From Paracoccaceae bacterium (lineage in GTDB: Bacteria > Pseudomonadota > Alphaproteobacteria > Rhodobacterales > Rhodobacteraceae), in NCBI GenBank assembly GCA_014654775.1, contig JACVZW010000058.1:1-64000 (forward strand): a stretch of DNA of 64,000 bases, written 5' to 3'. The notes below the pieces were generated by a model. The model was not told the origin of the DNA and did not search any database. It saw only the letters and a list, made by a program, of their open reading frames with translations. Positions 1 to 64,000 of this stretch are shown one piece after another (the first letter of the stretch is position 1; every line of letters begins with the position of its first letter). The translations under genes were made by a program, and so were the position numbers.

Positions 1-72
1 ATGATGCTCCATCCTACTCAAGAGTTGGAGCCTCCGGCAAACCCGGAGCGGTTCAGGCGTCTAGGAAACTAG
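1..72 (+). CDS. C-terminal tail of an unidentified ORF cut by the window edge
   Basis: Reading frame 1 is open from the left edge to a TAG at 70-72, giving a short proline- and glutamate-rich tail (it contains the peptide HPTQELEPPANPERF). I do not recognise the family. Such proline-rich tails occur at the ends of some transposases, and the neighbouring DNA is IS debris, so a transposase end is possible, but that is a guess. The frame may simply be open by chance over 24 codons. Confidence 0.25.
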   Translation: MMLHPTQELEPPANPERFRRLGN

Positions 73-76
73 GGGC

Positions 77-274
77 ACCTCAGTCGACGAACTCAGTGGC
101 GTGCAGAAGAAAAAGGCCGATAACGACGCTGCCATGATGGGCGTTGGAATGATCTTGTTTTGGCCCGCGCTCATCGGCTTGGCGGCAGGAGCCGATGTAG
201 AACCCCAACTCGCTTCGATGAAGGGAAACTACGACGCGTTAACGGCGGCTGGAACGGAGAAGGGCTGCTTCTAA
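77..274 (+). pseudogene. 5'-truncated small lipoprotein/membrane protein remnant
   Basis: An open frame ending in TAA at 272-274 encodes about 65 residues: a polar, lysine-rich start (QKKKADNDAAMMG), one hydrophobic stretch (VGMILFWPALIGLAAG) and a polar tail with MKGNYDALTAAG. This pattern resembles the C-terminal half of small lipoproteins common in Rhodobacterales. No start codon or lipoprotein signal precedes it: a TAG lies in frame at 62-64. The gene therefore looks cut at its 5' end, probably by the event that brought in the sequence to its left. The family assignment is from memory and tentative; the truncation is seen directly. Confidence 0.5.
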
Positions 275-350
275 TCCTATTCGCACAAAGCGACCAAAGG
301 ATATTGAAGCAGTCAACGCCAATGCGCGACGTACGCGGAGCGTGGATTTT

Positions 351-421
351 GCGGCTGTGGTATAGGGGTTGTGCCCGAGGCTTCCATCCTCGTGAGGCTG
401 GTTCGAATCCAGTCAGCCGCT
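351..421 (+). tRNA. tRNA-Gly (anticodon UCC)
   Basis: A full cloverleaf can be folded by eye. The acceptor stem is GCGGCTG (351-357) with CAGCCGC (414-420) and discriminator T421. The D-arm includes GTAT/GTGC, the anticodon stem is CGAGG/CCTCG with loop CTTCCAT (anticodon TCC), and the T-arm contains GTTCGAATC. The length is about 71 nt and CCA is not encoded. The tRNA sits among IS fragments and broken genes, which fits a recombination-prone site, but no integrase or repeated tRNA end was found. Confidence 0.9.
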
Positions 422-681
422 CAATCAAGATCGTTCCTGCGCTGGTGACTCATGTTCGAATGAATGTCGCGGCCTATCCAATGGCGCGCTGCGCATCGAG
501 CATCTGGCAACGCTTACTTTTGCTTACCATCGCGAGGAACCTTCAAACCAACTTTTGCCAACCTTTGGGTCAGGTGGGGAGCTTTAGCTTCACCCGAAAA
601 GCTGGACCAAAACTGGTCGCCATATGTTAGTAAAGCCTTCACCCAACTTGAGGTTTGGCCGATCAGGGCAGCAAATCGGTT
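422..681 (+). other. Stretch without a recognisable gene between the tRNA and the IS
   Basis: About 260 nt with only short, compositionally odd frames. If the IS had simply split the DMT-transporter gene whose tail lies at 1550-1690, its N-terminal part should be here; I cannot see it in any frame, so a deletion or rearrangement is implied. Confidence 0.5.
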
Positions 682-754
682 TAGGGTCAGGACCCATTAA
701 TCGGCTTGAGGCGGGTCTGCTTGCGTGATTCAAGCTCCCGGACTGACGGGGGTA

Positions 755-1117
755 ATGATGAGCAACGTTTTCTGGCTGACTGAAGAGCAAATGGATCGGC
801 TGAAACCGTTCTTTCCGAAGAGCCATGGCAAGTCGCGGGTCGATGACCGGAGGGTACTGAGTGGCATAATCTTCATCAATCGCAATGGCTTGCGGTGGTG
901 CGATGCCCCGCGTGAGTATGGGCCGCCAAAGACGCTCTACAATCGTTGGAAGCGGTGGGGCGACATGGGGGTTTTCGCCCGGATGATGGAGGGACTGGCC
1001 TCTGAGGGCACCGAGCAGAAGACCATCATGATCGATGCGACATATCTCAAGGCGCACCGCACGGCTTCAAGCCTGCAAACGAAAAAGGGGGGCCAGGCGA
1101 TCAGCGCGGGCGTCTGA
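755..1117 (+). CDS. IS5-family transposase, first frame (orfA)
   Basis: Encodes the N-terminal half of an IS427-type transposase: the insert-binding region (FWLTEEQMDRLKPFF, then a GLRWCDAP-type stretch, GPPKTLYNRW) and the first catalytic aspartate in MIDATYLKAH. The start is taken at the ATG at 755 (a second ATG follows at 758). The frame stops at 1115-1117, beyond a run of five A and six G (1082-1092) where the second frame takes over. A -1 slip at AAA-AAG there would join both halves into one DDE transposase, as is usual for this subgroup. Frame arrangement is seen directly; the programmed slip is inferred. Confidence 0.85.
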   Translation: MMSNVFWLTEEQMDRLKPFFPKSHGKSRVDDRRVLSGIIFINRNGLRWCDAPREYGPPKTLYNRWKRWGDMGVFARMMEGLASEGTEQKTIMIDATYLKAHRTASSLQTKKGGQAISAGV

Positions 1118-1527
1118 TTGGCAGAACGAAGGGCGGACTGAACACCAAGTTGCATGCCGTCACCGATGCAAAAGGACGTCCACTGAAGTTCTTCATGACC
1201 GCAGGGCAGGTCAGTGACTATACCGGAGCTGCGGCCCTGCTGGGCAGTCTGCCTGCTGCCGAGTGGATGATCGCGGACCGGGGTTACGACGCCGACTGGT
1301 TCCGAGATGCGTTGAAAGACAAGGGGATACGCCCCTGCATCCCTGGCCGGAAGTCGCGCGGCAAAGCTGTCCGCTATGACAAGCGGCGCTATCGCCGCCG
1401 CAACCGCATCGAGATCATGTTCGGTCGGCTGAAAGACTGGCGAAGGGTCGCAACACGCCATGACAGATGCGCCAAGACCTTCCTATCCGCCGTCGCCCTC
1501 GCAGCAACCGTCATGTTCTGGCTTTGA
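1084..1527 (+). CDS. IS5-family transposase, second frame (orfB, frameshift product)
   Basis: Continues the transposase in the -1 frame from the A/G slippery run: KLHAVTDAKGRP, the second catalytic aspartate in IADRGYDADWF, and the catalytic glutamate in the segment RRNRIEIMFGRLKDWRR, ending MFWL at TGA 1525-1527. All three DDE residues are therefore present across the two frames, so the element could still be active. An independent internal start (ATG 1150) would give a protein lacking the first aspartate, so the fused product is the plausible enzyme. Confidence 0.8.
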   Translation, partial: KGGPGDQRGRLIGRTKGGLNTKLHAVTDAKGRPLKFFMTAGQVSDYTGAAALLGSLPAAEWMIADRGYDADWFRDALKDKGIRPCIPGRKSRGKAVRYDKRRYRRRNRIEIMFGRLKDWRRVATRHDRCAKTFLSAVALAATVMFWL

Positions 1528-1549
1528 CGATCAATGAGTCTGGAGCCTA

Positions 1550-1690
1550 GGCCGCGCCGCGATCCTCATGATGTCGGAGGCACTGGTCGCAACGGTCAGC
1601 GCCACGCTGTTGCTGCCCGAAGAGACGATGACCCTGATGCAATGGACCGGGGGGGCGATTGTGCTGCTCGCCTGTCTCCTGGGAAGCTGA
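1550..1690 (+). pseudogene. C-terminal fragment of a DMT/EamA-family transporter
   Basis: The frame entering from the IS end encodes about 46 residues ending at TGA 1688-1690: the pattern ILMMSEALVATVSATLLLPE, then MQWTGGAIVLLACLLGS. This is the last two transmembrane helices of an EamA/drug-metabolite transporter. The rest of the gene is missing upstream of the IS, so this is a dead remnant. Family call from the typical helix9-loop-helix10 pattern. Confidence 0.7.
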
Positions 1691-1993
1691 ATTGGATACG
1701 CGAAGGCTCGTTTCCCGATGACCTGATCCGGTGTTGCCGGAAGAGCTTTGACCTTGGGCGTTCATACCGTTTTGTCGGCGGCCAGACGTCGGTAACGGGG
1801 GTGTCCCGGTCTAGCCGTTCTGCACAGAAGACACAGAGGCGCTGTCAGAGGAACTCTTTCTGAGGCGACCCGGGCACGCTCCGCCGCTCTCGCCGGCGCG
1901 GCCTGCATGCGGCCTTATCCCGGCTGGGGCAAGGGAAACGGAGACTGGTTCGCATTTGTCTGACAGCACCGCCACGTCCCATTGATTTGTTTA
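1691..1993 (+). other. Gene-free remnant between the two IS copies
   Basis: About 300 nt with stop-rich frames and no convincing product. Composition and the flanking elements suggest decayed DNA; I see no repeat, RNA gene or promoter that I can support. Confidence 0.4.
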
Positions 1994-2844
1994 TGGTCGG
2001 GACCCATTGATCTCGTGCCTTGGGCATGATCCAGGCTCCGCAACAAGACTGACGGATGACCACCCTTTTCTGGCTTACGGACGCGTAGATGGCGTGGCTC
2101 CTGCCCTGCATTCCCAGAAACCATGGTAACCGGGGGTCGATGACGGGCGGGTGTTGACCGGGACAATCTTCATCAGTTGCAATAGCTTGAGGTGGCGCGA
2201 TGCGTCAGGGGAGTATGGTCCGCCCGAGACACTCTTCATCCGGTGTAAGCAGTGGAGCGACATGGGGGTCTTTGCCCGTAAGATGGATGCGCTCGCTGCC
2301 GAGGCCGCCGTTCCGAAAACGGTGATGATCGACGCGACTTACCTGAAGGCGCGCCGCACGGCGACCGGCCTTCGGACAAAAAGGGAAATCCGGCGACCAG
2401 AGCGGGCTTCTGTTCGGCCGAACCAAGATCGGTATGATTGCCAAGCTGCCTGCGGTTTCCGATGCGTATGGGCACCCGATCCGCTTCCTTATGACCACAG
2501 GCCCGGTTGGCGATTGCACGGGTGCGGCAGGGCTGCTGGGCAGCCTGCCGAAGGCGGATTGGTTAGGCGCTGACCCGGGCAATGACGCTGATTGGTTCTG
2601 GGAAGCGTCGAAATAAAACGAGATAAAGCCCTGCATCCCGGGCCGGAAGCCTCGCGGCAAGCCCGTCAAGAACGACAAGCGCCGTTTCAAACGCCGCAAC
2701 AGGGGTAAAATCATGTTCGGGCGCCTGAGAGACCGGCGGCGCGTTGCTTCGCGCTCTGACCGATGCCCCTACGTCTTCCTCTCCGCCATCGCACGCGTCG
2801 CAACCGTCATGTTCTGTCTATGATACCAGAACGAGGCCTGACCC
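1994..2844 (+). mobile_element. Degenerate second IS5-family element
   Basis: A diverged relative of the IS at 682-1549 in the same orientation. Its left end (TGGTCGGGACCCATTGATCT from 1994) matches the other left inverted repeat well. A partial right end is readable as CCTGACCC (2837-2844). It encloses a broken transposase. At protein level the two copies differ at roughly a third of positions, so they are not a recent duplication and should not be read as a composite transposon. Confidence 0.7.
2056..2823 (+). pseudogene. Inactivated IS5-family transposase
   Basis: Starts with the same motif as the intact copy (MTTLFWLTDA), then a stop. The body continues as IFISCNSLRWRDASGEYGPP and KTVMIDATYLKARRTA, changes frame, and continues LLGSLPKADW to a TAA inside the gene at about 2614, then to MFCL and TGA 2821-2823. 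Besides the stops and frame changes, catalytic positions are lost: IADRGYD has become GADPGND, and NRIEIMFGR has become NRGKIMFGR, replacing the catalytic glutamate by lysine. Confidence 0.8.
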
Positions 2845-3401
2845 TCGATGAGGCGACGATGTATTCGCAGTTCGCCGCCATCTGCAGTTGCACCAGTGTC
2901 GTTGTCCCGGCGATGTTTACGTCTCGTAAAGAGTGGTCCTCCCAGCACCCGAACGGAAGATTCGGCATCGCCTACGGAACACACCCTGCAGAACTCGACC
3001 ACGCTCGCACCACTCGCCACCTGCTACTGGAGGATATGCGCCACAAGGAAGAAGAGAGCCTCGAAACAGTGCGTTCCTTCGTCGAACTCACCAAGAAGCG
3101 TTTCTGGTCATGATCCAATAGGCGCGGTCTGAGCCGCCGCTGTTCTCGGGGTTCTTCCGACTGGTCGCATCCTCGTCTTGCACAGTCCAATCGGTCTTGA
3201 CTGCGTCCCTATCGTCCTCGGCGCCGCGTGCCGTGCTCCGGCCCCAAGGTGGCATCCCGCGCTATTCCCGGGATGAACGCCCCCCGCACACTGTGGCGCT
3301 GCCAGCAACGGCAAAAGGCCGCTGTGGGCCTGAATAGGTGCTTGGTCAGATCGGCGCGCCTTGATAGGGTGCCGCCACCTGTGTGTCTGGGAGTACGAGT
3401 G
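2845..3401 (+). other. Stretch without a supported gene upstream of the RTX gene
   Basis: A frame open to TGA at about 3111-3113 encodes a charged C-terminal part (LLLEDMRHKEEESLETVRSF) that could be the remnant of a helical protein, but no start or family is recognisable. From 3114 to 3401 there is only leader DNA of the RTX gene; no clear -35/-10 pair or operator was seen. Confidence 0.35.
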
Positions 3402-6400
3402 ATGACGATTTTTCAGGGCGATGACAACGATAACGTATTCAATGGTACGGTGGACGGAGACGTTGCCACGCTTCTGGGCGGCAATGATCGCGCCTCCGGA
3501 AGCTTCGGGTTCGACACTCTCTCGGGCGGAGACGGAAACGACACCCTGATCGGTGGCCAGCAGGGGGACAGCCTCTCGGGTGATGCGGGCAATGACCGTA
3601 TCGATGGCGGATCGGGCAGCGATCGAATCAACGGCGGCGCCGGGGGCGACACCATCTTCGGCGGGTCGGGCAGCGATGTCTTCACGATGGGGACGAATAT
3701 TGCCGATCTTGATGGGGACGTCATCAATGGCGGCTCGGGGCTTGATCTGCTTTTGGCGGACTACAGCCAGCGCAGCACCGCGTTGAACCTGACGATCCGG
3801 GACTGGATCACCCAGCAGACGCTGACTGGAAACATCCGGGTGCAGGGCGTCGACCGGTTCGAGATCATCGGCACATCAGGCGCAGACAGTGTCACCGGTG
3901 GCATGTTCGCCGACAACCTGCGCGGCAACGACGGTGACGATCAGTTGAACGGTGGCGGCGGGTCCGACACGCTCAACGGCGGGACGGGCAACGATACCCT
4001 CAGCGGCGGCATGGGCTTCGACGTCATTTTCGGCGACATCGGCAATGACGTCATCAACGGCGACGAGGGGGCCTCGCAACTCTTTGGGGGCGACGGGAAC
4101 GACGTCATCACGGGCGGTGCCCATGCCGACTCGATCTATGGCGGCGTCGGTGGGGATACCCTGCGCGGCGGGGAAGGCGGCGATTACCTTCTGGACGAGG
4201 CGGGCAACGATTCTGTCGACGGCGGGGCCGGCAATGACATCGTCGAGACACGCTATGCCAATGGTCAGGACACATTGCGCGGCGGGGACGGGTTCGACAC
4301 CCTGATCCTGACCGATCTGGGGGCCAACTTTGTGGCCAGAGCGCCGAACACCACCGTCCGCCTTGCCGAAACCACCACGATCCGCGGCTTTGAGCAGTAC
4401 TTCATCGCAAGCAACAGCACCGCCGATCTGGTGGTGACGACGCGCGATGGCAATGACCGGATCTTCATGGGCAACGGCAATGACAGTCTGACCGGCGGTG
4501 GCGGCAACGATACGATCTCCGGCGGGTTGGGACGCGATTCCCTGTTCGGCGGGATCGGCAACGACTCGCTCTCGGTGCAGGGTGCCGGGGCGCCCGATCT
4601 GCTGGACGGAGGCGCCGGTGTCGATATCGCGCGGCTCGATTTCTTTGGCGAGTCCGGCAACCTGACCCTGCGCATGACCGGCACGAATGGCACCGTGACC
4701 GGCGGGACCGAACTGCGCAATGTCGAGATGCTGGAGATCATCTTCGGCAGTGGAAACGATCGGATCCGGAATGTCGGCGATCTGGACCAGATCTCGGTCT
4801 CTGGCGGTGCCGGCAACGACATCCTTATCGGGACGCAGACCCTCCGCGACACGCTGAACGGCGATGACGGCAACGACAGTATCGATGGCCGGGGTGGGGA
4901 TGACCGTCTGGATGGCGGTGCAGGCAATGACACCCTGATGGGCGGGGACGGCAATGATGTCCTTGTGGACTTCGCCGGCACGAACCGTCTTTTCGGCGGC
5001 GCCGGAAACGACTTCGCAAGTGTCGGCGACCGCGGCTTCGGCACGGCCAGCAATGACGTGATCGACATGGGCACTGGCAACGACGTTGTCTTGGTAGAGC
5101 GCGGCTCTATCGGGACGGTTCAGGCCGACGGCGGTGCCGGGGTCGATACACTCTCTCTCGATCTGAGGGACGAGACCGAAAACATCGTCTTCCGACTGGC
5201 CAGCACCCAAAGCCTGCTGGAAGGCCGGATCGAGGTGACCGGGTTCGAACGCCTGAACCTGTCCACAGGAACCGGGAATGACATCCTCGAAGGGGGCGCG
5301 CTTGCCGACACACTGTTTGGCGGGAGCGGCAATGACAGTCTGGAAGGTCTCGCAGGCAACGACAGTCTGGTCGCAGGCCTAGGCACCGATACGCTGCGCG
5401 GTGGGGACGGGGACGACTCGCTTGAAGGCGGGCGCACCTTCTTCGGCACGGATATCGGCGATCTGCTGGATGGCGGCGCTGGCAATGATCAGGTCACCAT
5501 GGGGCTGGGTGCCAGGGGGATCGGCGGCCAGGGACGGGATACTCTGGTCCTGAACATCTCTGACGCCACCACCGACGTGACGCTGGACATCGGGGCGACC
5601 GGCGTTCAGCGGATCGATGCGACCACCACAGTCACAGGATTCGAGCGGCTCAGCTATTCGGGAGGGTCCGGAAACGACTCGGTCACCGGCGGGCGGTTTG
5701 ACGACCTCCTTTCGGGGGGGCAAGGTAATGACACCCTGTCCGGCGGAAGTGGCAACGATACTCTGGTCGACGGGGAAGGCAGCGACCGGCTGTTCGGCGG
5801 TGCTGGATCCGATCAGTTCTTCCGCAGCGACGCCGCTGGAACGGACCTCCTCGATGGCGGCGCGGGAACCGATACGCTCACCTTCGGGCGCTTCATGTCA
5901 GCTGTGCTGGACCTTGAAGACCAGTCGCGCAACGATGGCGCTGCCCTGAACCTGACTGTGCGCAACATTGAGGTGTTCGTCGGCACCATCGTGGATGACG
6001 AACTGCTTGGCTCCGCAGCGGGGGAGAACCTGCAGGGCGGGTCCGGCGATGACATCCTGAACGGACGAGGCGGTGACGACACGCTCATTGGCGGAAGCGG
6101 GGACGACCTGCTGACCGGTGGCGAGGGTGCGGACCATTTCGTCTTCAGCTCCCCGCGTGTGGCCAATGAGGGTGACATCATCACCGATTTCACCAGCGGC
6201 TCCGACAAGCTGAAGATCGGCGTCAATTGGGGCTTCACCGAAGCGACCGGGGTTCGCCTCGTCACTGGTGAGGACCCGCAGGCCGAAACGGATGAGGCAA
6301 CCTTCCTCTTTGAAACCGACACTGGTCGTCTCTGGTATGATGCCGATGGCAACGGGGGTGCCCTAGAGATGGAGTTCATCGCCCTGCTGGAGGGCGTGAC

Positions 6401-6446
6401 CTCCCTCACGCTGGCGGACTTCGTGGTGGAAGACGTTCTGCTCTAA
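3402..6446 (+). CDS. Large RTX calcium-binding protein, probable type I secretion substrate
   Basis: About 1014 residues, acidic and nearly cysteine-free, built of many glycine-aspartate nonapeptides (GGDGNDTLIGG, GGAGNDTLMGG and so on) that form Ca-binding parallel beta-rolls outside the cell. Six non-RTX inserts of about 45 residues separate the RTX blocks, each with a pattern like D-T-L-x-L-D, a beta-rich stretch, then V-x-G-F-E-R-L, then GSGNDxLxGG. The C-terminus (HFVFSS, DIITDFTSGSDKLKIGV, LADFVVEDVLL) is the usual uncleaved type I secretion region. The start is ATG 3402, because upstream codons of the longer frame do not look coding. No catalytic domain or secretion-pump gene is visible nearby, so the role (adhesion, surface layer or nodulation-like RTX) stays open. 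Confidence 0.9.
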   Translation: MTIFQGDDNDNVFNGTVDGDVATLLGGNDRASGSFGFDTLSGGDGNDTLIGGQQGDSLSGDAGNDRIDGGSGSDRINGGAGGDTIFGGSGSDVFTMGTNIADLDGDVINGGSGLDLLLADYSQRSTALNLTIRDWITQQTLTGNIRVQGVDRFEIIGTSGADSVTGGMFADNLRGNDGDDQLNGGGGSDTLNGGTGNDTLSGGMGFDVIFGDIGNDVINGDEGASQLFGGDGNDVITGGAHADSIYGGVGGDTLRGGEGGDYLLDEAGNDSVDGGAGNDIVETRYANGQDTLRGGDGFDTLILTDLGANFVARAPNTTVRLAETTTIRGFEQYFIASNSTADLVVTTRDGNDRIFMGNGNDSLTGGGGNDTISGGLGRDSLFGGIGNDSLSVQGAGAPDLLDGGAGVDIARLDFFGESGNLTLRMTGTNGTVTGGTELRNVEMLEIIFGSGNDRIRNVGDLDQISVSGGAGNDILIGTQTLRDTLNGDDGNDSIDGRGGDDRLDGGAGNDTLMGGDGNDVLVDFAGTNRLFGGAGNDFASVGDRGFGTASNDVIDMGTGNDVVLVERGSIGTVQADGGAGVDTLSLDLRDETENIVFRLASTQSLLEGRIEVTGFERLNLSTGTGNDILEGGALADTLFGGSGNDSLEGLAGNDSLVAGLGTDTLRGGDGDDSLEGGRTFFGTDIGDLLDGGAGNDQVTMGLGARGIGGQGRDTLVLNISDATTDVTLDIGATGVQRIDATTTVTGFERLSYSGGSGNDSVTGGRFDDLLSGGQGNDTLSGGSGNDTLVDGEGSDRLFGGAGSDQFFRSDAAGTDLLDGGAGTDTLTFGRFMSAVLDLEDQSRNDGAALNLTVRNIEVFVGTIVDDELLGSAAGENLQGGSGDDILNGRGGDDTLIGGSGDDLLTGGEGADHFVFSSPRVANEGDIITDFTSGSDKLKIGVNWGFTEATGVRLVTGEDPQAETDEATFLFETDTGRLWYDADGNGGALEMEFIALLEGVTSLTLADFVVEDVLL

Positions 6447-6503
6447 CTGGGCCCATCCTCCGCAGGTCCTACGATCTGCAAAGGATGGCCACAGACCTGC
6501 ACC

Positions 6504-6545
6504 GCCCCCGGCAAGGCAACCCCTTGCCGGGGGCATTTGCTTTAT
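6504..6545 (+). terminator. Rho-independent terminator of the RTX gene
   Basis: A perfect 13-bp stem (6504-6516 with 6522-6534, arm GCCCCCGGCAAGG) with a 5-nt loop, followed by a T-rich tract (ATTTGCTTTATT). It lies 58 nt after the RTX stop and separates it from the convergent pca operon. Confidence 0.9.
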
Positions 6546-6606
6546 TCCCTTTCACTGGCCGTTCCGTGATGCGGCCGGGCGGATGCCGACAGGGGGGAGG
6601 GGATCG

Positions 6607-7941
6607 TTACATCACCGGCCCTCGCGCCCGCAGGGCGAAGGCGCGGGCTTCGCCCGGGGCCTCACCCATCGGATGCGCGGCGAGGAACTGCACGATGTTC
6701 ATTTGCGGAAATCGCGCGGCGGCAAGATCGGGAAGCGGCGTGCCGGACTCCATCGCCTCACGGCAGAGGGCGGCGACACTGGCCTGCGCCTCGGGGCGAG
6801 GCATATGGCGGGCCAGAGCGAAGGTCAGCGCCTCGGCATGGATCAGGCCCGCGCCATCCTCCATGTTGCGCGCCATGGCGGCCGCATCGGGCATTATGTC
6901 GTCGGCGATCTGTAGGGCCAGCGTCAGCATCCGCCCCGTCGCGATGCAGAGCTGGGGCAGGGACAACCATTCCGAAAACCACGCCGCCCCGTCGCGCTGC
7001 TGCCGATGCAGAGCCGCGCCCTGCACCAGAGAGGCGAGGCCGATCGTGTGCCGCGCCAGCGCGACCAGCGCCGAAGGGCCGACAGGGTTCTGCTTCTGCG
7101 GCATAGTGGAAGAAGTGCCGCCTTCGCTGCGCAGGGTGACCTCGTCGATGCCCGATTGCGCCAGAAGAAGCACGTCCTCGCCCAGTTTCCCAAGGCTGCC
7201 CGCCAGCCCAGCCGCGAAGGCCGCCAGCCGGGCGGGACCGCTCCGATCAGCGTGCCAGCCATGCCCCGGATCGGCAAGGCCCAAGGCCTTCGCCAGCGCG
7301 GCGCGCAGGGCAGGGCCATGCTCTCCCATCGCCGACAAGGTCCCCGCCGCGCCGGAAAGCGACACCTGCAGCACAGCCTCCCGCAAGGCGGGCAGATCGT
7401 CGCGCCAGCCCAGAAGGGGCCATCCCCATGCGGCCACGACGGCACCAAAGCTGGTTGGGGTGGCGGCCTGCCCATAGGTGCGCCCGGTGACGGGCAGGGT
7501 CGCCGTCTCATCCGCCAGCGCGCCAAGTCGGGCGAGCAGCGCATCGATCCGCGCCTCCCACAGCGCAAGCACGGGCCGCAGACGCAGGGCCAGGGCCGTA
7601 TCCATGATGTCTTGGCTGGTCGCCCCCCAATGCAGATGGGCCATCGGCCCCGGCGCCTCGGCCGCCTTGCGGAAGGCGGCCAGCAGGGCGGGGACCGGCA
7701 CGCCATTCCGCGCCGTCTCGGCGGCCAGCGCGGCAGGGTCGATCTGCACCTCCTGCGCGGCGCGGGCGATAAAGGCGGCGGCCTCGGCCGGGATCAGACC
7801 GATCTCTCCCTGCACCCGCGCCAGCGCGCCTTCGACCAAAAGCATCGCCCGCACCTCGGCGCTGTCCGTGAAGAGGCGCGCGGTTTCATCATCACCGAAC
7901 AGGCGGGAATAAAGGGCGGAATCGGCGGGGGCGGCGGGCAT
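6607..7941 (-). CDS. pcaB: 3-carboxy-cis,cis-muconate cycloisomerase
   Basis: About 444 residues of the fumarase/aspartase superfamily, with the signature SSTMPQKQNPV in the segment GGTSSTMPQKQNPVGPSA. It catalyses cycloisomerisation of 3-carboxymuconate (the PcaHG product) to 4-carboxymuconolactone in the cytoplasm. The start is the ATG at 7939-7941, giving MPAAPADSALYSRLFGDDE, which fits family N-termini; the longer frame overlaps the upstream gene. It is the last gene of pcaD-C-H-G-BKACE-pcaB, 17 nt after the BKACE stop. Confidence 0.93.
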   Translation of the reverse strand: MPAAPADSALYSRLFGDDETARLFTDSAEVRAMLLVEGALARVQGEIGLIPAEAAAFIARAAQEVQIDPAALAAETARNGVPVPALLAAFRKAAEAPGPMAHLHWGATSQDIMDTALALRLRPVLALWEARIDALLARLGALADETATLPVTGRTYGQAATPTSFGAVVAAWGWPLLGWRDDLPALREAVLQVSLSGAAGTLSAMGEHGPALRAALAKALGLADPGHGWHADRSGPARLAAFAAGLAGSLGKLGEDVLLLAQSGIDEVTLRSEGGTSSTMPQKQNPVGPSALVALARHTIGLASLVQGAALHRQQRDGAAWFSEWLSLPQLCIATGRMLTLALQIADDIMPDAAAMARNMEDGAGLIHAEALTFALARHMPRPEAQASVAALCREAMESGTPLPDLAAARFPQMNIVQFLAAHPMGEAPGEARAFALRARGPVM

Positions 7942-7958
7942 CGGAGAACCTGTGTCGG

Positions 7959-8795
7959 TCAGAAGGGGCCGGGACGAAGGCCCAGAATGGCACGCGCCTC
8001 GGCCCATGTCGCTACGGGACGTTCATGCCTGTCGCAGATCGCCACCAAGCGACGCACCAGCGCCGCATTGGATGGGGCAAGTGTCTCACGGTCGAGGCGG
8101 ACATTGTCCTCCAGCCCCGTGCGGGCATGCCCGCCTGCGGCCACGGCCCAGTCGTTCAGCACGATCTGGTTCGCCCCGATCCCCGCCGCGCACCATGGCG
8201 CATCCGCACCAAACAGCCGATGAACGGTGCGGATGTAGAAGTCGAAGACCTCGCGGTCGGCGGGCATCGCATTCTTCACGCCCATCACGAATTGCACATA
8301 GGGCCGCGCGGCGATCTGGCCCGCCTGCCACATCTGATGCGCCTTGAGGATATGGGACAGATCGAAGGCCTCCACCTCCGGCTTCACGTCATGGACGATC
8401 ATTTCGGCCGCAAGCCAGTCCACCAGATCGGGCGGGTTCTCGTAGACGCGGGTGGGGAAGTTGTTGGAGCCCACGGAAAGACTGGCCATGTCGGGCCGTA
8501 GCGGAAGCATGCCGCCGCGCGCGCGCCCTGCGCCGGACCGCCCCCCTGTGGACAATTGCACGATCATGCCGGGGCAGTGTTTCTCCACCCCCTCCTTCAG
8601 GGCGGCGAACCTCTCGGGGTCAGAAGAGGGCGTCTCGTCCTCGTTGCGCACATGGGCGTGGACGATGCTGGCGCCCGCCTCGAACGCCTCATGCGTGGAC
8701 TCGATCTGTTCGGTGACGGTGATGGGCACGGCGGGGTTGTCCGCCTTGCGGGGCACCGATCCGGTGATGGCGACACATATGATGCAAGGTGTCAT
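7959..8795 (-). CDS. BKACE-family (DUF849) beta-keto acid cleavage enzyme
   Basis: About 278 residues, PF05853. It has the N-terminal pattern ITGSVPRKADNPAVPIT, the metal-binding VHAHVRNEDE (HxH) and the STGGRSGAGRARGG loop. BKACE enzymes are Zn-dependent and condense a beta-keto acid with acetyl-CoA, releasing acetoacetate and a new CoA ester; beta-ketoadipate is among substrates reported for the family. Inside a pca operon it may replace PcaIJ plus PcaF (succinyl-CoA transfer and thiolysis), which are absent here. The start ATG 8793-8795 lies 2 nt after the pcaG stop. The substrate is inferred from context. Confidence 0.88.
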   Translation of the reverse strand: MTPCIICVAITGSVPRKADNPAVPITVTEQIESTHEAFEAGASIVHAHVRNEDETPSSDPERFAALKEGVEKHCPGMIVQLSTGGRSGAGRARGGMLPLRPDMASLSVGSNNFPTRVYENPPDLVDWLAAEMIVHDVKPEVEAFDLSHILKAHQMWQAGQIAARPYVQFVMGVKNAMPADREVFDFYIRTVHRLFGADAPWCAAGIGANQIVLNDWAVAAGGHARTGLEDNVRLDRETLAPSNAALVRRLVAICDRHERPVATWAEARAILGLRPGPF

Positions 8796-8797
8796 GG

Positions 8798-9415
8798 TCA
8801 GATATCGATGAAGACGGTTTCGCCGTCGCCCTGAAGGCGGATGTCGAACCGATAGGTGCCGGGGCCGGTGGCCGTGGCAATCAGCGTCTGGCGGCGGGCC
8901 GGGGATTCGACCGAGGCCAGCACCGGATCGGTGGCGTGGGCAGCGGCATCTTCGGGGAAATAGAGGCGGGTGTTCAGCCCGATGTTGATGCCGCGCGCCA
9001 CCAGCCAGAGGTTCAGATGCGGCGCCTGCGTCCGGCCCCCCCGCCCCGGCACCGCGCCGGGCTTGATCGTGTCGATGCTCCAAAGTCCTGTGTCGAAATC
9101 CGGGATCACCCGGCCCCAGCCGCGAAAACCCGGCGCGGCCTCAGCGGCGCGCGGGTCTTCGGGATGGGGGTAGATGCCCGCCGCATCGGCCTGCCAGACC
9201 TCGATCAGCACATCCTTCACCGGCCCGCCGGTCCCGTCGATCACCTGCCCGTCGATGCGGATGCGTTCGCCCGCAGTGCCTTCGGGGGCGATGACCTGAC
9301 CCAGTTCCCGGTCAAAGGTCCTGAACCCCGCCGCGCCGGGGGCGAGGCCGATATGGACATAGGGTCCCGCCGTCTGCGAGGCCGTCTCGCGCAGGTAATC
9401 CAGTGGCCGCGGCAT
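8798..9415 (-). CDS. pcaG: Protocatechuate 3,4-dioxygenase alpha subunit
   Basis: About 205 residues of the intradiol dioxygenase fold (LRETASQTAGPYVHIGLAP near the start; the DVLIEVWQADAAG strand; HLNLWLVARGIN). The alpha chain lacks the iron-ligating tyrosines and pairs with PcaH to form the Fe(III) enzyme that opens protocatechuate between the two hydroxyls. It overlaps the pcaH stop by one base (TGATG), so the two are translationally coupled. Confidence 0.94.
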   Translation of the reverse strand: MPRPLDYLRETASQTAGPYVHIGLAPGAAGFRTFDRELGQVIAPEGTAGERIRIDGQVIDGTGGPVKDVLIEVWQADAAGIYPHPEDPRAAEAAPGFRGWGRVIPDFDTGLWSIDTIKPGAVPGRGGRTQAPHLNLWLVARGINIGLNTRLYFPEDAAAHATDPVLASVESPARRQTLIATATGPGTYRFDIRLQGDGETVFIDI

Positions 9416-10137
9416 CAGTTCCCCTCCAACCGGTTTTCGAACAAGGTCGATCGCCGCCCGCGCAGCACGATGTCAAAGCGGTAAGCAAGGCAATCCATCG
9501 GGACCGAAGCATTCATGTCCAGCACGGCGATCAGCCGATCCACGGCGTCCGCATCCGGGATCGTCCGTACGATGGGGCATTGCGCGATCAGCGGGTCGCC
9601 TTCGAAGTAAAGCTGCGTGATCAGGCGCTGGCTGAACGCGGTACCGAAGACCGAGACATGGATATGCCGGGGCCGCCATGAATTGACGAAGTTCAACCAA
9701 GGATAGGGCCCTGGCTTGATGGTGCGAAAGGCGTACCGCCCCTCGGCATCGGTCAATGTGCGCCCACAGCCCCCAAAATTGGGGTCCAACGCACCCAGAT
9801 AGGCATCCTTCTTGTGCCGATAGCGGCCCGAGGCATTGGCCTGCCATATCTCAACCAAGGTGCCCGGAACGGGGCGGGCGTTTTCATCCAGCACCCGCCC
9901 ATGCAGGATCATCCGTTCCCCCACGGGCATCCCGCCATGATCGAAATTGCGCGTCAGGTCGTTGTCCAGCGCACCGATGTCGCCATGGCCAAAAGTCGGC
10001 CCGGTGATCTCGGATGCGGTCTGTTGCAGCGTCAGAAGCGGCAGGCGCGGCGACCTTGTCACGGATGTCTTGTAGCCCGGGTCGAAGGCGGGCGGATGAA
10101 GGGTGCGGTCGCGCTGATAGAACTCGGCTTGGGTCAC
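9415..10137 (-). CDS. pcaH: Protocatechuate 3,4-dioxygenase beta subunit
   Basis: About 240 residues with the N-terminal PcaH domain and the catalytic iron site: Tyr106 (SGRYRHK), Tyr145 (GPYPW), His158 and His160 ([11 protein letters not shown]), matching the 2-Tyr 2-His non-haem Fe(III) centre. The start is GTG at 10135-10137, overlapping the pcaC stop as GTGA. With PcaG it converts protocatechuate to 3-carboxy-cis,cis-muconate. Confidence 0.95.
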
Positions 10138-10520
10138 GACTGTTCCTCCTGTGCCATGGCGGCGAAGGTGTCCTTGGCGATGCGGATCGCATGATTGGCG
10201 CGGGGGATGCCTGCATAGATGGCGACGTGAAGCAGCGCCTCCATGACATCGGCCTCGGTCGCGCCGGTGTTTCGGGTGGCGCGCAGGTGCAGGACAAGCT
10301 CGCCGTCATTTCCCAACGCCGCCAAAAGCGCGATGGTGATCAGCGAGCGTTCGCGCAGCGGGATCGTGTCGCGCGCCCAGACATGGCCCCATGCCGCATC
10401 CGTGATCAGCGCCTGAAAGGGCGCGTCCAAAGGGGAAGCAGCGGCGGTGACGCGGTCGACATGGGCATCGCCCAGAACCCTGCGGCGGGTGGCGCGGCCC
10501 TTTTCGGTGATGTCGGTCAT
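10134..10520 (-). CDS. pcaC: 4-carboxymuconolactone decarboxylase
   Basis: About 128 residues of the CMD/AhpD-like fold ([55 protein letters not shown]). It decarboxylates 4-carboxymuconolactone to beta-ketoadipate enol-lactone. The longer open frame upstream is not coding; ATG 10518-10520 gives a normal-length protein and overlaps the pcaD stop as ATGA. Confidence 0.94.
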
Positions 10521-11296
10521 GCTCTCTCCGTCAGGAAAGGGGCCACGAGGGCGGCCCAAGCGGCGGGGGTTTCGACGCAGGGCAGATGGCCCGCGCCGGG
10601 GATTTCGTGGAAGACCGCGCCGGGGATGAGGTCGGCCGTCGCGCGGACAACGGCGGGGGGACTCGCGCCGTCCTCGCTGCCCGCGATCACGAGCGTGGGC
10701 AAGCGCAACGCAGCCGAAGCGGCTGTCAGGTCCGCAGCGGCAAGGGCGCGGCAGGCGGCAACATAGCCGTCGGCCGAGGTTCGGGTCAGCATCGCGCGCC
10801 AGAGCGCGCAGTCCGGCGTGGCGCGGAAGGCGGGGGCGAACCACCGCTCCATCACCGCATCGGCGACAGAGCCGAGGCCACCCGCCTCAATCGCCGCGAT
10901 ACGCGCGGACCAGCCTTCCGGCGTGCCAAGACGTGCGGCGGTGTTCGACAGCACCAGCGCGCGCACAAGATCGGGGCGTCGCAGAGCCACAGCCTGCGCA
11001 ATCAGCCCGCCGATGGATAGGCCCAGAAAGATGGCGGGGCCCCGGGCAAAGGTTTCCAAGATGGCAATGGCGTCTTCGACGTGATCCTCCAGCCTCTCGC
11101 CCCCGCCCGTGGCCGATAGCCCATGCCCGCGCTTGTCATATCGGATCAGGCGCAAATGGGGGGGAAGCAGCGGGATTACCCGATCCCAAAGCCGCAGATC
11201 GGTGCCCAGCGAATTGGCAAAGACCACGGGCAGACCGTCGTCAGGCCCGTCAATCCGGGCATGCAGGGGGCCGAAGGGGCGGGGCAGGGCGATCAT
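10517..11296 (-). CDS. pcaD: 3-oxoadipate enol-lactonase
   Basis: About 259 residues, alpha/beta-hydrolase fold: oxyanion region FANSLGTDLRLWD, RYDKRGHGLS, nucleophile elbow GLSIGG, late Asp in VIAGSEDGASPP and His in IPGAGHLPCVE. It hydrolyses the enol-lactone to beta-ketoadipate. It is a separate protein, not fused to PcaC as in some bacteria, and is the first pca gene after pobA, with a gap of 24 nt, so pobA and pca genes may be one transcript. Confidence 0.93.
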   Translation of the reverse strand: MIALPRPFGPLHARIDGPDDGLPVVFANSLGTDLRLWDRVIPLLPPHLRLIRYDKRGHGLSATGGGERLEDHVEDAIAILETFARGPAIFLGLSIGGLIAQAVALRRPDLVRALVLSNTAARLGTPEGWSARIAAIEAGGLGSVADAVMERWFAPAFRATPDCALWRAMLTRTSADGYVAACRALAAADLTAASAALRLPTLVIAGSEDGASPPAVVRATADLIPGAVFHEIPGAGHLPCVETPAAWAALVAPFLTERA

Positions 11297-11320
11297 CGTG
11301 GCGGCAGGCTCCGGTTGCGC

Positions 11321-12490
11321 CTAGTAGGGTAGGCCGAGATAGGTTTCCGCCCAAGCCTTCTGCGCGGCGGCGCTGTCCAGCAGCATGGACAGTTCGGCAT
11401 CCTGCATCCGCCGATCATAGGGCGTGTCCTGCGGAAAGCGGTGCATCATCATCGTGAGCTGCCAGGAAAAGCGCATCGCCTTCCAGACCCGGTCCAGCGC
11501 GCGGGTGGAATAGCCCTCGATCCCCGCCATGCTTCCTGTCGCGTAATGCTCGACCAGTGCCTCCTGCAGATAGAAGACATCCCCCACGGCAAGGTTCAGC
11601 CCCTTCGCCCCCGTCGGCGGCACGATATGGGCGGCATCGCCGCATAGGAACAGCCGCCCCCAGCGCATCGGTTCAGACACGAAGGATCGCAGCGGCGCGA
11701 TGGATTTCTCGATCGACGGGCCGGTGACAAGGCCCGCGCGCACCTCTTCCGGCAATCGCTCGGTCAATGCGTCCCAGAAACGGGCATCGCTCCAGTCCTC
11801 GACCCGGTCGGTCAGCGGCACTTGCACGTAGTGGCGTGACAGCATCGCGTTGCGCATGGAACACAGGGCGAAGCCGCTTTCGCTGGCGACATAGACCATG
11901 TGCTGCGGTACGGGCGGCGTGCGCGACAGGATGCCCAGCCAGCCGAACGGGTAGACCTTCTCGAATTCGCGGCGGCGCTCGGCGGGGATCGTGGGGCGGC
12001 TAACGCCGTGAAACCCGTCGCATCCGGCGATGAAATCGCAGCTCAGGTCATGCCTCTCGCCGTCCTTCACCCATGTGACGCGGGGCCGGTCCGAGGTGAC
12101 GTCATGCAGCGCCACATCCTCGGCCCCGTGGATGATCGTGCCCCCGATGGCATCCTGCGCGGCATAAAGGTCGGTCGTCACCTCCGTCTGGCCATAGACC
12201 ATCAGGCGGCGGCCGGTCAGGCCGTGGCAGTCGACCCTGAACAACTGCCCATTGACGCCGAAATGGATGTGATCATGGGGCTTGCCCTCGCGGTCCATGC
12301 GTTCGCCCACCCCGGCGGCGCGCAGAAGCTCGGTCGTGCCCCATTCCAGAACACCCGCCCGGATGCGCGACAGCACATGGTCGCGGCTTTGCCGTTCCAG
12401 CACCACGGTCGCGATCCCGGCGCGGTTCAACAGTTGTGACAGCAGCAGGCCCGAAGGGCCCGCGCCGATGATGGCGACCTGCGTGCGCAT
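11321..12490 (-). CDS. pobA: 4-hydroxybenzoate 3-monooxygenase
   Basis: About 389 residues, the family length. FAD motifs are GAGPSG near the N-terminus, CDGFHGVSR in the middle and CGDAAHIVPPTGAKGLNLA. It hydroxylates 4-hydroxybenzoate to protocatechuate using NAD(P)H and feeds the adjacent pca operon. The start ATG 12488-12490 is preceded by a good GGGAGGA site. The promoter region faces a divergent AraC-type regulator and contains an AT-rich element at 12509-12530. Confidence 0.96.
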   Translation of the reverse strand: MRTQVAIIGAGPSGLLLSQLLNRAGIATVVLERQSRDHVLSRIRAGVLEWGTTELLRAAGVGERMDREGKPHDHIHFGVNGQLFRVDCHGLTGRRLMVYGQTEVTTDLYAAQDAIGGTIIHGAEDVALHDVTSDRPRVTWVKDGERHDLSCDFIAGCDGFHGVSRPTIPAERRREFEKVYPFGWLGILSRTPPVPQHMVYVASESGFALCSMRNAMLSRHYVQVPLTDRVEDWSDARFWDALTERLPEEVRAGLVTGPSIEKSIAPLRSFVSEPMRWGRLFLCGDAAHIVPPTGAKGLNLAVGDVFYLQEALVEHYATGSMAGIEGYSTRALDRVWKAMRFSWQLTMMMHRFPQDTPYDRRMQDAELSMLLDSAAAQKAWAETYLGLPY

Positions 12491-12508
12491 CCCCGTCCTC
12501 CCGTTATT

Positions 12509-12530
12509 GTTATTGATTATAACGGTATCC
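12509..12530. promoter_or_regulatory. Putative operator in the pobA-pobR divergent promoter
   Basis: The inverted half-sites GTTAT (12509-12513) and ATAAC (12519-12523) are spaced by 5 nt, continuing into GGTATCC. The 12-mer ATAACGGTATCC (12519-12530) differs by one base from ATAACTGTATCC at 19420-19431 in another divergent promoter of the island. The regulator that binds it is unknown; PobR is one candidate. Confidence 0.5.
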
Positions 12531-12577
12531 GGTTGCATAGAATGGACGGGCCCGCCCAATAATTGGACTTTTCGGCC

Positions 12578-13432
12578 ATGAAGCGACCCGGCGACACGAT
12601 TCCCACCTTCGGTCTCTACGGCGAAGAGGCGGATTTCCCGGACCTGCTGCATGTCGAGGCGCTGCGCGATCGGGCCGCGCGTCACGGCTGGGCCATCGCG
12701 CCGCATCGGCACCGCCAATTGCATCAGATCGTGCATCTGGCCGAAGGCGAGGGTTCCATGACCGTGGATGGCGAGACGCTTGTCCTGCATCCGCACGTCG
12801 CGGTGAACCTGCCGCCACAGGTGGTGCATTCCTTCCGTCTGGGCGCGGGCGCGGTGGGCGATGTGCTGACGCTGCCCATCCCGCTCTGGTCCGATCTTCT
12901 GGTGGCCGAGGCCGAGGTCGCGCCCCGGCTGGGACGTGCCTTTCTTTGTACGGTTCCGCCCGGCTTTGGCCCCGGGATGGATCGGCTGCGGCGCGAATTG
13001 CGCGACCCCGGCCCGCATCGGCGGCTGCGCCTGCAGGCGGCATTGGCCGAGGTGGTGCTCATGGTTCTGGCCGCCGAAGGCGCGGCCGGTCCGGGCGCCC
13101 CGCGCCGGACCGACCCGCGCCTTGCGGCCTTTCAGGCGCAGGTGGAGGCCGCGCCCTCCATGCGGCTGGGCGTGGCCGAAGCGGCGCGCGGGCTGGGCCT
13201 GTCAGAGCGGCATCTGTCCCGGCTGTGCCGCGATGGGGCTGGAATGGCGGCGCAAGGGGTCATCCATGCCGCCGTCTTGCGCGAGGGCTGCCGCATGCTG
13301 GCCTATACGCGCCTTCAGGTGGCCGAGGTGGGGCATCGGCTGGGCTTCGATGACCCGGCCTATTTCAGCCGCTTCTTTCAGCGCGGGACGGGGCTTTCCC
13401 CCCGCGCCTATCGTGCGCGGATTGGGGCCTAG
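12578..13432 (+). CDS. pobR: AraC-family regulator of pobA (PobR-like)
   Basis: About 284 residues: an N-terminal cupin-type ligand domain (APHRHRQLHQIVHLAEGEG) and a C-terminal double-HTH AraC domain (MRLGVAEAARGLGLSERHLS, then LQVAEVGHRLGFDDPAYFSR and FFQRGTGLSPRAYR). It is divergent from pobA, the classic arrangement for 4-hydroxybenzoate-responsive activators. ATG 12578 gives the family-like MKRPGDTIPTFGLYGEE start; a TTG 15 nt upstream is also possible. Its stop overlaps the stop of the next, convergent gene. Confidence 0.85.
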   Translation: MKRPGDTIPTFGLYGEEADFPDLLHVEALRDRAARHGWAIAPHRHRQLHQIVHLAEGEGSMTVDGETLVLHPHVAVNLPPQVVHSFRLGAGAVGDVLTLPIPLWSDLLVAEAEVAPRLGRAFLCTVPPGFGPGMDRLRRELRDPGPHRRLRLQAALAEVVLMVLAAEGAAGPGAPRRTDPRLAAFQAQVEAAPSMRLGVAEAARGLGLSERHLSRLCRDGAGMAAQGVIHAAVLREGCRMLAYTRLQVAEVGHRLGFDDPAYFSRFFQRGTGLSPRAYRARIGA

Positions 13433-13743
13433 GCGCGGGTCAGCGGATCGATCCGCCCGGCCTGAAATGTGTCGGCAAGCCGGGTCAGGATGATCTCGCG
13501 CACCACGCCGCCGGTGGCGAAGGGATCGCCTTCGGCAAAGGCGCGGGCTTCCGCTTCGCTCGCGGCCTCCAGCACGCCGAAATTGCCAATGCCCGCGCCC
13601 GCCGCATCCCAAAGCGCCGATCCGGTCAGAACGCGGGCACGGCCCTTGCCCCCCGTCGCCACCCAGTCGCGGTGCTGTGGGCGCAAGGCGTCGCGTTGCG
13701 CGTCCACCCCCGGATGGTGATGGCAGATCATCAGGAAGAACAT
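13429..13743 (-). CDS. YciI-like protein of the extradiol operon
   Basis: About 104 residues with a YCII-related ferredoxin-like fold (MICHHHPGVDAQRDALRPQH, GSALWDAAGAGIGNFGVLEA, EARAFAEGDPFATGGV). YciI domains have a conserved His/Asp pair and appear in ring-cleavage pathways as small isomerases, hydrolases or dehalogenase-like enzymes; the exact reaction here is unknown. It starts within the last codons of the LigB-like gene (13-nt overlap), so it is co-translated with the dioxygenase. ATG 13741-13743 is the best start. Confidence 0.75.
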   Translation of the reverse strand: MFFLMICHHHPGVDAQRDALRPQHRDWVATGGKGRARVLTGSALWDAAGAGIGNFGVLEAASEAEARAFAEGDPFATGGVVREIILTRLADTFQAGRIDPLTRA

Positions 13744-14582
13744 ACGGCATTCTCCAGCAGGACCATCCCCGCGCCTGTCATCGAGGCCGGGGCGAAGTAA
13801 TGGCTGTGCAGCGTCTTGACCCGCGCATCCATGCAGCCGCGCATCACCAGCCACATGATCAGTTCCGCGCCTTCCGATCCGAAGGTTTCCACATAATCGG
13901 TTAGGGCCATATCGCGCCAGCGGTCCGGGGCTGGGCCGATCTCGTCGATCCAGGCGCGGTCCGCGGCCGGGTTGATGAAGCCCGCGCGCGCGCCCTGCAA
14001 CTGGTGCGAAAGGCCGCCCGTGCCCATCACGACGATCTTTTCATCCGTGGGCCAGTTTTCGATCGCCTTGCGCAGCAGCTTTCCCAGTTCCCACATCCGC
14101 TGCGGCGTCGGCACCGGATACTGGATCGTGTTGATCAGGATCGGCACCACCTTGACGGGCCAAGCCGCAGGCCTGCCGAAGACCAGTTCCATCGGCACCT
14201 GAAGGCCGTGGTCCACGTCAAGTTCGCGGCAGATCAGCGGGTCGAAATGCCCCTCCACCATGCAATCGGCCAGATGCCATGCGAAATCCGCCGCACCTCG
14301 GAAGGGTGGGATCGGTCGCGGCCCCCAGCCTTCGTCGATCGGGTGGTATTCTTCGGCCACACCAAGGGCAAGCGTAGGAACCCGGTCAAGGAAGAAGGCG
14401 TTGCCATGATCGTTGAAGATCACCACGGCGATGTCCGGCTTCTTGGCGGCGATCCAGTCCTGCGCCGGGGTGTAGCCGTCGAAAAAGGGCGCCCATTCGG
14501 GCGTGTGGCGCAGACCCTTGTCCAGCGCAGCGGCGATGGAGGGGACGTGGCTTGTGCCCAAGCCCGCGAGGAGTTCAGCCAT
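13731..14582 (-). CDS. LigB-type extradiol dioxygenase catalytic subunit
   Basis: About 283 residues, closely resembling the protocatechuate 4,5-dioxygenase beta subunit along its whole length: His12 (GTSHVPS), His59 (IFNDHGNAF), the WGPRPIP region, VDHGLQVP, catalytic-type His193 (GTGGLSHQLQG) and Glu240 or Glu237 (GSEGAELIMW). These supply the Fe(II) site of type II extradiol enzymes. It overlaps the upstream hydrolase-LigA gene by 8 nt, so the fused LigA domain is the likely partner subunit. The substrate could be protocatechuate, gallate or 3-O-methylgallate; the neighbouring O-demethylase favours a methoxylated or trihydroxylated ring. Chosen by context, not proven. Confidence 0.87.
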   Translation of the reverse strand: MAELLAGLGTSHVPSIAAALDKGLRHTPEWAPFFDGYTPAQDWIAAKKPDIAVVIFNDHGNAFFLDRVPTLALGVAEEYHPIDEGWGPRPIPPFRGAADFAWHLADCMVEGHFDPLICRELDVDHGLQVPMELVFGRPAAWPVKVVPILINTIQYPVPTPQRMWELGKLLRKAIENWPTDEKIVVMGTGGLSHQLQGARAGFINPAADRAWIDEIGPAPDRWRDMALTDYVETFGSEGAELIMWLVMRGCMDARVKTLHSHYFAPASMTGAGMVLLENAVCSS

Positions 14583-15606
14583 TGGTCACCTTGCCCAGTC
14601 GGGTGGTCAGGAAATCGTCCAGTGTCATCCCCGCCTGCGCCGCGCCGATGGCGCGGATCGGTGTCGGGTCGACGGCGGAAATCTTCAGGATGTAGAAGAG
14701 GTTGCCGCCCAGTCTTACCATCGCCTCCCAGTCGCGGGCCTTGACGGCGGCGCGCTGGTCGGGCGTCAGGGCGAAGCGGGACAGATAGGCATCCTCATCC
14801 GCCGCAAAGGCCGCGCGGCCCTCGGGCGTGGACAGGGCCATCGCCATCTTGTTCAGCGCATAGCCTGCATTGGCGCGGGGCCGGTCGAAAAGCGGAGTCT
14901 CGGGGATGCGGTCGGCCTGCGCGGCGATCTCGGCGGACCAAGTGGCGATGACGGCGCCCACGCGGTCGGGCTGTTCGACGGGGGCGAAGTGGCCAGCCGC
15001 GTCAATCACCTCCAGCCGCGCCTGCGGGCAGAGCGCGGCGATGTCCTGATGCTGGGCAACCGGGCTCCAGACATCCTGCGCGCCGGTCAGAAGGAGGAGG
15101 GGGCCGGTCCAGCCCGGCATGGACAGCGCCGCATCCGGGCGCGACAACAGCGCGCGCAGCTGGCGTTCATGAATGTCGGGGGTAAATCGGCAGACCATCG
15201 CGGTCAGATCGGCCATCAGCGCGGGGTCGGGCGTGCGGCCTGCGGCCATCATGCCGGGCAGCCAGCTTTCGGCCAGCGCGACCATTCCGGACTTATGCGC
15301 AAGATCGATCTTCTCCTGCCGCTTGGCCTCTTCCCCTTCGCGGCGGGGATGCATGCCAGTGTTCAGAAGCGCCATCCCCGCCAGACGGGACGGGGCAAGG
15401 CGCGCCATTTCCATCGCCACGCGCCCGCCCATCGAATGCCCGGCCAGGATCAGGCGGCCGGGGTGGCGGGCCAGCAGGTCCTGCGCCATCGCGGTGATCG
15501 TGGCTTGGGTCGAGACGTCGGCCACCACCGCCGGGATGCGCGCGGTGACGCCGTGCCAGACAAAGGCGTCGGAGACGAGGCCGGGGATCAGCAAAAGCGT
15601 GGGCAT
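14575..15606 (-). CDS. Alpha/beta-hydrolase fused to a LigA-type dioxygenase alpha domain
   Basis: About 343 residues in two parts. Residues 1-225 are an alpha/beta-hydrolase: LLLIPGLVSDAFVW, nucleophile elbow GHSMGG (Ser58), Asp178 in LTGAQDVWSP and His206 in AAGHFAPVE. Residues 243-335 match the LigA superfamily: GYALNKMAMALSTPEGR, DAYLSRFALTPDQRAAV, WEAMVRLGGNLFYILKI. LigA-type chains normally stand alone as the small subunit capping the LigB active site. The gene lies between the LigM/DesA-type gene and ligB. The fusion would join ring cleavage and hydrolysis of its product, for example a methyl ester from a methoxylated ring. Domains are seen; the substrate is inferred. Confidence 0.85.
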   Translation of the reverse strand: MPTLLLIPGLVSDAFVWHGVTARIPAVVADVSTQATITAMAQDLLARHPGRLILAGHSMGGRVAMEMARLAPSRLAGMALLNTGMHPRREGEEAKRQEKIDLAHKSGMVALAESWLPGMMAAGRTPDPALMADLTAMVCRFTPDIHERQLRALLSRPDAALSMPGWTGPLLLLTGAQDVWSPVAQHQDIAALCPQARLEVIDAAGHFAPVEQPDRVGAVIATWSAEIAAQADRIPETPLFDRPRANAGYALNKMAMALSTPEGRAAFAADEDAYLSRFALTPDQRAAVKARDWEAMVRLGGNLFYILKISAVDPTPIRAIGAAQAGMTLDDFLTTRLGKVTNG

Positions 15607-15614
15607 CGCAGGGC

Positions 15615-15654
15615 CTTTCGCGAAAGATGCCGCCCGGGGTCATCCCCGGGCGGC
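15615..15654 (-). promoter_or_regulatory. Intercistronic palindrome and strong hairpin
   Basis: Between the O-demethylase stop and the hydrolase-LigA start lie a perfect 11-bp stem with a 4-nt loop (15629-15639 with 15644-15654) and, just beside it, the perfect 12-bp palindrome CTTTCGCGAAAG (15615-15626). There is no T-run, so this is more likely an mRNA-stabilising or processing element, or a leaky terminator, than a full terminator. Confidence 0.6.
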
Positions 15655-15668
15655 CAGTTCAGGAGAGT

Positions 15669-17078
15669 TCACTTCGCCTTGCTGCGCCAGCTGTCGGCAT
15701 AGTTGGTCCGCGCCTCGGCGGCATAGGGCGTGGGGGCCACGCGGACGCGGATGTCGGCCTGACGGTGCGGCTCGGTCGAGGTCTTTCCGGTCGTCTCCGG
15801 CTCGCCCCATTTCAAGGTCAGGATGTCTCCCACCTGCAAATCCTGCGCGACGACGCCCAGCGACAGCAGGCAGCGTTCGTTCCAGCTGTAACCGTTGAAC
15901 ATGCTCATCCCCACCATCTTGCCGTCGCGCAGCACCATGTCGGCGCTGGAGGAGGCATAGTTCGGCTGCGGGAAGTCGATCCACTTGGCGGGCACGCCCT
16001 GTTCAAAGGCAGTGGCGATGACAGCCAGCACATCCTCGCGGTTCCATTCGAAGGTGACCTTCTTGCGGTTCTTGGGGCTGCCCTTCATTGCGGCAAGCGC
16101 CGCCTTGCCGATGAAGTCGTCCTTCTTCCAGCCGATGTAGAAGTCATAGCCCAGCTCGAAGGGGTTCACGTAATAGTCTTCGATGCTGTCCGACACGAAG
16201 CTGCCGCCGATGGCCCCCGCCGCCTCGTACATGTCGGCCCCCAGCCAGTCGCGGTAATCGGCCAGCATCCCGCCGCCCGTATAGATGCCGGGCAGGGGCG
16301 ACGGGATCCAGCCGGATTCCAGCGTGTTGGTCGAATAGGCGCGGCTGCCGCATTGCACGAGGTTCACCCCCGCGTCCCGCGCCGCCTGCAGGATGGTGGA
16401 CTGGATGTAATCCTTGTCCTTGTAGGGACCCCAGATTTCCAGCCCCGGCGCACCGGACATGCCGTGGCGCAGCGCCTGCACCTTCTTCGATCCAATGGTG
16501 ATCCAGTCGACATGGAAGAACTTGATGTCGGGGATCGGGCCGCCATTCATCTTCTCAAAGATCTTCGGCGCATCCGGCCCTTGGATCTGAAAGCGGTAAT
16601 GCCCGCGGATCACCCGTTCTCCTTCCGGGCGCGAAGGGGACCGTGGGTCATAACGCAGCCTCACGTTCCACTTGCCCCATGCGGCGCAGAACATCAGCCA
16701 GTTGGAGGTGGGCGCCCGCCCGACGAGGATGTATTTGTCCTCGCGTTCGCGGAAGATGATGTGGTCGCCGATGACGTGCCCGGCGGGGGTCACGGGAACG
16801 AAATGCTTGGCGCGGTTTAGGTCGAAATTGGCAAAGCTGTTGATGCCGTGATGGGACAGGAATTCGGTCGCCTGCGGGCCTTCGACGATGACCTCGTCCA
16901 TGTGGTGGCTCTGGTCGAACAGGACCGCAGACTGCCTCCATGCGGTCTGCTCGTTGCGCCAGTTCTGGAATTCCGGCGCCACGACCGGATAGACATACAT
17001 CCCGGCTTTCGAATTGCGCAGCATCGTCACCGGATTTCCGGCAGCGGCCATCGCGGCAGAGAGCGAGTTCACTGGCAT
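15669..17078 (-). CDS. Tetrahydrofolate-dependent aromatic O-demethylase (LigM/DesA type)
   Basis: About 469 residues of the GcvT-like aminomethyltransferase fold, matching LigM/DesA throughout: MLRNSKAGMYVYPVVAPEF, AVLFDQSHHM, VTPAGHVIGDHIIF, LRHGMSGAPGLEIWGPY, TLESGWIPSPLPGIY, GAIGGSFVSDSIEDYYVNP, and MVGMSMFNGYSWNERCLLSL. Enzymes of this type move the methyl of vanillate, syringate or 3-O-methylgallate to tetrahydrofolate. The preference among these cannot be read from sequence. A GGAGG site precedes ATG 17076-17078. First gene of the operon with hydrolase-LigA, ligB and yciI. Confidence 0.88.
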   Translation of the reverse strand: MPVNSLSAAMAAAGNPVTMLRNSKAGMYVYPVVAPEFQNWRNEQTAWRQSAVLFDQSHHMDEVIVEGPQATEFLSHHGINSFANFDLNRAKHFVPVTPAGHVIGDHIIFREREDKYILVGRAPTSNWLMFCAAWGKWNVRLRYDPRSPSRPEGERVIRGHYRFQIQGPDAPKIFEKMNGGPIPDIKFFHVDWITIGSKKVQALRHGMSGAPGLEIWGPYKDKDYIQSTILQAARDAGVNLVQCGSRAYSTNTLESGWIPSPLPGIYTGGGMLADYRDWLGADMYEAAGAIGGSFVSDSIEDYYVNPFELGYDFYIGWKKDDFIGKAALAAMKGSPKNRKKVTFEWNREDVLAVIATAFEQGVPAKWIDFPQPNYASSSADMVLRDGKMVGMSMFNGYSWNERCLLSLGVVAQDLQVGDILTLKWGEPETTGKTSTEPHRQADIRVRVAPTPYAAEARTNYADSWRSKAK

Positions 17079-17160
17079 CTTGTATCCTCCCAAGACAGAT
17101 TCCCTTTGCGGCGATCCTAGCCGCGCCTGTGGCGGGGCCCGCATCAGAAGGGATTTAGGT

Positions 17161-17187
17161 ACTATAATTATCCGCTATAACATACTG
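17161..17187. promoter_or_regulatory. AT-rich promoter/operator region between the O-demethylase and amidohydrolase operons
   Basis: A short AT-rich island (ACTATAATTATCCGCTATAA from 17161, then CATAC) in GC-rich DNA upstream of the O-demethylase operon. It contains TATAAT-like and CTATAAC half-sites and a TATCC block, resembling the elements at 12509-12530, 19420-19431 and 31407-31425. It could hold both the -10 region and an operator of the leftward operon. Confidence 0.4.
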
Positions 17188-17241
17188 GCCAAGGCGACGC
17201 GGCCGCTCGAATGACGGCTAGGTCTGCCGGATCAGCCGGAC

Positions 17242-18117
17242 CTATAGCTTCAGCAGTTTGCGGGCATTTTCCTTCAGGATCAGGGGGCGCACCTCGTCGC
17301 GAATGGGCAGCGCCTCGAAATCCTTCAGCCAGCGGTCGGGCGTGATCGCGGGCCAGTCCGACCCGAACAGCATCTTGTGCTTCAGGATCGTGTTTGCGTA
17401 ATGCACGAAGATCGGCGGAAAGTACTTGGGCGACCAGCCCGACATGTCGATATAGACGTTGGGCTTGTGCTGGGCGATGGCGAGGCCCTCTTCCGTCCAA
17501 GGGAAGGACGGATGGGCCAGCACGATGGGCATGTCCGGGAAATCCACTGCCACATCGTCAATGTGGATGGGGTTGGAGTATTTCAGCCGCATCCCCATGC
17601 CGCCGCGCATGCCCGACCCTACCCCCGTCTGGCCGGTGTGGAAGAGGCAGATGCCGCCTTCCTCGGCAATTGCCTCGTACAGCGGGTAGGCCATCGGATC
17701 GTTGGGAAAGAAGCCCTGCATCGTGGGGTGGAACTTGAAGCCCTTCACCCCGTATTCGCGGATCAGCTTGCGCGCCTGCCGCGCGCCGACGCGGCCCTTC
17801 GCCGGGTCGATGCTGGCGAAAGGGATCAGGATGTCGGCATTCGCGGCACAAAGCTCTGCGATCTCTTCGTTATTGTGGCGGTAGAAGCCCGTCTCGCGTT
17901 CCGCATCCACGCCGAAGATCACCGCCGCGATCCGGCGTTCGCGGTAATAGGCGGCGGTCTGTGGCACGGTGGGCAGCATCCCGTCGATCCCCGCCGGATT
18001 GCGGAAATAGGCGGCCATGCCGGCCTGGAATTCGTTATAGCCATCGTCGCGATGGCAGTTGCAGGGTTCTTCCGCATGTGTGTGGAAGTCGATGGCGATG
18101 ATGTCGTCAAGGTTCAT
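17242..18117 (-). CDS. Amidohydrolase-2 family protein, candidate hydroxyphenyl-beta-ketoacyl-CoA hydrolase
   Basis: About 291 residues of the metal-dependent amidohydrolase_2 (ACMSD-like) family: N-terminal HxH in IDFHTHAEEPC, FKFHPTMQGFF, LFHTGQTGVGSG, LAHPSFPWTEEG and GSDWPAITPDRW, which supply the metal ligands. Relatives next to hydroxycinnamoyl-CoA genes are annotated as 4-hydroxyphenyl-beta-ketoacyl-CoA hydrolases; decarboxylases and 4-oxalomesaconate hydratases (LigJ) share the fold. The co-operonic crotonase and the divergent SDR favour the ketoacyl-CoA role. ATG 18115-18117 lies inside the end of the MarR gene (11-nt overlap). Confidence 0.75.
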   Translation of the reverse strand: MNLDDIIAIDFHTHAEEPCNCHRDDGYNEFQAGMAAYFRNPAGIDGMLPTVPQTAAYYRERRIAAVIFGVDAERETGFYRHNNEEIAELCAANADILIPFASIDPAKGRVGARQARKLIREYGVKGFKFHPTMQGFFPNDPMAYPLYEAIAEEGGICLFHTGQTGVGSGMRGGMGMRLKYSNPIHIDDVAVDFPDMPIVLAHPSFPWTEEGLAIAQHKPNVYIDMSGWSPKYFPPIFVHYANTILKHKMLFGSDWPAITPDRWLKDFEALPIRDEVRPLILKENARKLLKL

Positions 18118-18571
18118 GCCCGTGCTCCTGCAAGGAAAGATATCTGCGCAGAAGATGCCGCAATTGCGCGGCTTCCTCTGCCGTAAGGGTGGCGGGGGGC
18201 GCCGTCTCATGCGCATGGACGGCGGACCACGCGCGTTCGGCTTCGGCCAGACCGGCGGGCGTTAGGTGCAACTCAATCGCGCGGCGGTCATCGGCGGGCA
18301 CGCTACCGCGCAGAAGGCCCGCCTGTTCCAGCGACTGGACGATCTTGGTCATATGCGCCCGCTTGATCCGCAGCGCGCGGGCCAACACGCCCTGCCGGAT
18401 GCCGGGATTGCCGCGCACCATCAGCAGGATGGACAGGCTGCCGGGCAGGGGGGCCGCGCCCTCCATAGCTGCGAAATAGGCCTCGAAGGCCTCCAACTGC
18501 GCAAGGCGAAGCAGAAAGCCAAGGCTGTCGCCCAGCGGTCCCCAGTCAAGCCTGCCCTCCGGCGCGGTCAC
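18107..18571 (-). CDS. MarR-family regulator of the hydroxycinnamate genes
   Basis: About 154 residues with a winged HTH (PGIRQGVLARALRIKRAHMTK, VQSLEQAGLLRGSVPADDRR) typical of MarR proteins such as CouR/FerR, which sense hydroxycinnamoyl-CoA thioesters and repress catabolic genes. The start appears to be GTG 18569-18571, 7 nt after the crotonase stop. The perfect palindrome at 19474-19488 in the divergent promoter upstream is a good candidate operator. The ligand is inferred from neighbours. Confidence 0.82.
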   Translation of the reverse strand: MTAPEGRLDWGPLGDSLGFLLRLAQLEAFEAYFAAMEGAAPLPGSLSILLMVRGNPGIRQGVLARALRIKRAHMTKIVQSLEQAGLLRGSVPADDRRAIELHLTPAGLAEAERAWSAVHAHETAPPATLTAEEAAQLRHLLRRYLSLQEHGHEP

Positions 18572-18578
18572 CCCCCTG

Positions 18579-19367
18579 TCACTCCTTCGGGGCCTGCAGC
18601 CGGGCGGTGCGCTTTTCGAGGAAGTCGCGCAAGCGTTCCTTCGCCTCGGGCGTGACAGAGGTCAGCGACGACATCAGCGACTCGACGAAAAGTCCGTCTT
18701 CCGAGGACATGTCGCGGATGCGCGGCAAAGCGTTCAGGATCGCATAATTCGACATCGGCGCATTGCTTGCGGCCGATCTGGCCAGGTCGATGGCGCGCGT
18801 CAGCGCCTGACCTTCCGGCACCACATAGGAGATTCCGCCCCACTGTTCCATCTGGTCGGGGCTGACGGTGCGGCCCGTCAGCATCATGTCGCCCATCCGC
18901 TGCGCGCCAATCAGACGGGCGATGCGCACGGCGCCGCCGCCGCCCACAAAGATGCCGCGCTGTCCTTCCGGCAGGCCGAAGAAGGCGGTCCTGTCGGCCA
19001 CCCGGATATGGGCGGCGGCCGCGAGTTCGAAACCGCCCCCCACCACCGCGCCCTGCATGGCGCAGACGAAGGGGATCGCGCCCCGTTCGATGCCGTCGAA
19101 GATGCGATGCCAGCGCCGCGACCCCTGCACGGCGGCGATCAGCGGCTTCTCCATATGCTCGGCCAGATCGAGGCCCGCGCAGAAATGCGCACCCGCGCCA
19201 TGGATCACCGCGGCCCGCGCCTCGTCCTGCGCGCGTTCGACGGCGAGGTGCAGCGCCTCGACCACACGGTCCGAGATGGCATTGCGCTTTTCCGGACGGT
19301 TCAGCGCGATCAGGGCGATGTCACCGTCCAGCCGATAGGTGATCAGGGCTTCGCTGCTGCCGTCCAT
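18579..19367 (-). CDS. Crotonase-family enoyl-CoA hydratase/lyase
   Basis: About 262 residues: IALIALNRPEKRNAISDRVV, GAGAHFCAGLDLAEH (oxyanion hole), AVVGGGFELAAAAHIRVAD, and FGLPEGQRGIFVGGGGAVR. It would hydrate a feruloyl-, coumaroyl- or caffeoyl-CoA double bond. Whether it also cleaves to the aldehyde (Ech-type hydratase-lyase) or stops at the 3-hydroxyacyl-CoA is not decidable by eye; the SDR and amidohydrolase nearby favour the latter. ATG 19365-19367 follows an AGGAGG site. Divergent from the CoA ligase. Confidence 0.82.
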   Translation of the reverse strand: MDGSSEALITYRLDGDIALIALNRPEKRNAISDRVVEALHLAVERAQDEARAAVIHGAGAHFCAGLDLAEHMEKPLIAAVQGSRRWHRIFDGIERGAIPFVCAMQGAVVGGGFELAAAAHIRVADRTAFFGLPEGQRGIFVGGGGAVRIARLIGAQRMGDMMLTGRTVSPDQMEQWGGISYVVPEGQALTRAIDLARSAASNAPMSNYAILNALPRIRDMSSEDGLFVESLMSSLTSVTPEAKERLRDFLEKRTARLQAPKE

Positions 19368-19419
19368 TCCATCCTCCTGCGACGGCAGGGCCGTCTTTCT
19401 TGCTTAATAGTAATGGCAT

Positions 19420-19431
19420 ATAACTGTATCC
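19420..19431. promoter_or_regulatory. ATAAC-type element in the crotonase-ligase divergent promoter
   Basis: ATAACTGTATCC is identical to the element at 12519-12530 (pobA-pobR) except for one base. It lies 53 nt upstream of the crotonase start in a locally AT-rich segment, so it may overlap a promoter. Confidence 0.45.
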
Positions 19432-19473
19432 TTGTAAACAACTGTTGCGCGGGCCAGTCCGGTCGGGTAGATT

Positions 19474-19488
19474 GTTATTTCAAATAAC
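19474..19488. promoter_or_regulatory. Perfect palindrome, candidate MarR operator
   Basis: GTTATTTCAAATAAC is a perfect inverted repeat with 7-bp arms and one central base. It is placed about 50 nt upstream of the CoA-ligase start and about 107 nt upstream of the crotonase start, so it could control the rightward promoter. The size and AT-rich symmetry fit MarR-type operators. Confidence 0.65.
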
Positions 19489-19540
19489 GATCATCCGGCG
19501 TGACCGGAGGACGTGGCGACAGGTTCCGATGGGGGGAAGG

Positions 19541-21373
19541 ATGCCGAATCCCGATGTGGCGCTGCAGATGCAGACGCGGGCGGATGGGTCGATTCTGGTC
19601 TGGCAGGAGGCGGGCCTGTCAGGCTGGCCCCGCGCCACGACCGAGCGTCTGCTGCACTGGGCGGCAGATCGGCCCGACGCCATCTGGCTGGCCGAACGCG
19701 ACGGGGCCGGCGGCTGGCACCGGGTCAGCTATGGCCATGGGGCGGCGGCGGTGCAGGCGATCGGCTCGGCACTCCTCGACCTCGGGCTGTCGGCGGAAAG
19801 ACCGCTCCTGATCCTGTCGGGCAATTCCGTGGCGCATGCGCTGATGGCGCTCGGGGCGCAGCATGCGGGCATCCCCTCGGCGGCCCTATCGCCCGCCTAT
19901 GCCTTGTCGAGCGGGGATCGGGCGAAGCTCGCCTCGGTGGTGGCGCAACTCACCCCCGGCGCGGTCTTTGCCGATTTCGCGGCACCTTTCCTGCCGGCCA
20001 TCTCCGCCACGCTGGGGGCGGATGTTCCCCTCATCTCGATCGCCGGACGGGCAGAGGATCGCCTTACGCTGGCCTTCGATGATCTGATGGCGACGCCGCC
20101 CTCTGACGCGATGCTCGCCGCCCATGCCGGGATCACGGGCGCGATAGTGGCGAAGTTCCTCTTCACATCCGGCACAACGGGCAGTCCAAAGGCGGTGATC
20201 CAGACCCATGGCATGATCTGCGCCAATCAAGAAATGGTGGCCGCCGCCTACGGCTTCACCCCCGAAGACCCGCCCGTCATCGTGGACTGGGCGCCTTGGA
20301 ACCACACGGCCAGCGGCAACAAGGTCTTCCACATGGCGCTGCACAATGGCGGCACCTATCACATCGACGATGGTCGCCCCACGCAGGACGGTATCGCCCG
20401 CACCATCGCCAATCTGCGCGAGGTCGCGCCGACATGGTATTTCAACGTGCCAATCGGCTTCCAGTTCCTGATCGACGCGATGGAGAAAGACGAGGCGCTG
20501 GCCGACCGGTTCTTCTCGCGGCTGAAGATGCTGATGTATGCAGGCGCAGGGATGAGCCAGCCTGTCTGGGACCGCCTCGCCGCGCTGGCCGCGCGCAAGG
20601 TGGCGGGTGGGGTGCCCATCGTCTCGGGTCTCGGGGCGACGGAGACGGGGCCCTTCGCGCTGTATTACGCCGAAGGCAAGGATGCACCGGGCAACATCGG
20701 CTATCCCGCGCGCGGCGTGGTGCTGAAGCTGGTCCCCGCCGAAGGCAAGCTGGAAGCGCGGCTGAAAAGCCCATCGATCACGCCGGGATACTGGCGCAAT
20801 CCGGACCTGACGGCGCAGGCTTTCGACGAGGAAGGCTTCTACCGTCTGGGCGATGCGCTGCGCTTCGCCCAACCGGGTGATCCGGCGGCGGGGTTCATCT
20901 TCGACGGACGTCTGGCCGAGAATTTCAAGCTGGCCACGGGCACATGGGTCGCGGTCGGGGCGCTGCGCGCGGGGCTTGTGAATGCGCTGGGTGGGCTGGC
21001 CAGCGACGCTGTCATCGCGGGCGAGGAGAAGGATGATCTGCGGGCGCTGCTGGTGCCCTCATGGGCCGCCATGAGAGCCTTGGCAGGGTTGGGAGCAGAG
21101 GCCGCGCAGGGTGAGGTTTTGGCCCACCCCGCCCTGCGCGCAGCCCTTGCCGAACGTCTGTCGGCCCATGCCCGCGCAGCGACGGGCAGCGCCAGCCGGA
21201 TCGTGGCAGCGATGGTGCTGGAGACACCGCTCAGTTTCGATAAGGGCGAAGTGACGGACAAGGGATCCGTCAACCAGCGCGCGGTTTTGCGTGAACGGGC
21301 CGATCTGGTGGCCGCGCTCTACGGCGATGATCCGCGCGTGATCCGGGCGGAATGGAAGGGACGGACGGAATGA
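19541..21373 (+). CDS. fcs: Feruloyl-CoA synthetase-type aromatic acid CoA ligase
   Basis: About 610 residues of the ANL superfamily: P-loop FTSGTTGSPKAVIQTH, DWAPWNHTASGN, LGATETGPFALYY, ITPGYWRNPDLT, FYRLGDALRF and a C-terminal part with SFDKGEVTDKGSVNQRAVL. Length and these segments match feruloyl-CoA synthetases (Fcs), which activate ferulate, p-coumarate and caffeate with ATP and CoA. The start at ATG 19541 follows a GGGGGGAAGG run; ATG 19529 is an in-frame alternative. It is coupled to the SDR gene by an ATGA overlap. Confidence 0.86.
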   Translation: MPNPDVALQMQTRADGSILVWQEAGLSGWPRATTERLLHWAADRPDAIWLAERDGAGGWHRVSYGHGAAAVQAIGSALLDLGLSAERPLLILSGNSVAHALMALGAQHAGIPSAALSPAYALSSGDRAKLASVVAQLTPGAVFADFAAPFLPAISATLGADVPLISIAGRAEDRLTLAFDDLMATPPSDAMLAAHAGITGAIVAKFLFTSGTTGSPKAVIQTHGMICANQEMVAAAYGFTPEDPPVIVDWAPWNHTASGNKVFHMALHNGGTYHIDDGRPTQDGIARTIANLREVAPTWYFNVPIGFQFLIDAMEKDEALADRFFSRLKMLMYAGAGMSQPVWDRLAALAARKVAGGVPIVSGLGATETGPFALYYAEGKDAPGNIGYPARGVVLKLVPAEGKLEARLKSPSITPGYWRNPDLTAQAFDEEGFYRLGDALRFAQPGDPAAGFIFDGRLAENFKLATGTWVAVGALRAGLVNALGGLASDAVIAGEEKDDLRALLVPSWAAMRALAGLGAEAAQGEVLAHPALRAALAERLSAHARAATGSASRIVAAMVLETPLSFDKGEVTDKGSVNQRAVLRERADLVAALYGDDPRVIRAEWKGRTE

Positions 21374-22125
21374 ATCTGGCAGGCGCGCATGTGGCGGTGA
21401 CGGGGGCGGGTTCCGGCCTTGGTCGGGCGGTGGCGGAACGGCTGGCGGCGACGGGTGCGCGCGTCACGGTGATCGATCGCAATGCCGAGGCGGCGGCACA
21501 GGTGGCGGGGGCCATCAACGGGCATGCCGCCGTGCTCGACGTGACGGATGAGGGCGCGGGGGCGGCGCTCGATGCGGCCATCGCGGCGCAGGGGCCGTTG
21601 CGCGGGCTGGTCAATTGCGCGGGCATCGGCGGCGCGCAGCGGATCGTGGGGCGCGAGGGGCCGATGGACCTCGCCGCCTTCGAACGCATCATCAAGGTCA
21701 ACCTGATCGGCACCTTCAACATGCTGCGCCTTGCCGCCGCGCGCATGCAGCTCAACGATCCGATGGCGGGCGAGCGGGGGGTGGTGATCAACACCGCCTC
21801 TGTCGCTGCAACGGACGGGCAGGTGGGGCAGGCGGCCTATGCCGCCTCCAAGGGCGGGATCGTGTCGCTGGCCCTGCCTGCGGCGCGCGAACTCGCCCGC
21901 TTCGGCATCCGCGTCAACACGATCGCACCGGGCATCTTCCTGACGCCCTTGCTGGCAGAACTGCCGGACGAGGTGCAGCAGGGCCTTGCCGCCGCCATCC
22001 CGCATCCCGCGCGGCTGGGCGATCCCGCCGAATTCGCCGATGCGGTCCTCTTCGCGCTGACCAACGCCTATCTGAACGCCGAGGTGATCCGGCTGGACGG
22101 CGCGCTGCGCCTGCCGCCCAGATGA
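21370..22125 (+). CDS. Short-chain dehydrogenase, candidate 3-hydroxyacyl-CoA dehydrogenase
   Basis: About 251 residues, classical SDR: VTGAGSGLGRAVAERL (NAD site), NCAGIGGAQRIVG, a serine in NTASVAATDG, and catalytic YAASKGG. It resembles type-2 3-hydroxyacyl-CoA dehydrogenases (HSD17B10-like; RVNTIAPGIFLTPLL). In this operon it would oxidise the 3-hydroxy-3-arylpropanoyl-CoA made by the crotonase to the beta-keto thioester, giving the substrate for the amidohydrolase. The role is inferred from operon context. Confidence 0.8.
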   Translation: MNLAGAHVAVTGAGSGLGRAVAERLAATGARVTVIDRNAEAAAQVAGAINGHAAVLDVTDEGAGAALDAAIAAQGPLRGLVNCAGIGGAQRIVGREGPMDLAAFERIIKVNLIGTFNMLRLAAARMQLNDPMAGERGVVINTASVAATDGQVGQAAYAASKGGIVSLALPAARELARFGIRVNTIAPGIFLTPLLAELPDEVQQGLAAAIPHPARLGDPAEFADAVLFALTNAYLNAEVIRLDGALRLPPR

Positions 22126-22197
22126 TCATGGGCGGCAAAACCATTGGAATCGCAGCGCTGTTGGGGTTAAAGAGCCGTAATTGATTGGAAAGCTTCC

Positions 22198-22665
22198 ATG
22201 ACTCGCAGCGCAGCACAGGCCGACGCCGGCCTTCCCGCCGATACCGATCTGACAGGCTATGTCGGCTATAACCTGAAGCGCGTGCTCAGCCTCGTTCAGG
22301 CCGATCTGACGCAGGTTCTAGGGACCTTTGACCTGCGCGCGGTGTCCTTCTCGGCGCTGTCCATCGTGGTGCGCCGCCCCGGCATCAACCAGACGCAACT
22401 GGCCGAGGCGCTCAAGATCGAACGGTCGAACCTTGTGCAGCTGATCGACGAATTGTCCGACCGCGCGCTCTTGGCGCGCACGCCCGTGGCCGGAGATCGC
22501 CGCCGCTATGCGCTGATGCCGACGACGGCGGGCAAGACGCTCTGTGCCCGGGCCGAGGCTGCGGTGGCCGAGCACGAGGCGCGGGTCTTCTCCATGCTCG
22601 ACGCGGACGAACGCGGCACGCTCTTGGCCTTGCTGCGCAAGATCCGGACAGAGTGGCCGGGCTGA
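22198..22665 (+). CDS. Second MarR-family regulator
   Basis: About 155 residues with a MarR winged HTH (GINQTQLAEALKIERSNLVQ, LSDRALLARTPVAGDRRRYA). It follows the ligase-SDR pair by 72 nt, so it may be co-transcribed or have its own promoter; an imperfect repeat TGGAA-n3-TTCCA (22186-22198) overlaps its start codon and could allow autoregulation. Its target is unknown; the other MarR sits in the divergent operon. Confidence 0.8.
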   Translation: MTRSAAQADAGLPADTDLTGYVGYNLKRVLSLVQADLTQVLGTFDLRAVSFSALSIVVRRPGINQTQLAEALKIERSNLVQLIDELSDRALLARTPVAGDRRRYALMPTTAGKTLCARAEAAVAEHEARVFSMLDADERGTLLALLRKIRTEWPG

Positions 22666-22671
22666 CTGGTT

Positions 22672-23841
22672 TCAGCCACCCGGCAGGCCGGACGCGACCT
22701 CCTTTAGTACAGTGATGAAATCGCGTTGCGCCGGGGTGGGTTGCCACCCCGCGCGGCGGATCAGGCCGATGGGGCGGCGCGTGTTGGGTGGACGCAGGGG
22801 CAGGATCGTCAGCCGCCCCGCCGCCACATCCGGCACCACCTGCAAGGCCGAGGTGAAACCGAGGTGATCGGAGGCCAGCAAAAGCTCCCGCAACAGGACG
22901 CTCGACCCGGTCTCGACAAGGCTCTCGGGCGCGGGCAGGTCCGAAAAGACCGATGCAAAGGCCGCGCGGGCGGGCGTGCCCTCGGCCGCCACGACCCAAG
23001 GCGCGCGCGCAAGGCGGGCCAGATCTGCGCAGCCCGCAAGCGGATGGTCGGCGCGGGCGACCATGACCATCTCATCTTCGAACAGCGGTTCCTGCTCCAG
23101 ATCGGGCACGATCTCGGCCGGACGCAGCGCCCCCACCAACAGGTCGATCTCGCCCCGGCGCAGGCCAAGCGACAGGTCGGGAAAGGGGCCATCGACGATG
23201 CTGATCCGCAGCGACGGGCGGGTCAGCCGGAATCGCGCGATGGCTGGACCCATAAGGCAGGCCCGCGACAATGGCATGGCCCCCACGGTGATGCGCCCCA
23301 CTTCGCGCCCGGCCAACTCGGCCAGTTCCGACTGCGCCTGTGCCAGCTCTGCAAAGGCCAGACGCGCGACGGTGGCCAGCAGGCGCGTGGCGCGCAGCGC
23401 GATCACGCCGCGCGGGCCGCGTTCGAACAGCGGGCGGCCCACTTCGGATTCCATCTGCGTCACAGCTCGGTGTACCGTGGGCTGGGCCAGACCAAGACGG
23501 CGCGCGGCTTCGGAAAAGCTTTCGCTTTCGGTCACTGCGACAAGGGACTGGATCTGCGCCACCGTCGCCGTCAGCAAGAGCCGGGGCGCAAGGTCCGACA
23601 GGGCCGGATCCAGCAGGGCCAGCGCCCGCGTGACGCGCCCGATCAGCACCTCGCCGGCCGCCGTGGGGAAAAGACCATGCGGCAGGCGGTCGAACAGGGC
23701 GGTGCCCGCAGCAGCCTCCATCCGTGCGATGGCCTGCGTCACGGCAGGCTGGGTGACATGCACCCGCTCGGCTGCGCGGCTGACCGACCGCAGGTTCGCC
23801 ACCGCCGTCAGGATGCGAAGATGGCGTAGGTTCGCGATCAT
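22672..23841 (-). CDS. LysR-type regulator with two tandem HTH domains
   Basis: About 389 residues, some 90 longer than a normal LysR protein, because the N-terminal winged HTH is present twice: residues about 4-62 (HLRILTAVANLRSVSRAAER, THE-like VTQPAVTQAIARME) and about 94-153 (IQSLVAVTESESFSEAARRL, LAQPTVHRAVTQMESEVGRP). The substrate domain follows from about 180 (VGRITVGAMPLSRA onward). It overlaps the downstream DUF1932 gene start region as ATGA and probably controls the divergent gal-type operon. Only the duplication is certain. Confidence 0.85.
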   Translation of the reverse strand: MIANLRHLRILTAVANLRSVSRAAERVHVTQPAVTQAIARMEAAAGTALFDRLPHGLFPTAAGEVLIGRVTRALALLDPALSDLAPRLLLTATVAQIQSLVAVTESESFSEAARRLGLAQPTVHRAVTQMESEVGRPLFERGPRGVIALRATRLLATVARLAFAELAQAQSELAELAGREVGRITVGAMPLSRACLMGPAIARFRLTRPSLRISIVDGPFPDLSLGLRRGEIDLLVGALRPAEIVPDLEQEPLFEDEMVMVARADHPLAGCADLARLARAPWVVAAEGTPARAAFASVFSDLPAPESLVETGSSVLLRELLLASDHLGFTSALQVVPDVAAGRLTILPLRPPNTRRPIGLIRRAGWQPTPAQRDFITVLKEVASGLPGG

Positions 23842-24683
23842 AGCGCGCCAAGGATGCGGTCGGCCCGCGCGGCAAGGTCTTCCGCCCCGGGCGACAGGGA
23901 CAGCATACCAAGCCGGTCCTGCCACAGGGCCGTCGCTCGGGCCATGTCATCGGGTAGGCCCATCTCGCGCAGGGTGGCTGCGACTTCGCGCAGTTCCGCC
24001 GCGCGCCGGGGGCCATGGGTCAACATTCGGTCAAGGTTGTAGGCCCCGCGCACCGGCCAGTCGATGCCCGGATCGCTGGCCAGAAGCGAGGCGATCACCC
24101 GTCCCTCCACCCCCGCGCGGCGGGCGGCAAGGAAGGACTCGGCGGTCAATGCTTCCATCCCCTTGATGATGACGGAGCGCAGCATCTTGATGGTCGAGGC
24201 CTGCCCCACCCGGTCGCCCACCACCTCCACCACCATGTCCAGCGCGCGCAGGCGCTGCGCGGCGGCCTCGGCCTGCGGGCCAGACAGAAGGAGCGGGGTG
24301 CGGTGACGGGCCGGGTGGACCGGGGCCATGATCGCCATGTCCACATAGCCCGCGCCGATCCGGGCAGCGGCCCGTGCCTTGCTGCCCGGAGAGCAGGAAT
24401 TTCCGTCCAGCCACAGCGCCCCGGGCACCAGCGGCGGTGCGGCACCAGCCGCGATAACCGCCTGATCGGCAGTGACGAGGCAGAGGATCATCGCGCAGCC
24501 CCCAAGGTCCTGCGCCGCAACGGGGGTTGCGCCATGATCCGCACAGGCGGCCCGCACCGCTACAGCTTCTGCCGGATCATCTAGCTTGATGTCATAGGCG
24601 ACAAGCGGCCCCGCTGCCCCGGCCCAACCTGCCGCAAAGGCGCGTGCCGCCTCGCCAAAGCCCATGAAACCTATGCCCGTCAT
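23838..24683 (-). CDS. NAD(P)-binding 6PGDH/HIBADH-like dehydrogenase (DUF1932 C-terminal domain)
   Basis: About 281 residues. N-terminal Rossmann motif IGFMGFGEAARAFAAGW, a 3-hydroxyisobutyrate-dehydrogenase-like core (LWLDGNSCSPGSKARAAARIG, VDMAIMAPV) and a DUF1932-type C-terminal half with the lysine region ASTIKMLRSVIIKGMEAL. It is the first gene of a leftward pair with the LysR gene and is divergent from the galB-type operon. The substrate is unknown; a hydroxy acid from aromatic side chains or ring fission is plausible. Confidence 0.78.
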   Translation of the reverse strand: MTGIGFMGFGEAARAFAAGWAGAAGPLVAYDIKLDDPAEAVAVRAACADHGATPVAAQDLGGCAMILCLVTADQAVIAAGAAPPLVPGALWLDGNSCSPGSKARAAARIGAGYVDMAIMAPVHPARHRTPLLLSGPQAEAAAQRLRALDMVVEVVGDRVGQASTIKMLRSVIIKGMEALTAESFLAARRAGVEGRVIASLLASDPGIDWPVRGAYNLDRMLTHGPRRAAELREVAATLREMGLPDDMARATALWQDRLGMLSLSPGAEDLAARADRILGAL

Positions 24684-24757
24684 CCCATATCCCTTTCGCC
24701 CTCGGCCTGCATTCCCTGACGGAAGGATGCGGCCTCGCGGCGCCTCACGCCATAGCA

Positions 24758-24774
24758 TATAGCATGAAGTTATA
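24758..24774. promoter_or_regulatory. TATAGC/GTTATA element in the gal-type divergent promoter
   Basis: TATAGC-ATGAA-GTTATA is an imperfect inverted repeat (5 of 6 arm positions) in an AT-rich patch between the DUF1932 gene and the GalB-like gene. It resembles the half-sites found at other promoters of the island. Confidence 0.45.
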
Positions 24775-24855
24775 GTTGGGGGCCAAGTTCTGAATTGGCC
24801 TTTCGCAGGTTGATGGCCACAAACGGGGCCGCTCCCTTCCCGAAAGGACCCAACG

Positions 24856-25602
24856 ATGACAGACCCGCACCACCCCCCGAAATCCGCCCTCGTCATCAGC
24901 GCCCATGCCGCCGATTTCGTCTGGCGCGCGGGCGGCGCCATCGCGCTGCATGCGGCCATGGGCTGGAAGGTGACGGTCGTCTGCCTCTCTTTCGGCGAAC
25001 GCGGCGAAAGCGCGAAGCTGTGGAAGCAGCCCGGCATGACACTCGACCGCGTCAAGGCCGCACGGCGGGCCGAGGCAGAGCGGGCGGCGGTGGCGCTGGG
25101 CGTGCATGACCTGATCTGCTTCGATCTGGGCGACTACCCGCTTCAGATGGATCGCGCCGATAAAGACCGTCTGGTCGATGTGATGCGCGACGTGGACCCG
25201 GCCTTCATGCTCAGCCATTCCTCCTACGATCCCTACAATGCCGATCACATGATGACCACGCAGATCGTCCTCGAATGCCGCTCCACCGCGCAGGCCTGGG
25301 GGCACAAGCCGGGCGGCAAGGTCCTTGGCGCGCCGCAACTCTACCTATTCGAGCCGCATCAGACCGAACAGATGGGCTGGAAGCCGGACACCTTCCTCGA
25401 CATCACCCCTGTCTGGGACAGGAAGCGTGCCGCCATCGAATGCATGGAAGGGCAGGAACACCTGTGGGACTTCTACACCCGCGTCGCCCAGAACCGCGCC
25501 AATCACTTCACCCGCAATTCGGGCGGACAGTCGGGCGGACGGGCCTGCAAATATGCCGAAGGCTTCCAGTCCGTCTTCCCCCGTACCGTGGACATGCTGT
25601 GA
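24856..25602 (+). CDS. galB: 4-oxalomesaconate hydratase (GalB type, PIG-L fold)
   Basis: About 248 residues of the PIG-L zinc hydrolase superfamily. The N-terminus (VISAHAADFVWRAGGAIALH), FGERGESAKLW, the HSSYDPYNADH region and YLFEPHQTEQMGWKPDTFLD closely follow the GalB 4-oxalomesaconate hydratase of pseudomonads. It hydrates 4-oxalomesaconate to 4-carboxy-4-hydroxy-2-oxoadipate. It is the first gene of a four-gene operon; the next gene starts in its stop codon (TGATG). Confidence 0.86.
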   Translation: MTDPHHPPKSALVISAHAADFVWRAGGAIALHAAMGWKVTVVCLSFGERGESAKLWKQPGMTLDRVKAARRAEAERAAVALGVHDLICFDLGDYPLQMDRADKDRLVDVMRDVDPAFMLSHSSYDPYNADHMMTTQIVLECRSTAQAWGHKPGGKVLGAPQLYLFEPHQTEQMGWKPDTFLDITPVWDRKRAAIECMEGQEHLWDFYTRVAQNRANHFTRNSGGQSGGRACKYAEGFQSVFPRTVDML

Positions 25603-26555
25603 TGGACATCGCACATCTTGGCCATGTGGAGGTTCTGACCGACCGCTTCGAGGACAGCCTCGATTTCTTCACCCGCGTCTACGGATTGAAGCTGACGGAA
25701 CGGGACGCCGATCACGCTTGGCTGCGGGCTTGGGATGATTACGAACATCACAGCCTGAAGCTGACACGGTCCACCACGACGGGGGTCGGCCATATCGCCT
25801 ATCGCACCACCAGCGAAGCGGCGCTGGAGCGGCGGGCGGCGGCCATCACGGCCGCAGGCTACAAGGTGCTGGGCTGGGTCCCGGGGGATCGCGGCCATGG
25901 CCGCGCCTTCCGTTTCGAAGACCCCTTCGGCCATGTGTTCGAACTGTACTGGAACACCGTCAAACATCGCGGCACGGCGGCCGAGGCGCCCGCGCTGAAG
26001 AACACCGCCAGCGCCTTCACCGGGGCTGCGCCGCGTCGCCTTGACCACCTCAACCTATTGGCGGCCGATGTGGCCGAGTTCCGGCGCTTCATGGAAACCT
26101 GTCTCGGGTCCCGCGTGACCGAGATGATCCAGCTGGACAATGGCCGCATCGGCGGCTGCTGGTTTACGGTGAACAACAAAACCTATGATCTGGCCTGCAC
26201 CGAAGATCACAGCGGCGGGTCCCATGTCGAAGGCGGCGGGCGGCTGCATCACGTCACCTTTGCCACCGACCAGCGCGAGGACATCCTGCGCGCGGCCGAC
26301 ATCTTCCTGCAGAACGGCGTGCATATCGAGACGGGGCCGCACAAGCACGCCATTCAGGGCACCTTCTTCCTCTATGTCTGGGAACCGGCAGGCAACCGGG
26401 TGGAACTGGCCAATGCCGGGGCGCGGCTGATCCTCGATCCCGACTGGCAGACCGTCATCTGGACCGAGACCGAGCGTCGCAAGGGCCAGGCCTGGGGACT
26501 AAAGACCATCGACACCTTCCACAGCCACGGCACCCCGCCCATCGGAAAGGACTGA
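25602..26555 (+). CDS. VOC-family type I extradiol dioxygenase
   Basis: About 317 residues with two VOC modules. The Fe(II) site is expected in the second: His in LDHLNLLA, His in LHHVTFATD, Glu in PAGNRVELAN; the first module carries HLGHVEVLTD and FEDPFGHVFELYW. This is the catechol 2,3-dioxygenase (BphC/XylE) type, unrelated to LigB. It lies inside an operon for 4-oxalomesaconate metabolism, where a LigB-type gallate dioxygenase would be expected, so it probably cleaves a catechol or pyrogallol ring feeding the same lower pathway. The substrate is unknown. Confidence 0.83.
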   Translation: MDIAHLGHVEVLTDRFEDSLDFFTRVYGLKLTERDADHAWLRAWDDYEHHSLKLTRSTTTGVGHIAYRTTSEAALERRAAAITAAGYKVLGWVPGDRGHGRAFRFEDPFGHVFELYWNTVKHRGTAAEAPALKNTASAFTGAAPRRLDHLNLLAADVAEFRRFMETCLGSRVTEMIQLDNGRIGGCWFTVNNKTYDLACTEDHSGGSHVEGGGRLHHVTFATDQREDILRAADIFLQNGVHIETGPHKHAIQGTFFLYVWEPAGNRVELANAGARLILDPDWQTVIWTETERRKGQAWGLKTIDTFHSHGTPPIGKD

Positions 26556-26558
26556 TCC

Positions 26559-27230
26559 ATGCCCGTCGTCGTGCAATCCATCCCGCGTGCCGACAGTGCG
26601 GTCATCGACGGCCTTGCCCGCGCAGGTGCCGCCACGGTGCATGAGGCGCAGGGCCGGCGAGGCTGCCTTGCCCCCCACCTCCGCCCGATCTGGACCGGTG
26701 CCCAGATCGCCGGCAGCGCCGTCACCATCAGCGCGCCCCCCGGCGACAATTGGATGCTGCATGTCGCCATCGAACAGGTGCAACCCGGCGACATCCTCGT
26801 CCTCGCCCCGACCAGCCCCTGCGAGGACGGCTATTTCGGCGACCTTCTCGCCACCAGCGCGATGGCGCGCGGCTGTCGCGGGCTGGTGATCGAGGCGGGC
26901 GTGCGCGATGTGCGCGACCTGACGGCGATGGGCTTTCCGGTCTGGTCCAAGGCGATCTCGGCCCAAGGCACGGTGAAGGCAACCTTGGGCGATGTGAACC
27001 TGCCCCTCGTGATCGGCGGGCAGATGGTGCATCCGGGCGACGTGATCGTGGCCGATGATGATGGCGTGGTCGTCGTGCGCCGCGACGAGGCCGCCGATGT
27101 TCTGGCGGCGGCCGAAAAGCGGCTGGCGGCGGAAGAATCAAAGCGCGCGAAACTTGCCGCAGGGGTGCTTGGCCTTGATCTTTACGACATGCGCGGGGCC
27201 TTGGCAGCAAAGGGCCTGACCTATGTCTGA
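26559..27230 (+). CDS. galC: 4-carboxy-4-hydroxy-2-oxoadipate aldolase (GalC/LigK type)
   Basis: About 223 residues of the RraA-like fold, with the class II aldolase pattern GDLLA followed after about 20 residues by GVRD ([20 protein letters not shown]), which carries the metal-binding Asp and the catalytic Arg. It cleaves CHA to pyruvate and oxaloacetate. Only 3 nt separate it from the VOC gene; galD starts within its last codons (8-nt overlap). Confidence 0.88.
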
Positions 27231-28269
27231 CGGCATCCCCTGCCTCTGGATGCGGGGGGGCACGTCAAAGGCAGCGGTCTTTCTGGCCGCCGACCTTCCT
27301 GCCATACCCGAGGCCCGGGATGCGCTGCTTCTCCGATTGCTCGGCAGCCCCGATATCCGGCAGATCGACGGGATCGGCGGCGGCGATCCGCTGACCTCGA
27401 AAGTGGCGGTGCTGGCCCCGCCCAGTCGGGCGGATGCCGATGTGGACTACCTCTTCCTGCAGGTCTTTCCCGACCGGCCCGTCGTTTCGGCGGCGCAGGG
27501 CTGCGGCAATGTCCTTGCCGCCGTCGGCCCCGCCGCGATCGAACGCGGTCTGGTGCCCGTCGCGGGCGCGGTGACGCCCGTCCGCATCCACATGGTCAAT
27601 ACCGGCGAAGTGGCAGTGGCCGAGGTGGCCACGCCCGAAGGCCGGGTCATCTACGACGGGCTCGCCGCGATCGACGGCGTGCCGGGAACCGCCGCCGCCG
27701 TGCCCCTGATGTTCGACCGCATCGCAGGCTCGATGTGCGGCGCGCTCCTGCCCAGCGGTGCGGCGCAAGAGGTGATCGACGGCGTGGCCTGCACGCTGAT
27801 CGACAACGGCATGCCCGTGGTGGCGATGGATGCCGCCGCCTTCGGCCTGCGGGGAGACGACACCCCCGAGGCGCTGGAGGCCGACCTTGCCCTCAAGGCA
27901 CGGGTCGAGGCGATCCGTCTGCAGGCCGGCTGGCGGATGGGTCTGGGCGATGTGGCGCAGGCTTCGGTGCCCAAGATGGTGCTGGTCAGCCCACCGCGCT
28001 CCGGCGGGGCCTTTTCCACCCGCTGCTTCATTCCCCATCGCGTGCATGCCGGGGTCGGGGTGCTTGCGGCGGTCTCTGTAGCGACGGCCTGCCTCCTGCC
28101 GGACAGCGCCGTGGCGCATCTGGCCGCGCTGCCGCCTGATGGGCGCTTTGTGGTCGAACATCCCTCCGGCGCGACCGAGGTCTTCCTGCGCATCGAAGCG
28201 GGCCGGGTGACCGGGGCAGGCACGATCCGCACCGCGCGCAAGCTCTTTGACGGTCTCGTCTTCCCCTGA
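27223..28269 (+). CDS. galD: 4-oxalomesaconate tautomerase (GalD/LigU type, PrpF family)
   Basis: About 348 residues of the PrpF/diaminopimelate-epimerase-like fold: [67 protein letters not shown], and [15 protein letters not shown]. Such proteins isomerise keto/enol or allylic forms of 4-oxalomesaconate. It is the last gene of the operon, overlapping galC. Confidence 0.86.
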
Positions 28270-28440
28270 CCCGATCCTGCCTGCACGGGACGGGTTCCGC
28301 ACAGCGTCGATGGTGGCACGGCTGTCATTTTTTGACCGTAGCGATCATGCCTTGTCGCAGAAGGGCTTTACGGGCCGCTTCGAAGTGACCGACACAGGGT
28401 ACCGACGCCATGTCCGGCCCGCATGCCCGAAGGAGACGCC

Positions 28441-30105
28441 ATGACCGCCGACCTGATCATCACCAATGGCCGCGTCCTGACCATGGACCCCGCCCATCCG
28501 CGGGCCGAGGCGGTGGCAATCCGCGCGGGCCGCATCCTCGCTGCCGGTCCCCGCGCCGAGGTCGAGGCGCTGCGCAGTCCCGCCACCCGCATCTACGACG
28601 CGGCGGGCCGCACCGTCATGCCCGGGATCAACGAAAGCCATATCCACCTCTTCGCCGGATCGGCGGAACTTGCGCAATTGTCGCTTTTCGGGGTGCAGGG
28701 GTTCGACCGCCTGGCAGCGGCGATCCGCGCCTATGCGGCGGCGAACCCCGACCTGCCCATCGTGATCTGCAACACTGCCGATTACACCATCCTTGGCGAC
28801 GGGCGCAGCCTTGACCGCCACCTCCTCGACGCGGTGCTGGCCGATCGTCCCCTCGCCCTGCAATCGCCCGACCATCACACGGTCTGGGCCAATACCCTCG
28901 CGCTGAAAAAGGCGGGCCTGCTGCAGGGCGCGGCCCTGCCGCCGGGGAACGAGATCGTCATGGGGCCGGACGGCCTTGCCCAAGGCGAATTGCGCGAACA
29001 CTACGCCTTCGACGCGGTGATCGCGCTGAATGCCACGGGCGGGCGCGACAGGCTTGGGCTCTCCACCGGGGATGAACCGCCTGGCGGCACGACGGCGGCA
29101 GAACGGGCCCATGACATGGGCCTTCTGCGGCAGGGCCTCGCGCATCTGGCGCGGCACGGGATCACGTCGTTCCAGAACATGGACGGCAACCGCTACACGC
29201 TAGAGCTTCTGTCTGCGCTGGAATCTGAGGGAAGCCTCACCCTGCGTGGCCGTATCCCGCTGCATTACGTCTCGGGCGATGTAACGGCGCAGATGGACAA
29301 GGCCGCCGCTATGGCGCGGGATTTCCGGTCAGAGTTCCTCACCTCCGGCACGGTGAAATTCTTCCTCGATGGCGTATTGGACAGCCACACCGCCGTGATG
29401 GCCGAAGATTACGCAGACCGCCCCGGCTGGCGCGGTGAACCGCGCTTCGATGCCGCCACCTTCGCCTCCCTCTGCACCGAGGCCGACAAGCGCGGACTGC
29501 AAATCGCCGTCCATTCCATCGGCGACGGCTCTACGCAGATGGTACTGGATGCCTATGCCGCGGCACAGGCCGCCAATGGCGCGCGCGACAGTCGCCACCG
29601 GATCGAACATCTGGAAGTGGTGCGCGAGGCCGATTTTGCGCGGATCAAGGGATTGGGCGTCATCGCCTCGATGCAGCCGCCGCACCCGCCGGGGCAATGC
29701 GGACTGCCCCTTGAACCCACGCTCAGCCGGATTGGCCGGGCAAACTGGCCGCGCGCCTATGCCTGGCGGCGGATGCTGGACATGGACATCCCGCTGATCC
29801 TGTCGTCGGACTGGCCCGTCTCCTCGATCAATCCTTGGCAATCCATCCACTCCGCCCTGACGCGCAAGCCTTGGGCCGATGGTCTGCCCGACAACCGCCT
29901 GTCCCTGCACGAGGCGCTGACCGCCTATACCGTCACCGCGGCCCGGGCCGAATTCGCCGAAGACTGGAAAGGGCGGCTGACACCGGGCTTCGCGGGCGAC
30001 GTGATCGTTCTGGACCGGGATCTGGAGGCGGCGGCAGCCGAAGACGTGGCCGATGTGATGCCCGTCCTCACCCTCTGCGCCGGACGGGTGACGCATGAAG
30101 GATGA
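28441..30105 (+). CDS. YtcJ-like amidohydrolase (Amidohydro_3)
   Basis: About 554 residues. Beta-sandwich N-terminus (LIITNGRVLTMDPAHPRAEA), HxH metal site in INESHIHLF, FHFLDG-like segment VKFFLDGVLDSHTA, ligand His in IAVHSIGDGS and RHRIEHLEVV, and Asp in LSSDWPVSSINPW. Such enzymes hydrolyse N-acyl or cyclic amide compounds; the substrate is unknown. ATG 28441 follows GAAGGAGAC; ATG 28423 is less likely. It overlaps the DUF3237 gene by 11 nt. Confidence 0.82.
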   Translation: MTADLIITNGRVLTMDPAHPRAEAVAIRAGRILAAGPRAEVEALRSPATRIYDAAGRTVMPGINESHIHLFAGSAELAQLSLFGVQGFDRLAAAIRAYAAANPDLPIVICNTADYTILGDGRSLDRHLLDAVLADRPLALQSPDHHTVWANTLALKKAGLLQGAALPPGNEIVMGPDGLAQGELREHYAFDAVIALNATGGRDRLGLSTGDEPPGGTTAAERAHDMGLLRQGLAHLARHGITSFQNMDGNRYTLELLSALESEGSLTLRGRIPLHYVSGDVTAQMDKAAAMARDFRSEFLTSGTVKFFLDGVLDSHTAVMAEDYADRPGWRGEPRFDAATFASLCTEADKRGLQIAVHSIGDGSTQMVLDAYAAAQAANGARDSRHRIEHLEVVREADFARIKGLGVIASMQPPHPPGQCGLPLEPTLSRIGRANWPRAYAWRRMLDMDIPLILSSDWPVSSINPWQSIHSALTRKPWADGLPDNRLSLHEALTAYTVTAARAEFAEDWKGRLTPGFAGDVIVLDRDLEAAAAEDVADVMPVLTLCAGRVTHEG

Positions 30106-30559
30106 AAACATCGGCCTCGACTTCGCCTTCGAGATCGTCGCGCAGATCGCCGCGCCCCTGACCGGGGGCGCAGGCCGTCTTGGCCAGCGCCGGATCATCC
30201 CGATCACGGGCGGCACGGTGCGGGGGCCGCGGCTGAACGGCCGTGTCCTGCCGGGCGGGGCGGATTACGAACTCATCCGTCCCGACGGCAATTCCCGGCT
30301 CGAGGCGCATTACGGGATCGAGGCCGAGGACGGCACGCCCATCTACATCGTGAACCGCGGCCTCTACGTCGCCCCGCCTGAGGTGACGGCCCGCCTCGAC
30401 GCGGGTGCAGAGGTGGCGCCCACCGACTACTATCTCCGCGCCGCCCCGGTCTTCGATGCGCCGGACGGCCCGCATGGCTGGCTTTCCGACCATCTCTTCA
30501 TCTCCACCTGCCGCTTCACGCCCGTTGCCGTGACGATCCGCGTCTTCGTGGTGACCTGA
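30095..30559 (+). CDS. DUF3237 family protein
   Basis: About 154 residues matching DUF3237 (UPF0311): LDFAFEIVAQIAAPL, GQRRIIPITGGTVRGPRLNG, LPGGADYELIRPDG, EAHYGIEAEDGTPIYIVNRG, and PTDYYLRAAPVFDA. These small beta-barrel-like proteins have no well-established activity. It is translationally coupled to the amidohydrolase, so the two probably act together on an unknown compound. Confidence 0.85.
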   Translation: MKDENIGLDFAFEIVAQIAAPLTGGAGRLGQRRIIPITGGTVRGPRLNGRVLPGGADYELIRPDGNSRLEAHYGIEAEDGTPIYIVNRGLYVAPPEVTARLDAGAEVAPTDYYLRAAPVFDAPDGPHGWLSDHLFISTCRFTPVAVTIRVFVVT

Positions 30560-30607
30560 CCGCTTTTGCACCGATCCCTTCTCCGATCCTGCGCCGATCG
30601 GACGGTG

Positions 30608-31297
30608 TCAGGAGACCGTCTCGTCGCGGGCAAAGTAAAGGCGGCTGATCTCTTCCGGCGAAGGCCGAACCACCAGCAGCGGCACGAGGTCAAGCCGCGC
30701 CAGCGCCTCGGGTTCGGGGAAGATCGGCATATTCGCGGCGCTGACGCGCGGCTGATGGGCCTGCGCCACATAATGCGCATAGCCATGCGGAGCCATTATC
30801 AGGAACCCGGCCAGCCGCCGCGGATCGCCTTGGATAAGGATCCCTTCCGCCTGACCGTCACGGATCGCCGCCATCAGCGTGTCCAGCACCTTTTCCGAAT
30901 GGCTGTCGCGGCCGCTCTCGGCTGGGGTTTCATCGGGGCGCGCGTTGAACAGCAGGGCGAAGAAGCCCCTATTCTCGATGGCGAAGCGGACATAGGCGAT
31001 CCCCAGCGCCACCAGCCGCTCCAGAGGCCCCGGCGCGCTCTGCGCCAGCGCCTCTGCTTGATAGGCCGCCAGCCGTTCAAACCCCGCCGCCGTCAGCGCG
31101 TCCAGCAGGGCCGAGCGGTCTGCGAAGTGGCGATAGACCGACGGATGCGTCGCGCCCACCTCGCCCGCCAACTCGCGCAGAGAAAAATGTGGCCCGCCGC
31201 GATCAGCGATGATCCTCAGCGCCTGATCCAGCAGCGCCTGCCGCAGATTGGGGTGGTGATAGCCCATCTTGCGCGGGCTGGCGCCATCGTCCTGCAC
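30608..31297 (-). CDS. TetR-family regulator divergent from the Liv-type operon
   Basis: About 229 residues: N-terminal HTH (RIIADRGGPHFSLRELAGEV, ATHPSVYRHFADRSALLDAL) and a helical ligand domain with TetR_C-like features (FALLFNARPDE). The start is taken at GTG 31295-31297, preceded by AAGGGGGAG; ATG 31267 lacks a ribosome site. The palindrome at 31407-31425 in the divergent promoter is a likely operator for it and for the ABC operon. Confidence 0.83.
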   Translation of the reverse strand: MQDDGASPRKMGYHHPNLRQALLDQALRIIADRGGPHFSLRELAGEVGATHPSVYRHFADRSALLDALTAAGFERLAAYQAEALAQSAPGPLERLVALGIAYVRFAIENRGFFALLFNARPDETPAESGRDSHSEKVLDTLMAAIRDGQAEGILIQGDPRRLAGFLIMAPHGYAHYVAQAHQPRVSAANMPIFPEPEALARLDLVPLLVVRPSPEEISRLYFARDETVS

Positions 31298-31406
31298 GAA
31301 CTCCCCCTTCTTCAAGCACGGTCCCGCCAGCGGGCATCCTTGCCCGTCAGGCCTGCCGCGGCAAGGGCCATAGGACAGGGCCACACAGCACGGGAATCAT
31401 ATTGAC

Positions 31407-31425
31407 TATAATAACTGTTATAATA
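31407..31425. promoter_or_regulatory. AT-rich palindromic operator upstream of the ABC operon
   Basis: TATAATAACTGTTATAATA is an inverted repeat with 8 of 9 arm positions matched around one central base. It lies 110 nt upstream of the TetR start and about 58 nt upstream of the substrate-binding protein start, as expected for a TetR operator controlling both. It also contains the ATAACTGT core seen in catabolic promoters to the left. Confidence 0.65.
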
Positions 31426-31482
31426 CATAAGTAACCATTGGTAACATGAGGCGACACCGAAGTCGCGCCGAACCGGGAGGAA

Positions 31483-32775
31483 ATGATGATCAAGCTGCAG
31501 GGCGGGGTGTCCCGCCGCCAATTCGTGCAGACCACGGCAGCCGGTTTTGCGGCGCTCGCCGCGCCGGGGATCGTCCGGGCGCAGGATGCGACGATCAAGA
31601 TCGGCTATGTCGGTTCGCTCTCCGGCATCCGCGGCATCTTCGGCGAAACGGAGCAATGGACCATCGACCAGATGACCGCCCGTCTGACGCAGGGCATCAC
31701 CGTGGGCGGCAAGACCTACGGCGTCGAGCTGGTGATCCGCGACAACCAGTCGGACCTGAACCGTTCCGGCTCCATCGCCACGGAACTGGTGATGCGCGAA
31801 CGCTGCAACCTCGTTCTGGCGCAAGATGGCGACGGCGCGGCGGCGATCGGCGAACTGGCCGACACGCGCCGGGTGCCCACCATCTCGACCATGGTGCCGT
31901 GGGAAGGCTGGTTCTTCCCGCGCGGCGGCGACCCCGCCTCGGAAACCGGCTTCCCCTACAGCTTCCACTTCTTCGCGGGCGCGGCCGAGATCCAGGCGAA
32001 TCTGGTCGAGATGATGGCCCGCGTCGCGCCGGGGGCCAAGGTCGGCACGCTCTATCTCGACAACCCGGCAGGGCAGGGGCTGGCCCATCCCGAATTCGGC
32101 CTGCCCGCCGCCATCGCCACGGCCGGGTTGACCGAGGTTCCGGCGGGCTTCTTCCAGCAGCAGACCAACGACTTCTCCAGCCAGATCGCGCAATTCGCCG
32201 CCGAAGGGGTCGAGGCGATCTCCGGCTTCATGTTCCCCAACCACTTCATCCCCTTCTGGAATCAGGCCGCACAAGCGGGGCTGAAGCCAAAGGCCTGCGC
32301 GATGGGTGCGGCCTTCCTCTTCGCCTCGGGCGTCGAGGCGCTGGGCGACAGCGCCGACGGCCTTGCGACCGAAGTGTGGTGGACCCCCTCCTTCCCCTTC
32401 AAGTCCTCGCTCACCGGCCAGTCGGCGGCCGAGCTTGCCGCGCAGTGGGAGACGGAGACGAACAAGCAATGGACCCAGCCCCTCGGCTATGGCCATGCGC
32501 TGTGGGAAGTGGGCCTTGGCGCCATCGCGCAGGCCGAAGACCCGCTGGATCCGGACAGCTTGCGCGCCGCCATCGCGGGGCTGAAGCTCGACACGGTTGT
32601 GGGTCCGGTCAACTTCGCCGAAAGCCCGGTCAAGAGCGTGGCGATCACCGGTCTGGTGGGTGGCCAGTGGCGCAAGCTGGGCGGCAAACATCCCTACGAG
32701 CTGAAGATCGTCGCCAACACCACGATGCCGTCGATCCCGGTCGACATGGACATCATCGCGCTCGGCGGGGCCTGA
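31483..32775 (+). CDS. Branched-chain-amino-acid-type ABC transporter substrate-binding protein
   Basis: About 430 residues, type 1 periplasmic binding fold. The N-terminus has a twin-arginine signal (SRRQFVQTTAAGFAALAAPG, then IVRAQDA as a cleavage site). Mature core: IKIGYVGSLSGIRGIFGE, ELVIRDNQSDLNRSG, CNLVLAQDGDGAAAIGELAD. A GGGAGGAA site precedes ATG 31483. The ligand is unknown; amides or aromatic acids fit the amidase at the operon end. First gene of SBP-LivG-LivF-LivH-LivM-amidase. Confidence 0.88.
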   Translation: MMIKLQGGVSRRQFVQTTAAGFAALAAPGIVRAQDATIKIGYVGSLSGIRGIFGETEQWTIDQMTARLTQGITVGGKTYGVELVIRDNQSDLNRSGSIATELVMRERCNLVLAQDGDGAAAIGELADTRRVPTISTMVPWEGWFFPRGGDPASETGFPYSFHFFAGAAEIQANLVEMMARVAPGAKVGTLYLDNPAGQGLAHPEFGLPAAIATAGLTEVPAGFFQQQTNDFSSQIAQFAAEGVEAISGFMFPNHFIPFWNQAAQAGLKPKACAMGAAFLFASGVEALGDSADGLATEVWWTPSFPFKSSLTGQSAAELAAQWETETNKQWTQPLGYGHALWEVGLGAIAQAEDPLDPDSLRAAIAGLKLDTVVGPVNFAESPVKSVAITGLVGGQWRKLGGKHPYELKIVANTTMPSIPVDMDIIALGGA

Positions 32776-32782
32776 TCCGGCG

Positions 32783-33505
32783 ATGCTGGTTGCGCGTGGT
32801 CTGACCCGTCGCTTCGGCATGATCACGGCAGTAGATGCCGTCGATCTCGATCTGGCCCCCGGCGATGCCGTGGGGCTGATCGGGCCGAACGGTGCGGGGA
32901 AAAGCACCCTCCTCTCGCTTCTGGCGGGCGATGCTCCGCCGGATGCCGGGTCGTTTGTGCTGGACGGGCGCAGCATCGCGCATCTGCCGCTGCATGCCCG
33001 CGTGCGCGCAGGCATCGCCCGCGCCGCCCAGATCCCCCAGACCTTTGCCCGCCTGACCCTGCGCGAGAATGCCCTCCTTCCGGCGCAGCACGGCGCGCGC
33101 CTTCCGGCCCGCGCGGCACAGCTCTGGGCGGACGAGGTCCTCGCGCTCTGCGGTCTGGCCGACAAAGCCGGGTCCATGGCCGGGGCGCTGGGCCTTCTGG
33201 ACCGCAAGCGTCTGGAACTGGCCAAGGCCGTCGCCGCGCGCCCCCGCGTCCTTCTGCTGGACGAGGTGGCGGCGGGCCTGACCGAACCCGAGATCGCCAC
33301 GATCAAGGCGCTGGTTGATAAGCTGCGCGACGGGCGGGCGGTGGTCTGGGTGGAACATATCCCCTTCGCCTTGCGCGGCACCTGCGCCCGGCTGGTGGTG
33401 ATGGACAAGGGGGCCAAGCTTCTGGACGGCCCCTTCGACGAAGTCTGGTCCCATCCCGACCTGCAACGCATCTACATGGGGGTCGCCGATGGGCGCGCGG
33501 CTTGA
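32783..33505 (+). CDS. LivG-type ABC transporter ATPase
   Basis: About 240 residues: Walker A GPNGAGKST, Q-loop region AAQIPQTFARLTLREN, Walker B VLLLDEVAAGLTE and the H-loop VVWVEHIPFAL. The signature motif is degenerate: GALGLLDRKRLELAKAV in place of LSGGQ, as is usual for LivG. It pairs with the next ATPase to energise branched-chain-type uptake. It overlaps the LivF gene by 17 nt. Confidence 0.88.
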   Translation: MLVARGLTRRFGMITAVDAVDLDLAPGDAVGLIGPNGAGKSTLLSLLAGDAPPDAGSFVLDGRSIAHLPLHARVRAGIARAAQIPQTFARLTLRENALLPAQHGARLPARAAQLWADEVLALCGLADKAGSMAGALGLLDRKRLELAKAVAARPRVLLLDEVAAGLTEPEIATIKALVDKLRDGRAVVWVEHIPFALRGTCARLVVMDKGAKLLDGPFDEVWSHPDLQRIYMGVADGRAA

Positions 33506-34193
33506 GATCACGGACCTGACCGCCGCCTACGGCGAATTCCGCGCCCTGTCCGGGCTTTCCCTGACCATCGCGGCGGGAGAGACGCTCGCGCTGGTGGGCG
33601 CCAACGGCGCGGGCAAATCCACGCTGATGAAGGTGCTGACCGGGCTGATGGGCGGCTGGCAGGGCCGCGTCACGCTGGGCGACGCGCCGCTGCGCCCCGG
33701 CGATCCGCGCGCCGCCTCGGCCCGCGGCATCGCGCTGGTGCCGGAAGGGCGGCTGCTCTTCGACAGCCTGACCGTGGAGGAAAACCTTCTGATCGGCGCC
33801 TCGGGGCGCAGGGGGCCATGGGACATCCCCGCCATCCTGTCGCTCTTTCCGGTGCTGACAGAGAAGCGCCGCGCGCGCCCCTCCACCCTGTCCGGCGGCC
33901 AGCAGCAGATGGTGGCCATCGGGCGGGCGCTGGCCTCCAACCCCGACGTCCTTCTCTGCGACGAGATTTCGCTCGGCCTGTCCCCCCGCGTGGTGGACGA
34001 GGTCTATGCCGCTCTTGCCCGCGTCCGGGCCGCAGGCGTGACCATGGTCATCGTGGATCAGGACATCGGCCGCGTGGCGGGCAGGGCCGACCGTGTCGCC
34101 TGCCTCTTCAAGGGCCACATCACCCATCTCGGCCCGGCGGCAGGCACCACCCCCGCCAGCCTGCACGACGCCTATTTCGGAGCGGCGGCATGA
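33489..34193 (+). CDS. LivF-type ABC transporter ATPase
   Basis: About 234 residues: Walker A GANGAGKSTLMK, VPEGRLLFDSLTVEENL, signature LSGGQQQMVAIGRAL, Walker B VLLCDEISLGLSP, H-loop TMVIVDQDIGRV. Its stop overlaps the LivH start as ATGA. Confidence 0.9.
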   Translation: MGARLEITDLTAAYGEFRALSGLSLTIAAGETLALVGANGAGKSTLMKVLTGLMGGWQGRVTLGDAPLRPGDPRAASARGIALVPEGRLLFDSLTVEENLLIGASGRRGPWDIPAILSLFPVLTEKRRARPSTLSGGQQQMVAIGRALASNPDVLLCDEISLGLSPRVVDEVYAALARVRAAGVTMVIVDQDIGRVAGRADRVACLFKGHITHLGPAAGTTPASLHDAYFGAAA

Positions 34194-35056
34194 TCGCGAC
34201 ATTGGCCGACATCCTTTTCCAGGGCCTCACGCTGGGCGGGCTTTACGGCATGATCGGCGCGGGTCTGGCGCTCAGCTACGGCATCCTGAAGGTCGTGCAG
34301 CTGGCGCATGGCGAATTCATCACGCTGGGGGCCTTCCTCGCCGTGGGCGCGGTGGCACTGGTGCCGTGGCTCCCTTTGCCCGCCGCGCTGGCGGCGGCCT
34401 TCGTGGGCTGTGCCGCGCTGGGCGTGGTCACTCAGGCGGCGGCGGTGGAACGCGCCATGTCCTTCCGCGATCCGGTCGTGCCGATGCTGGTCACCTTCGG
34501 GCTGTCCATCATCCTCAGGAACGGGCTCGTCGAAACCGTCGGGGCCGATCTGCGCGGCCTTGATATCGGCGGTCTGGCGCAGGCCAATGTCACCATCGCG
34601 GGGCTGACCCTCGGCCTTCTGCCGCTGGTGTCGCTGGGCATCGCGCTGGTGGCCTTTGCGGGATTGGGCCTTCTGGTCTTCCGCACCCGATTGGGGCGCG
34701 AAATCCGCGCCGTGTCAGACCGGCCCGACATCGCCGCGCTGATGGGCATCCGCGTCACCCATGTGCATCTGATCGTGGCCGGGCTGTCGGCGGGCCTTGC
34801 CGCCATCGCGGGCGTGCTTCTTGCCATGCGGGCGAGCGTCTCGCCCTTCTCCGGCATCGGGCATCTGCTGATCGCCTTCGAGGTGGTGGTGCTGGGCGGC
34901 CTCGGCTCCATCAAGGGGGTGCTGCTGGCGGGGCTTCTGCTGGGCATGACGCAGGTCATCAGCGCGCGGATCGATCCCAATGCCGGGCTCCTTTATGTCC
35001 ATCTCGTCTTCTTCGCGGCCCTCGTCTGGCGCGCCCTGCGCGGGGGGCTGCGCTGA
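34190..35056 (+). CDS. LivH-type ABC transporter permease
   Basis: About 288 residues, strongly hydrophobic with about eight membrane segments: FQGLTLGGLYGMIGAGLALS, ILKVVQLAHGEFITLGAF, and the late cytoplasmic EAA-like loop RAVSDRPDIAALMGI. ATG 34190 sits in the LivF stop. It forms the channel with LivM. Confidence 0.9.
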   Translation: MIATLADILFQGLTLGGLYGMIGAGLALSYGILKVVQLAHGEFITLGAFLAVGAVALVPWLPLPAALAAAFVGCAALGVVTQAAAVERAMSFRDPVVPMLVTFGLSIILRNGLVETVGADLRGLDIGGLAQANVTIAGLTLGLLPLVSLGIALVAFAGLGLLVFRTRLGREIRAVSDRPDIAALMGIRVTHVHLIVAGLSAGLAAIAGVLLAMRASVSPFSGIGHLLIAFEVVVLGGLGSIKGVLLAGLLLGMTQVISARIDPNAGLLYVHLVFFAALVWRALRGGLR

Positions 35057-36000
35057 TGCGGCGGTTTGAACTCGCGGCCCTGTGCCTCGCCGTGCCTGCG
35101 GCCTTTGCCGCCGCATGGGGCATCGATCCCGGCCTGCAATTCCTGCTGGTCGAGGCGCTCGTCCTCTTCCTGATGGCCCAGATGTGGAACCTTGCCGCGG
35201 GCTATGCGGGGCAGGTCTCCTTCGGCCAGCAGCTTTTCGTGGGGGCAGGGGCCTATGCGCTGTTTGCCATCGCCAATGCCACGGCGGTGCCGGTCTGGGT
35301 GGTGCTGGCGGTGGTGCCGGTCCTTGTTGGGCTGGCGGCCATTCCCCTCGGCATGGTGATGTTCCATCTGAAACACGCCTATTTCGCCATCGGCATGTGG
35401 GTGGTGGCCGAGATCGCGCAGCAATTGGTGCTGATCACCCCGTGGCTGGGCGGCACCGGCGGGCTGACCCTGCGCCCGAACGGCGAACCGATGCAGGGCT
35501 TCCCCGAACAGTTGGTGCTGGGCCTTGCCCTCTTCGGCAGCGTGGCGCTTGTCGTCGGATTGCGGGTCTTCCTGCGCACGCCCATGGGGCTTGCCACGCT
35601 CGCCATGCGCGACAATCCCGCCGCGGCCGAAGGGGCGGGCGTCGACATCCGCCGCCTGCACCTGATCCTCTTCGCGCTGACAGCAGCAGGCACGGCGCTG
35701 GCCGGGGCGATGTATTACACCACCACGCTCTATACCTCGCCGCTCGATGCCTTTCAGGTGAACTGGATCGTCGCCACCATGTTCATCGTCGTCATCGGCG
35801 GCATCGGCACGCTGACCGGCCCCGCCATCGGCACCGTGCTGATGATCACCCTGCGCGAGGTGATGACAGCCTACGGCTTCTCCGGCGACCAATACTGGAT
35901 CGTGATGGGCCTCATCTCTATCGTCACGCTGCTTTTCCTGCCGCGCGGGCTCTGGCCCGCCCTGCAGGCCGTCCTCTCCAGACCAAGGGCCACGACATGA
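35056..36000 (+). CDS. LivM-type ABC transporter permease
   Basis: About 314 residues, hydrophobic. Typical LivM segments are LMAQMWNLAAGYAGQVSFGQQ-like, AYFAIGMWVVAEIAQQLV, MRDNPAAAEGAGVDIRRLHL and IVVIGGIGTLTGPAIGTVLM. It begins within the LivH stop (TGATG) and ends in an ATGA overlap with the amidase, so the whole set is one translationally coupled operon. Confidence 0.9.
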   Translation: MRRFELAALCLAVPAAFAAAWGIDPGLQFLLVEALVLFLMAQMWNLAAGYAGQVSFGQQLFVGAGAYALFAIANATAVPVWVVLAVVPVLVGLAAIPLGMVMFHLKHAYFAIGMWVVAEIAQQLVLITPWLGGTGGLTLRPNGEPMQGFPEQLVLGLALFGSVALVVGLRVFLRTPMGLATLAMRDNPAAAEGAGVDIRRLHLILFALTAAGTALAGAMYYTTTLYTSPLDAFQVNWIVATMFIVVIGGIGTLTGPAIGTVLMITLREVMTAYGFSGDQYWIVMGLISIVTLLFLPRGLWPALQAVLSRPRATT

Positions 36001-37442
36001 CACAGACCGATCCCCACTGGTGGACCGCGACCGAAACGCTGGCCGCGCTGCAGGCACGCCGCATCGGCGCGGTCGAGCTACTGGACCACATGCTCGACCG
36101 TCAGGCCCGCCACGGCGCGGCGGTCAATGCCGTGGTCGAAGTGCAGGCCGATCAGGCCCGGGCCGAGGCGCGCGCCTATGACGCGGGTGCGCGCCGGGGC
36201 GCGCTGGCGGGCCTGCCCATGACGATCAAGGACACGTTCGAAGTGGCGGGCTTTGGCTGCACGGGCGGCATCCCCGAACTGGCCGGACATCGCAGCCCCG
36301 CCGATGCCGATGCGGTGGCCGAATTGCGCAAAGCGGGCGCAGTGGTCTGGGGCAAGACGAACGTGCCGCTCGCCGCCTCTGATCATCAGAGCTACAACCC
36401 CCTCCACGGCGTGACCCGCAACCCGTGGAACCCAGACCGCACGGTGGGCGGGTCTTCGGGCGGGGCAGGGGCGGCGCTGGCCGCCGGCCTGACCGCGCTG
36501 GAACTGGGCAGCGACATCGGCGGGTCTATCCGCGTGCCCGCGCATTACTGCGGCGTCTGGGGCCACAAGCCCAGCTACGGCATCGTCCCGCAGCGCGGCC
36601 ATGTTCCGCCCATGCCCGGCACGCTGACCGACTCGGCGCTGTCCGTCTGCGGGCCGATGGCGCGCAGCGCGGCCGATCTCGACCTCGCGCTGGGCCTTTT
36701 GACGGCGGCACCCACCGAAGGCTGGCACCTGCGCCTTCCCGAGGCGCGGGTGACGGGCCTGACCGGCGCGCGCATCGCGGTCTGGACGGGGGGCAATCCG
36801 GTCGATCCCGACTATGCCGCCGCGATCCATGGCTTCGCGGGCGATCTGGCCCGGGCCGGGGCCAAGGTCACGCCCCTTGATGCCGCACCGCTGCCGTTGG
36901 ACGGCGACAGCGATCTCTACATCGCGCTTCTCTTCGCCACGATCGGCGCCGACCTCCCGCCCGAGGCGCTGGACGCCTATGCCACCGCCGCAGCGGCCTT
37001 CCCAGCAGACAGCCTGCCCGCCCGCGTGGCCCGCGCAACGAAGTCGAGCCACGGCCACTACATGCACCTCTACGAACGCCAGCAGCGCCATATCGCGGCA
37101 TGGGCCGCGTGGTTCCAGTCCTTCGATGCGCTGATCTGCCCCGTGGCGATGAACGTGGCCTTCCCGCATCAGACCGAGGATGGCCACGGCCCCATTCCGC
37201 AGATGTTCCGCACCCTCGCCGTGGGGAACGAGGAACGGCCCTACATGGAAAACCTGTTCTGGCCGGGCATCGCCACGCTCGCTCATCTGCCCGCCACCGC
37301 GCGGCCCCTGCCGGGCAAGGTGCATGGCATGCCAGCGGGCATCCAGATCATCGGCCCCGCCTTTGGCGACCGCACCACGCTGGCCCTCGCCCGCGCAATG
37401 GATGCCGCGTTCGGCGGCTTCTCCCCGCCGCCGGGGTTCTGA
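35997..37442 (+). CDS. Amidase signature family enzyme
   Basis: About 481 residues, amidase signature superfamily: catalytic Lys in GLPMTIKDTFE, the Ser-cis-Ser region VGGSSGGAGAALAAG, nucleophile in GSDIGGSIRVPAHYCGVWGH. It hydrolyses an amide, carbamate or related bond in the cytoplasm. Being the last gene of a Liv-type uptake operon, it probably acts on the imported compound. ATG 35997 overlaps the LivM stop. Confidence 0.88.
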   Translation: MTQTDPHWWTATETLAALQARRIGAVELLDHMLDRQARHGAAVNAVVEVQADQARAEARAYDAGARRGALAGLPMTIKDTFEVAGFGCTGGIPELAGHRSPADADAVAELRKAGAVVWGKTNVPLAASDHQSYNPLHGVTRNPWNPDRTVGGSSGGAGAALAAGLTALELGSDIGGSIRVPAHYCGVWGHKPSYGIVPQRGHVPPMPGTLTDSALSVCGPMARSAADLDLALGLLTAAPTEGWHLRLPEARVTGLTGARIAVWTGGNPVDPDYAAAIHGFAGDLARAGAKVTPLDAAPLPLDGDSDLYIALLFATIGADLPPEALDAYATAAAAFPADSLPARVARATKSSHGHYMHLYERQQRHIAAWAAWFQSFDALICPVAMNVAFPHQTEDGHGPIPQMFRTLAVGNEERPYMENLFWPGIATLAHLPATARPLPGKVHGMPAGIQIIGPAFGDRTTLALARAMDAAFGGFSPPPGF

Positions 37443-38041
37443 CGACAGTCCGTCCTTCGTCCTGACCTTCGGCTCGTCGATCCCTGTCCCCAGCGGCGCT
37501 TTCGGTCCTACTGGGCGCAGCCATGGCACCGAAGCAAGGCGCATGACGCTGGACCTCGGCAAAAGCTTCCTGCGCGACGGCAGCAGCGCCTTGCCCCATG
37601 TCGTCTCTTCGTCGCCGGACACCAACACGGCCTCCAGCCACTGCTCGGGCGACGCGGTTCCGGTCAAGGTCCCCGCCCAGAACAGCATGGCTGATTTCAG
37701 AATCGGTCCCCTCGGCCATGGGCACAAGCAGATCAAGCTGGACGTGACTCATGGCGCCTTCTGTGGCGGCATCGCCTCCGCCCATCAGGTGCAGATGGGC
37801 CTCGGCTTCACCCGCCCCTCACCGGAGGAAGAGTTGAACCTCGACCGCACAGATGATGTCACGGCGCGAATTTCGCTCGGCGGCTCGATCCTGCAGGTCG
37901 CTTGCTCAAGCCCGCACAGCGGGCAGTGCAGTGTAACTTCTGCGCGGCACCGCAAGGCCTCCTGTCCTGACTACCCCAAAAGAATAGGTGTCACCTCGGC
38001 GATGGTCAGGTAATCTGCAACCTGAGGTGAAGGAGGGACAT
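37443..38041 (+). other. 600-nt stretch with no supported gene, then leader of the next gene
   Basis: Frames are open here on both strands but none gives a recognisable product. A minus-strand frame (37736 down into the amidase gene) has a passage with AMLFWAGTLTG and EQWLEAVLVSGDE that might be a decayed gene. The last 20 nt hold the AAGGAGG ribosome site of the gene at 38042. No terminator was identified for the amidase operon. Confidence 0.35.
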
Positions 38042-38545
38042 ATGCTGGTTGTCCGCGGACTGCTCTGTGCCGGAACCGTCTTGGCCGCTCTCGAGGCTGC
38101 GGCTGATCCCCTGCCTGTCCCCTCCGGCGATGTCGTTCTCACCATCACCGGCAGCATCGCCGAAACCAACGCCGACGATGTCGCGCGCTTCGATCTTGCG
38201 ATGCTGCAGGACTTGACCGCCACCCGGATCGAGACGACGACGATCTGGACCGAAGGCCCGCAGGTCTTCGAAGGTGTCTCCCTGATCGCCCTAATCGATG
38301 CGCTGGGCGCCGAAGGCAGCGTCATCGCGGCCTCCGCACTGAACGATTACACGGTGGAAATCCCGCTGTCCGACGCCATTCCGGGCGGGCCGATCCTTGC
38401 CTATGCGCAGAATGGCGAACCGCTGTCGGTGCGCGACAAGGGCCCGCTCTGGGTGGTCTATCCCTATGATTCCAAGCCGGAATACCAATCAGAGGTGATC
38501 TACGCCCGCTCCATTTGGCAGGTGAAACGGATGGAGATCCGCTGA
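38042..38545 (+). CDS. Small periplasmic molybdopterin-binding-domain protein
   Basis: About 167 residues. The N-terminus is a signal peptide (MLVVRGLLCAGTVLAALEAAADP). The rest matches the oxidoreductase molybdopterin-binding fold in short form (VLTITGSIAE, FDLAMLQDLTA, TTIWTEGPQVFEGVSLIAL, VEIPLSDA, DKGPLWVVYPYD). Such short proteins lack the cofactor-binding cysteine and are of unknown role, possibly linked to sensory or redox systems. ATG 38042 follows AAGGAGG. Confidence 0.75.
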   Translation: MLVVRGLLCAGTVLAALEAAADPLPVPSGDVVLTITGSIAETNADDVARFDLAMLQDLTATRIETTTIWTEGPQVFEGVSLIALIDALGAEGSVIAASALNDYTVEIPLSDAIPGGPILAYAQNGEPLSVRDKGPLWVVYPYDSKPEYQSEVIYARSIWQVKRMEIR

Positions 38546-38645
38546 TCCTCCCGCTTGCCCCGGCCGCGCCTGTCGCCCATATCTGCCGGGTGAGGGCCAT
38601 GGCCCGACGCAACACCGGGCGGGACGGCTCGGCGGAAAGGCCAAT

Positions 38646-40079
38646 ATGACCATCGCCTTCGACAATTCTTGGGTCCGCGACCTGCCCGGCACCTATCTGG
38701 CGGTGACGCCCGCCCCGGCCCCCGCGCCGCGCCTGCTGGCCTTCAACCGCGCGCTCGCCGCGCAACTGGGTCTCGATCCCGATGCCCTCGAAGCTGTGGC
38801 CGCCGAAACTTTCTCCGGCAACCGCCTTCCCGACGGGGCCGAACCCGTGGCGCAGGCCTATGCCGGTCATCAGTTCGGTGGCTTCTCTCCCCAGCTTGGC
38901 GATGGCCGCGCGCTCTTGCTGGGCGAGGTGCTGGCTCCGGACAGCCGCCGCTTCGACATCCACCTCAAAGGGTCGGGCCGCACGCCCTTCGCCCGGGGCG
39001 GCGACGGCAAGGCCGCCGTCGGCCCCATGCTGCGCGAGTATCTGATGGGCGAGGCGATGGCCGCGATGGGCATCCCCACCACCCGCGCGCTGGCCGTGGT
39101 GGCCACCGGTGCCCCGGTCCTGCGCGAAACCGAGCTTCCGGGGGCCGTCCTTGCCCGCGTCGCCTTCAGCCATATCCGCGTGGGCAGCTTCCAGTTCTTC
39201 GCCGCGCGCGGCGACCATGCGCAGGTGAAACGGCTGGCCGATTACACCATCGCCCGCCACGACCCCGATCTGGCCGGGGCCGAGAACCCCTATCTCGCCC
39301 TTTTCGACGCCGTCATCGCCCGGCAGGCGCGGCTGATCGCGCAATGGATGGGGGTGGGCTTCATCCATGGCGTGATGAACACCGACAACATGGCGCTCTC
39401 GGGCGAAACCATCGATTACGGCCCCTGCGCCTTCATGGAGGGCTATGCCCCCGGCACCGTCTTTTCGTCGATCGATCACGGCGGGCGCTACGCCTATGCC
39501 AACCAGCCGCTGATCCTCGGCTGGAACCTCGCCCGTCTGGCCGAGGCGCTTTTGCCGCTGTTCGACGAAGATCAGGACCGCGCCGTGGACAAGGCCAACG
39601 CGGCCCTCGAAGGCATCGCCGCCCGCTACCGCGCCGAATGGGTGGCGGTGATGCGCGGTAAGCTGGGCCTTGCCGGGGCGGAAGACGGCGACGGCGCGCT
39701 GGCCGACGGCCTTCTCGCCGCGATGGAAGGGCAGGGGGCCGACTGGACCCTCACCTTCCGCCGTCTGGCAGGTGCCGTGGGGGGTGATGCCACCAACCTT
39801 GCGCCGCTCTTCGGCAACCCGGCCAAGCTGCATGACTGGCTGCCGCGCTGGCAGGCCCGCCTTGCCCCCGATGCTGCCGCCCGCATCCGCGCGGCCAATC
39901 CCGCGGTGATCCCCCGCAACCACAAGGTCGAAGAGGCGCTGAACGCCGCCACCGCAGGCGACATGGCCCCCTTCCACGCCCTCCTCGCCGCCATAACCCG
40001 GCCCTATGACGAGGCCGAGGCCTACATGCTGCCCGCCCCCCAAGGCTTCGGCCCGCATGTCACCTTCTGCGGGACCTGA
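38646..40079 (+). CDS. selO: SelO/YdiU protein adenylyltransferase
   Basis: About 477 residues of the UPF0061/SelO pseudokinase family: AGHQFGGFSPQLGDGRALLLG, FDIHLKGSGRTPFARGGDGKAA, REYLMGEAMAAMGIPTTRAL, GFIHGVMNTDNMALSGETIDYGP. SelO transfers AMP to Ser/Thr/Tyr of target proteins, notably under oxidative stress. The C-terminus ends FCGT: the cysteine takes the place of selenocysteine in eukaryotic SelO. A clear single gene with no obvious operon partner. Confidence 0.93.
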   Translation: MTIAFDNSWVRDLPGTYLAVTPAPAPAPRLLAFNRALAAQLGLDPDALEAVAAETFSGNRLPDGAEPVAQAYAGHQFGGFSPQLGDGRALLLGEVLAPDSRRFDIHLKGSGRTPFARGGDGKAAVGPMLREYLMGEAMAAMGIPTTRALAVVATGAPVLRETELPGAVLARVAFSHIRVGSFQFFAARGDHAQVKRLADYTIARHDPDLAGAENPYLALFDAVIARQARLIAQWMGVGFIHGVMNTDNMALSGETIDYGPCAFMEGYAPGTVFSSIDHGGRYAYANQPLILGWNLARLAEALLPLFDEDQDRAVDKANAALEGIAARYRAEWVAVMRGKLGLAGAEDGDGALADGLLAAMEGQGADWTLTFRRLAGAVGGDATNLAPLFGNPAKLHDWLPRWQARLAPDAAARIRAANPAVIPRNHKVEEALNAATAGDMAPFHALLAAITRPYDEAEAYMLPAPQGFGPHVTFCGT

Positions 40080-40137
40080 CCCAAGCACTGCCAAAGCCAC
40101 GTTGACGCAAGGCCCATCGCGCGCCATCGTCGGCACC

Positions 40138-40692
40138 ATGAATCCGCGTTCCGACATCCATGACCGGCTGGCCGCCTCCCTGCGCGAGGCGCGCAAGGCG
40201 CGCGGCCTCTCGCTCGACGCGGTGGCAAAGCTTTCCGGCGTGTCCCGCTCCATGGTCAGCCAGATCGAACGCGGCGAAAGCTCGCCCACCGTCGCCACGC
40301 TCTGGAACCTGACGCAGGCGCTTCAGGTGGATTTCGCAGGCCTTCTCGAAGGCCGCCCCGCCCCGGGGATCGAAATCACCCGCGCCAGCGCCGCCCCCGT
40401 CATCGCCCGCAGCCCCGGCGTGCGTATCCGTATCCTCTCCCCCGCCGAAGCGGTGGGCGAGCATGAGGTCTATGACCTCTCCTTCGAACCCGGCGCGACA
40501 CTCATCTCCGATGCCCATTCCCCGGGCTGCCGCGAACATCTGACCGTGGTGGAAGGCGCGCTCTCCGTCCAGTCGGGCGAAGATGCCGAAGACCTCGGTC
40601 CCGGCGACACCGCCCGCTACGCCGCCGACCGCCCCCATGCCATCCGTGCCGGGGCAAAGGCGCGAGCGATCCTCATCGTGCAGGGCAGCTGA
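40138..40692 (+). CDS. XRE-family regulator with C-terminal cupin domain
   Basis: About 184 residues: XRE HTH at residues about 8-62 (RLAASLREARKARGLSLDAV, VSRSMVSQIERGESSPTVAT, LWNLTQALQVDFAGLL) and a cupin sensor domain (HLTVVEGALSVQSGEDAEDL, GDTARYAADRPHAIRAG). ATG 40138 gives a normal N-terminus. It lies 149 nt upstream of kbl-tdh in the same direction, and may regulate it. Confidence 0.86.
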   Translation: MNPRSDIHDRLAASLREARKARGLSLDAVAKLSGVSRSMVSQIERGESSPTVATLWNLTQALQVDFAGLLEGRPAPGIEITRASAAPVIARSPGVRIRILSPAEAVGEHEVYDLSFEPGATLISDAHSPGCREHLTVVEGALSVQSGEDAEDLGPGDTARYAADRPHAIRAGAKARAILIVQGS

Positions 40693-40732
40693 TCGCCCCG
40701 GCCTCGTGCGCGGTGGCAGCGATGCAGCTGAG

Positions 40733-40799
40733 CATTTGGGCAAATGTGAACAGGCATTTCCGTTTTCACGGAGGCCAATCCGTGATATTGACATTTGGG
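40733..40799. promoter_or_regulatory. Operator-like repeats upstream of kbl-tdh
   Basis: Inverted repeat CATTTG-GG-CAAATG (40733-40746), then a second copy of the half CATTTGGG at 40792-40799, 59 nt from the first. Between them lies another perfect inverted repeat TCACGGA-n6-TCCGTGA (40766-40785). Such layering suggests cooperative binding by one or two regulators ahead of the threonine-degradation operon. Confidence 0.55.
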
Positions 40800-40841
40800 A
40801 GATTTCTCGCGTAAATCCGCCAAAACGGAGGAATATCCGCC

Positions 40842-42032
40842 ATGTCGGACAAGACCGCCTTTCTGTCCCACCTGACCACAGTCCTTCAGGGCATCGACCG
40901 CGACGGGCTGATGAAGCGCGAACGCCTCATCACCGGGCCGCAGGGCGCGCGGGTGGACATGGCGGGGCGGCGGATGCTGAACCTCTGCGCCAACAACTAT
41001 CTCGGCCTTGCCGATGATCCGCGCCTCATCGCGGCGGCAGAGACGGCGATGCAGGATCACGGCTATGGCATGGCCAGCGTCCGCTTCATCTGCGGCACGC
41101 AGGACATTCACCGTGCGCTTGAAACCCGTCTCGCCCGGTTCCTCGGCGCCGAGGACAGCATCCTCTTCGCCGCCTGTTTCGATGCCAATGGCGGGTTGTT
41201 CGAACCTCTTCTCGGCCCGCAAGACGCCGTCATCTCCGACGCGCTGAACCATGCCAGCATCATCGACGGCATCCGCCTCTGCAAGGCGCGCCGCTACCGC
41301 TATGCCAATTCCGACATGGCCGATCTTGAGGCGCAGTTGATCAAGGCCCGCGAAGACGGCGCGCGCTTCCTCCTGATCGCCACGGACGGCGTCTTTTCGA
41401 TGGACGGCTATCTGGCCAAGCTGCCGGAAATCACCGCGCTGGCCGAACGCCACGGCGCGCTGGTGATGGTGGACGATTGCCACGCCACGGGATTCATGGG
41501 GCCGCAGGGGCGGGGCACGCCTGCCCATTTCGGCGTGAAGGTCGATATCCTGACCGGCACCTTGGGCAAGGCGCTGGGTGGCGCGCTGGGCGGCTATATC
41601 GCAGGCCCCCAGCCCGTGATCGACCTTCTGCGCCAGCGCGCGCGGCCCTATCTTTTCTCCAACGCCCTGCCGCCCGCTGTGGTGGGTGCAGCCCTTGCCG
41701 CGCTCGACATCGTCGAAGGCGCGGATGACCTGCGCACCCAACTTTTCGCCAATGCCGCCTATTGGCGCGCAGGCCTGCAGGCGGCAGGCTTCCGCCTCCT
41801 GCCCGGCGAACATCCCATCATCCCCGTCATGCTGGGCGAGGCGAAGCTGGCACAGGCCATGGCGCAAGACCTTGCCCAACGCGGCGTGCATGTGGCGGGG
41901 TTCTTCTTCCCCGTCGTGCCGCAGGGACAGGCGCGCATCCGCACGCAGATGAACGCGCGGCTGACGCAAGACGATCTGGATTTCGGGCTGGAGGCCTTCA
42001 CGCAGGCCGGCCGCGCGCTGGGGGTGATTTGA
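40842..42032 (+). CDS. kbl: Glycine C-acetyltransferase (2-amino-3-ketobutyrate CoA ligase)
   Basis: About 396 residues, PLP-dependent alpha-oxoamine synthase family: [83 protein letters not shown] and the PLP lysine in [15 protein letters not shown]. It splits 2-amino-3-oxobutyrate with CoA to glycine and acetyl-CoA. One nucleotide separates it from tdh. The start is preceded by a GGAGG-type site (CGGAGGAATATCCGCC). Confidence 0.95.
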
Positions 42033-42033
42033 C

Positions 42034-43071
42034 ATGACCAACGAAATGAAGGCCCTCGTGAAGGCCAGACCCGAACCGGGGCTTTGGATGGAAACGCGCC
42101 CCGTGCCCGAAATCGGCCCCGACGACGTGCTGATCCGCATCCGCAAGACAGGGATATGCGGCACCGACATCCATATCTGGAACTGGGATGACTGGGCCGC
42201 CCGCACCGTCCCCGTCCCCCTCGTCACCGGCCACGAATTCGCAGGCGAGATTGTCGAGATCGGCCGCAATGTCGAAGGCCTGACCATCGGCCAGCGCTGC
42301 TCGGGCGAAGGCCATCTGATCGGCCGTCAATCCCGCCAATCCCGCGCGGGGAAATTCCATCTCGACCCCGCCACGCGCGGGATCGGCGTCAACGAACAGG
42401 GCGCTTTCGCCGAATACCTGCGCCTGCCCGCCTTCAACGTGGTGCCCTTTCCCGATGCCATCGATGATGAAATCGGCGCGATCCTCGACCCGCTTGGCAA
42501 TGCCGTCCACACCGCCCTCTCCTTCGATCTGGTGGGCGAGGATGTGCTGATCACCGGCGCGGGCCCCATCGGCATCATGGCCGCCGCCGTCGCCCGCCAT
42601 GTCGGCGCGCGCCACGTCGTCATCACCGACGTCAACCCCACCCGGCTGGACCTGGCCGCGCAAGTGGCCGACGTCACCCCCGTCGACGTGACCAAGGAAC
42701 ACCTCGCCGACGTGAAGGCGCGGCTCCGCATGACCGAAGGCTTCGACGTCGGAATGGAGATGAGCGGCAATCAAGCCGCCCTCGACCAGATGGTCGAGGC
42801 GATGGTCATGGGCGGTCGCATCGCCATGCTCGGCATCCCCCCCGGCAAAAGCCCCGTGGACTGGAGCCGGATCGTCTTCAAGGCCATCACCATCAAGGGC
42901 GTCTACGGGCGCGAGATCTTCGAGACATGGTACAAGATGATCGCCATGCTGGAAAACGGCCTCGACGTGCGCAAGGTCATCACCCACCGCTTCACGGTGG
43001 ACGATTTCCGCGACGGCTTCATGGCCATGAAATCGGGCAAGTCGGGCAAGGTCGTGCTGGACTGGACCTGA
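42034..43071 (+). CDS. tdh: L-threonine 3-dehydrogenase
   Basis: About 345 residues, zinc medium-chain dehydrogenase: catalytic zinc Cys/His in [15 protein letters not shown] and [14 protein letters not shown], the tdh-typical [19 protein letters not shown], and the Rossmann motif [19 protein letters not shown]. It oxidises threonine to 2-amino-3-oxobutyrate for Kbl. The structural zinc cysteines of the usual lobe are largely replaced here, as in some Tdh proteins. Confidence 0.95.
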
Positions 43072-43094
43072 CAGCGCTTTCGGGCGGGCGGTGC

Positions 43095-43155
43095 AGGGGG
43101 CGTTCCGCCCCCTCGGCCTTCGGCCTCACCCCCTGAGAGTATTTTTCGCCAAGAT
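43095..43155 (+). terminator. Terminator after kbl-tdh with a Rhodobacterales-type tail
   Basis: A perfect 8-bp hairpin (AGGGGGCG 43095-43102 with CGCCCCCT 43106-43113, loop TTC), then a second small hairpin (GGCCTTCGGCC-like), followed by GAGAGTATTTTTCGCCAAGA. This combination of GC hairpin and AGTATTTTT block recurs at gene ends in this bacterial group. Confidence 0.7.
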
Positions 43156-43166
43156 GAAGACCGGGG

Positions 43167-43724
43167 TCAGGGCAGGGGCAAGGCCACCGCAGCGCCGCTG
43201 TCGATGTCGTAAAGCACCGCCGCCCCAGAGGCGATGCTCCGCCCCGTGATGGCCGTGATCACCACCTGATGCGTCACCATCACCGTCAGCCCGGCCTCCG
43301 CCCCTTCGGGCAGGGTGGCAAGCCGTTCGGTCAGCAGGTCCAGCGTGGGCTGCCGCGCGTCGGGATTGCCGAAAAAGGAATTCAGCCCCGGCTCCTCCGT
43401 CACTGCGCCCAGATCCATCAGCACCGCCGTCTCCCGCGCCCGGCACCATTGCGAACTCATCACCCCGGCGATCTGCAACCCGCTGGCCCGCAAGGCCTCT
43501 CCGATGGCGCGGGCCTGCGCGCGCCCCTCATCCGACAGGTTGCGCTGAGTGGCGCAATCCTCCAGCCGGAAGCCGGCAGGATCGCCCGTCCCGGGGGCCA
43601 GCGCATGGCGCAGAAAGATCACATCCGCGCCGATCCCTTGCGCCAGCGCTACCGCCCCCGTCCCCTCTGCCCGCGCGGGCACGGCCAGCAGAACGGCCAG
43701 CAGGGCAAACGGGACATGGCGCAT
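43167..43724 (-). CDS. Periplasmic histidine phosphatase family protein
   Basis: About 185 residues with a signal peptide (MRHVPFALLAVLLAVPARAEG). The catalytic RHG motif appears as DVIFLRHALAPGTGD, with RNLSDEGRAQARAIGEAL, SSQWCRARETAVLM and TVMVTHQVVITAITG supplying the remaining His/Arg/Glu. It probably hydrolyses a phosphate ester outside the membrane. It is divergent from the ABC ATPase gene. Confidence 0.85.
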   Translation of the reverse strand: MRHVPFALLAVLLAVPARAEGTGAVALAQGIGADVIFLRHALAPGTGDPAGFRLEDCATQRNLSDEGRAQARAIGEALRASGLQIAGVMSSQWCRARETAVLMDLGAVTEEPGLNSFFGNPDARQPTLDLLTERLATLPEGAEAGLTVMVTHQVVITAITGRSIASGAAVLYDIDSGAAVALPLP

Positions 43725-43860
43725 GGAAATCCTCCCTTTCTTTCCGCTTCAGATAGGGCGCAGCCCGCGCCCTTTCGATCACGAATGGGTCAGCCCGCGC
43801 GGCTTGCCCCGCCGCGCCCGGCCTGCTAGGGACAATCCCGATCAATTTGCTTGGGAACCC

Positions 43861-44976
43861 ATGCCCGCGCCGCAGACCCCCCATCAGCCCCCCCGACCGG
43901 ACCACCCGCGCCTTGAGGTGACGGGACTGATCCGCGCCTTCGGCGGGCGGCCCGTGGTGGATGACGTCTCGCTCACCGTTGCGGCGGGGCAGGTGACCTG
44001 CCTGCTCGGCCCCTCGGGCTGCGGCAAATCCACCACGCTGCGCATGATCGCAGGCGTGGAACGCCCCGATCAGGGCACGATCCGCATCGATGGCACACAG
44101 GTCTGCGGCCCCGGCCTGTCCCTCCCGCCCGAGGCGCGCTCGGTGGGCCTGATGTTTCAGGACTTCGCCCTCTTCCCGCATCTGAGCGTGGCGCAGAACG
44201 TGGCCTTCGGCCTGTCCGGCGACAAGACGGCCAAGGCCGCCCGCGTGGGCGAACTCCTCGAAAGGGTCAACCTCGCAGGCTATGGCGACAAGCACCCGCA
44301 TCAACTGTCGGGCGGCGAACAACAGCGCGTGGCCCTTGCCCGCGCGCTTGCCCCCCGTCCGCGAGTCATGCTGATGGATGAACCCTTCTCCGGCCTCGAC
44401 AACCGCCTGCGCGACGGCATCCGCGACGCCACGCTCGATCTGCTCAAGGAGGAAGGCACCGCCGTCCTCCTCGTGACGCACGAACCGGATGAGGCGATGC
44501 GCATGGCCGACGAAATCGCGCTCATGCGCGGCGGGCGGATCGTACAGCGCGGCGCGCCCTACAACATCTACAACGCCCCCGCCGACAAGGCGGCGGCGGC
44601 CTTCTTCTCCGACATCAACGTAATCCGCGGCACCTCGCGCGGGGCGCTGACGGACACGCCCTTCGGCGCCTTCCTCACCCCCGGCCATGCCGATGGCGGC
44701 GAGGTGGAAATCGTCATCCGCCCCCAGCATCTGAAGATCGACTTCGATCGCGGCGGGCGCGGGCCGAACCCCACCGTCGCCGATGGCACGCCCGCCCGCG
44801 GCGTGGTGCAGCGCGCCCGTTATCTGGGCCGCGAAAGCCTTGTCGAGTTCCGGATGGACCATGACGGATCGATCCTGACGGCCTCGGTTCCCGGTGTTTT
44901 CCTGCCCAAGGCGGGCACCGCGCTCTGGCTGATGATCCGGCGCGACCGCTGTTTCGTCTTTCCCGTCAGCCGCTGA
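43861..44976 (+). CDS. Fbp/Pot-type ABC transporter ATPase without neighbouring partners
   Basis: About 371 residues: Walker A GPSGCGKST, LMFQDFALFPHLSVAQNV, signature LSGGEQQRVALARAL, Walker B VMLMDEPFSGLDN, H-loop LLVTHEPDEAM and a C-terminal TOBE region (VEIVIRPQHLKIDF). It resembles iron(III) or spermidine/putrescine importer ATPases. No permease or binding-protein gene adjoins it, so its partners lie elsewhere. Its end overlaps the convergent regulator gene by 11 nt. Confidence 0.85.
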   Translation: MPAPQTPHQPPRPDHPRLEVTGLIRAFGGRPVVDDVSLTVAAGQVTCLLGPSGCGKSTTLRMIAGVERPDQGTIRIDGTQVCGPGLSLPPEARSVGLMFQDFALFPHLSVAQNVAFGLSGDKTAKAARVGELLERVNLAGYGDKHPHQLSGGEQQRVALARALAPRPRVMLMDEPFSGLDNRLRDGIRDATLDLLKEEGTAVLLVTHEPDEAMRMADEIALMRGGRIVQRGAPYNIYNAPADKAAAAFFSDINVIRGTSRGALTDTPFGAFLTPGHADGGEVEIVIRPQHLKIDFDRGGRGPNPTVADGTPARGVVQRARYLGRESLVEFRMDHDGSILTASVPGVFLPKAGTALWLMIRRDRCFVFPVSR

Positions 44977-45646
44977 TCCCGGCCTTCTCCCGCCATGCGG
45001 CAAGGTCGCGCCCCGCTTCGGGCACCGCCACCCGGCCCGTGTCGCGCAGGTCCACGATCCGGTCCACGCGAAAGCTGCGGAAATCGCCGCGCGCCTCGCA
45101 CCATGTGGCCAGCGTCCAGACCCGCCCCCAGAATTCCAGCACGAGGGGGCGCACCGCCCGCAGCGTCTCGCGCCCGTCACCATCGGCATAGCTGATCTCC
45201 AAGACCGCCCCCAGCCGGATCGCGCGCCGCAGGTCCGGCAGATGCCGGGCTGCGGCCAGCGCCTCCGTCCCGGGAAAAATCCAGACCGGCGGATCGGCCC
45301 TGCCTGCGCGCGACGCGGGCAGGGCGGCCATGATCTTGCCGGACAGCCGCGCCGCCGCCCCGGCCATCCCCGGATCGGCCCCTTCCGACAAAAGCCGCAG
45401 GGCCAGCGCCAGCGCCTCCGTCTCCTCCTCCGTCAGGGTCAGGGGCGGCAGGGTGATCGGCTCGCGCAGGATATAGCCCACGCCCCGCTCCCCCTCCACC
45501 GGCAGGCCGGAGGCGATCAGGGTCGCCATGTCCCGCCACAGCGTGCGGGTCGACACTTCCAGCCGCTCCGCCATGTCGCGGGCGGTGTGCAGCCGCCCGT
45601 CGCGCAGGATCTGGATCAGGTCGAAAAGGCGGTCGGTGCGGCGCAT
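44966..45646 (-). CDS. YafY-type HTH/WYL-domain regulator
   Basis: About 226 residues: N-terminal HTH_11 ([51 protein letters not shown]) and a C-terminal WYL-type domain ([40 protein letters not shown]). WYL regulators sense nucleic acids or small ligands. ATG 45644-45646 is the family-like start ([14 protein letters not shown]). Its role here is unknown. Confidence 0.84.
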
Positions 45647-45677
45647 GGGCACAGGGTGGCGGGGCAGGGCGCGCCGG

Positions 45678-46058
45678 TCAATCCATCGCAAAGGTCAGCG
45701 CGTCATGCCGCATGACCACGCTTTCAGGATCGATCAGCGCCATGAAGGGACCAAAGGCAGGCGCGGCCATCATCGCCTCTGCCGCTGCGGTGGCGGCTGC
45801 CACATCGCGCCATTCCACCCAATCGGTACATTGCCCATCCGCCCCCTGCACCAGCCTGCGGCGCAGGAATCCGGGCTGGTCGCGCAAGGGTATCTCCGTC
45901 GCCCGGGCGGCGTTCAGGAAATCGGCAGGGTCGGCACCGGGAACAAGGCGGAAGGTCACCACCTCCACGCAAGGGGCCGCAGCCCCCCGTGCGGTATCAG
46001 CCGGAGCATGGGTCGGGGCCGTCGCAAGGGCGATGGCAAGGGCAAGGATCGGGCGCAT
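45678..46058 (-). CDS. Secreted NIPSNAP/ABM-like small protein
   Basis: About 126 residues with a signal peptide ([20 protein letters not shown]) and a dimeric alpha/beta-barrel core ([54 protein letters not shown]). It resembles antibiotic-biosynthesis-monooxygenase-type proteins; the catalytic role is unclear. It lies just downstream of the small HTH regulator gene and has a CTGACA-n6-TGTCAG repeat upstream, suggesting direct control. Confidence 0.65.
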
Positions 46059-46107
46059 GGGTTTCTCCTCTCAGACATTCCGATGCACCCCTTGTGACAG
46101 GCTCCAA

Positions 46108-46125
46108 CTGACAGCACCCTGTCAG
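46108..46125. promoter_or_regulatory. CTGACA-n6-TGTCAG operator upstream of the NIPSNAP-like gene
   Basis: Perfect 6-bp inverted repeat with 6-nt spacer at 46108-46125. The same repeat with the same spacer occurs at 46510-46529 before the regulator gene between them. Confidence 0.65.
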
Positions 46126-46131
46126 CAGCCT

Positions 46132-46488
46132 TCACCCCTCCGCTTCGATCCCGGCTTGCGGCATCAGCGTGGCCACCTTGGTCAACAGGTTCCGCGCCGC
46201 CCGTGCGCGGGGATTGGCATCGTCCTCCGCCACATGACGCAGCCCTTCCACCAGCGCCTCCATCTCGTCATGGCTCATCAGCGTGGGCGGCAGCATCAGG
46301 GGCGACCGCAGGATATAGCCCAAGCCCCTCTCCCCCTCCACTGGCAGGCCGGTGCGCGCCATCATCTCCATGTCGCGCCAGATGGTGCGGGTAGAGACGC
46401 CCACCGTCCGCGCCAGTTCCGCCGCCGTATGCAGCCGCCCGTCGCGCAGGATTTGGATCAGGTCATAGATGCGGTCGTCGCGTTTCAT
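46132..46488 (-). CDS. YafY-type HTH regulator lacking the WYL domain
   Basis: About 118 residues, almost only the HTH_11 part ([55 protein letters not shown]) plus a short helical tail. It is a paralogue of the regulator at 44966-45646, very similar over the HTH, but the C-terminal sensing domain is missing. Its own promoter carries the CTGACA-n6-TGTCAG repeat, so autoregulation is likely. Confidence 0.82.
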
Positions 46489-46509
46489 TCGGGCCGATCC
46501 TCTGGGGCA

Positions 46510-46529
46510 ACTGACAAAATACTGTCAGT
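46510..46529. promoter_or_regulatory. CTGACA-n6-TGTCAG operator upstream of the small HTH gene
   Basis: ACTGACA-n6-TGTCAGT, perfect over 7-bp arms, about 22 nt upstream of the regulator start on the minus strand. Same motif and spacing as 46108-46125. Confidence 0.65.
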
Positions 46530-46638
46530 AGAGCGTCACGAAAACCCCCTTTCCCCTTTGATGCCGCCTGCCGCTCGCCCTATTCATCACCTTCAGACAC
46601 GGGCCGGGCCGGGATCGGCCCTTGGAATGGAGCGCACC

Positions 46639-46896
46639 ATGTTCAACAATATCGGGCCGATGGGCCTTATCCTGATCGCCATTGTCGTGCTTGTGCTGTT
46701 CGGGCGCGGCAAGGTCTCCTCGCTCATGGGCGAGGTGGGCAAGGGCATCACCGCCTTCAAGAAAGGCGTCAATGACGGCAAGGCCGAGTTGGAGGCCGAT
46801 GCCTCCGACGCCGCCCGCGACGTGACGCCCGCTGCGGCCGCCACCGCCACCGCCGCCCCTGCCGCGGCACCCGCCGCCGACAAGGACAAGGTCTGA
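46639..46896 (+). CDS. tatA: Sec-independent translocase subunit TatA
   Basis: About 85 residues: N-terminal membrane helix ([20 protein letters not shown]), hinge, amphipathic helix ([19 protein letters not shown]) and an Ala-rich tail. It forms the channel of twin-arginine export. A GGAG site lies 7 nt before ATG 46639. First gene of tatA-tatB-tatC. Tat use is expected here: the binding protein at 31483 has a twin-arginine signal. Confidence 0.94.
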
Positions 46897-46934
46897 TCCG
46901 CGCCACGCGGCTGTGAACGGAAAGGGGTAGGGCG

Positions 46935-47594
46935 ATGGATTTCGGCTGGGCCGAACTGCTGGTCATCGGGGTGGTGGCGCTGATCGTCATCGGCCCCAAG
47001 GACCTGCCCGAGATGTTCCGCACCCTCGGCCGCTTCACCGCCAAGGCCCGCTCCATGGCCCGCGATTTCTCGCGGGCGATGGAACAGGCCGCGCGTGACT
47101 CGGGCGTCGATGATGTCGCCAAGGACATCCGGGATATCAAGACCGCGACCTCGCCCAAGGCGATGGGCCTCGATGCGGTAAAATCCGCCGCCGACAAGTT
47201 CGAAAAGTGGGACCCGCTGAAGAACGCGGCCAAACCCACCAGCCCGCCGCCGAAGATCCCCTCGCCGCCGCCGATGCCGCCCACCCCCGCCATGGCCGCC
47301 GCAGCGGCGGCACCTGCCGAAGCGGCCCCCGCCGCAACTGCCCCCGCCGCAACTGCCCCCGCCGCAACTGCCCCCGTGGCCGAGGCTCCGGCTCCGGCCG
47401 CGCGCGGTCCGGCCACGCAGGCCTTGGCCGAAAGGCAGGCCAAGAAGGCCGCCATCGCCCGCGAAGCGGCGGACAAACTCCGCGCTGTCGATGCTGAACC
47501 GGCTGCCGCCGCACCCACGGCCCCGGCCGCCGCCAAGGCCCCCGCCAAGCGCAGCCCGAAACCCGCCGCCAAGGCGCAGGACAAGACCGAATGA
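46935..47594 (+). CDS. tatB: Sec-independent translocase subunit TatB
   Basis: About 219 residues: [20 protein letters not shown] membrane segment, conserved [19 protein letters not shown], then a long charged and then Ala/Pro-rich tail. The tail includes a threefold 15-bp tandem repeat (47331-47375). TatB with TatC recognises twin-arginine signals. The stop overlaps the tatC start (ATGA). Confidence 0.94.
47331..47375 (+). repeat. Three tandem 15-bp repeats inside tatB
   Basis: GCCGCAACTGCCCCC three times in a row, in frame, encoding AATAP units in the Ala/Pro-rich TatB tail. In-frame length makes copy-number change tolerable. Confidence 0.9.
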
Positions 47595-48454
47595 AGGCCA
47601 CCCCCGACGATATCGAAGACAGCTCTGCCCCGCTGATCGAACATCTGGCGGAACTCAGGACGCGCATCCTCTATTCGCTGGGCGCCTTCATCGTGGCGAT
47701 GGTGATCTGCTTCACCGTCTGGAACCCGATCTTCAACTTCCTCACCCATCCGATCTGTGACGCGCTCTCAGACCGCCAGCAGGATTGCGGCCTCGTGCTG
47801 ATCAAGCTGCAGGAAGGCTTCTTCGTCGCCGTGCGCATCTCGGTTCTGGGCGGCTTCGCGCTGGCCTTCCCGGTGATCGCCTATCAGATGTGGCGCTTTG
47901 TGGCGCCGGGCCTTTACCGGACGGAAAAGCAGGCCTTCCTGCCTTTCATCATCGCCTCGCCCGCCATGTTCATCGCAGGCGCGGCCTTCGCCTATTACGT
48001 CGTCCTGCCCATCGCCTTCGACTTCTTCCTGAACTTTCAGCAGAATTTCGGCGGCGACCCGACCACGGGCACAGTGGCCGAAGACGTGCCAGCGGGCATC
48101 GTATTTCAGGGGTCGATGGAACAGTACCTCTCTCTGACCACCAGCTTTGTCATGGCCTTCGGCATCTGCTTCCAACTGCCCGTGCTTCTTACGCTGATGG
48201 GCAAGGCGGGGCTGATCACCTCGCGCGGGCTGGTGGGCATGCGGCGCTATGCGATCGTCCTGATCCTCGTCGTCGCGGCCCTCGTCACCCCGCCCGACGT
48301 CATGTCGCAGCTCATCCTCTTCGCCGCGATCTACCCGCTCTACGAAATCTCCATCCTCCTCATCCGCCGCATCGAAAAGCAGCGCGAGGCGCAGATGCGC
48401 GCCGATGGCACCTGGGTTGATGACGAGGAAGACGAGGACACGACCAAGGCATGA
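47591..48454 (+). CDS. tatC: Sec-independent translocase subunit TatC
   Basis: About 287 residues with six membrane helices: [20 protein letters not shown] at the start, then [60 protein letters not shown] and [23 protein letters not shown]. Core of the Tat receptor. Overlaps the next gene as ATGA. Confidence 0.96.
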
Positions 48455-49293
48455 CCGAGGACGCCCTCACCCGCATCGCCGCCGCGCTGGAGCGGATGGC
48501 CCCCGCGCCCATGCCCGCCCCCGATTTCGTGGCCGAGGCCTTTGTCTGGCACACCGCGCCCGACCGGCTGGAACCCGTGGCGCGGGTGTCGCGCGTGGAC
48601 CTGTCGCTGCTCGTGGGCGTGAACCGCTCGCGCGACACGCTTCTGGAAAACACCCGCCACTTCGCCGCGGGCCTGCCCGCCAACAACGCCCTTCTCTGGG
48701 GCGCGCGCGGGATGGGGAAATCCTCGCTGGTCAAGGCCGTGCACGCCGCCGTCCGGGCGGAGGGGCACGACCTCAAGATCGTCGAACTCAGCCGCGAGGA
48801 TCTGCCCTCCGTCACCCGCCTTTTGGCCCATCTGCGCGCCGCCCCCCACCTGCGCTTCGTCCTCTTCTGTGACGACCTGTCCTTCAGCCATGACGACCAG
48901 CATTACAAAAGCCTGAAGGCCGTGCTGGACGGCGGCATCGAAGGGCGGCCCGAGAATGTGCTTTTCTACGCCACCTCGAACCGCCGCCACCTCATGCCGC
49001 GCGACATGATCGAAAACGAACGCTCCACCGCCATCACCCCGTCCGAGGCGGTGGAGGAAAAGGTCTCGCTCTCCGATCGTTTCGGCCTCTGGCTGGGCTT
49101 CCATCCCTGCTCGCAGGACGAGTATCTCGACATGATCCGCGGCTATTGCGCCGCCCATGGCATGACGGTTCCCGAAGACCGCCTCTATGCCGAGGCGGTG
49201 GAATGGCAGGCCACACGCGGCTCCCGCTCCGGCCGCGTGGCGTGGCAATTCTTCTGCGACCTAGCGGCGCGGGAAGGCGTGCGCATCGGCTGA
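48451..49293 (+). CDS. DUF815 AAA-type ATPase
   Basis: About 280 residues: Walker [15 protein letters not shown], Walker [30 protein letters not shown] and [18 protein letters not shown]. This DUF815 family of P-loop ATPases is often next to tatC in this group; the cellular role is not known. It is translationally coupled to tatC. Confidence 0.88.
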
Positions 49294-49356
49294 CCCCTTG
49301 CACAGAAGGGGGGGCATGCCCTATCTCCGCAACTTCCCGTTGATCCACAGGACAAA

Positions 49357-50631
49357 ATGCTTACCGAAATCCTCATCGTTCTCGGCCTGATCCTTCTGAA
49401 CGGTGTTCTTGCGATGTCCGAACTGGCCATCGTCTCGGCCCGCCCCGCCCGCCTAAAGCCGTTGGAGGCGAAGTCGCGCGGCGCGGCCACCGCTTTGCGC
49501 CTTGCCGAAGATCCGGGCCGGTTCCTCTCCACCGTCCAGATCGGCATCACCATGGTCGGCGTGCTGTCGGGTGCCTTCTCAGGCGCCACACTCGGTGCGC
49601 GGCTGTCGGGCTGGCTGACGGGGCAGGGGGTGGATCCCGAACTCGCCATCACGCTCGGCGTCGGCGGCGTGGTCATCGTGCTGACCTATCTCTCGCTCAT
49701 CGTGGGCGAACTGGTGCCCAAGCAACTCGCCCTCCGCAACCCCGAGGCGGTGGCGATCCGCGTCGCCCCGGCCATGCGCATCCTGTCGATCGTCGCCGCC
49801 CCCATCGTCTGGTTCCTTGACCGCTCCGGCAAGGCGATCCTTTGGCTGATCGGCGCGCGCGGCGACGGTGGCGCAAAGGTGACCGAGGAAGAAGTGCACA
49901 GCCTGCTCACCGAGGCGCATCAGGAAGGCATCATCGAAGAAGAAGAGCGTGAGATGCTCGCCGGCGTTATGCGCCTCGCCGACCGTTCCGCCCGCGCCCT
50001 GATGACCCCCCGGCACGAGGTGCAGATGCTCGACATCACCGCCTCTCCCGCCGAAACCGTCGCCGCCATCCGCCGCATCGCCCGCCCCCGCATGCCCGTC
50101 CAGAACCCCGAAACGGGCGAGGTTCTGGGCATCATCCTGCTGTCCGATGCCTTCGACGCCCTCTCGCGCAAACAGTCGCTCGACCCCGCGCGCCTCCTGC
50201 GCGAGGTGCCGGTCGTGTCGGACATGACCGATGCGCTGGATGTGATGGAGATCCTGCAAGGCTCGGCCCATCACCTTGCCCTCGTCTATGACGAATACGG
50301 CCATTTCGAAGGCATCATCACCTCGGGCGATATCCTCGAGGCGATCACCGGCACCATCGCCACCCAGACCGAGGCGGAACCCGCCTTGGTGGAGCGTGAG
50401 GATGGCAGCCTCCTCGTCTCGGGCTGGATGCCCGCCGACGAATTCCTCGACCGCGTCAGCCTGCCGCGCGATCTGGCGGGGGGTTATGAAACCGTGGCGG
50501 GACTGGTGCTGAACCTCTTCGGGCGCATGCCGAACCTCGGCGAAAGCATGGCCGCCGAAGGCTGGCGCTTCGAGGTGATCGATTTCGACGACCGCCGCAT
50601 CGACAAGGTGCTGGTCAGCCGTCAGGCCTAG
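49357..50631 (+). CDS. CorC/HlyC-type hemolysin-family membrane protein
   Basis: About 424 residues: DUF21 membrane domain (MLTEILIVLGLILLNGVLAM, SELAIVSARPARLKPLEAKS, VGELVPKQLALRNPEAVAIR), two CBS motifs (MTPRHEVQMLDITAS, YDEYGHFEGIITSGDILEAI) and a C-terminal CorC_HlyC domain (GSLLVSGWMPADEFLDRV, AGLVLNLFGRMPNLGE). Such proteins are linked to magnesium or cobalt efflux and have no proven haemolytic activity. Confidence 0.9.
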   Translation: MLTEILIVLGLILLNGVLAMSELAIVSARPARLKPLEAKSRGAATALRLAEDPGRFLSTVQIGITMVGVLSGAFSGATLGARLSGWLTGQGVDPELAITLGVGGVVIVLTYLSLIVGELVPKQLALRNPEAVAIRVAPAMRILSIVAAPIVWFLDRSGKAILWLIGARGDGGAKVTEEEVHSLLTEAHQEGIIEEEEREMLAGVMRLADRSARALMTPRHEVQMLDITASPAETVAAIRRIARPRMPVQNPETGEVLGIILLSDAFDALSRKQSLDPARLLREVPVVSDMTDALDVMEILQGSAHHLALVYDEYGHFEGIITSGDILEAITGTIATQTEAEPALVEREDGSLLVSGWMPADEFLDRVSLPRDLAGGYETVAGLVLNLFGRMPNLGESMAAEGWRFEVIDFDDRRIDKVLVSRQA

Positions 50632-50638
50632 GCCGGGG

Positions 50639-50656
50639 CGGGGCCGTGCGGCCCCG
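50639..50656. terminator. GC hairpin between convergent corC-like and nlpD-like genes
   Basis: CGGGGCC (50639-50645), loop GTGC, GGCCCCG (50650-50656): a perfect 7-bp stem without a T-run, placed between two convergent stops. It may act as a bidirectional transcription barrier. Confidence 0.45.
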
Positions 50657-50664
50657 TCCGCAGG

Positions 50665-51903
50665 TCACTTCAGGAAGGGCATCGGATCGGTGCTCGCCGC
50701 ACCCCGCCGCACCTCGAAATGCAGGAAGGACGGGTTGCCCGACCGCACATTGGCGATGGTCTGCCCCTTGGTCACGCGGTCGCCCTTCTTCACGGTCGTC
50801 CCCGCCACCCCGGCATAAACCGTCAGCAGCCCCCCCTCATGCCGGATCACGATGATCGGCGTCTGCGCCGTGTCCTGCGTGATGGCCGCCACTGTGCCCG
50901 CCGCTGCCGCCTTCACCGGCGTGCCCGCCGGGGCGGCGATGTCGATTCCCTCGTTCTTCGGCGGCGCGTAGCCGCGGATGATGTTGCCCGCCACCGGCAT
51001 GGCGAATTGCGCGGCCGAAGCAGCGGTCCGCTGTTCCCCGAGATCAGGTGAGGCCGGGCGATCCTGCGCCGCCTGCGCGGCGGGTTTCGTCTCTTCGTCC
51101 GGCAGGGGCTGCGCAGCCGAAGGCGGCGGTGGCGTGGGCGACCCCTGTCCCGGCGCGGTGACCACCTCCACCGGCTTTTCCGGCGGCGCGCCCGACGGCG
51201 TCGGGATCATCAGATACTGCCCTTCGCGCACCGCAAGGTCCGGGCCCAGCCCGTTCCAGTCGGCCAGCGCCCGGGCCGAAACATTGTAGCTCCGCGCAAT
51301 GGAGAAGGCGGTTTCCCCGCGCTTCACCTGATGCCGTGTCGGGGCCATCGCGCCAAGCGCACCATCATTCGGGGCTGCCGCCGCCGGGGCCGAGGCCGGG
51401 GCCGGGCTGCTCTGCACCCGGTCCAGCGCCGTCGTGGCGATAGAGGTCACGCTCACCGCACCTGCCGTGGGCAAGGGGGCCGCCGCCACCGTGCCGCCGC
51501 CGATCACACCGCCCGCGCCGCCCCCGGCGCCCGCCGCCGCCACGCGGCGGGGCAGGGCCAGCACCTCGCCCTCGCGCAAAGGCGCATTGGGCTGGATCGC
51601 ATTGTACCCCGCCAGTTCCGCCGGGCTCAGGCCCACCCGCGCCGCGACGCTACCCACGGTATCGCCGCGCCGCGCCACGGCCACCTGATAGCCGGGATAG
51701 CTGATCACGCCATTCGCATCCGGGCTGGGCCGCGCCGCCGTCGCTTGCCGCGCCGCCTCGGTGGTGTCGAGCGTGTTCGCCCCCCCGCGGAAATCCCAAT
51801 CCAGATCGTTCAGCATGCCGGGTTGTCCGCCCGTGCAGGCCCCAAGCGCCAGAAGGACGGTGGTCAGTCCGATGGCGCGCAGCCCTTTGGATGCCGTGGT
51901 CAT
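50665..51903 (-). CDS. nlpD: NlpD-like lipoprotein with LysM domains and a degenerate M23 (LytM) domain
   Basis: About 412 residues: lipoprotein signal with lipobox LLALGAC, two LysM repeats (PGYQVAVARRGDTVGSVAAR; HQVKRGETAFSIARSYNVSA), and a C-terminal M23 fold (NEGIDIAAPAGTPVKAAAAG, SFLHFEVRRG). The zinc histidine expected before GxD is Asn (NEGID), and the YAH histidine is absent, as in NlpD/EnvC. So it is probably an amidase activator for septal peptidoglycan, not a hydrolase. ATG 51901-51903 gives the lipoprotein start. In an operon with pcm and surE. Confidence 0.88.
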   Translation of the reverse strand: MTTASKGLRAIGLTTVLLALGACTGGQPGMLNDLDWDFRGGANTLDTTEAARQATAARPSPDANGVISYPGYQVAVARRGDTVGSVAARVGLSPAELAGYNAIQPNAPLREGEVLALPRRVAAAGAGGGAGGVIGGGTVAAAPLPTAGAVSVTSIATTALDRVQSSPAPASAPAAAAPNDGALGAMAPTRHQVKRGETAFSIARSYNVSARALADWNGLGPDLAVREGQYLMIPTPSGAPPEKPVEVVTAPGQGSPTPPPPSAAQPLPDEETKPAAQAAQDRPASPDLGEQRTAASAAQFAMPVAGNIIRGYAPPKNEGIDIAAPAGTPVKAAAAGTVAAITQDTAQTPIIVIRHEGGLLTVYAGVAGTTVKKGDRVTKGQTIANVRSGNPSFLHFEVRRGAASTDPMPFLK

Positions 51904-51955
51904 GCTCTGCCTTGCCTCTCTGCCTGTCCGGGTTGCTGCCCCGGAACCGTTCTGT

Positions 51956-52624
51956 TCAGTCCGTCCCCAGCCCCTCGACCAGTGGCACAAAGCGCACCTG
52001 CCGAAGTTCGTCATAGTCGAAACCTGTCTCGGTGCGCGTCACCTTGATCAGGCTCTGCACCGCATCCGACTGCCCGACGGGCAGCACCATGATACCCCCG
52101 GTTTTCAATTGCGCCAATAGGGGGCCGGGCGGGTCTTCCGCCGCTGCCGTCACGATGATGCGATCAAAAGGCGCCTGATCGGGCAGGCCGAAACTGCCAT
52201 CCCCCGCAATCGCCGTGATATTGGTCAGATCGAGCGCCCGGAAAATCCCCTCCGCCTCGCGCACCAGCCGCCGATGACGGTCCACCGTATAGACGCGCCG
52301 CGCCAGCTGGCTCAGGATCGCGGCCTGATAGCCCGACCCCGTGCCCACCTCCAGCACCTTGTCGCGCGGCTGCACGGCCAGCGCCTGCGTCATGATCCCC
52401 ACGATGCTGGGCTGGCTGATGGTCTGACCACAGGCGATGGGCAGCGGCATGTCCTCATAAGCGCGTTCGGCAAAAAGCCCGCGCACGAACAGCCCGCGGT
52501 CAATGGTCTCCATCGCCGACAGCACGCGCAGGTCGGTCACGCCGCGTGACCGCAGGGCATAAAGAAACCGCATCTTGCGTTCGGCGGCGGACCCGTGTTC
52601 GTCGAAGTCCGCGCCCCCCGTCAT
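51956..52624 (-). CDS. pcm: Protein-L-isoaspartate O-methyltransferase
   Basis: About 222 residues: SAM motif [36 protein letters not shown], and [20 protein letters not shown]. It repairs isoaspartyl residues in damaged proteins. Its start overlaps the surE stop as ATGA, and nlpD follows after 52 nt: the usual surE-pcm-nlpD set. Confidence 0.94.
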
Positions 52625-53406
52625 GCCAGCCGCGCCTCCAACTCCGCCAAAAGGTCATGCGCCGTCAGGTCCGCCCGCATCGGCGTGACCGAGACATAGC
52701 CCTCAAGGTTCACCGCCGCATCCGTGCCGGGCAGGGTGGGCGTCTGCTGCGGCCCGCCCTTGATCCACAGATAGCGCCGCCCCGTGGGAGAGATTTGCGC
52801 CTCCGCACTAAAGGACGTGTCGCGCCGGAACCCCTGTGCCGCCACCTTCACGCCCTTCACACGCGCAGCTGGCAAAGGCGGGAAATTCACATTGTAGAAG
52901 ACGCGATAATCATCCTGCGTCCAAAGCCCCCGCTCCAGCAGCGCCTTGATCACCGAAAGCCCATGCTGCCGCGCCGCCTCGAAAGGATCGGACAGCCCGT
53001 CCATCTCAGGCCCAAAGAACTGCGACAGGGCGATGGCCGGGATGCCCTGCAGCGCCGCCTCCATCGCGCCGCCAATCGTGCCGGAATACAGCACGTTCTC
53101 GGCGGCATTGTTGCCCCGGTTCACCCCCGACAGCACCAGATCGGGCCGCGCGCCCTGCAGCACGTCGTAGATCCCCGCCAGCACGCAATCCGCCGGGCTG
53201 CCCTCGGCGGCATAGCGGCGCGGGCCCAGCTTGGCGATCATCGTGGGATGGGTATAGCTGATGCAATGCCCCACCCCCGACTGTTCAAAAGCCGGGGCGA
53301 CGGTCCAGACCTCGCCCTCCGGTCCCGCAAGGGCGTTGGCGATCTCGGTCAGCACCTCAAGCCCGGGGGCGTTGATGCCGTCGTCATTGGTGATCAGGAT
53401 GCGCAT
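52621..53406 (-). CDS. surE: 5'/3'-nucleotidase SurE
   Basis: About 261 residues: [17 protein letters not shown] metal-binding start, and the [20 protein letters not shown] motif. Acid phosphatase of nucleoside monophosphates, induced in stationary phase. Start ATG at 53404-53406; overlaps pcm. Confidence 0.94.
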
Positions 53407-53559
53407 GCTCTGCCTTCGTCTGCTTGACCCTGATTAGATCAGGGCAGGCAGGGCGACAAGGCGAAGCGGCCCTTCCGCAGCATCACGCAAGAAAGGCGTG
53501 ACCTGCATGCTGCATCACCGGACGTCTTTCTGGGGAAAGGGCAGGGCAGGCTGCGGCGG

Positions 53560-53730
53560 TCACTCCGCCGCCACCACCGGCACGGAGGACGACAAAAAGA
53601 ATCCCTCCGGCGCGAACATCACGCCGAGGATGGCCAGATAGACGATCAGGAACAGGGAAATGGCCCCAAGGGACGCCGCCTTCACAGGGCGGTGGATGCC
53701 GGGGCGGGCAATCGGCAAGGTCCTGGGCAT
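53560..53730 (-). CDS. Small single-pass membrane protein
   Basis: A 56-residue frame, MPRTLPIARPGIHRPVKAAS followed by one strong helix (LGAISLFLIVYLAILGVMFA) and a short tail PEGFFLSSSVPVVAAE, ending at the TGA read from 53560-53562. A GGAGGA site lies about 9 nt before ATG 53728-53730. Positive residues before the helix suggest N-in orientation. It is short and easily missed by gene finders. The function is unknown. Confidence 0.6.
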   Translation of the reverse strand: MPRTLPIARPGIHRPVKAASLGAISLFLIVYLAILGVMFAPEGFFLSSSVPVVAAE

Positions 53731-53975
53731 GGGCAGCGCTCCTCCGAGTCGATTCCCCCATACTTTACGCCATCACGCATTGTTTCTGGTTCTGAAATTT
53801 GGCGGAGAAGTGGAACATCCTTCCCCTGCGCGGCGCTTTGCCGGAAAACGTCCCGGCCTGCGCGGCTTCTCGCGCGTGCAGCGAAATTTCCTTCCCCCAC
53901 GCCATGCCGCAGCGCAGCGTGGCGAAAACCTGCCCGCGAAAGCCCATCCCTGCGCAACACACCGCCGAAATGCAA

Positions 53976-54001
53976 AAGGGGGCACCCGCAGGCGCCCCCT
54001 T
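53976..54001 (-). terminator. Terminator downstream of efp
   Basis: 8-bp stem (AAGGGGGC 53976-53983 with GCCCCCTT 53994-54001), followed on the minus strand by TTTTGCATTT. It lies 19 nt after the efp stop, so it ends efp transcription. The 53731-53975 stretch beyond it holds no recognisable gene. Confidence 0.75.
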
Positions 54002-54020
54002 CAAAGCCGTGCCGACAGGA

Positions 54021-54587
54021 TCAATCCTTCGAGCGTTCCACATAGGTCAGGTCGGCGGTGTTGATGATGATCCGCGTCCCCGCCCCGATATGCGGCGGCA
54101 CCATCACGCGCAGCCCGTTGGAACAGATCGCGGGCTTGTAGGACGACGACGCCGTCTGCCCCTTCACCACCGGTTCCGTCTCGGTGATCTCCACCACCAC
54201 CTTCTGCGGCAGGGTCATGGCAATCGGCACGCCTTCGAAGGTCTGCAGATAGACCTTCATCCCGTCGGTCAGGAAGACCTTGTCATCCCCCACCATCTCG
54301 GGTGCGGCCACCACCTGCTCATAGGTGCTCGGCTCCATGAAATGGAAGCCTTCGCCGTCTTCATACAGGAAGTCATATTCCCGCTCGTCCACCGTGGCCT
54401 TTTCCACCATCTCGGTGGTGCGCCAGCGTTCCGACACCTTCACCCCGTCCGAGATGCGGCGCATGTCGACGCTGGTCGTGGGCGTGCCCTTGCCGGGATG
54501 GAAGTTCTCGGCCTTGAGCACGACATAAAGCCGGCCGTCCATGTCGACGACGTTCCCCTTGCGGAGCGATGAGGCGATGACTTTCAC
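54021..54587 (-). CDS. efp: Elongation factor P
   Basis: About 188 residues: [20 protein letters not shown], modification loop HPGKGTP with Lys33 (the residue lysinylated by EpmA), domain II ([20 protein letters not shown]) and the C-terminal signature ([17 protein letters not shown]). It relieves ribosome stalling at polyproline. Divergent from epmA, which modifies it. Confidence 0.96.
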
Positions 54588-54693
54588 GGGTCTTTTCCTT
54601 GCGGTTTCGGATGGTCCCGCTTAATCCGGCGGGCGATTGGCGCTGCACCTAGCGCATCTTCCGCCAAATCTCAAACCGAAAGCGCCATCGCCC

Positions 54694-55755
54694 GTGACCC
54701 CGCGCCCTGACAGCCCTTCACAGACGCCGTGGTGGCATCCCGACCGCCATCAGGACCGCCGCCCCCTTCTGCTCGCCCGCAACCGCATCCAAGCGGCCCT
54801 GCGCGGCTGGTTCGCGGATCAGGGCTTCACCGAGGTCGATCCCGCCGCCCTCCAGATCAGCCCGGGCAACGAGGCGCATCTGCACGCTTTCGCCACCGAC
54901 GCTCTCTCTCAGGAAGGGACGGCACGGCGGATGTATCTGCACACCTCGCCCGAATTCGCGATGAAGAAACTCCTCGCCGCGGGCGAGACGCGCATCGCCG
55001 CCTTCGCCCATGTCTGGCGCAACCGCGAACGCGGCCCCCTCCACAGCCCGGAATTCACCATGCTGGAATGGTATCGCGCGGGCGAGGATTACGCCATCCT
55101 GATGGAAGACACCGTCACCTTCCTCCGCCTCGCAGCACAGACCACAGGCACGCCCCTCCTGCGCTTCCGCGACCGGACCTGCGATCCCTTCGTCCCGTGC
55201 GAGCGTCTTTCGGTGGCCGAGGCCTTCTCTCGCCACGCCCATCTCGACCTCCTTGCCACCATCCGGCCCGACGGCACACCCGACCGCGACGCGCTGGCCG
55301 CGCAGATGGCAGGGCAGGGGATGCAGGTCTCCCCCGATGACACCTGGTCGGACCTGCTGTCCAAGGTCCTCGTCACCAAGGTCGAACCCCATCTCGGCCT
55401 TGGCCGCATCACCGTCCTTGACCGCTACCCTGCAGCCGAGGCCGCGCTGGCCCGCACCTGCGCCGACAACCCGCGCGAGGCGGAACGGTTCGAGGTCTAT
55501 GCCTGCGGCGTCGAGCTTGCCAACGGCTTCGGCGAACTCACCAACCCCGAAGAACAGCGCCGCCGCTTCGGGATCGAGATGGATGAAAAGCACCGCGTCT
55601 ATGGCGAACGCTATCCGTTGGACGAGGATTTCCTTGCAGCCCTCGCCCATATGCCGCCCGCCTCCGGCATCGCGCTGGGCTTCGACCGGCTGGTGATGCT
55701 CGCCACCGGGGCGCCGCGCATCGACGATGTGATCTGGGCGCCCGTCGCCGGGTGA
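54694..55755 (+). CDS. epmA: EF-P--(R)-beta-lysine ligase
   Basis: About 353 residues; class II lysyl-tRNA-synthetase-like catalytic core without the anticodon domain: LHTSPEFAMKKLLAAGE, motif 2 FAHVWRNRERGPLHSPEFTM, GVELANGFGELTNPEEQRRR and motif 3 GIALGFDRLVMLATG. It attaches beta-lysine to Lys33 of EF-P. The start is probably GTG 54694; TTG 54637 is also open. Divergent from efp. The partner aminomutase gene epmB is not in the window. Confidence 0.88.
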   Translation: MTPRPDSPSQTPWWHPDRHQDRRPLLLARNRIQAALRGWFADQGFTEVDPAALQISPGNEAHLHAFATDALSQEGTARRMYLHTSPEFAMKKLLAAGETRIAAFAHVWRNRERGPLHSPEFTMLEWYRAGEDYAILMEDTVTFLRLAAQTTGTPLLRFRDRTCDPFVPCERLSVAEAFSRHAHLDLLATIRPDGTPDRDALAAQMAGQGMQVSPDDTWSDLLSKVLVTKVEPHLGLGRITVLDRYPAAEAALARTCADNPREAERFEVYACGVELANGFGELTNPEEQRRRFGIEMDEKHRVYGERYPLDEDFLAALAHMPPASGIALGFDRLVMLATGAPRIDDVIWAPVAG

Positions 55756-56095
55756 ATCACCCGCAACCGGCCTGACTCACGCGCATCAAGCGGAAATCCC
55801 TGCATTTTCCCGCCCTGCGCGACAATCCGCCTTCGATGCCCGTATTGGTTCACCCCACGAAATCAAGGCCCTGCGACTGCCTCGCAGGTCCCGGAAAAGC
55901 CTCATAAACCAAAGTTTATGGGCGATAAACGCAGTTAGCAAACCCGGCCCAAACGGCCCGAATCCGCCCGTCCCCCCGCTTGCTCGACTCACAAAACCCC
56001 CGCACCTTTCGTGGCATGGCGGTTGCGGCGACAGTTTCTTGGAGGGGGCTTCCGTGATCGCCTAACCCTTTCCCCCCGGATCAGACCGGACCCCG
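55756..56095 (+). promoter_or_regulatory. 340-nt intergenic region with a perfect palindrome
   Basis: No gene seen. At 55903-55920 lies CATAAAC-CAAA-GTTTATG, a perfect 7-bp inverted repeat with 4-nt spacer, in an AT-rich patch (CATAAACCAAAGTTTATG, then GGCGATAAACGC). It is a possible operator or promoter for the response-regulator gene, but too far upstream (about 175 nt) to be certain. Confidence 0.45.
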
Positions 56096-56539
56096 ATGCC
56101 CAGGCAACAGGAAATCGACGTGACAGCTTATCGCCCCGCCGCTTCCGATCGGCCCAAGATCCTTGTCGTGGATGATGACGCGATCAATCGCCTCGTTGCC
56201 CGCGTCCTGATCGAGGCCCGCGGCTACGAAGTGCTGGAAGCCGAGGATGGCGAATCCGCCCTCCTGACCTTTGCGGCCACCGCCGACATCGGCCTGATCC
56301 TCATGGATCTGGAAATGCCCGGCATGGATGGCCTGGCCGCCACCCGCGCCCTGCGCGGCGGATCGCGGCGTGGCGCGACCGTGCCGATCGTCGCCCTCAC
56401 GCGGCATATCGACGACGAGTCGCGCCGCAGCTGTTTTGACGCGGGGATGAACGGCTTCCTGCCGAAGCCCATCTCCTCCACCGGAATCGAAAGCATCGTC
56501 TGCCTCGTCGGACATGGCGCATCTCGCGCTCACGCCTGA
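56096..56539 (+). CDS. Stand-alone response-regulator receiver protein
   Basis: About 147 residues; a single receiver domain: KILVVDDDAINRLVARVLIE, phospho-acceptor Asp in LILMDLEMPGMDGLAA, and the conserved Lys in NGFLPKPISSTGI. No output domain, so it acts in a phosphorelay or by protein contact. ATG 56096 has no clear ribosome site; a GTG at 56120 is preceded by CAGGAAA and may be the true start, trimming eight residues. No kinase gene adjoins it. Confidence 0.85.
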   Translation: MPRQQEIDVTAYRPAASDRPKILVVDDDAINRLVARVLIEARGYEVLEAEDGESALLTFAATADIGLILMDLEMPGMDGLAATRALRGGSRRGATVPIVALTRHIDDESRRSCFDAGMNGFLPKPISSTGIESIVCLVGHGASRAHA

Positions 56540-56560
56540 CAGCGTGCCGACATACTCAAG

Positions 56561-56604
56561 GCCCGGTCACCGCTCAGCATGGTGATCGGGTCTTTTTTCT
56601 TTCC
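56561..56604 (+). terminator. Rho-independent terminator after the receiver gene
   Basis: CCCGGTCACC (56562-56571) pairs with GGTGATCGGG (56581-56590) with one G-U pair, followed by TCTTTTTTCTTTC. Placed 22 nt after the stop. Confidence 0.88.
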
Positions 56605-56634
56605 CAGCCCCCGCAATCGCCCCCGCAAAGGGAT

Positions 56635-56650
56635 TGATTGACGTACCTCA
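56635..56650. promoter_or_regulatory. Half-conserved LacI operator before the lacI-type gene
   Basis: TGATTGACGTACCTCA shares its right 10 nt (ACGTACCTCA, 56641-56650) and the leading TGA with the palindromic operator at 57834-57849. It lies about 55 nt upstream of the regulator start, as expected for autoregulation. Confidence 0.6.
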
Positions 56651-56705
56651 TTCGTCACCGGATAAAGGACGGACCGCGCCGCAGGGCGGGGGATGGGAAG
56701 CAGGC

Positions 56706-57770
56706 ATGACCAGACCGACGGTGAATGACATCGCACGCGAAGCAGGCGTCAGCCTTGCCACCGTGGACCGTGTGCTGAACGCCCGCCCCGGCGTGCGCGA
56801 AAAGACCATCTCTGCCGTCAATGACGCCATCGCGCGGCTCGGCTATGTCCGCGACCTCGCCGCCGCCAACCTCGCGCGCAGCCGATCCTACCGCATGGTC
56901 GTGCTTCTGCCCGACAGCGACAGCCAATTCGTCTCCACCCTCGCCGCCGCGCTGGACGAGGCCGCCACCCTCGCCGCCGCCACCCGGACCGAGATGCGCC
57001 TGCACCGCTATCCGCCCGAGGACATGCATGTGCTGGCCGCCGCCCTCGCCGCCCTTGATCCCGATGAGGTGGCGGGCGTGGCCCTCATGGCCCCCGAAAC
57101 CCCCGTTGTCCGCGATGCGGTGCGCGCCCTTCATGCGCGCGGCATCCCCGTCGTGGCACTGGCCTCCGATCTGCCCAACACGGCCCGCGATCATTTCGTC
57201 GGCATCGACAGCCATGCCGCAGGCCGCACGGCAGGCGTCCTCATGGGCCGCTTCTGCCGGGGCCTGACGGGCCGCATCCTCGTTCTGGCAGAATCCATGC
57301 TCCTGCGCGACAGCATTGAACGCCGCCGCGGGTTCGACGAGGTGATCCAGACCGATTTCCCGGCCCTCGACGTGCTGCCCACACTGGAAACCCATGGCGC
57401 GCCCGAACTCCTGCACCGCCTTGCGGGCGACAGGCTCGCTGCCACACCCGATATCCGTGGCATCTACCTGCTCGGCTCCGGCCATCGCGCGTTGGCGGCA
57501 CTCTTGCGCGAAAGGGGGCTGTTGGGCCACTTCGTGGTCATCGGTCACGAACTCACCCCCCATACCCGCGCCGCGCTTCTTGCGGGGCATCTCGATGCCG
57601 TCATCGCCCAGAATCCCGGCCATCTCGCCCGCTCCGCCTTGCGCGTGCTGCGCGCCAAGGCCGACCGGCAGCCCATCGACGAAGGGCAGGAACGCCTGCG
57701 GATCGAGGTGGTGATCCGCGAAAATCTACCGCCCGACAGCGCCGAACCCACGCCGCGCGGCCTGTCCTGA
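56706..57770 (+). CDS. LacI-family regulator of the sugar/polyol ABC operon
   Basis: About 354 residues: N-terminal HTH (VNDIAREAGVSLATVDRVLN, hinge ARLGYVRDLAAANLARSR) and a periplasmic-binding-like sensor domain (YRMVVLLPDSDSQFVSTLAA, HFVGIDSHAAGRTAGVLMG, DIRGIYLLGSGHRAL). The HTH has VDRV where many members have VSRV. It sits upstream of the ABC operon in the same direction; two ACGTACCTCA-type sites flank the regulator gene and precede the operon. Confidence 0.9.
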   Translation: MTRPTVNDIAREAGVSLATVDRVLNARPGVREKTISAVNDAIARLGYVRDLAAANLARSRSYRMVVLLPDSDSQFVSTLAAALDEAATLAAATRTEMRLHRYPPEDMHVLAAALAALDPDEVAGVALMAPETPVVRDAVRALHARGIPVVALASDLPNTARDHFVGIDSHAAGRTAGVLMGRFCRGLTGRILVLAESMLLRDSIERRRGFDEVIQTDFPALDVLPTLETHGAPELLHRLAGDRLAATPDIRGIYLLGSGHRALAALLRERGLLGHFVVIGHELTPHTRAALLAGHLDAVIAQNPGHLARSALRVLRAKADRQPIDEGQERLRIEVVIRENLPPDSAEPTPRGLS

Positions 57771-57833
57771 CCCCTTCTTTTCAGGGTAGGGCAGGGCCTC
57801 CATGGCCCGCTCCCGCGCTGGCGGGTCAAGAAA

Positions 57834-57849
57834 TGAGGAACGTACCTCA
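57834..57849. promoter_or_regulatory. LacI-type operator upstream of the ABC operon
   Basis: TGAGGAACGTACCTCA, an even palindrome with 14 of 16 positions symmetric, centred on CG as is usual for LacI-family operators. It lies about 160 nt upstream of the binding-protein start, in the operon leader. Confidence 0.72.
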
Positions 57850-58007
57850 AAAACCAGTGGACAGACTCACCCACCCCGCCTATCTTCACGTTCACAGAAG
57901 GTCCGGGGGCGCATTCGCCCGAACGGGCACGCGGAAACACCGCGAGAGGATCGCGGACATGAAGACGCGACGCTGACGTCATTCGACTGAACCGGGAGGA
58001 ATGAGAC

Positions 58008-59324
58008 ATGAAGATCAGACTTATGGCCGCCGTATCGGCGGCCGCGCTGTCGGCTGCGACCATGGCGCAAGCTCAGGGCGGGGAACTGACCCTGTGCTGG
58101 GCAGCCTGGGACCCCGCCAACGCGCTGGTGGAGCTTTCCAAGGATTTCGAAGCCCAGTCGGGCATTAAGATGAACTTCGAGTTTGTGCCGTGGCCGAACT
58201 TCGCCGACCGCATGCTGAACGAACTGAACTCCGGCGGGCAGCTCTGCGACCTCCTGATCGGTGACAGCCAGTGGATCGGCGGCGCCGCCGAAAACGGCTG
58301 GTATGTGAAGATGAACGACTTCTTCGATGCCGAAGGCATCAGCATGGACGACTTCGCCCCCGCCACCGTCTACGCTTATTCGACCTGGCCCAAGGGCACG
58401 CCGAACTACTACGCCCTGCCCGCCATGGGCGACGCCAACGGCTGGTTCTACCGCAAGGACTGGTTCGCCCGTCCCGAAATTCAGGCCGAATTCAAGGAAA
58501 AGTACGGCCGCGACCTCGCCGAACCGCAGACCCAAAAGGAACTCCTCGAAATCGCGCAGTTCTTCCAAGGGCGCGAGATTGACGGCAAGACGGTCTACGG
58601 CGCCTCGATCTTCACCGAACGCGGCTCGGAAGGCATCACCATGGGCGCGACCGGCGCGCTCTATGCTTGGGGCTTCAAGTACGAAAACACCCCCGGCAGC
58701 TATGACATGCAAGGGGCCGTGAACTCGCCCGAGGCGGTCGAGGCGCTGGAATTCTACAAGGAACTCTACAAGACCGGCACACCTCCGGGCTATGACAACG
58801 CCTATATGGAACAGTCGCTCGACGCCTTCAAATCGGGGCAGGTGGCGATGGCGATGAACTGGTTCGCCTTCTTCCCCGGCCTCTATGCCGATCCCAACAC
58901 CGGGGGCGACAAGATCGACTTCTTCGTGAACCCGGCGCAGAACGTCGCGGCCTCCACGCTGGGCGGTCAGGGCATCTCGGTCGTCGCCAATACCGACAAC
59001 ATGGATGGCGCGCTGGCCTATGTGAAATGGTTCGCCAACCCCGACGTGCAGAAGAAGTGGTGGTCGATGGGCGGCTATTCCTGCCACAAGGCCGTGCTGG
59101 AAGACCCGAACTTCGTCAACACCGCACCCTTCGCAGGCGACTTCCTGCAGGCGATGGGCGGGGTTCAGGACTTCTGGCAGGAACCGGCCTATGCCCAGCT
59201 GCTGCTGGCCATGCAGGAACGGCTCCATAACTTCGTCGTCGCCGATCAGGGCACCGCGCAAGAGGCGCTGGATGGCCTGATCGCGGATTGGACCGAAGTC
59301 TTCGAAGACGAAGGCAAGCTCTGA
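58008..59324 (+). CDS. Carbohydrate/polyol ABC transporter substrate-binding protein
   Basis: About 438 residues: signal peptide (MKIRLMAAVSAAALSAATMA-QAQ) and a family 1 extracellular binding protein core (ELTLCWAAWDPANALVELSK, LCDLLIGDSQWIGGAAENGW, YALPAMGDANGWFYRKDWF, GQVAMAMNWFAFFPGLYAD). GGGAGGAATGAGAC precedes the start. The ligand is unknown; aromatic residues in the cleft suggest a sugar or polyol. First gene of a seven-gene operon. Confidence 0.9.
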   Translation: MKIRLMAAVSAAALSAATMAQAQGGELTLCWAAWDPANALVELSKDFEAQSGIKMNFEFVPWPNFADRMLNELNSGGQLCDLLIGDSQWIGGAAENGWYVKMNDFFDAEGISMDDFAPATVYAYSTWPKGTPNYYALPAMGDANGWFYRKDWFARPEIQAEFKEKYGRDLAEPQTQKELLEIAQFFQGREIDGKTVYGASIFTERGSEGITMGATGALYAWGFKYENTPGSYDMQGAVNSPEAVEALEFYKELYKTGTPPGYDNAYMEQSLDAFKSGQVAMAMNWFAFFPGLYADPNTGGDKIDFFVNPAQNVAASTLGGQGISVVANTDNMDGALAYVKWFANPDVQKKWWSMGGYSCHKAVLEDPNFVNTAPFAGDFLQAMGGVQDFWQEPAYAQLLLAMQERLHNFVVADQGTAQEALDGLIADWTEVFEDEGKL

Positions 59325-59420
59325 TCCGATCCCGGTTCCCGCGCCCGCCCGGCTCAGGGCGGCGCTGGGCCTCACCCAGATCGCACGCCACCCCCTTCCC
59401 GTCCGGGGAGGGGGCAGGGT

Positions 59421-59440
59421 GAGGGGGCCTCCGCCCCCTC
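59421..59440 (+). promoter_or_regulatory. Intercistronic hairpin after the binding-protein gene
   Basis: GAGGGGGC (59421-59428), loop CTCC, GCCCCCTC (59433-59440): perfect 8-bp stem without a T-run, between the binding-protein and first permease genes. Such hairpins often stabilise the binding-protein mRNA so that it is made in excess. Confidence 0.6.
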
Positions 59441-59461
59441 CCGCCCCTACGGGACCATGCC

Positions 59462-60406
59462 ATGACCGACCCGATCACCGCCGCCGCCCGCGCCACGCCC
59501 GCGCCCGTCGCCCGCCGCATCCGCGGCCTGTCCGACCGTGCCATCGCCTGGCTTTTCGTGGCGCCCACCATCTTTCTCTTGCTGGCGATCAACATCTTCC
59601 CGCTGATCTGGACGATCCGGCTCTCCTTCACCAATTACGCCGCCAACCGCCCCAACCGCGAGGTGGAATGGGTCGGCCTGCGCAATTACGAACGCATCCT
59701 CACCGATGACGGCATCTGGGCCAACATGCAGACCACGGCCCATTTCCTGCTCTGGACGCTGTTCTTTCAGGTGGTGATCGGCTTCACCCTCGCTTGGCTC
59801 ATCAACCGCAAGTTCAAGGGCAACGATCTGCTGACGACGCTGATCGTGCTGCCCATGATGCTCTCGCCCGCCGTGGTGGGCAATTTCTGGACCTTCCTCT
59901 ACCAGCCGCAGATCGGCCTCGTGAATTATGTGGTGGAACTGGTCTCGGGCATCCCCGCCTCCTCCTTCTCGATGCTCGGCCCCGGCGGCTATGCGCCTTG
60001 GTCCATCATCATCGTCGACACATGGATGTGGACGCCCTTCGTCATGCTGATCTGCCTCGCGGGCCTGCGCTCCATCCCCGATTACATCTACGAGGCGGCA
60101 GAGATCGACCGCGCCTCCAAATGGCGGCAGTTCTGGACGATCACCGTCCCCATGGTGCTGCCCTTCCTGATGCTCGCCGTCCTCTTCCGGGGGATCGAGA
60201 ATTTCAAGATGTTCGACATGGTCGTCCTCCTCACCGGCGGCGGCCCCGGCAACGAAACGCTGCTCGCCTCCATCGACCTCAAGCGGGAAGCGTTCGAGAA
60301 ATGGCGCACCGGCTATTCCTCGGCCTATGCGATCATCCTCTTCGTCACGGTCTTCGGCCTTGCCTCCATCTACGTGAAGGCCCTGAACAAGGTTAAGGAA
60401 AGATGA
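59462..60406 (+). CDS. MalF-type ABC permease
   Basis: About 314 residues with six membrane segments: IAWLFVAPTIFLLLAINIFP, WTIRLSFTNY, and the EAA loop YEAAEIDRASKWRQFWTITVP. It transports the operon's substrate as a heterodimer with the next permease. Its end overlaps the next start by 4 nt (ATGA). Confidence 0.92.
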   Translation: MTDPITAAARATPAPVARRIRGLSDRAIAWLFVAPTIFLLLAINIFPLIWTIRLSFTNYAANRPNREVEWVGLRNYERILTDDGIWANMQTTAHFLLWTLFFQVVIGFTLAWLINRKFKGNDLLTTLIVLPMMLSPAVVGNFWTFLYQPQIGLVNYVVELVSGIPASSFSMLGPGGYAPWSIIIVDTWMWTPFVMLICLAGLRSIPDYIYEAAEIDRASKWRQFWTITVPMVLPFLMLAVLFRGIENFKMFDMVVLLTGGGPGNETLLASIDLKREAFEKWRTGYSSAYAIILFVTVFGLASIYVKALNKVKER

Positions 60407-61344
60407 GCGCCTATTCCGTCACCGAACCCACCGGCCGGTCAAAGCTCGTCGCGGGCGCCCTTGTCATGCTCTACACGATCGTGACCCTGCTGCCCCTCGT
60501 CTGGATCATCTCGACCGGCTTCAAATCGGGCCCGGATTCCATTTCCTACCCGCCCAAGGTGCTGTTCGAACCCTCGCTCGAAGGCTATGTGAACCTCTTC
60601 ACCACCCGCACCCGCGTCGCAGCGGAAGAGTTCGAGAACCTCCCCCCCGCCGATACATGGTATGATCAGATCGTCCGCGATCAGGGCATGGTCATCGCGG
60701 GGCCAAGCCGCTTTGGCGAACGCTTCCTGAACTCCGTCATCATCGGCTTCGGCTCGACCTTCCTGTCGATCTTCCTCGGCACGCTGGCGGCCTATGCCTT
60801 CTCGCGCTTCAAGGTGCCGCTTAAGGATGACCTTCTCTTCTTCATCCTCTCCACCCGCATGATGCCGCCCATCGCCGTCGCCATCCCGATCTACCTGATG
60901 TACCGGGAACTGGGGCTTTCAGACACGCATCTGGGAATGATCCTGCTCTATACGGCGGTGAACATCTCGCTCGCCGTCTGGCTTCTGAAGGGCTTCATCG
61001 ACGAAATTCCGCGCGAATACGAAGAGGCGGCGCTGATCGACGGCTACACGCGCTTTCAGGCCTTCCGTAAAGTGGTGCTGCCGCAGGCCGCCACTGGCAT
61101 CGCCTCCACCGCCATCTTCTGCCTCATCTTCGCGTGGAATGAATATGCCTTCGCGGTGCTCCTCACCTCCGGCACCGCCCAGACCGCGCCGCCCTTCATC
61201 CCCACGATCATCGGCGTGGGCGGGCAGGACTGGCCCGCCGTCGCTGCCGGGGCCACGATCTTCCTTCTGCCTGTGATGATCTTCACCATCCTTCTGCGCA
61301 AACACCTCCTGCGCGGGATCACCTTCGGAGCGGTCCGCAAATGA
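60403..61344 (+). CDS. MalG-type ABC permease
   Basis: About 313 residues: LVAGALVMLYTIVTLLPLVW first helix, a long periplasmic insert (YVNLFTTRTRVAAEEF, region about residues 62-105), then FLSIFLGTLAAYAFSRFKVP, and EAA loop REYEEAALIDGYTRFQAFRK. ATG overlaps the preceding stop. Confidence 0.92.
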   Translation: MSAYSVTEPTGRSKLVAGALVMLYTIVTLLPLVWIISTGFKSGPDSISYPPKVLFEPSLEGYVNLFTTRTRVAAEEFENLPPADTWYDQIVRDQGMVIAGPSRFGERFLNSVIIGFGSTFLSIFLGTLAAYAFSRFKVPLKDDLLFFILSTRMMPPIAVAIPIYLMYRELGLSDTHLGMILLYTAVNISLAVWLLKGFIDEIPREYEEAALIDGYTRFQAFRKVVLPQAATGIASTAIFCLIFAWNEYAFAVLLTSGTAQTAPPFIPTIIGVGGQDWPAVAAGATIFLLPVMIFTILLRKHLLRGITFGAVRK

Positions 61345-61529
61345 TGTCCTTCCTCACCGGCCTTCTGCGCCTGCGCCGCCGCCCGTGGGAGATGCTCGCC
61401 ACGATCCTGATCGGCCTTGGCGTCTTCATGCTGATGCAGCCCTTCGCACTGGCGCTCTTCACATGGAGTTTCCTCGTCACCCTCGCAGGCACGGTGATGT
61501 TCATCATCGTCTCGCATTTCCCGGACTAG
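61341..61529 (+). CDS. Tiny two-helix membrane protein of the ABC operon
   Basis: A 62-residue frame: an arginine-rich start (MMSFLTGLLRLRRRPWEMLA) and two hydrophobic helices (TILIGLGVFMLMQPFALAL; FTWSFLVTLAGTVMFIIVSH). It overlaps the permease stop by 4 nt (ATGA), which argues that it is real. Small proteins of this kind occur in other polyol importers (DUF2160-like); family unproven. Confidence 0.7.
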   Translation: MMSFLTGLLRLRRRPWEMLATILIGLGVFMLMQPFALALFTWSFLVTLAGTVMFIIVSHFPD

Positions 61530-61534
61530 GCCCG

Positions 61535-61900
61535 ATGCTGGAAAAGCTCTCCCCCATCCTGCCCGCCCGCGACATTGCGGGAACCGAGTCCTTCTGGTCC
61601 CGCCTCGGCTTCGAAACGGATTACCTAGACGATGAATACCTCCTGATGAAACGCGACGGGGCCGAGGTGCATTTCTTCCACCACGCCGCGCTCGACCCCG
61701 CGCAGAACGACCACGGCGCCTACCTGCGCCCTGCCGATGTCGACGCGCTTGATACCGAATGGGCCGCCCTCGGCCTGCCCACCAGCGGCATCCCTCGGCT
61801 GATGCGCGCCGAAGACAAACCTTGGGGCATGCGCGAGCTTGCCCTGATCGACCCCAACGGCAGCCTCATCCGCGCCGGACAGGAGCTTCCCCTTGGCTGA
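61535..61900 (+). CDS. VOC-fold (bleomycin-resistance/glyoxalase-like) protein in the ABC operon
   Basis: About 121 residues: PILPARDIAGTESFWSRLGF, DDEYLLMKRDGAEVHFFHHA, LIDPNGSLIRAGQEL. It lacks the metal-binding set of a typical dioxygenase and resembles bleomycin-resistance-type proteins. Located 5 nt after the tiny membrane gene and overlapping the next ATPase start by 8 nt. Its role in an uptake operon is unknown; a scavenger or lactoylglutathione-type function is one possibility. Confidence 0.75.
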   Translation: MLEKLSPILPARDIAGTESFWSRLGFETDYLDDEYLLMKRDGAEVHFFHHAALDPAQNDHGAYLRPADVDALDTEWAALGLPTSGIPRLMRAEDKPWGMRELALIDPNGSLIRAGQELPLG

Positions 61901-62990
61901 GATCGTCATCCGCAACCTGCGCAAGGAATTCGGCAGCTTCACCGCCGTGCAGCAGTCCTCCTTCACCATCGCCGATGGCGAGTTCTTCATGCTGCTCGGC
62001 CCCTCCGGCTGCGGCAAGACCACCACGCTGCGCATGATCGCGGGTCTCGAACTCCCCACCTCGGGCCAGATTCTGATCGACGGCGAAGATGTCAGCCAGC
62101 GCCCCGCCTCGCAGCGCGACATCGCCATGGTCTTCCAGATGTTCGCCCTCTATCCGCATATGAACGTGCGGAAAAACATCGCCTATCCCCTCGTCAGCCA
62201 AGGCGTTGCGCGGGACGAGGTGAAGCGGCGCGTCGAAGAAGTCGCCCGCATCCTGCGCATCGAACATCTGCTCGACAAAGGGGTCGGCGGCCTCTCGGGC
62301 GGCGACCGTCAGCGCGTAGCACTGGGTCGCGCCATCGTCCGCCGCCCCAAGGCCTTCATGATGGACGAACCCTTGGGCGCGCTCGACGCCGAATTCCGCG
62401 AGTTGATGGCCGAAGAGCTTCGCGCGCTCCACGACCGCATGGGGGCCACCACCGTCTATGTCACCCATGACCAGCTAGAGGCGATGCAGATGGGCGACAA
62501 GATCGTGGTGATGAACCATGGCGTGGTGGAACAGTTCGGCACGCCGCAGGACATCTACGATCACCCCGCCACCCTCTTCGTGGCCGATTTCATCGGCAGC
62601 CCCGCGATGAACTTCCTGCGCTTTGACGGGTCCTTCCGCGCGGGCGACACCTCCGTGTCGCTGGACGGCATCGCCATCGCCACCCCCGAACTCATGGCCG
62701 AGGCCGCGCCGCGCCCTCTGGTGCTGGGCGTGCGCCCCGAACATGTGACGCTCTCGGACGCAAGTCCCTATCGCGCCCGGGTGGAGGCGACGGAATATCT
62801 CGGCACCACCCAGATCGTGACGCTCTCCACCGCGCATGGTTCCGTTAAGGCCCGCATCCCCTCCGGCCATGTCGCCAGACCCGGCGAAACCGTGGGCCTG
62901 TCCTTCACATCGCGCAGCCTGTCGCTCTTCGATGCCGCCACGGGCCGCGCCTTCCGCACGGCCACCAATGCGGGGGTGCATCATGGCTGA
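61893..62990 (+). CDS. MalK/UgpC-type ABC ATPase, first copy
   Basis: About 365 residues: Walker A GPSGCGKTTTLRMIAGLE, VFQMFALYPHMNVRKNIAYP, signature LSGGDRQRVALGRAIV, Walker B AFMMDEPLGALDAEFRELM, H-loop VYVTHDQLEAMQ, then a TOBE/OB domain with LVLGVRPEHVTLSD. The start is TTG 61893 with AGGAG eight bases before it. The second ATPase starts 8 nt before its end. Confidence 0.92.
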   Translation: MAEIVIRNLRKEFGSFTAVQQSSFTIADGEFFMLLGPSGCGKTTTLRMIAGLELPTSGQILIDGEDVSQRPASQRDIAMVFQMFALYPHMNVRKNIAYPLVSQGVARDEVKRRVEEVARILRIEHLLDKGVGGLSGGDRQRVALGRAIVRRPKAFMMDEPLGALDAEFRELMAEELRALHDRMGATTVYVTHDQLEAMQMGDKIVVMNHGVVEQFGTPQDIYDHPATLFVADFIGSPAMNFLRFDGSFRAGDTSVSLDGIAIATPELMAEAAPRPLVLGVRPEHVTLSDASPYRARVEATEYLGTTQIVTLSTAHGSVKARIPSGHVARPGETVGLSFTSRSLSLFDAATGRAFRTATNAGVHHG

Positions 62991-63975
62991 CGTCGTCCTC
63001 TCCGGCCTGACCAAGTCCTTCGGCACCACCCGCGCGCTCTCGGACATGACGATGACCATCGCAGATGGGTCCTTCGTCGTCCTCCTTGGCCCCACCGGGG
63101 CGGGCAAGACCACCACGCTCCGCCTCATCGCGGGTCTGGACCGCCCCGATGCCGGCGACATCAGCATCGACGGCCGCTCCGTCCTGTCCGACACGCCCGC
63201 GCAGCGCGACGTGGCGATGGTCTTCCAGCAATACTCGCTCTACCCCCATCTCACGGTGCGCGAGAACCTTGCCTTCCCCCTCCGTTCGCCCGTCCTCAAC
63301 TGGTCGGAACCCGACATCGCCCGCAAGATCGGCGAAGTGGCCGAGGTGCTGCGCATCTCCCACAAGCTCGACAACAAGGCGACGCAGCTTTCGGGCGGCG
63401 AGATGCAGCGCGTCTCCATCGGCCGCGCCCTCGTCCGCAGCCCGCGCATCTACCTGATGGATGAGCCGCTCTCCTCGCTCGACGCCAAACTCCGCGCCGA
63501 CCTGCGGATCGAACTCAAGCGCATCCATGCCGAACTCGGCGCGACCTTCCTCTACGTCACCCATGACCAGATCGAGGCGATGACCATGGCCTCCCATGTC
63601 GGTGTGCTGGATCAGGGCAGGCTCGTGCAATTCGGCACCCCCCGCGACATCTACGAAAACCCCGTCAGCACCTATGTCGCCAGCCGCCTCGGCCAGCCCC
63701 GCATCAACCTCCTGCCCGCCGATGCCTTCGGCAAGGCCCCGGCGGGCGCAGTCCAGATCGGTCTGCGCCCCGAACATGTGATCCTCGGCGAAGGCCAGCC
63801 CGCCACCGTCCGGCGGGTGGAACATCTGGGCGACCAGACCCGCCTCCACCTGACCATGGGCGTGCATGAGATCGTCACGCTGGCCGATCCCCACACCACC
63901 CTCGCCCCCGGCGATGCCGTGGCCATCCGCCCCGAAACCCCGCTCTGGTTCGATGCCAGCGGCAACCGCATCTGA
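62983..63975 (+). CDS. MalK/UgpC-type ABC ATPase, second copy
   Basis: About 330 residues: Walker A GPTGAGKTTTLRLIAGLD, VFQQYSLYPHLTVRENLAFP, signature LSGGEMQRVSIGRALV, Walker B YLMDEPLSSLDAKLRADL, H-loop LYVTHDQIEAMTMA, OB domain AVQIGLRPEHVILGE. It differs clearly from the first ATPase, so the two may form a heterodimer, as in glycerol-type importers with two ATPases. Confidence 0.92.
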   Translation: MADVVLSGLTKSFGTTRALSDMTMTIADGSFVVLLGPTGAGKTTTLRLIAGLDRPDAGDISIDGRSVLSDTPAQRDVAMVFQQYSLYPHLTVRENLAFPLRSPVLNWSEPDIARKIGEVAEVLRISHKLDNKATQLSGGEMQRVSIGRALVRSPRIYLMDEPLSSLDAKLRADLRIELKRIHAELGATFLYVTHDQIEAMTMASHVGVLDQGRLVQFGTPRDIYENPVSTYVASRLGQPRINLLPADAFGKAPAGAVQIGLRPEHVILGEGQPATVRRVEHLGDQTRLHLTMGVHEIVTLADPHTTLAPGDAVAIRPETPLWFDASGNRI

Positions 63976-63990
63976 TGGAAGGAGACCGCG

Positions 63991-64000
63991 ATGAAGCAGT
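63991..64000 (+). CDS. Start of the next gene, cut by the window edge
   Basis: ATGAAGCAG begins at 63991, 15 nt after the ATPase stop, with GGAAGGAG before it. Only the first residues (Met-Lys-Gln) are inside the window; it is probably the first metabolic gene of the operon. Confidence 0.6.

Follow-up and report, generated by a model that had tools for sequence, protein, structure and literature searches.

Why would an alpha/beta-hydrolase and the LigA subunit of a ring-opening dioxygenase be made as a single chain? The question is raised by one gene in the window (the whole 64,000-nucleotide stretch of DNA analysed here), and it bears on bacterial syringate catabolism, which the abstract of a 2025 study of Pseudomonas sp. 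NGC7 calls ‘largely unknown’ (PMC12314914). The four genes of the locus lie where a preliminary description had placed them, all on the minus strand:

13429..13743, minus strand: YCII-family protein, 104 aa (PF03795, 47.9 against a cut-off of 24)
13731..14582, minus strand: MgaB-like protein of 283 aa; class III extradiol dioxygenase, catalytic subunit of LigB type (PF02900, 187.8 bits)
14575..15606, minus strand: fused gene, MgaC-like alpha/beta-hydrolase with an MgaA-like LigA domain, 343 aa
14599..14856, minus strand: core of the LigA domain (PF07746), residues 251-336
14929..15606, minus strand: hydrolase domain, residues 1-226 (Pfam hydrolase matches, triad; the closest solved structures are esterases)
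15433-15435, 15073-15075, and 14989-14991, minus strand: codons of the triad residues Ser58, Asp178, and His206
15669..17078, minus strand: LigM-type tetrahydrofolate-dependent O-demethylase, 469 aa

The fused protein had been read as a hydrolase with a Ser58/Asp178/His206 triad followed by a C-terminal LigA domain, and both halves of that reading were borne out. Five alpha/beta-hydrolase models score above their cut-offs (Abhydrolase_6 covers residues 30-216), and all 37 aligned sequences, each scoring above 250 bits and the window's own copy among them, keep the triad unchanged. LigA-like sequence begins at about residue 229, and PF07746 matches over positions 1-86 of its 87 at 97.8 bits, a full-domain match so far above the curated cut-off of 25.3 that the doubt whether the C-terminal part is LigA-like falls away. 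Between the two parts, residues 234-240 have a predicted pLDDT below 50, consistent with a flexible linker, and the codon-position GC pattern is unbroken across the junction.

The LigA domain has an obvious candidate partner. The downstream ligB overlaps the fused gene by 8 bp, and its product passes NF009901 (349.3 against 290). An alignment of 71 LigB sequences, the window's own among them, keeps His12, His59, His193, and Glu240 in all but one, which is gapped. In LigB of SYK-6, these four residues are the iron ligands and the catalytic histidine. A conserved LigB adjoining a LigA part is the arrangement of a LigAB-type class III extradiol dioxygenase, and the genome holds one LigA and one LigB match, both at this locus. 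The likeness to SYK-6 LigAB (Sphingobium sp., protocatechuate 4,5-dioxygenase, 1B4U/1BOU) lies in the LigA and LigB pair and the retained iron-ligand and catalytic positions; unlike SYK-6, where LigA is free-standing and carries Phe103, the LigA described here is fused, has Ile at the equivalent position (in all 11 fused sequences, own copy included), and comes from a genus in whose fusion genomes no LigI-like and no close LigC-like gene was found. A change of Phe103 in SYK-6 LigAB is reported to raise activity on 3-O-methylgallate (3MGA) (PMC10094722). Ile, Val, or Met at this position is not specific to the fusions, as Val occurs in 15 and Met in 5 of 42 other LigA domains. The gallate dioxygenases GalA/DesB also carry a LigA part in one chain with another pathway enzyme. 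However, their LigA is C-terminal to LigB, as in L068-L070, L072, L150, L151, L153, and L154 among the loci compared, whereas here it sits on the hydrolase and LigB is a separate reading frame.

An assembly frameshift joining two genes is rejected because independent assemblies carry in-frame fusions. A search for the same architecture and its neighbours recovered intact hydrolase-LigA fusions in 10 genomes, including 6 of 19 of the same genus (one a single contig), and the same two genes, separate, adjacent, and in the same order, at 15 other loci; adjacent pairs occur in several families. LigA is normally a separate subunit, as had been said, and the fusion looks derived, from two genes that lay side by side. 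A single clade of all fusions is rejected (AU p 6e-31), which on the simplest reading of the tree suggests at least two separate fusion events. Near-full query coverage did not mark a fusion at every such locus, since tblastn had joined two adjacent genes; L010-L017, L019, L020, and L028 are split loci. Besides the window and G226 (the second fused lineage), 11 other long LigA frames were examined and none is hydrolase-LigA: nine are LigB-LigA (L068-L070, L072, L150, L151, L153, and two in L154), that of L149 is the LigA of a split pair, and that of L152 is a weak, divergent LigB/LigA-like frame. None of the 148 plasmid records matching the fusion query had a single place covering 80% of it. 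In the literature covered, which takes in neither most subscription papers nor bioRxiv, searches for the architecture turned up only the NGC7 paper (PMC12314914), in which the two parts are separate proteins.

What the fused protein may do is best approached through the genes around it. The demethylase had been described as LigM/DesA-type; the LigM half of that name stands (equivalog NF047885, 609 against 580) and the DesA half does not (NF047633, 540.6 against 800), and the next best match in the genome reaches 60.9 bits. For LigM of SYK-6, the activity described is demethylation of vanillate and 3MGA (PMC6888825), and syringate activity of LigM homologs is not known in the literature passages covered. 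Overlapping coding ends had been noted for the fused gene, which lies between the demethylase gene and ligB; this holds for the junction of fusion and ligB, while ligM and the fusion are separated by a 62-bp gap, and ligB and the YCII gene overlap by 13 bp. A gene at 17242-18216 is unsupported as LigI or LigJ, its sole solved-structure match being BB4693. Elsewhere in the window, galB-, galC-, and galD-type genes are present as anticipated, together with genes of protocatechuate metabolism:

8798..10137, minus strand: pcaG and pcaH, protocatechuate 3,4-dioxygenase (TIGR02423, 249.2 against 126.25; TIGR02422, 358.6 against 296.4)
10517-11296: PcaD, a separate gene
24856..25602, plus strand: galB-like hydratase, PIG-L family (PF02585, 80.6 bits)
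25605..26555, plus strand: catechol-2,3-dioxygenase-like (VOC) protein between galB and galC (TIGR03211, 293.5, below the cut-off of 320.2, match from residue 111)
26559..27230, plus strand: galC/ligK, 4-carboxy-4-hydroxy-2-oxoadipate aldolase (TIGR02798, 365.1 against 304.5)
27223..28269, plus strand: galD, 4-oxalomesaconate tautomerase (NF033377, 466.7 against 440)

No GalB model of NCBIfam matched 24856..25602, whose putative function follows from its position and from the GalB family. GalD is present in 11 of 11 genomes searched, all of them genomes with the hydrolase.

A pathway of this kind has already been reported genetically. In Pseudomonas sp. NGC7, roles were assigned from mutants to a LigA-type MgaA, a LigB-type MgaB, an alpha/beta-hydrolase MgaC, and GalBCD: mgaAB, galD, galC, and galB are required, and a delta-mgaC strain fails to grow on syringate and accumulates 2-pyrone-4,6-dicarboxylate (PDC) (PMC12314914). 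The two systems share the LigA- and LigB-type subunits, an alpha/beta-hydrolase after ring opening, and the GalBCD lower pathway. NGC7, however, has separate MgaC and MgaA, demethylation by VanA1B1, and a SnoaL-like MgaD (SnoaL_4 in Pfam; PMC12314914), whereas here we find one chain, a LigM-type demethylase, and a YCII gene. The likeness to MgaC (PSN_2689 in NGC7) is one of domain, Ser-Asp-His triad, and gene linkage, and PcaD and general esterases are similar to the hydrolase as well. DesC/DesD of Novosphingobium aromaticivorans, a CHMOD methylesterase and an isomerase, share the proposed conversion of CHMOD to OMA, and DesC is also an alpha/beta-hydrolase (PMC8091115, PMC12314914), reportedly 13% identical to NGC7 MgaC (PMC12314914).

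By analogy, we think it likely that the fused protein, MgaCA, works as follows. LigB from the overlapping gene and the LigA domain would together make up an extradiol dioxygenase, with 3-O-methylgallate as its substrate and the methyl ester CHMOD as the ring-opened product. Left alone, CHMOD cyclises to PDC, and the genome yielded no LigI-like hydrolase for that compound; the fused hydrolase would act first, releasing methanol and leaving 4-carboxy-2-hydroxymuconate (CHMA). Tautomerisation of CHMA to 4-oxalomesaconate would probably be helped by the YCII protein. GalD, GalB, and GalC would convert 4-oxalomesaconate to pyruvate and oxaloacetate, and the upstream LigM-type enzyme would supply or share the methoxylated substrate. 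Of the route first proposed, ring opening by LigB/LigA, methanol release, and the GalD/B/C steps are well supported by the NGC7 comparison. Less certain are syringate demethylation by the LigM-type enzyme and a direct 4-oxalomesaconate product. The NGC7 scheme places CHMA first and isomerisation after it (PMC12314914); the hydrolase product, too, has probably to be isomerised, a step that the YCII protein may carry out.

Related loci preserve much of this neighbourhood. For 26 loci (L009 and the 25 fused or split ones), the sequence retrieved around the hydrolase contains a LigM-type gene in 22 cases and a YCII gene in 24. LigM is on the opposite strand at 6 of its 22 loci (L010, L013, L019, L028, L126, and L127) and is therefore not co-transcribed there. 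Relatives of the hydrolase adjoin LigA/LigB, and at five of seven gamma/beta-type loci a SnoaL_4 protein is its neighbour or is joined to it in one chain. This MgaC-type linkage is seen at L021-L024 and L026, with LigA, LigB, hydrolase, and SnoaL together in L022-L024 and L026 and hydrolase plus SnoaL in L021; L025 and L027 have neither LigAB nor SnoaL nearby. At L124 and L127, the hydrolase accompanies LigA, LigB, and galBCD, and at L018 and L120-L123, it lies near LigM without adjacent LigAB. In L121 and L122, where LigAB is missing, the hydrolase still has a YCII gene beside it. The YCII protein is a candidate CHMA tautomerase in place of SnoaL-type MgaD, judging from its neighbourhood and conservation; the dehydrochlorinase TftG, which has a His-Asp dyad, belongs to the same family (PMC7641849).

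Whether the fusion itself brings any advantage is a separate matter. Overlapping genes may have been joined by drift, leaving hydrolase and dioxygenase independent, an explanation compatible with the MgaCA reactions and to which we give slightly less than an even chance. Four-bp overlaps at 5 of 11 split junctions examined mean that a small indel could fuse the genes, the likely flexible linker fits, and CHMOD, with a half-life of ~70 min (PMC12314914), makes tethering less necessary. Yet fusion would have happened at least twice on the simplest reading, the fused frame is still open down to 67% identity within the window's lineage, and in Marinomonas (L022) the same hydrolase family is joined to a SnoaL domain instead.

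It is improbable that the hydrolase is a lactonase opening PDC, a stand-in for LigI, instead of a CHMOD methyl esterase. No LigI-like gene was found at E<=1e-10 in the six fusion genomes of the genus, two of them 83% and 91% complete; the domain scores 67 bits, below cut-off, against the enol-lactonase model PcaD and matches the PcaD structure 2xua; and PDC build-up in delta-mgaC would equally follow if MgaC were a PDC hydrolase. However, the best fold matches are carboxylesterases, among the 50 listed for the whole chain, all on the hydrolase part; PcaD is a separate gene here; and PDC is stable, so that tying its hydrolase to a ring-opening enzyme would gain little. G226 and the split G350 carry the hydrolase together with LigI-like genes (52% and 47% identity), so LigI is not missing wherever the hydrolase occurs.

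Just as improbable, in our view, is gallate, made by LigM from 3-O-methylgallate, as the dioxygenase substrate, with 4-oxalomesaconate the direct product and the hydrolase serving another ester or a side activity. The neighbouring LigM-type gene and galBCD, the gallate lower pathway, would suit it, and LigAB-type enzymes accept gallate (PMC8091115). The hydrolase would then be superfluous, yet it stands beside LigA at the 15 split loci, is fused to it in the 10 genomes, and keeps its triad invariant among the aligned sequences. Protocatechuate as the main substrate is disfavoured, since pcaHG give it its own intradiol route and no LigI-like and no close LigC-like gene of a 4,5-cleavage pathway was found, LigC-like matches in the six fusion genomes being just 26-31% identical as against 53-56% in five family genomes.

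For the MgaCA reading, the more ambitious version remains tentative, and we rate it doubtful: that at least two welds of an esterase to a dioxygenase alpha subunit produced an (MgaCA)(MgaB) enzyme in which CHMOD would be handed from the LigB site to the tethered hydrolase, sparing syringyl-lignin carbon from dead-end PDC, and that in these alphaproteobacteria the following step passed from a SnoaL-type tautomerase to YCII. The one-chain MgaC-MgaA form is the variant seen here, and two fused lineages with split relatives make a direct fused-versus-split comparison possible, offering a ready enzyme pair for the study of ring opening coupled to ester hydrolysis. Since CHMOD is where the ways to PDC and to central metabolism part, the locus bears on PDC production, and it suggests that Rhodobacteraceae have a compact route for aromatics from syringyl lignin.

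The fused hydrolase-LigA gene is part of a compact cluster on the minus strand, listed here in order of transcription:

15669-17078, minus strand: LigM-type O-demethylase gene, first
14575-15606, minus strand: fused hydrolase-LigA gene (343 aa), second
13731-14582, minus strand: ligB, third
13429-13743, minus strand: YCII-family gene, fourth

A gap of 62 bp separates the LigM-type gene from the fused gene, and the fused gene, ligB and the YCII gene overlap in turn. The preliminary description of a hydrolase fused to LigA between a LigM-type gene and ligB is borne out: both the alpha/beta-hydrolase and the LigA domains of the 343-aa protein pass their Pfam cut-offs, and ligB overlaps the end of the fusion. 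Searching the window genome with PF07746 and PF02900 gave a single match to each profile, and both lie at this locus. The AlphaFold2 model of the fused protein (36-row alignment; mean pLDDT 91.2, pTM 0.72) contains two confident domains joined by a flexible linker at residues 234-240. All of the 50 Foldseek matches listed fall on the hydrolase part; the best among them is a thermophilic esterase from Thermogutta terrifontis, and they also include a feruloyl esterase, BioH, and the enol-lactonase 2xua.

The same architecture was found as an intact, in-frame fusion in 10 genomes: the window genome, those of loci L002-L008, G784 (L129), and G226 (L071). In L009, a frameshift breaks the hydrolase, and only its rear portion shares a frame with the LigA part. 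Within the genus, the fusion is present in 6/19 genomes and in frame in all six; this count overlaps the locus list, because L002-L005 come from genomes in this set. Even sampling across the family yielded LigA in 43/394 genomes and the fusion in two (G000 and G226). In a class sample, 40/385 genomes had a LigA match, and no further hydrolase-LigA fusion was found among the seven long-frame matches inspected (six regions). The remaining long frames of that sample comprise one of 447 aa in G520 and others of 355-429 aa, whose LigA scores are weak and partial. The fusion is real and recurrent.

It is also a derived state. Separate genes in the order hydrolase-LigA-LigB occupy 15 loci (L010-L017, L019, L020, L028, L125-L127, and L149), and at five of the 11 split junctions inspected (L011, L012, L014-L016) the two genes share 4 bp, with the start codon of LigA running into the stop of the hydrolase. 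Across the 26 fused and split loci, L009 included, a LigM-type gene lies within the fetched stretch in 22 (absent from L071, L017, L149, and L014, which ends at a contig end), on the opposite strand in six of these (L010, L013, L019, L028, L126, and L127); YCII lies within it in 24 (absent from L149 and from L008, at a contig end). A maximum-likelihood tree of 29 loci and 605 columns, in which L124 and L125 form long branches and 9 of the 26 inner branches are weak, groups the fusion of G226 with G350, a split locus (support 100/97), away from the lineage of the window. A single clade of all fusions was ruled out (AU p 6e-31). The fused label requires a minimum of three changes on this tree, two of them forced by starred branches. 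Because the five outgroup loci lack the fusion, we read the tree as pointing to a split ancestor and at least two fusions; an early fusion that later split, or gene transfer, would also be compatible with the tree taken alone.

At the position corresponding to Phe103 of SYK-6 LigA, 11/11 fused sequences, the window copy and L009 among them, carry Ile. Among 19 LigA sequences with a hydrolase gene in the same locus, position 103 is Ile in 11, Val in six, and Met in two; the 42 other LigA sequences carry Phe (16), Val (15), Met (5), Asn (4), Pro (1), or Leu (1). According to PMC10094722, Phe103 governs selectivity for the substrate C5 position, and several changes at this residue increase activity on gallate and 3-O-methylgallate (3MGA), while some disrupt LigA-LigB pairing. 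Ile at this position would fit a roomier pocket and is not specific to the fusion.

The closest known system is the syringate pathway of Pseudomonas sp. NGC7, to which the window parts correspond one to one, the demethylase and tautomerase excepted. According to PMC12314914, growth of NGC7 on syringate requires vanA1B1, mgaAB, mgaC, galD, galC, and galB; the proposed route runs from 3MGA through the methyl-ester ring-opening product (CHMOD) and 4-carboxy-2-hydroxymuconate (CHMA) to 4-oxalomesaconate; and the mgaC deletion mutant converts syringate to 2-pyrone-4,6-dicarboxylate (PDC) at 95% molar yield. The fusion most likely links the opening of the 3MGA ring to hydrolysis of the methyl ester. 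On our reading, the results from NGC7 leave CHMOD and PDC hydrolysis incompletely separated: with MgaC as a PDC hydrolase, PDC would accumulate as well. Queried with a Paraburkholderia protein that matches the solved PDC hydrolase LigI at 349 bits, none of the six fusion genomes of the genus, two of them only 83% and 91% complete, yielded a LigI-like gene; seven of eight other family genomes did (five at 64-69% identity, G226 at 52%, G350 at 47%), and none was found in G356. LigC-like genes at 53-56% identity occur in G222, G272, G005, G315, and G097, with matches in the genus reaching only 26-31%. GalD is present in 11/11 genomes searched, all of which carry the hydrolase, and lies on the contig of the hydrolase gene in eight. 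The VanA_C profile scored 72.8 bits in the window genome and strongly (158.5 bits) in G226; two genus relatives gave only matches below the cut-off. The half-life of CHMOD, given as ~70 min (PMC12314914), is long if channelling were strictly needed. The pathway itself is already known; the papers searched contained no single-chain hydrolase-LigA arrangement.

In three loci from Marinomonas and one from a gammaproteobacterial MAG, the order is LigA-LigB-hydrolase and a SnoaL_4 domain comes next; in L026 this domain is a separate gene. L021 carries the label Limnohabitans, and there the hydrolase gene and a SnoaL_4 gene overlap. No LigA/LigB/SnoaL_4 context was found among the genes inspected in L025 and L027, the remaining gamma/beta-type loci. 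In Marinomonas pontica (L022:7965-9164), a 399-aa protein joins a hydrolase of the same family to SnoaL_4, an MgaC-like to MgaD-like union that is a different fusion within the same pathway. On a Roseomonas mucosa plasmid (L131), LigA, LigB and the hydrolase stand in that order ahead of a gene annotated catechol 2,3-dioxygenase, and no adjoining gene is named YCII or SnoaL. L124 holds hydrolase, LigB, LigA, galD, galC, and galB in one stretch, and L127 brings together LigM, hydrolase, LigA, LigB, YCII, galD, galC, and galB.

YCII adjoins the hydrolase in alphaproteobacterial loci (window 13429-13743; L121, L122), with SnoaL_4 instead in L021-L024 and L026. The domain assigned to MgaD of NGC7 is SnoaL-like pfam13577 (PMC12314914). 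The CHMA tautomerase may have been replaced non-orthologously by YCII. L121 and L122 carry the hydrolase-YCII pair near LigM without adjacent LigAB, and in L018, L120, and L123 the hydrolase lies near LigM alone. In all five, LigM accompanies the hydrolase without adjacent LigAB; the tie between demethylase and hydrolase might predate the one to LigA or be stronger than it.

A catechol-2,3-dioxygenase-like VOC enzyme (25605-26555) within galB-C-D would be a second ring-opening enzyme in the same setting; homologs at 75-77% identity share a locus with LigM and hydrolase in L015 and L126. The window also holds its own protocatechuate 3,4-dioxygenase genes. A 3-oxoadipate:acetyl-CoA acetyltransferase (7959-9083, minus strand; NF053568, 493.8 against a cut-off of 350, matching from ORF residue 98) neighbours pcaG, pcaH, pcaC, and pcaD, and may provide another way to complete the beta-ketoadipate route at its final step. 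Outside the pathway, a 1072-aa ORF (3228-6446, plus strand) carries RTX calcium-binding nonapeptide repeats.

The LigM-type neighbour of the fusion may also act on vanillate. At 17242-22125 lie Amidohydrolase_2 and enoyl-CoA hydratase genes (minus strand) and acyl-CoA synthetase and SDR genes (plus strand), a set that also adjoins the fusion in L003-L007, L009, and L129. This set looks like a CoA-dependent side-chain pathway of the CouL/M/N/O type for hydroxycinnamates (ferulate/sinapate) and, if so, would feed vanillate or syringate.
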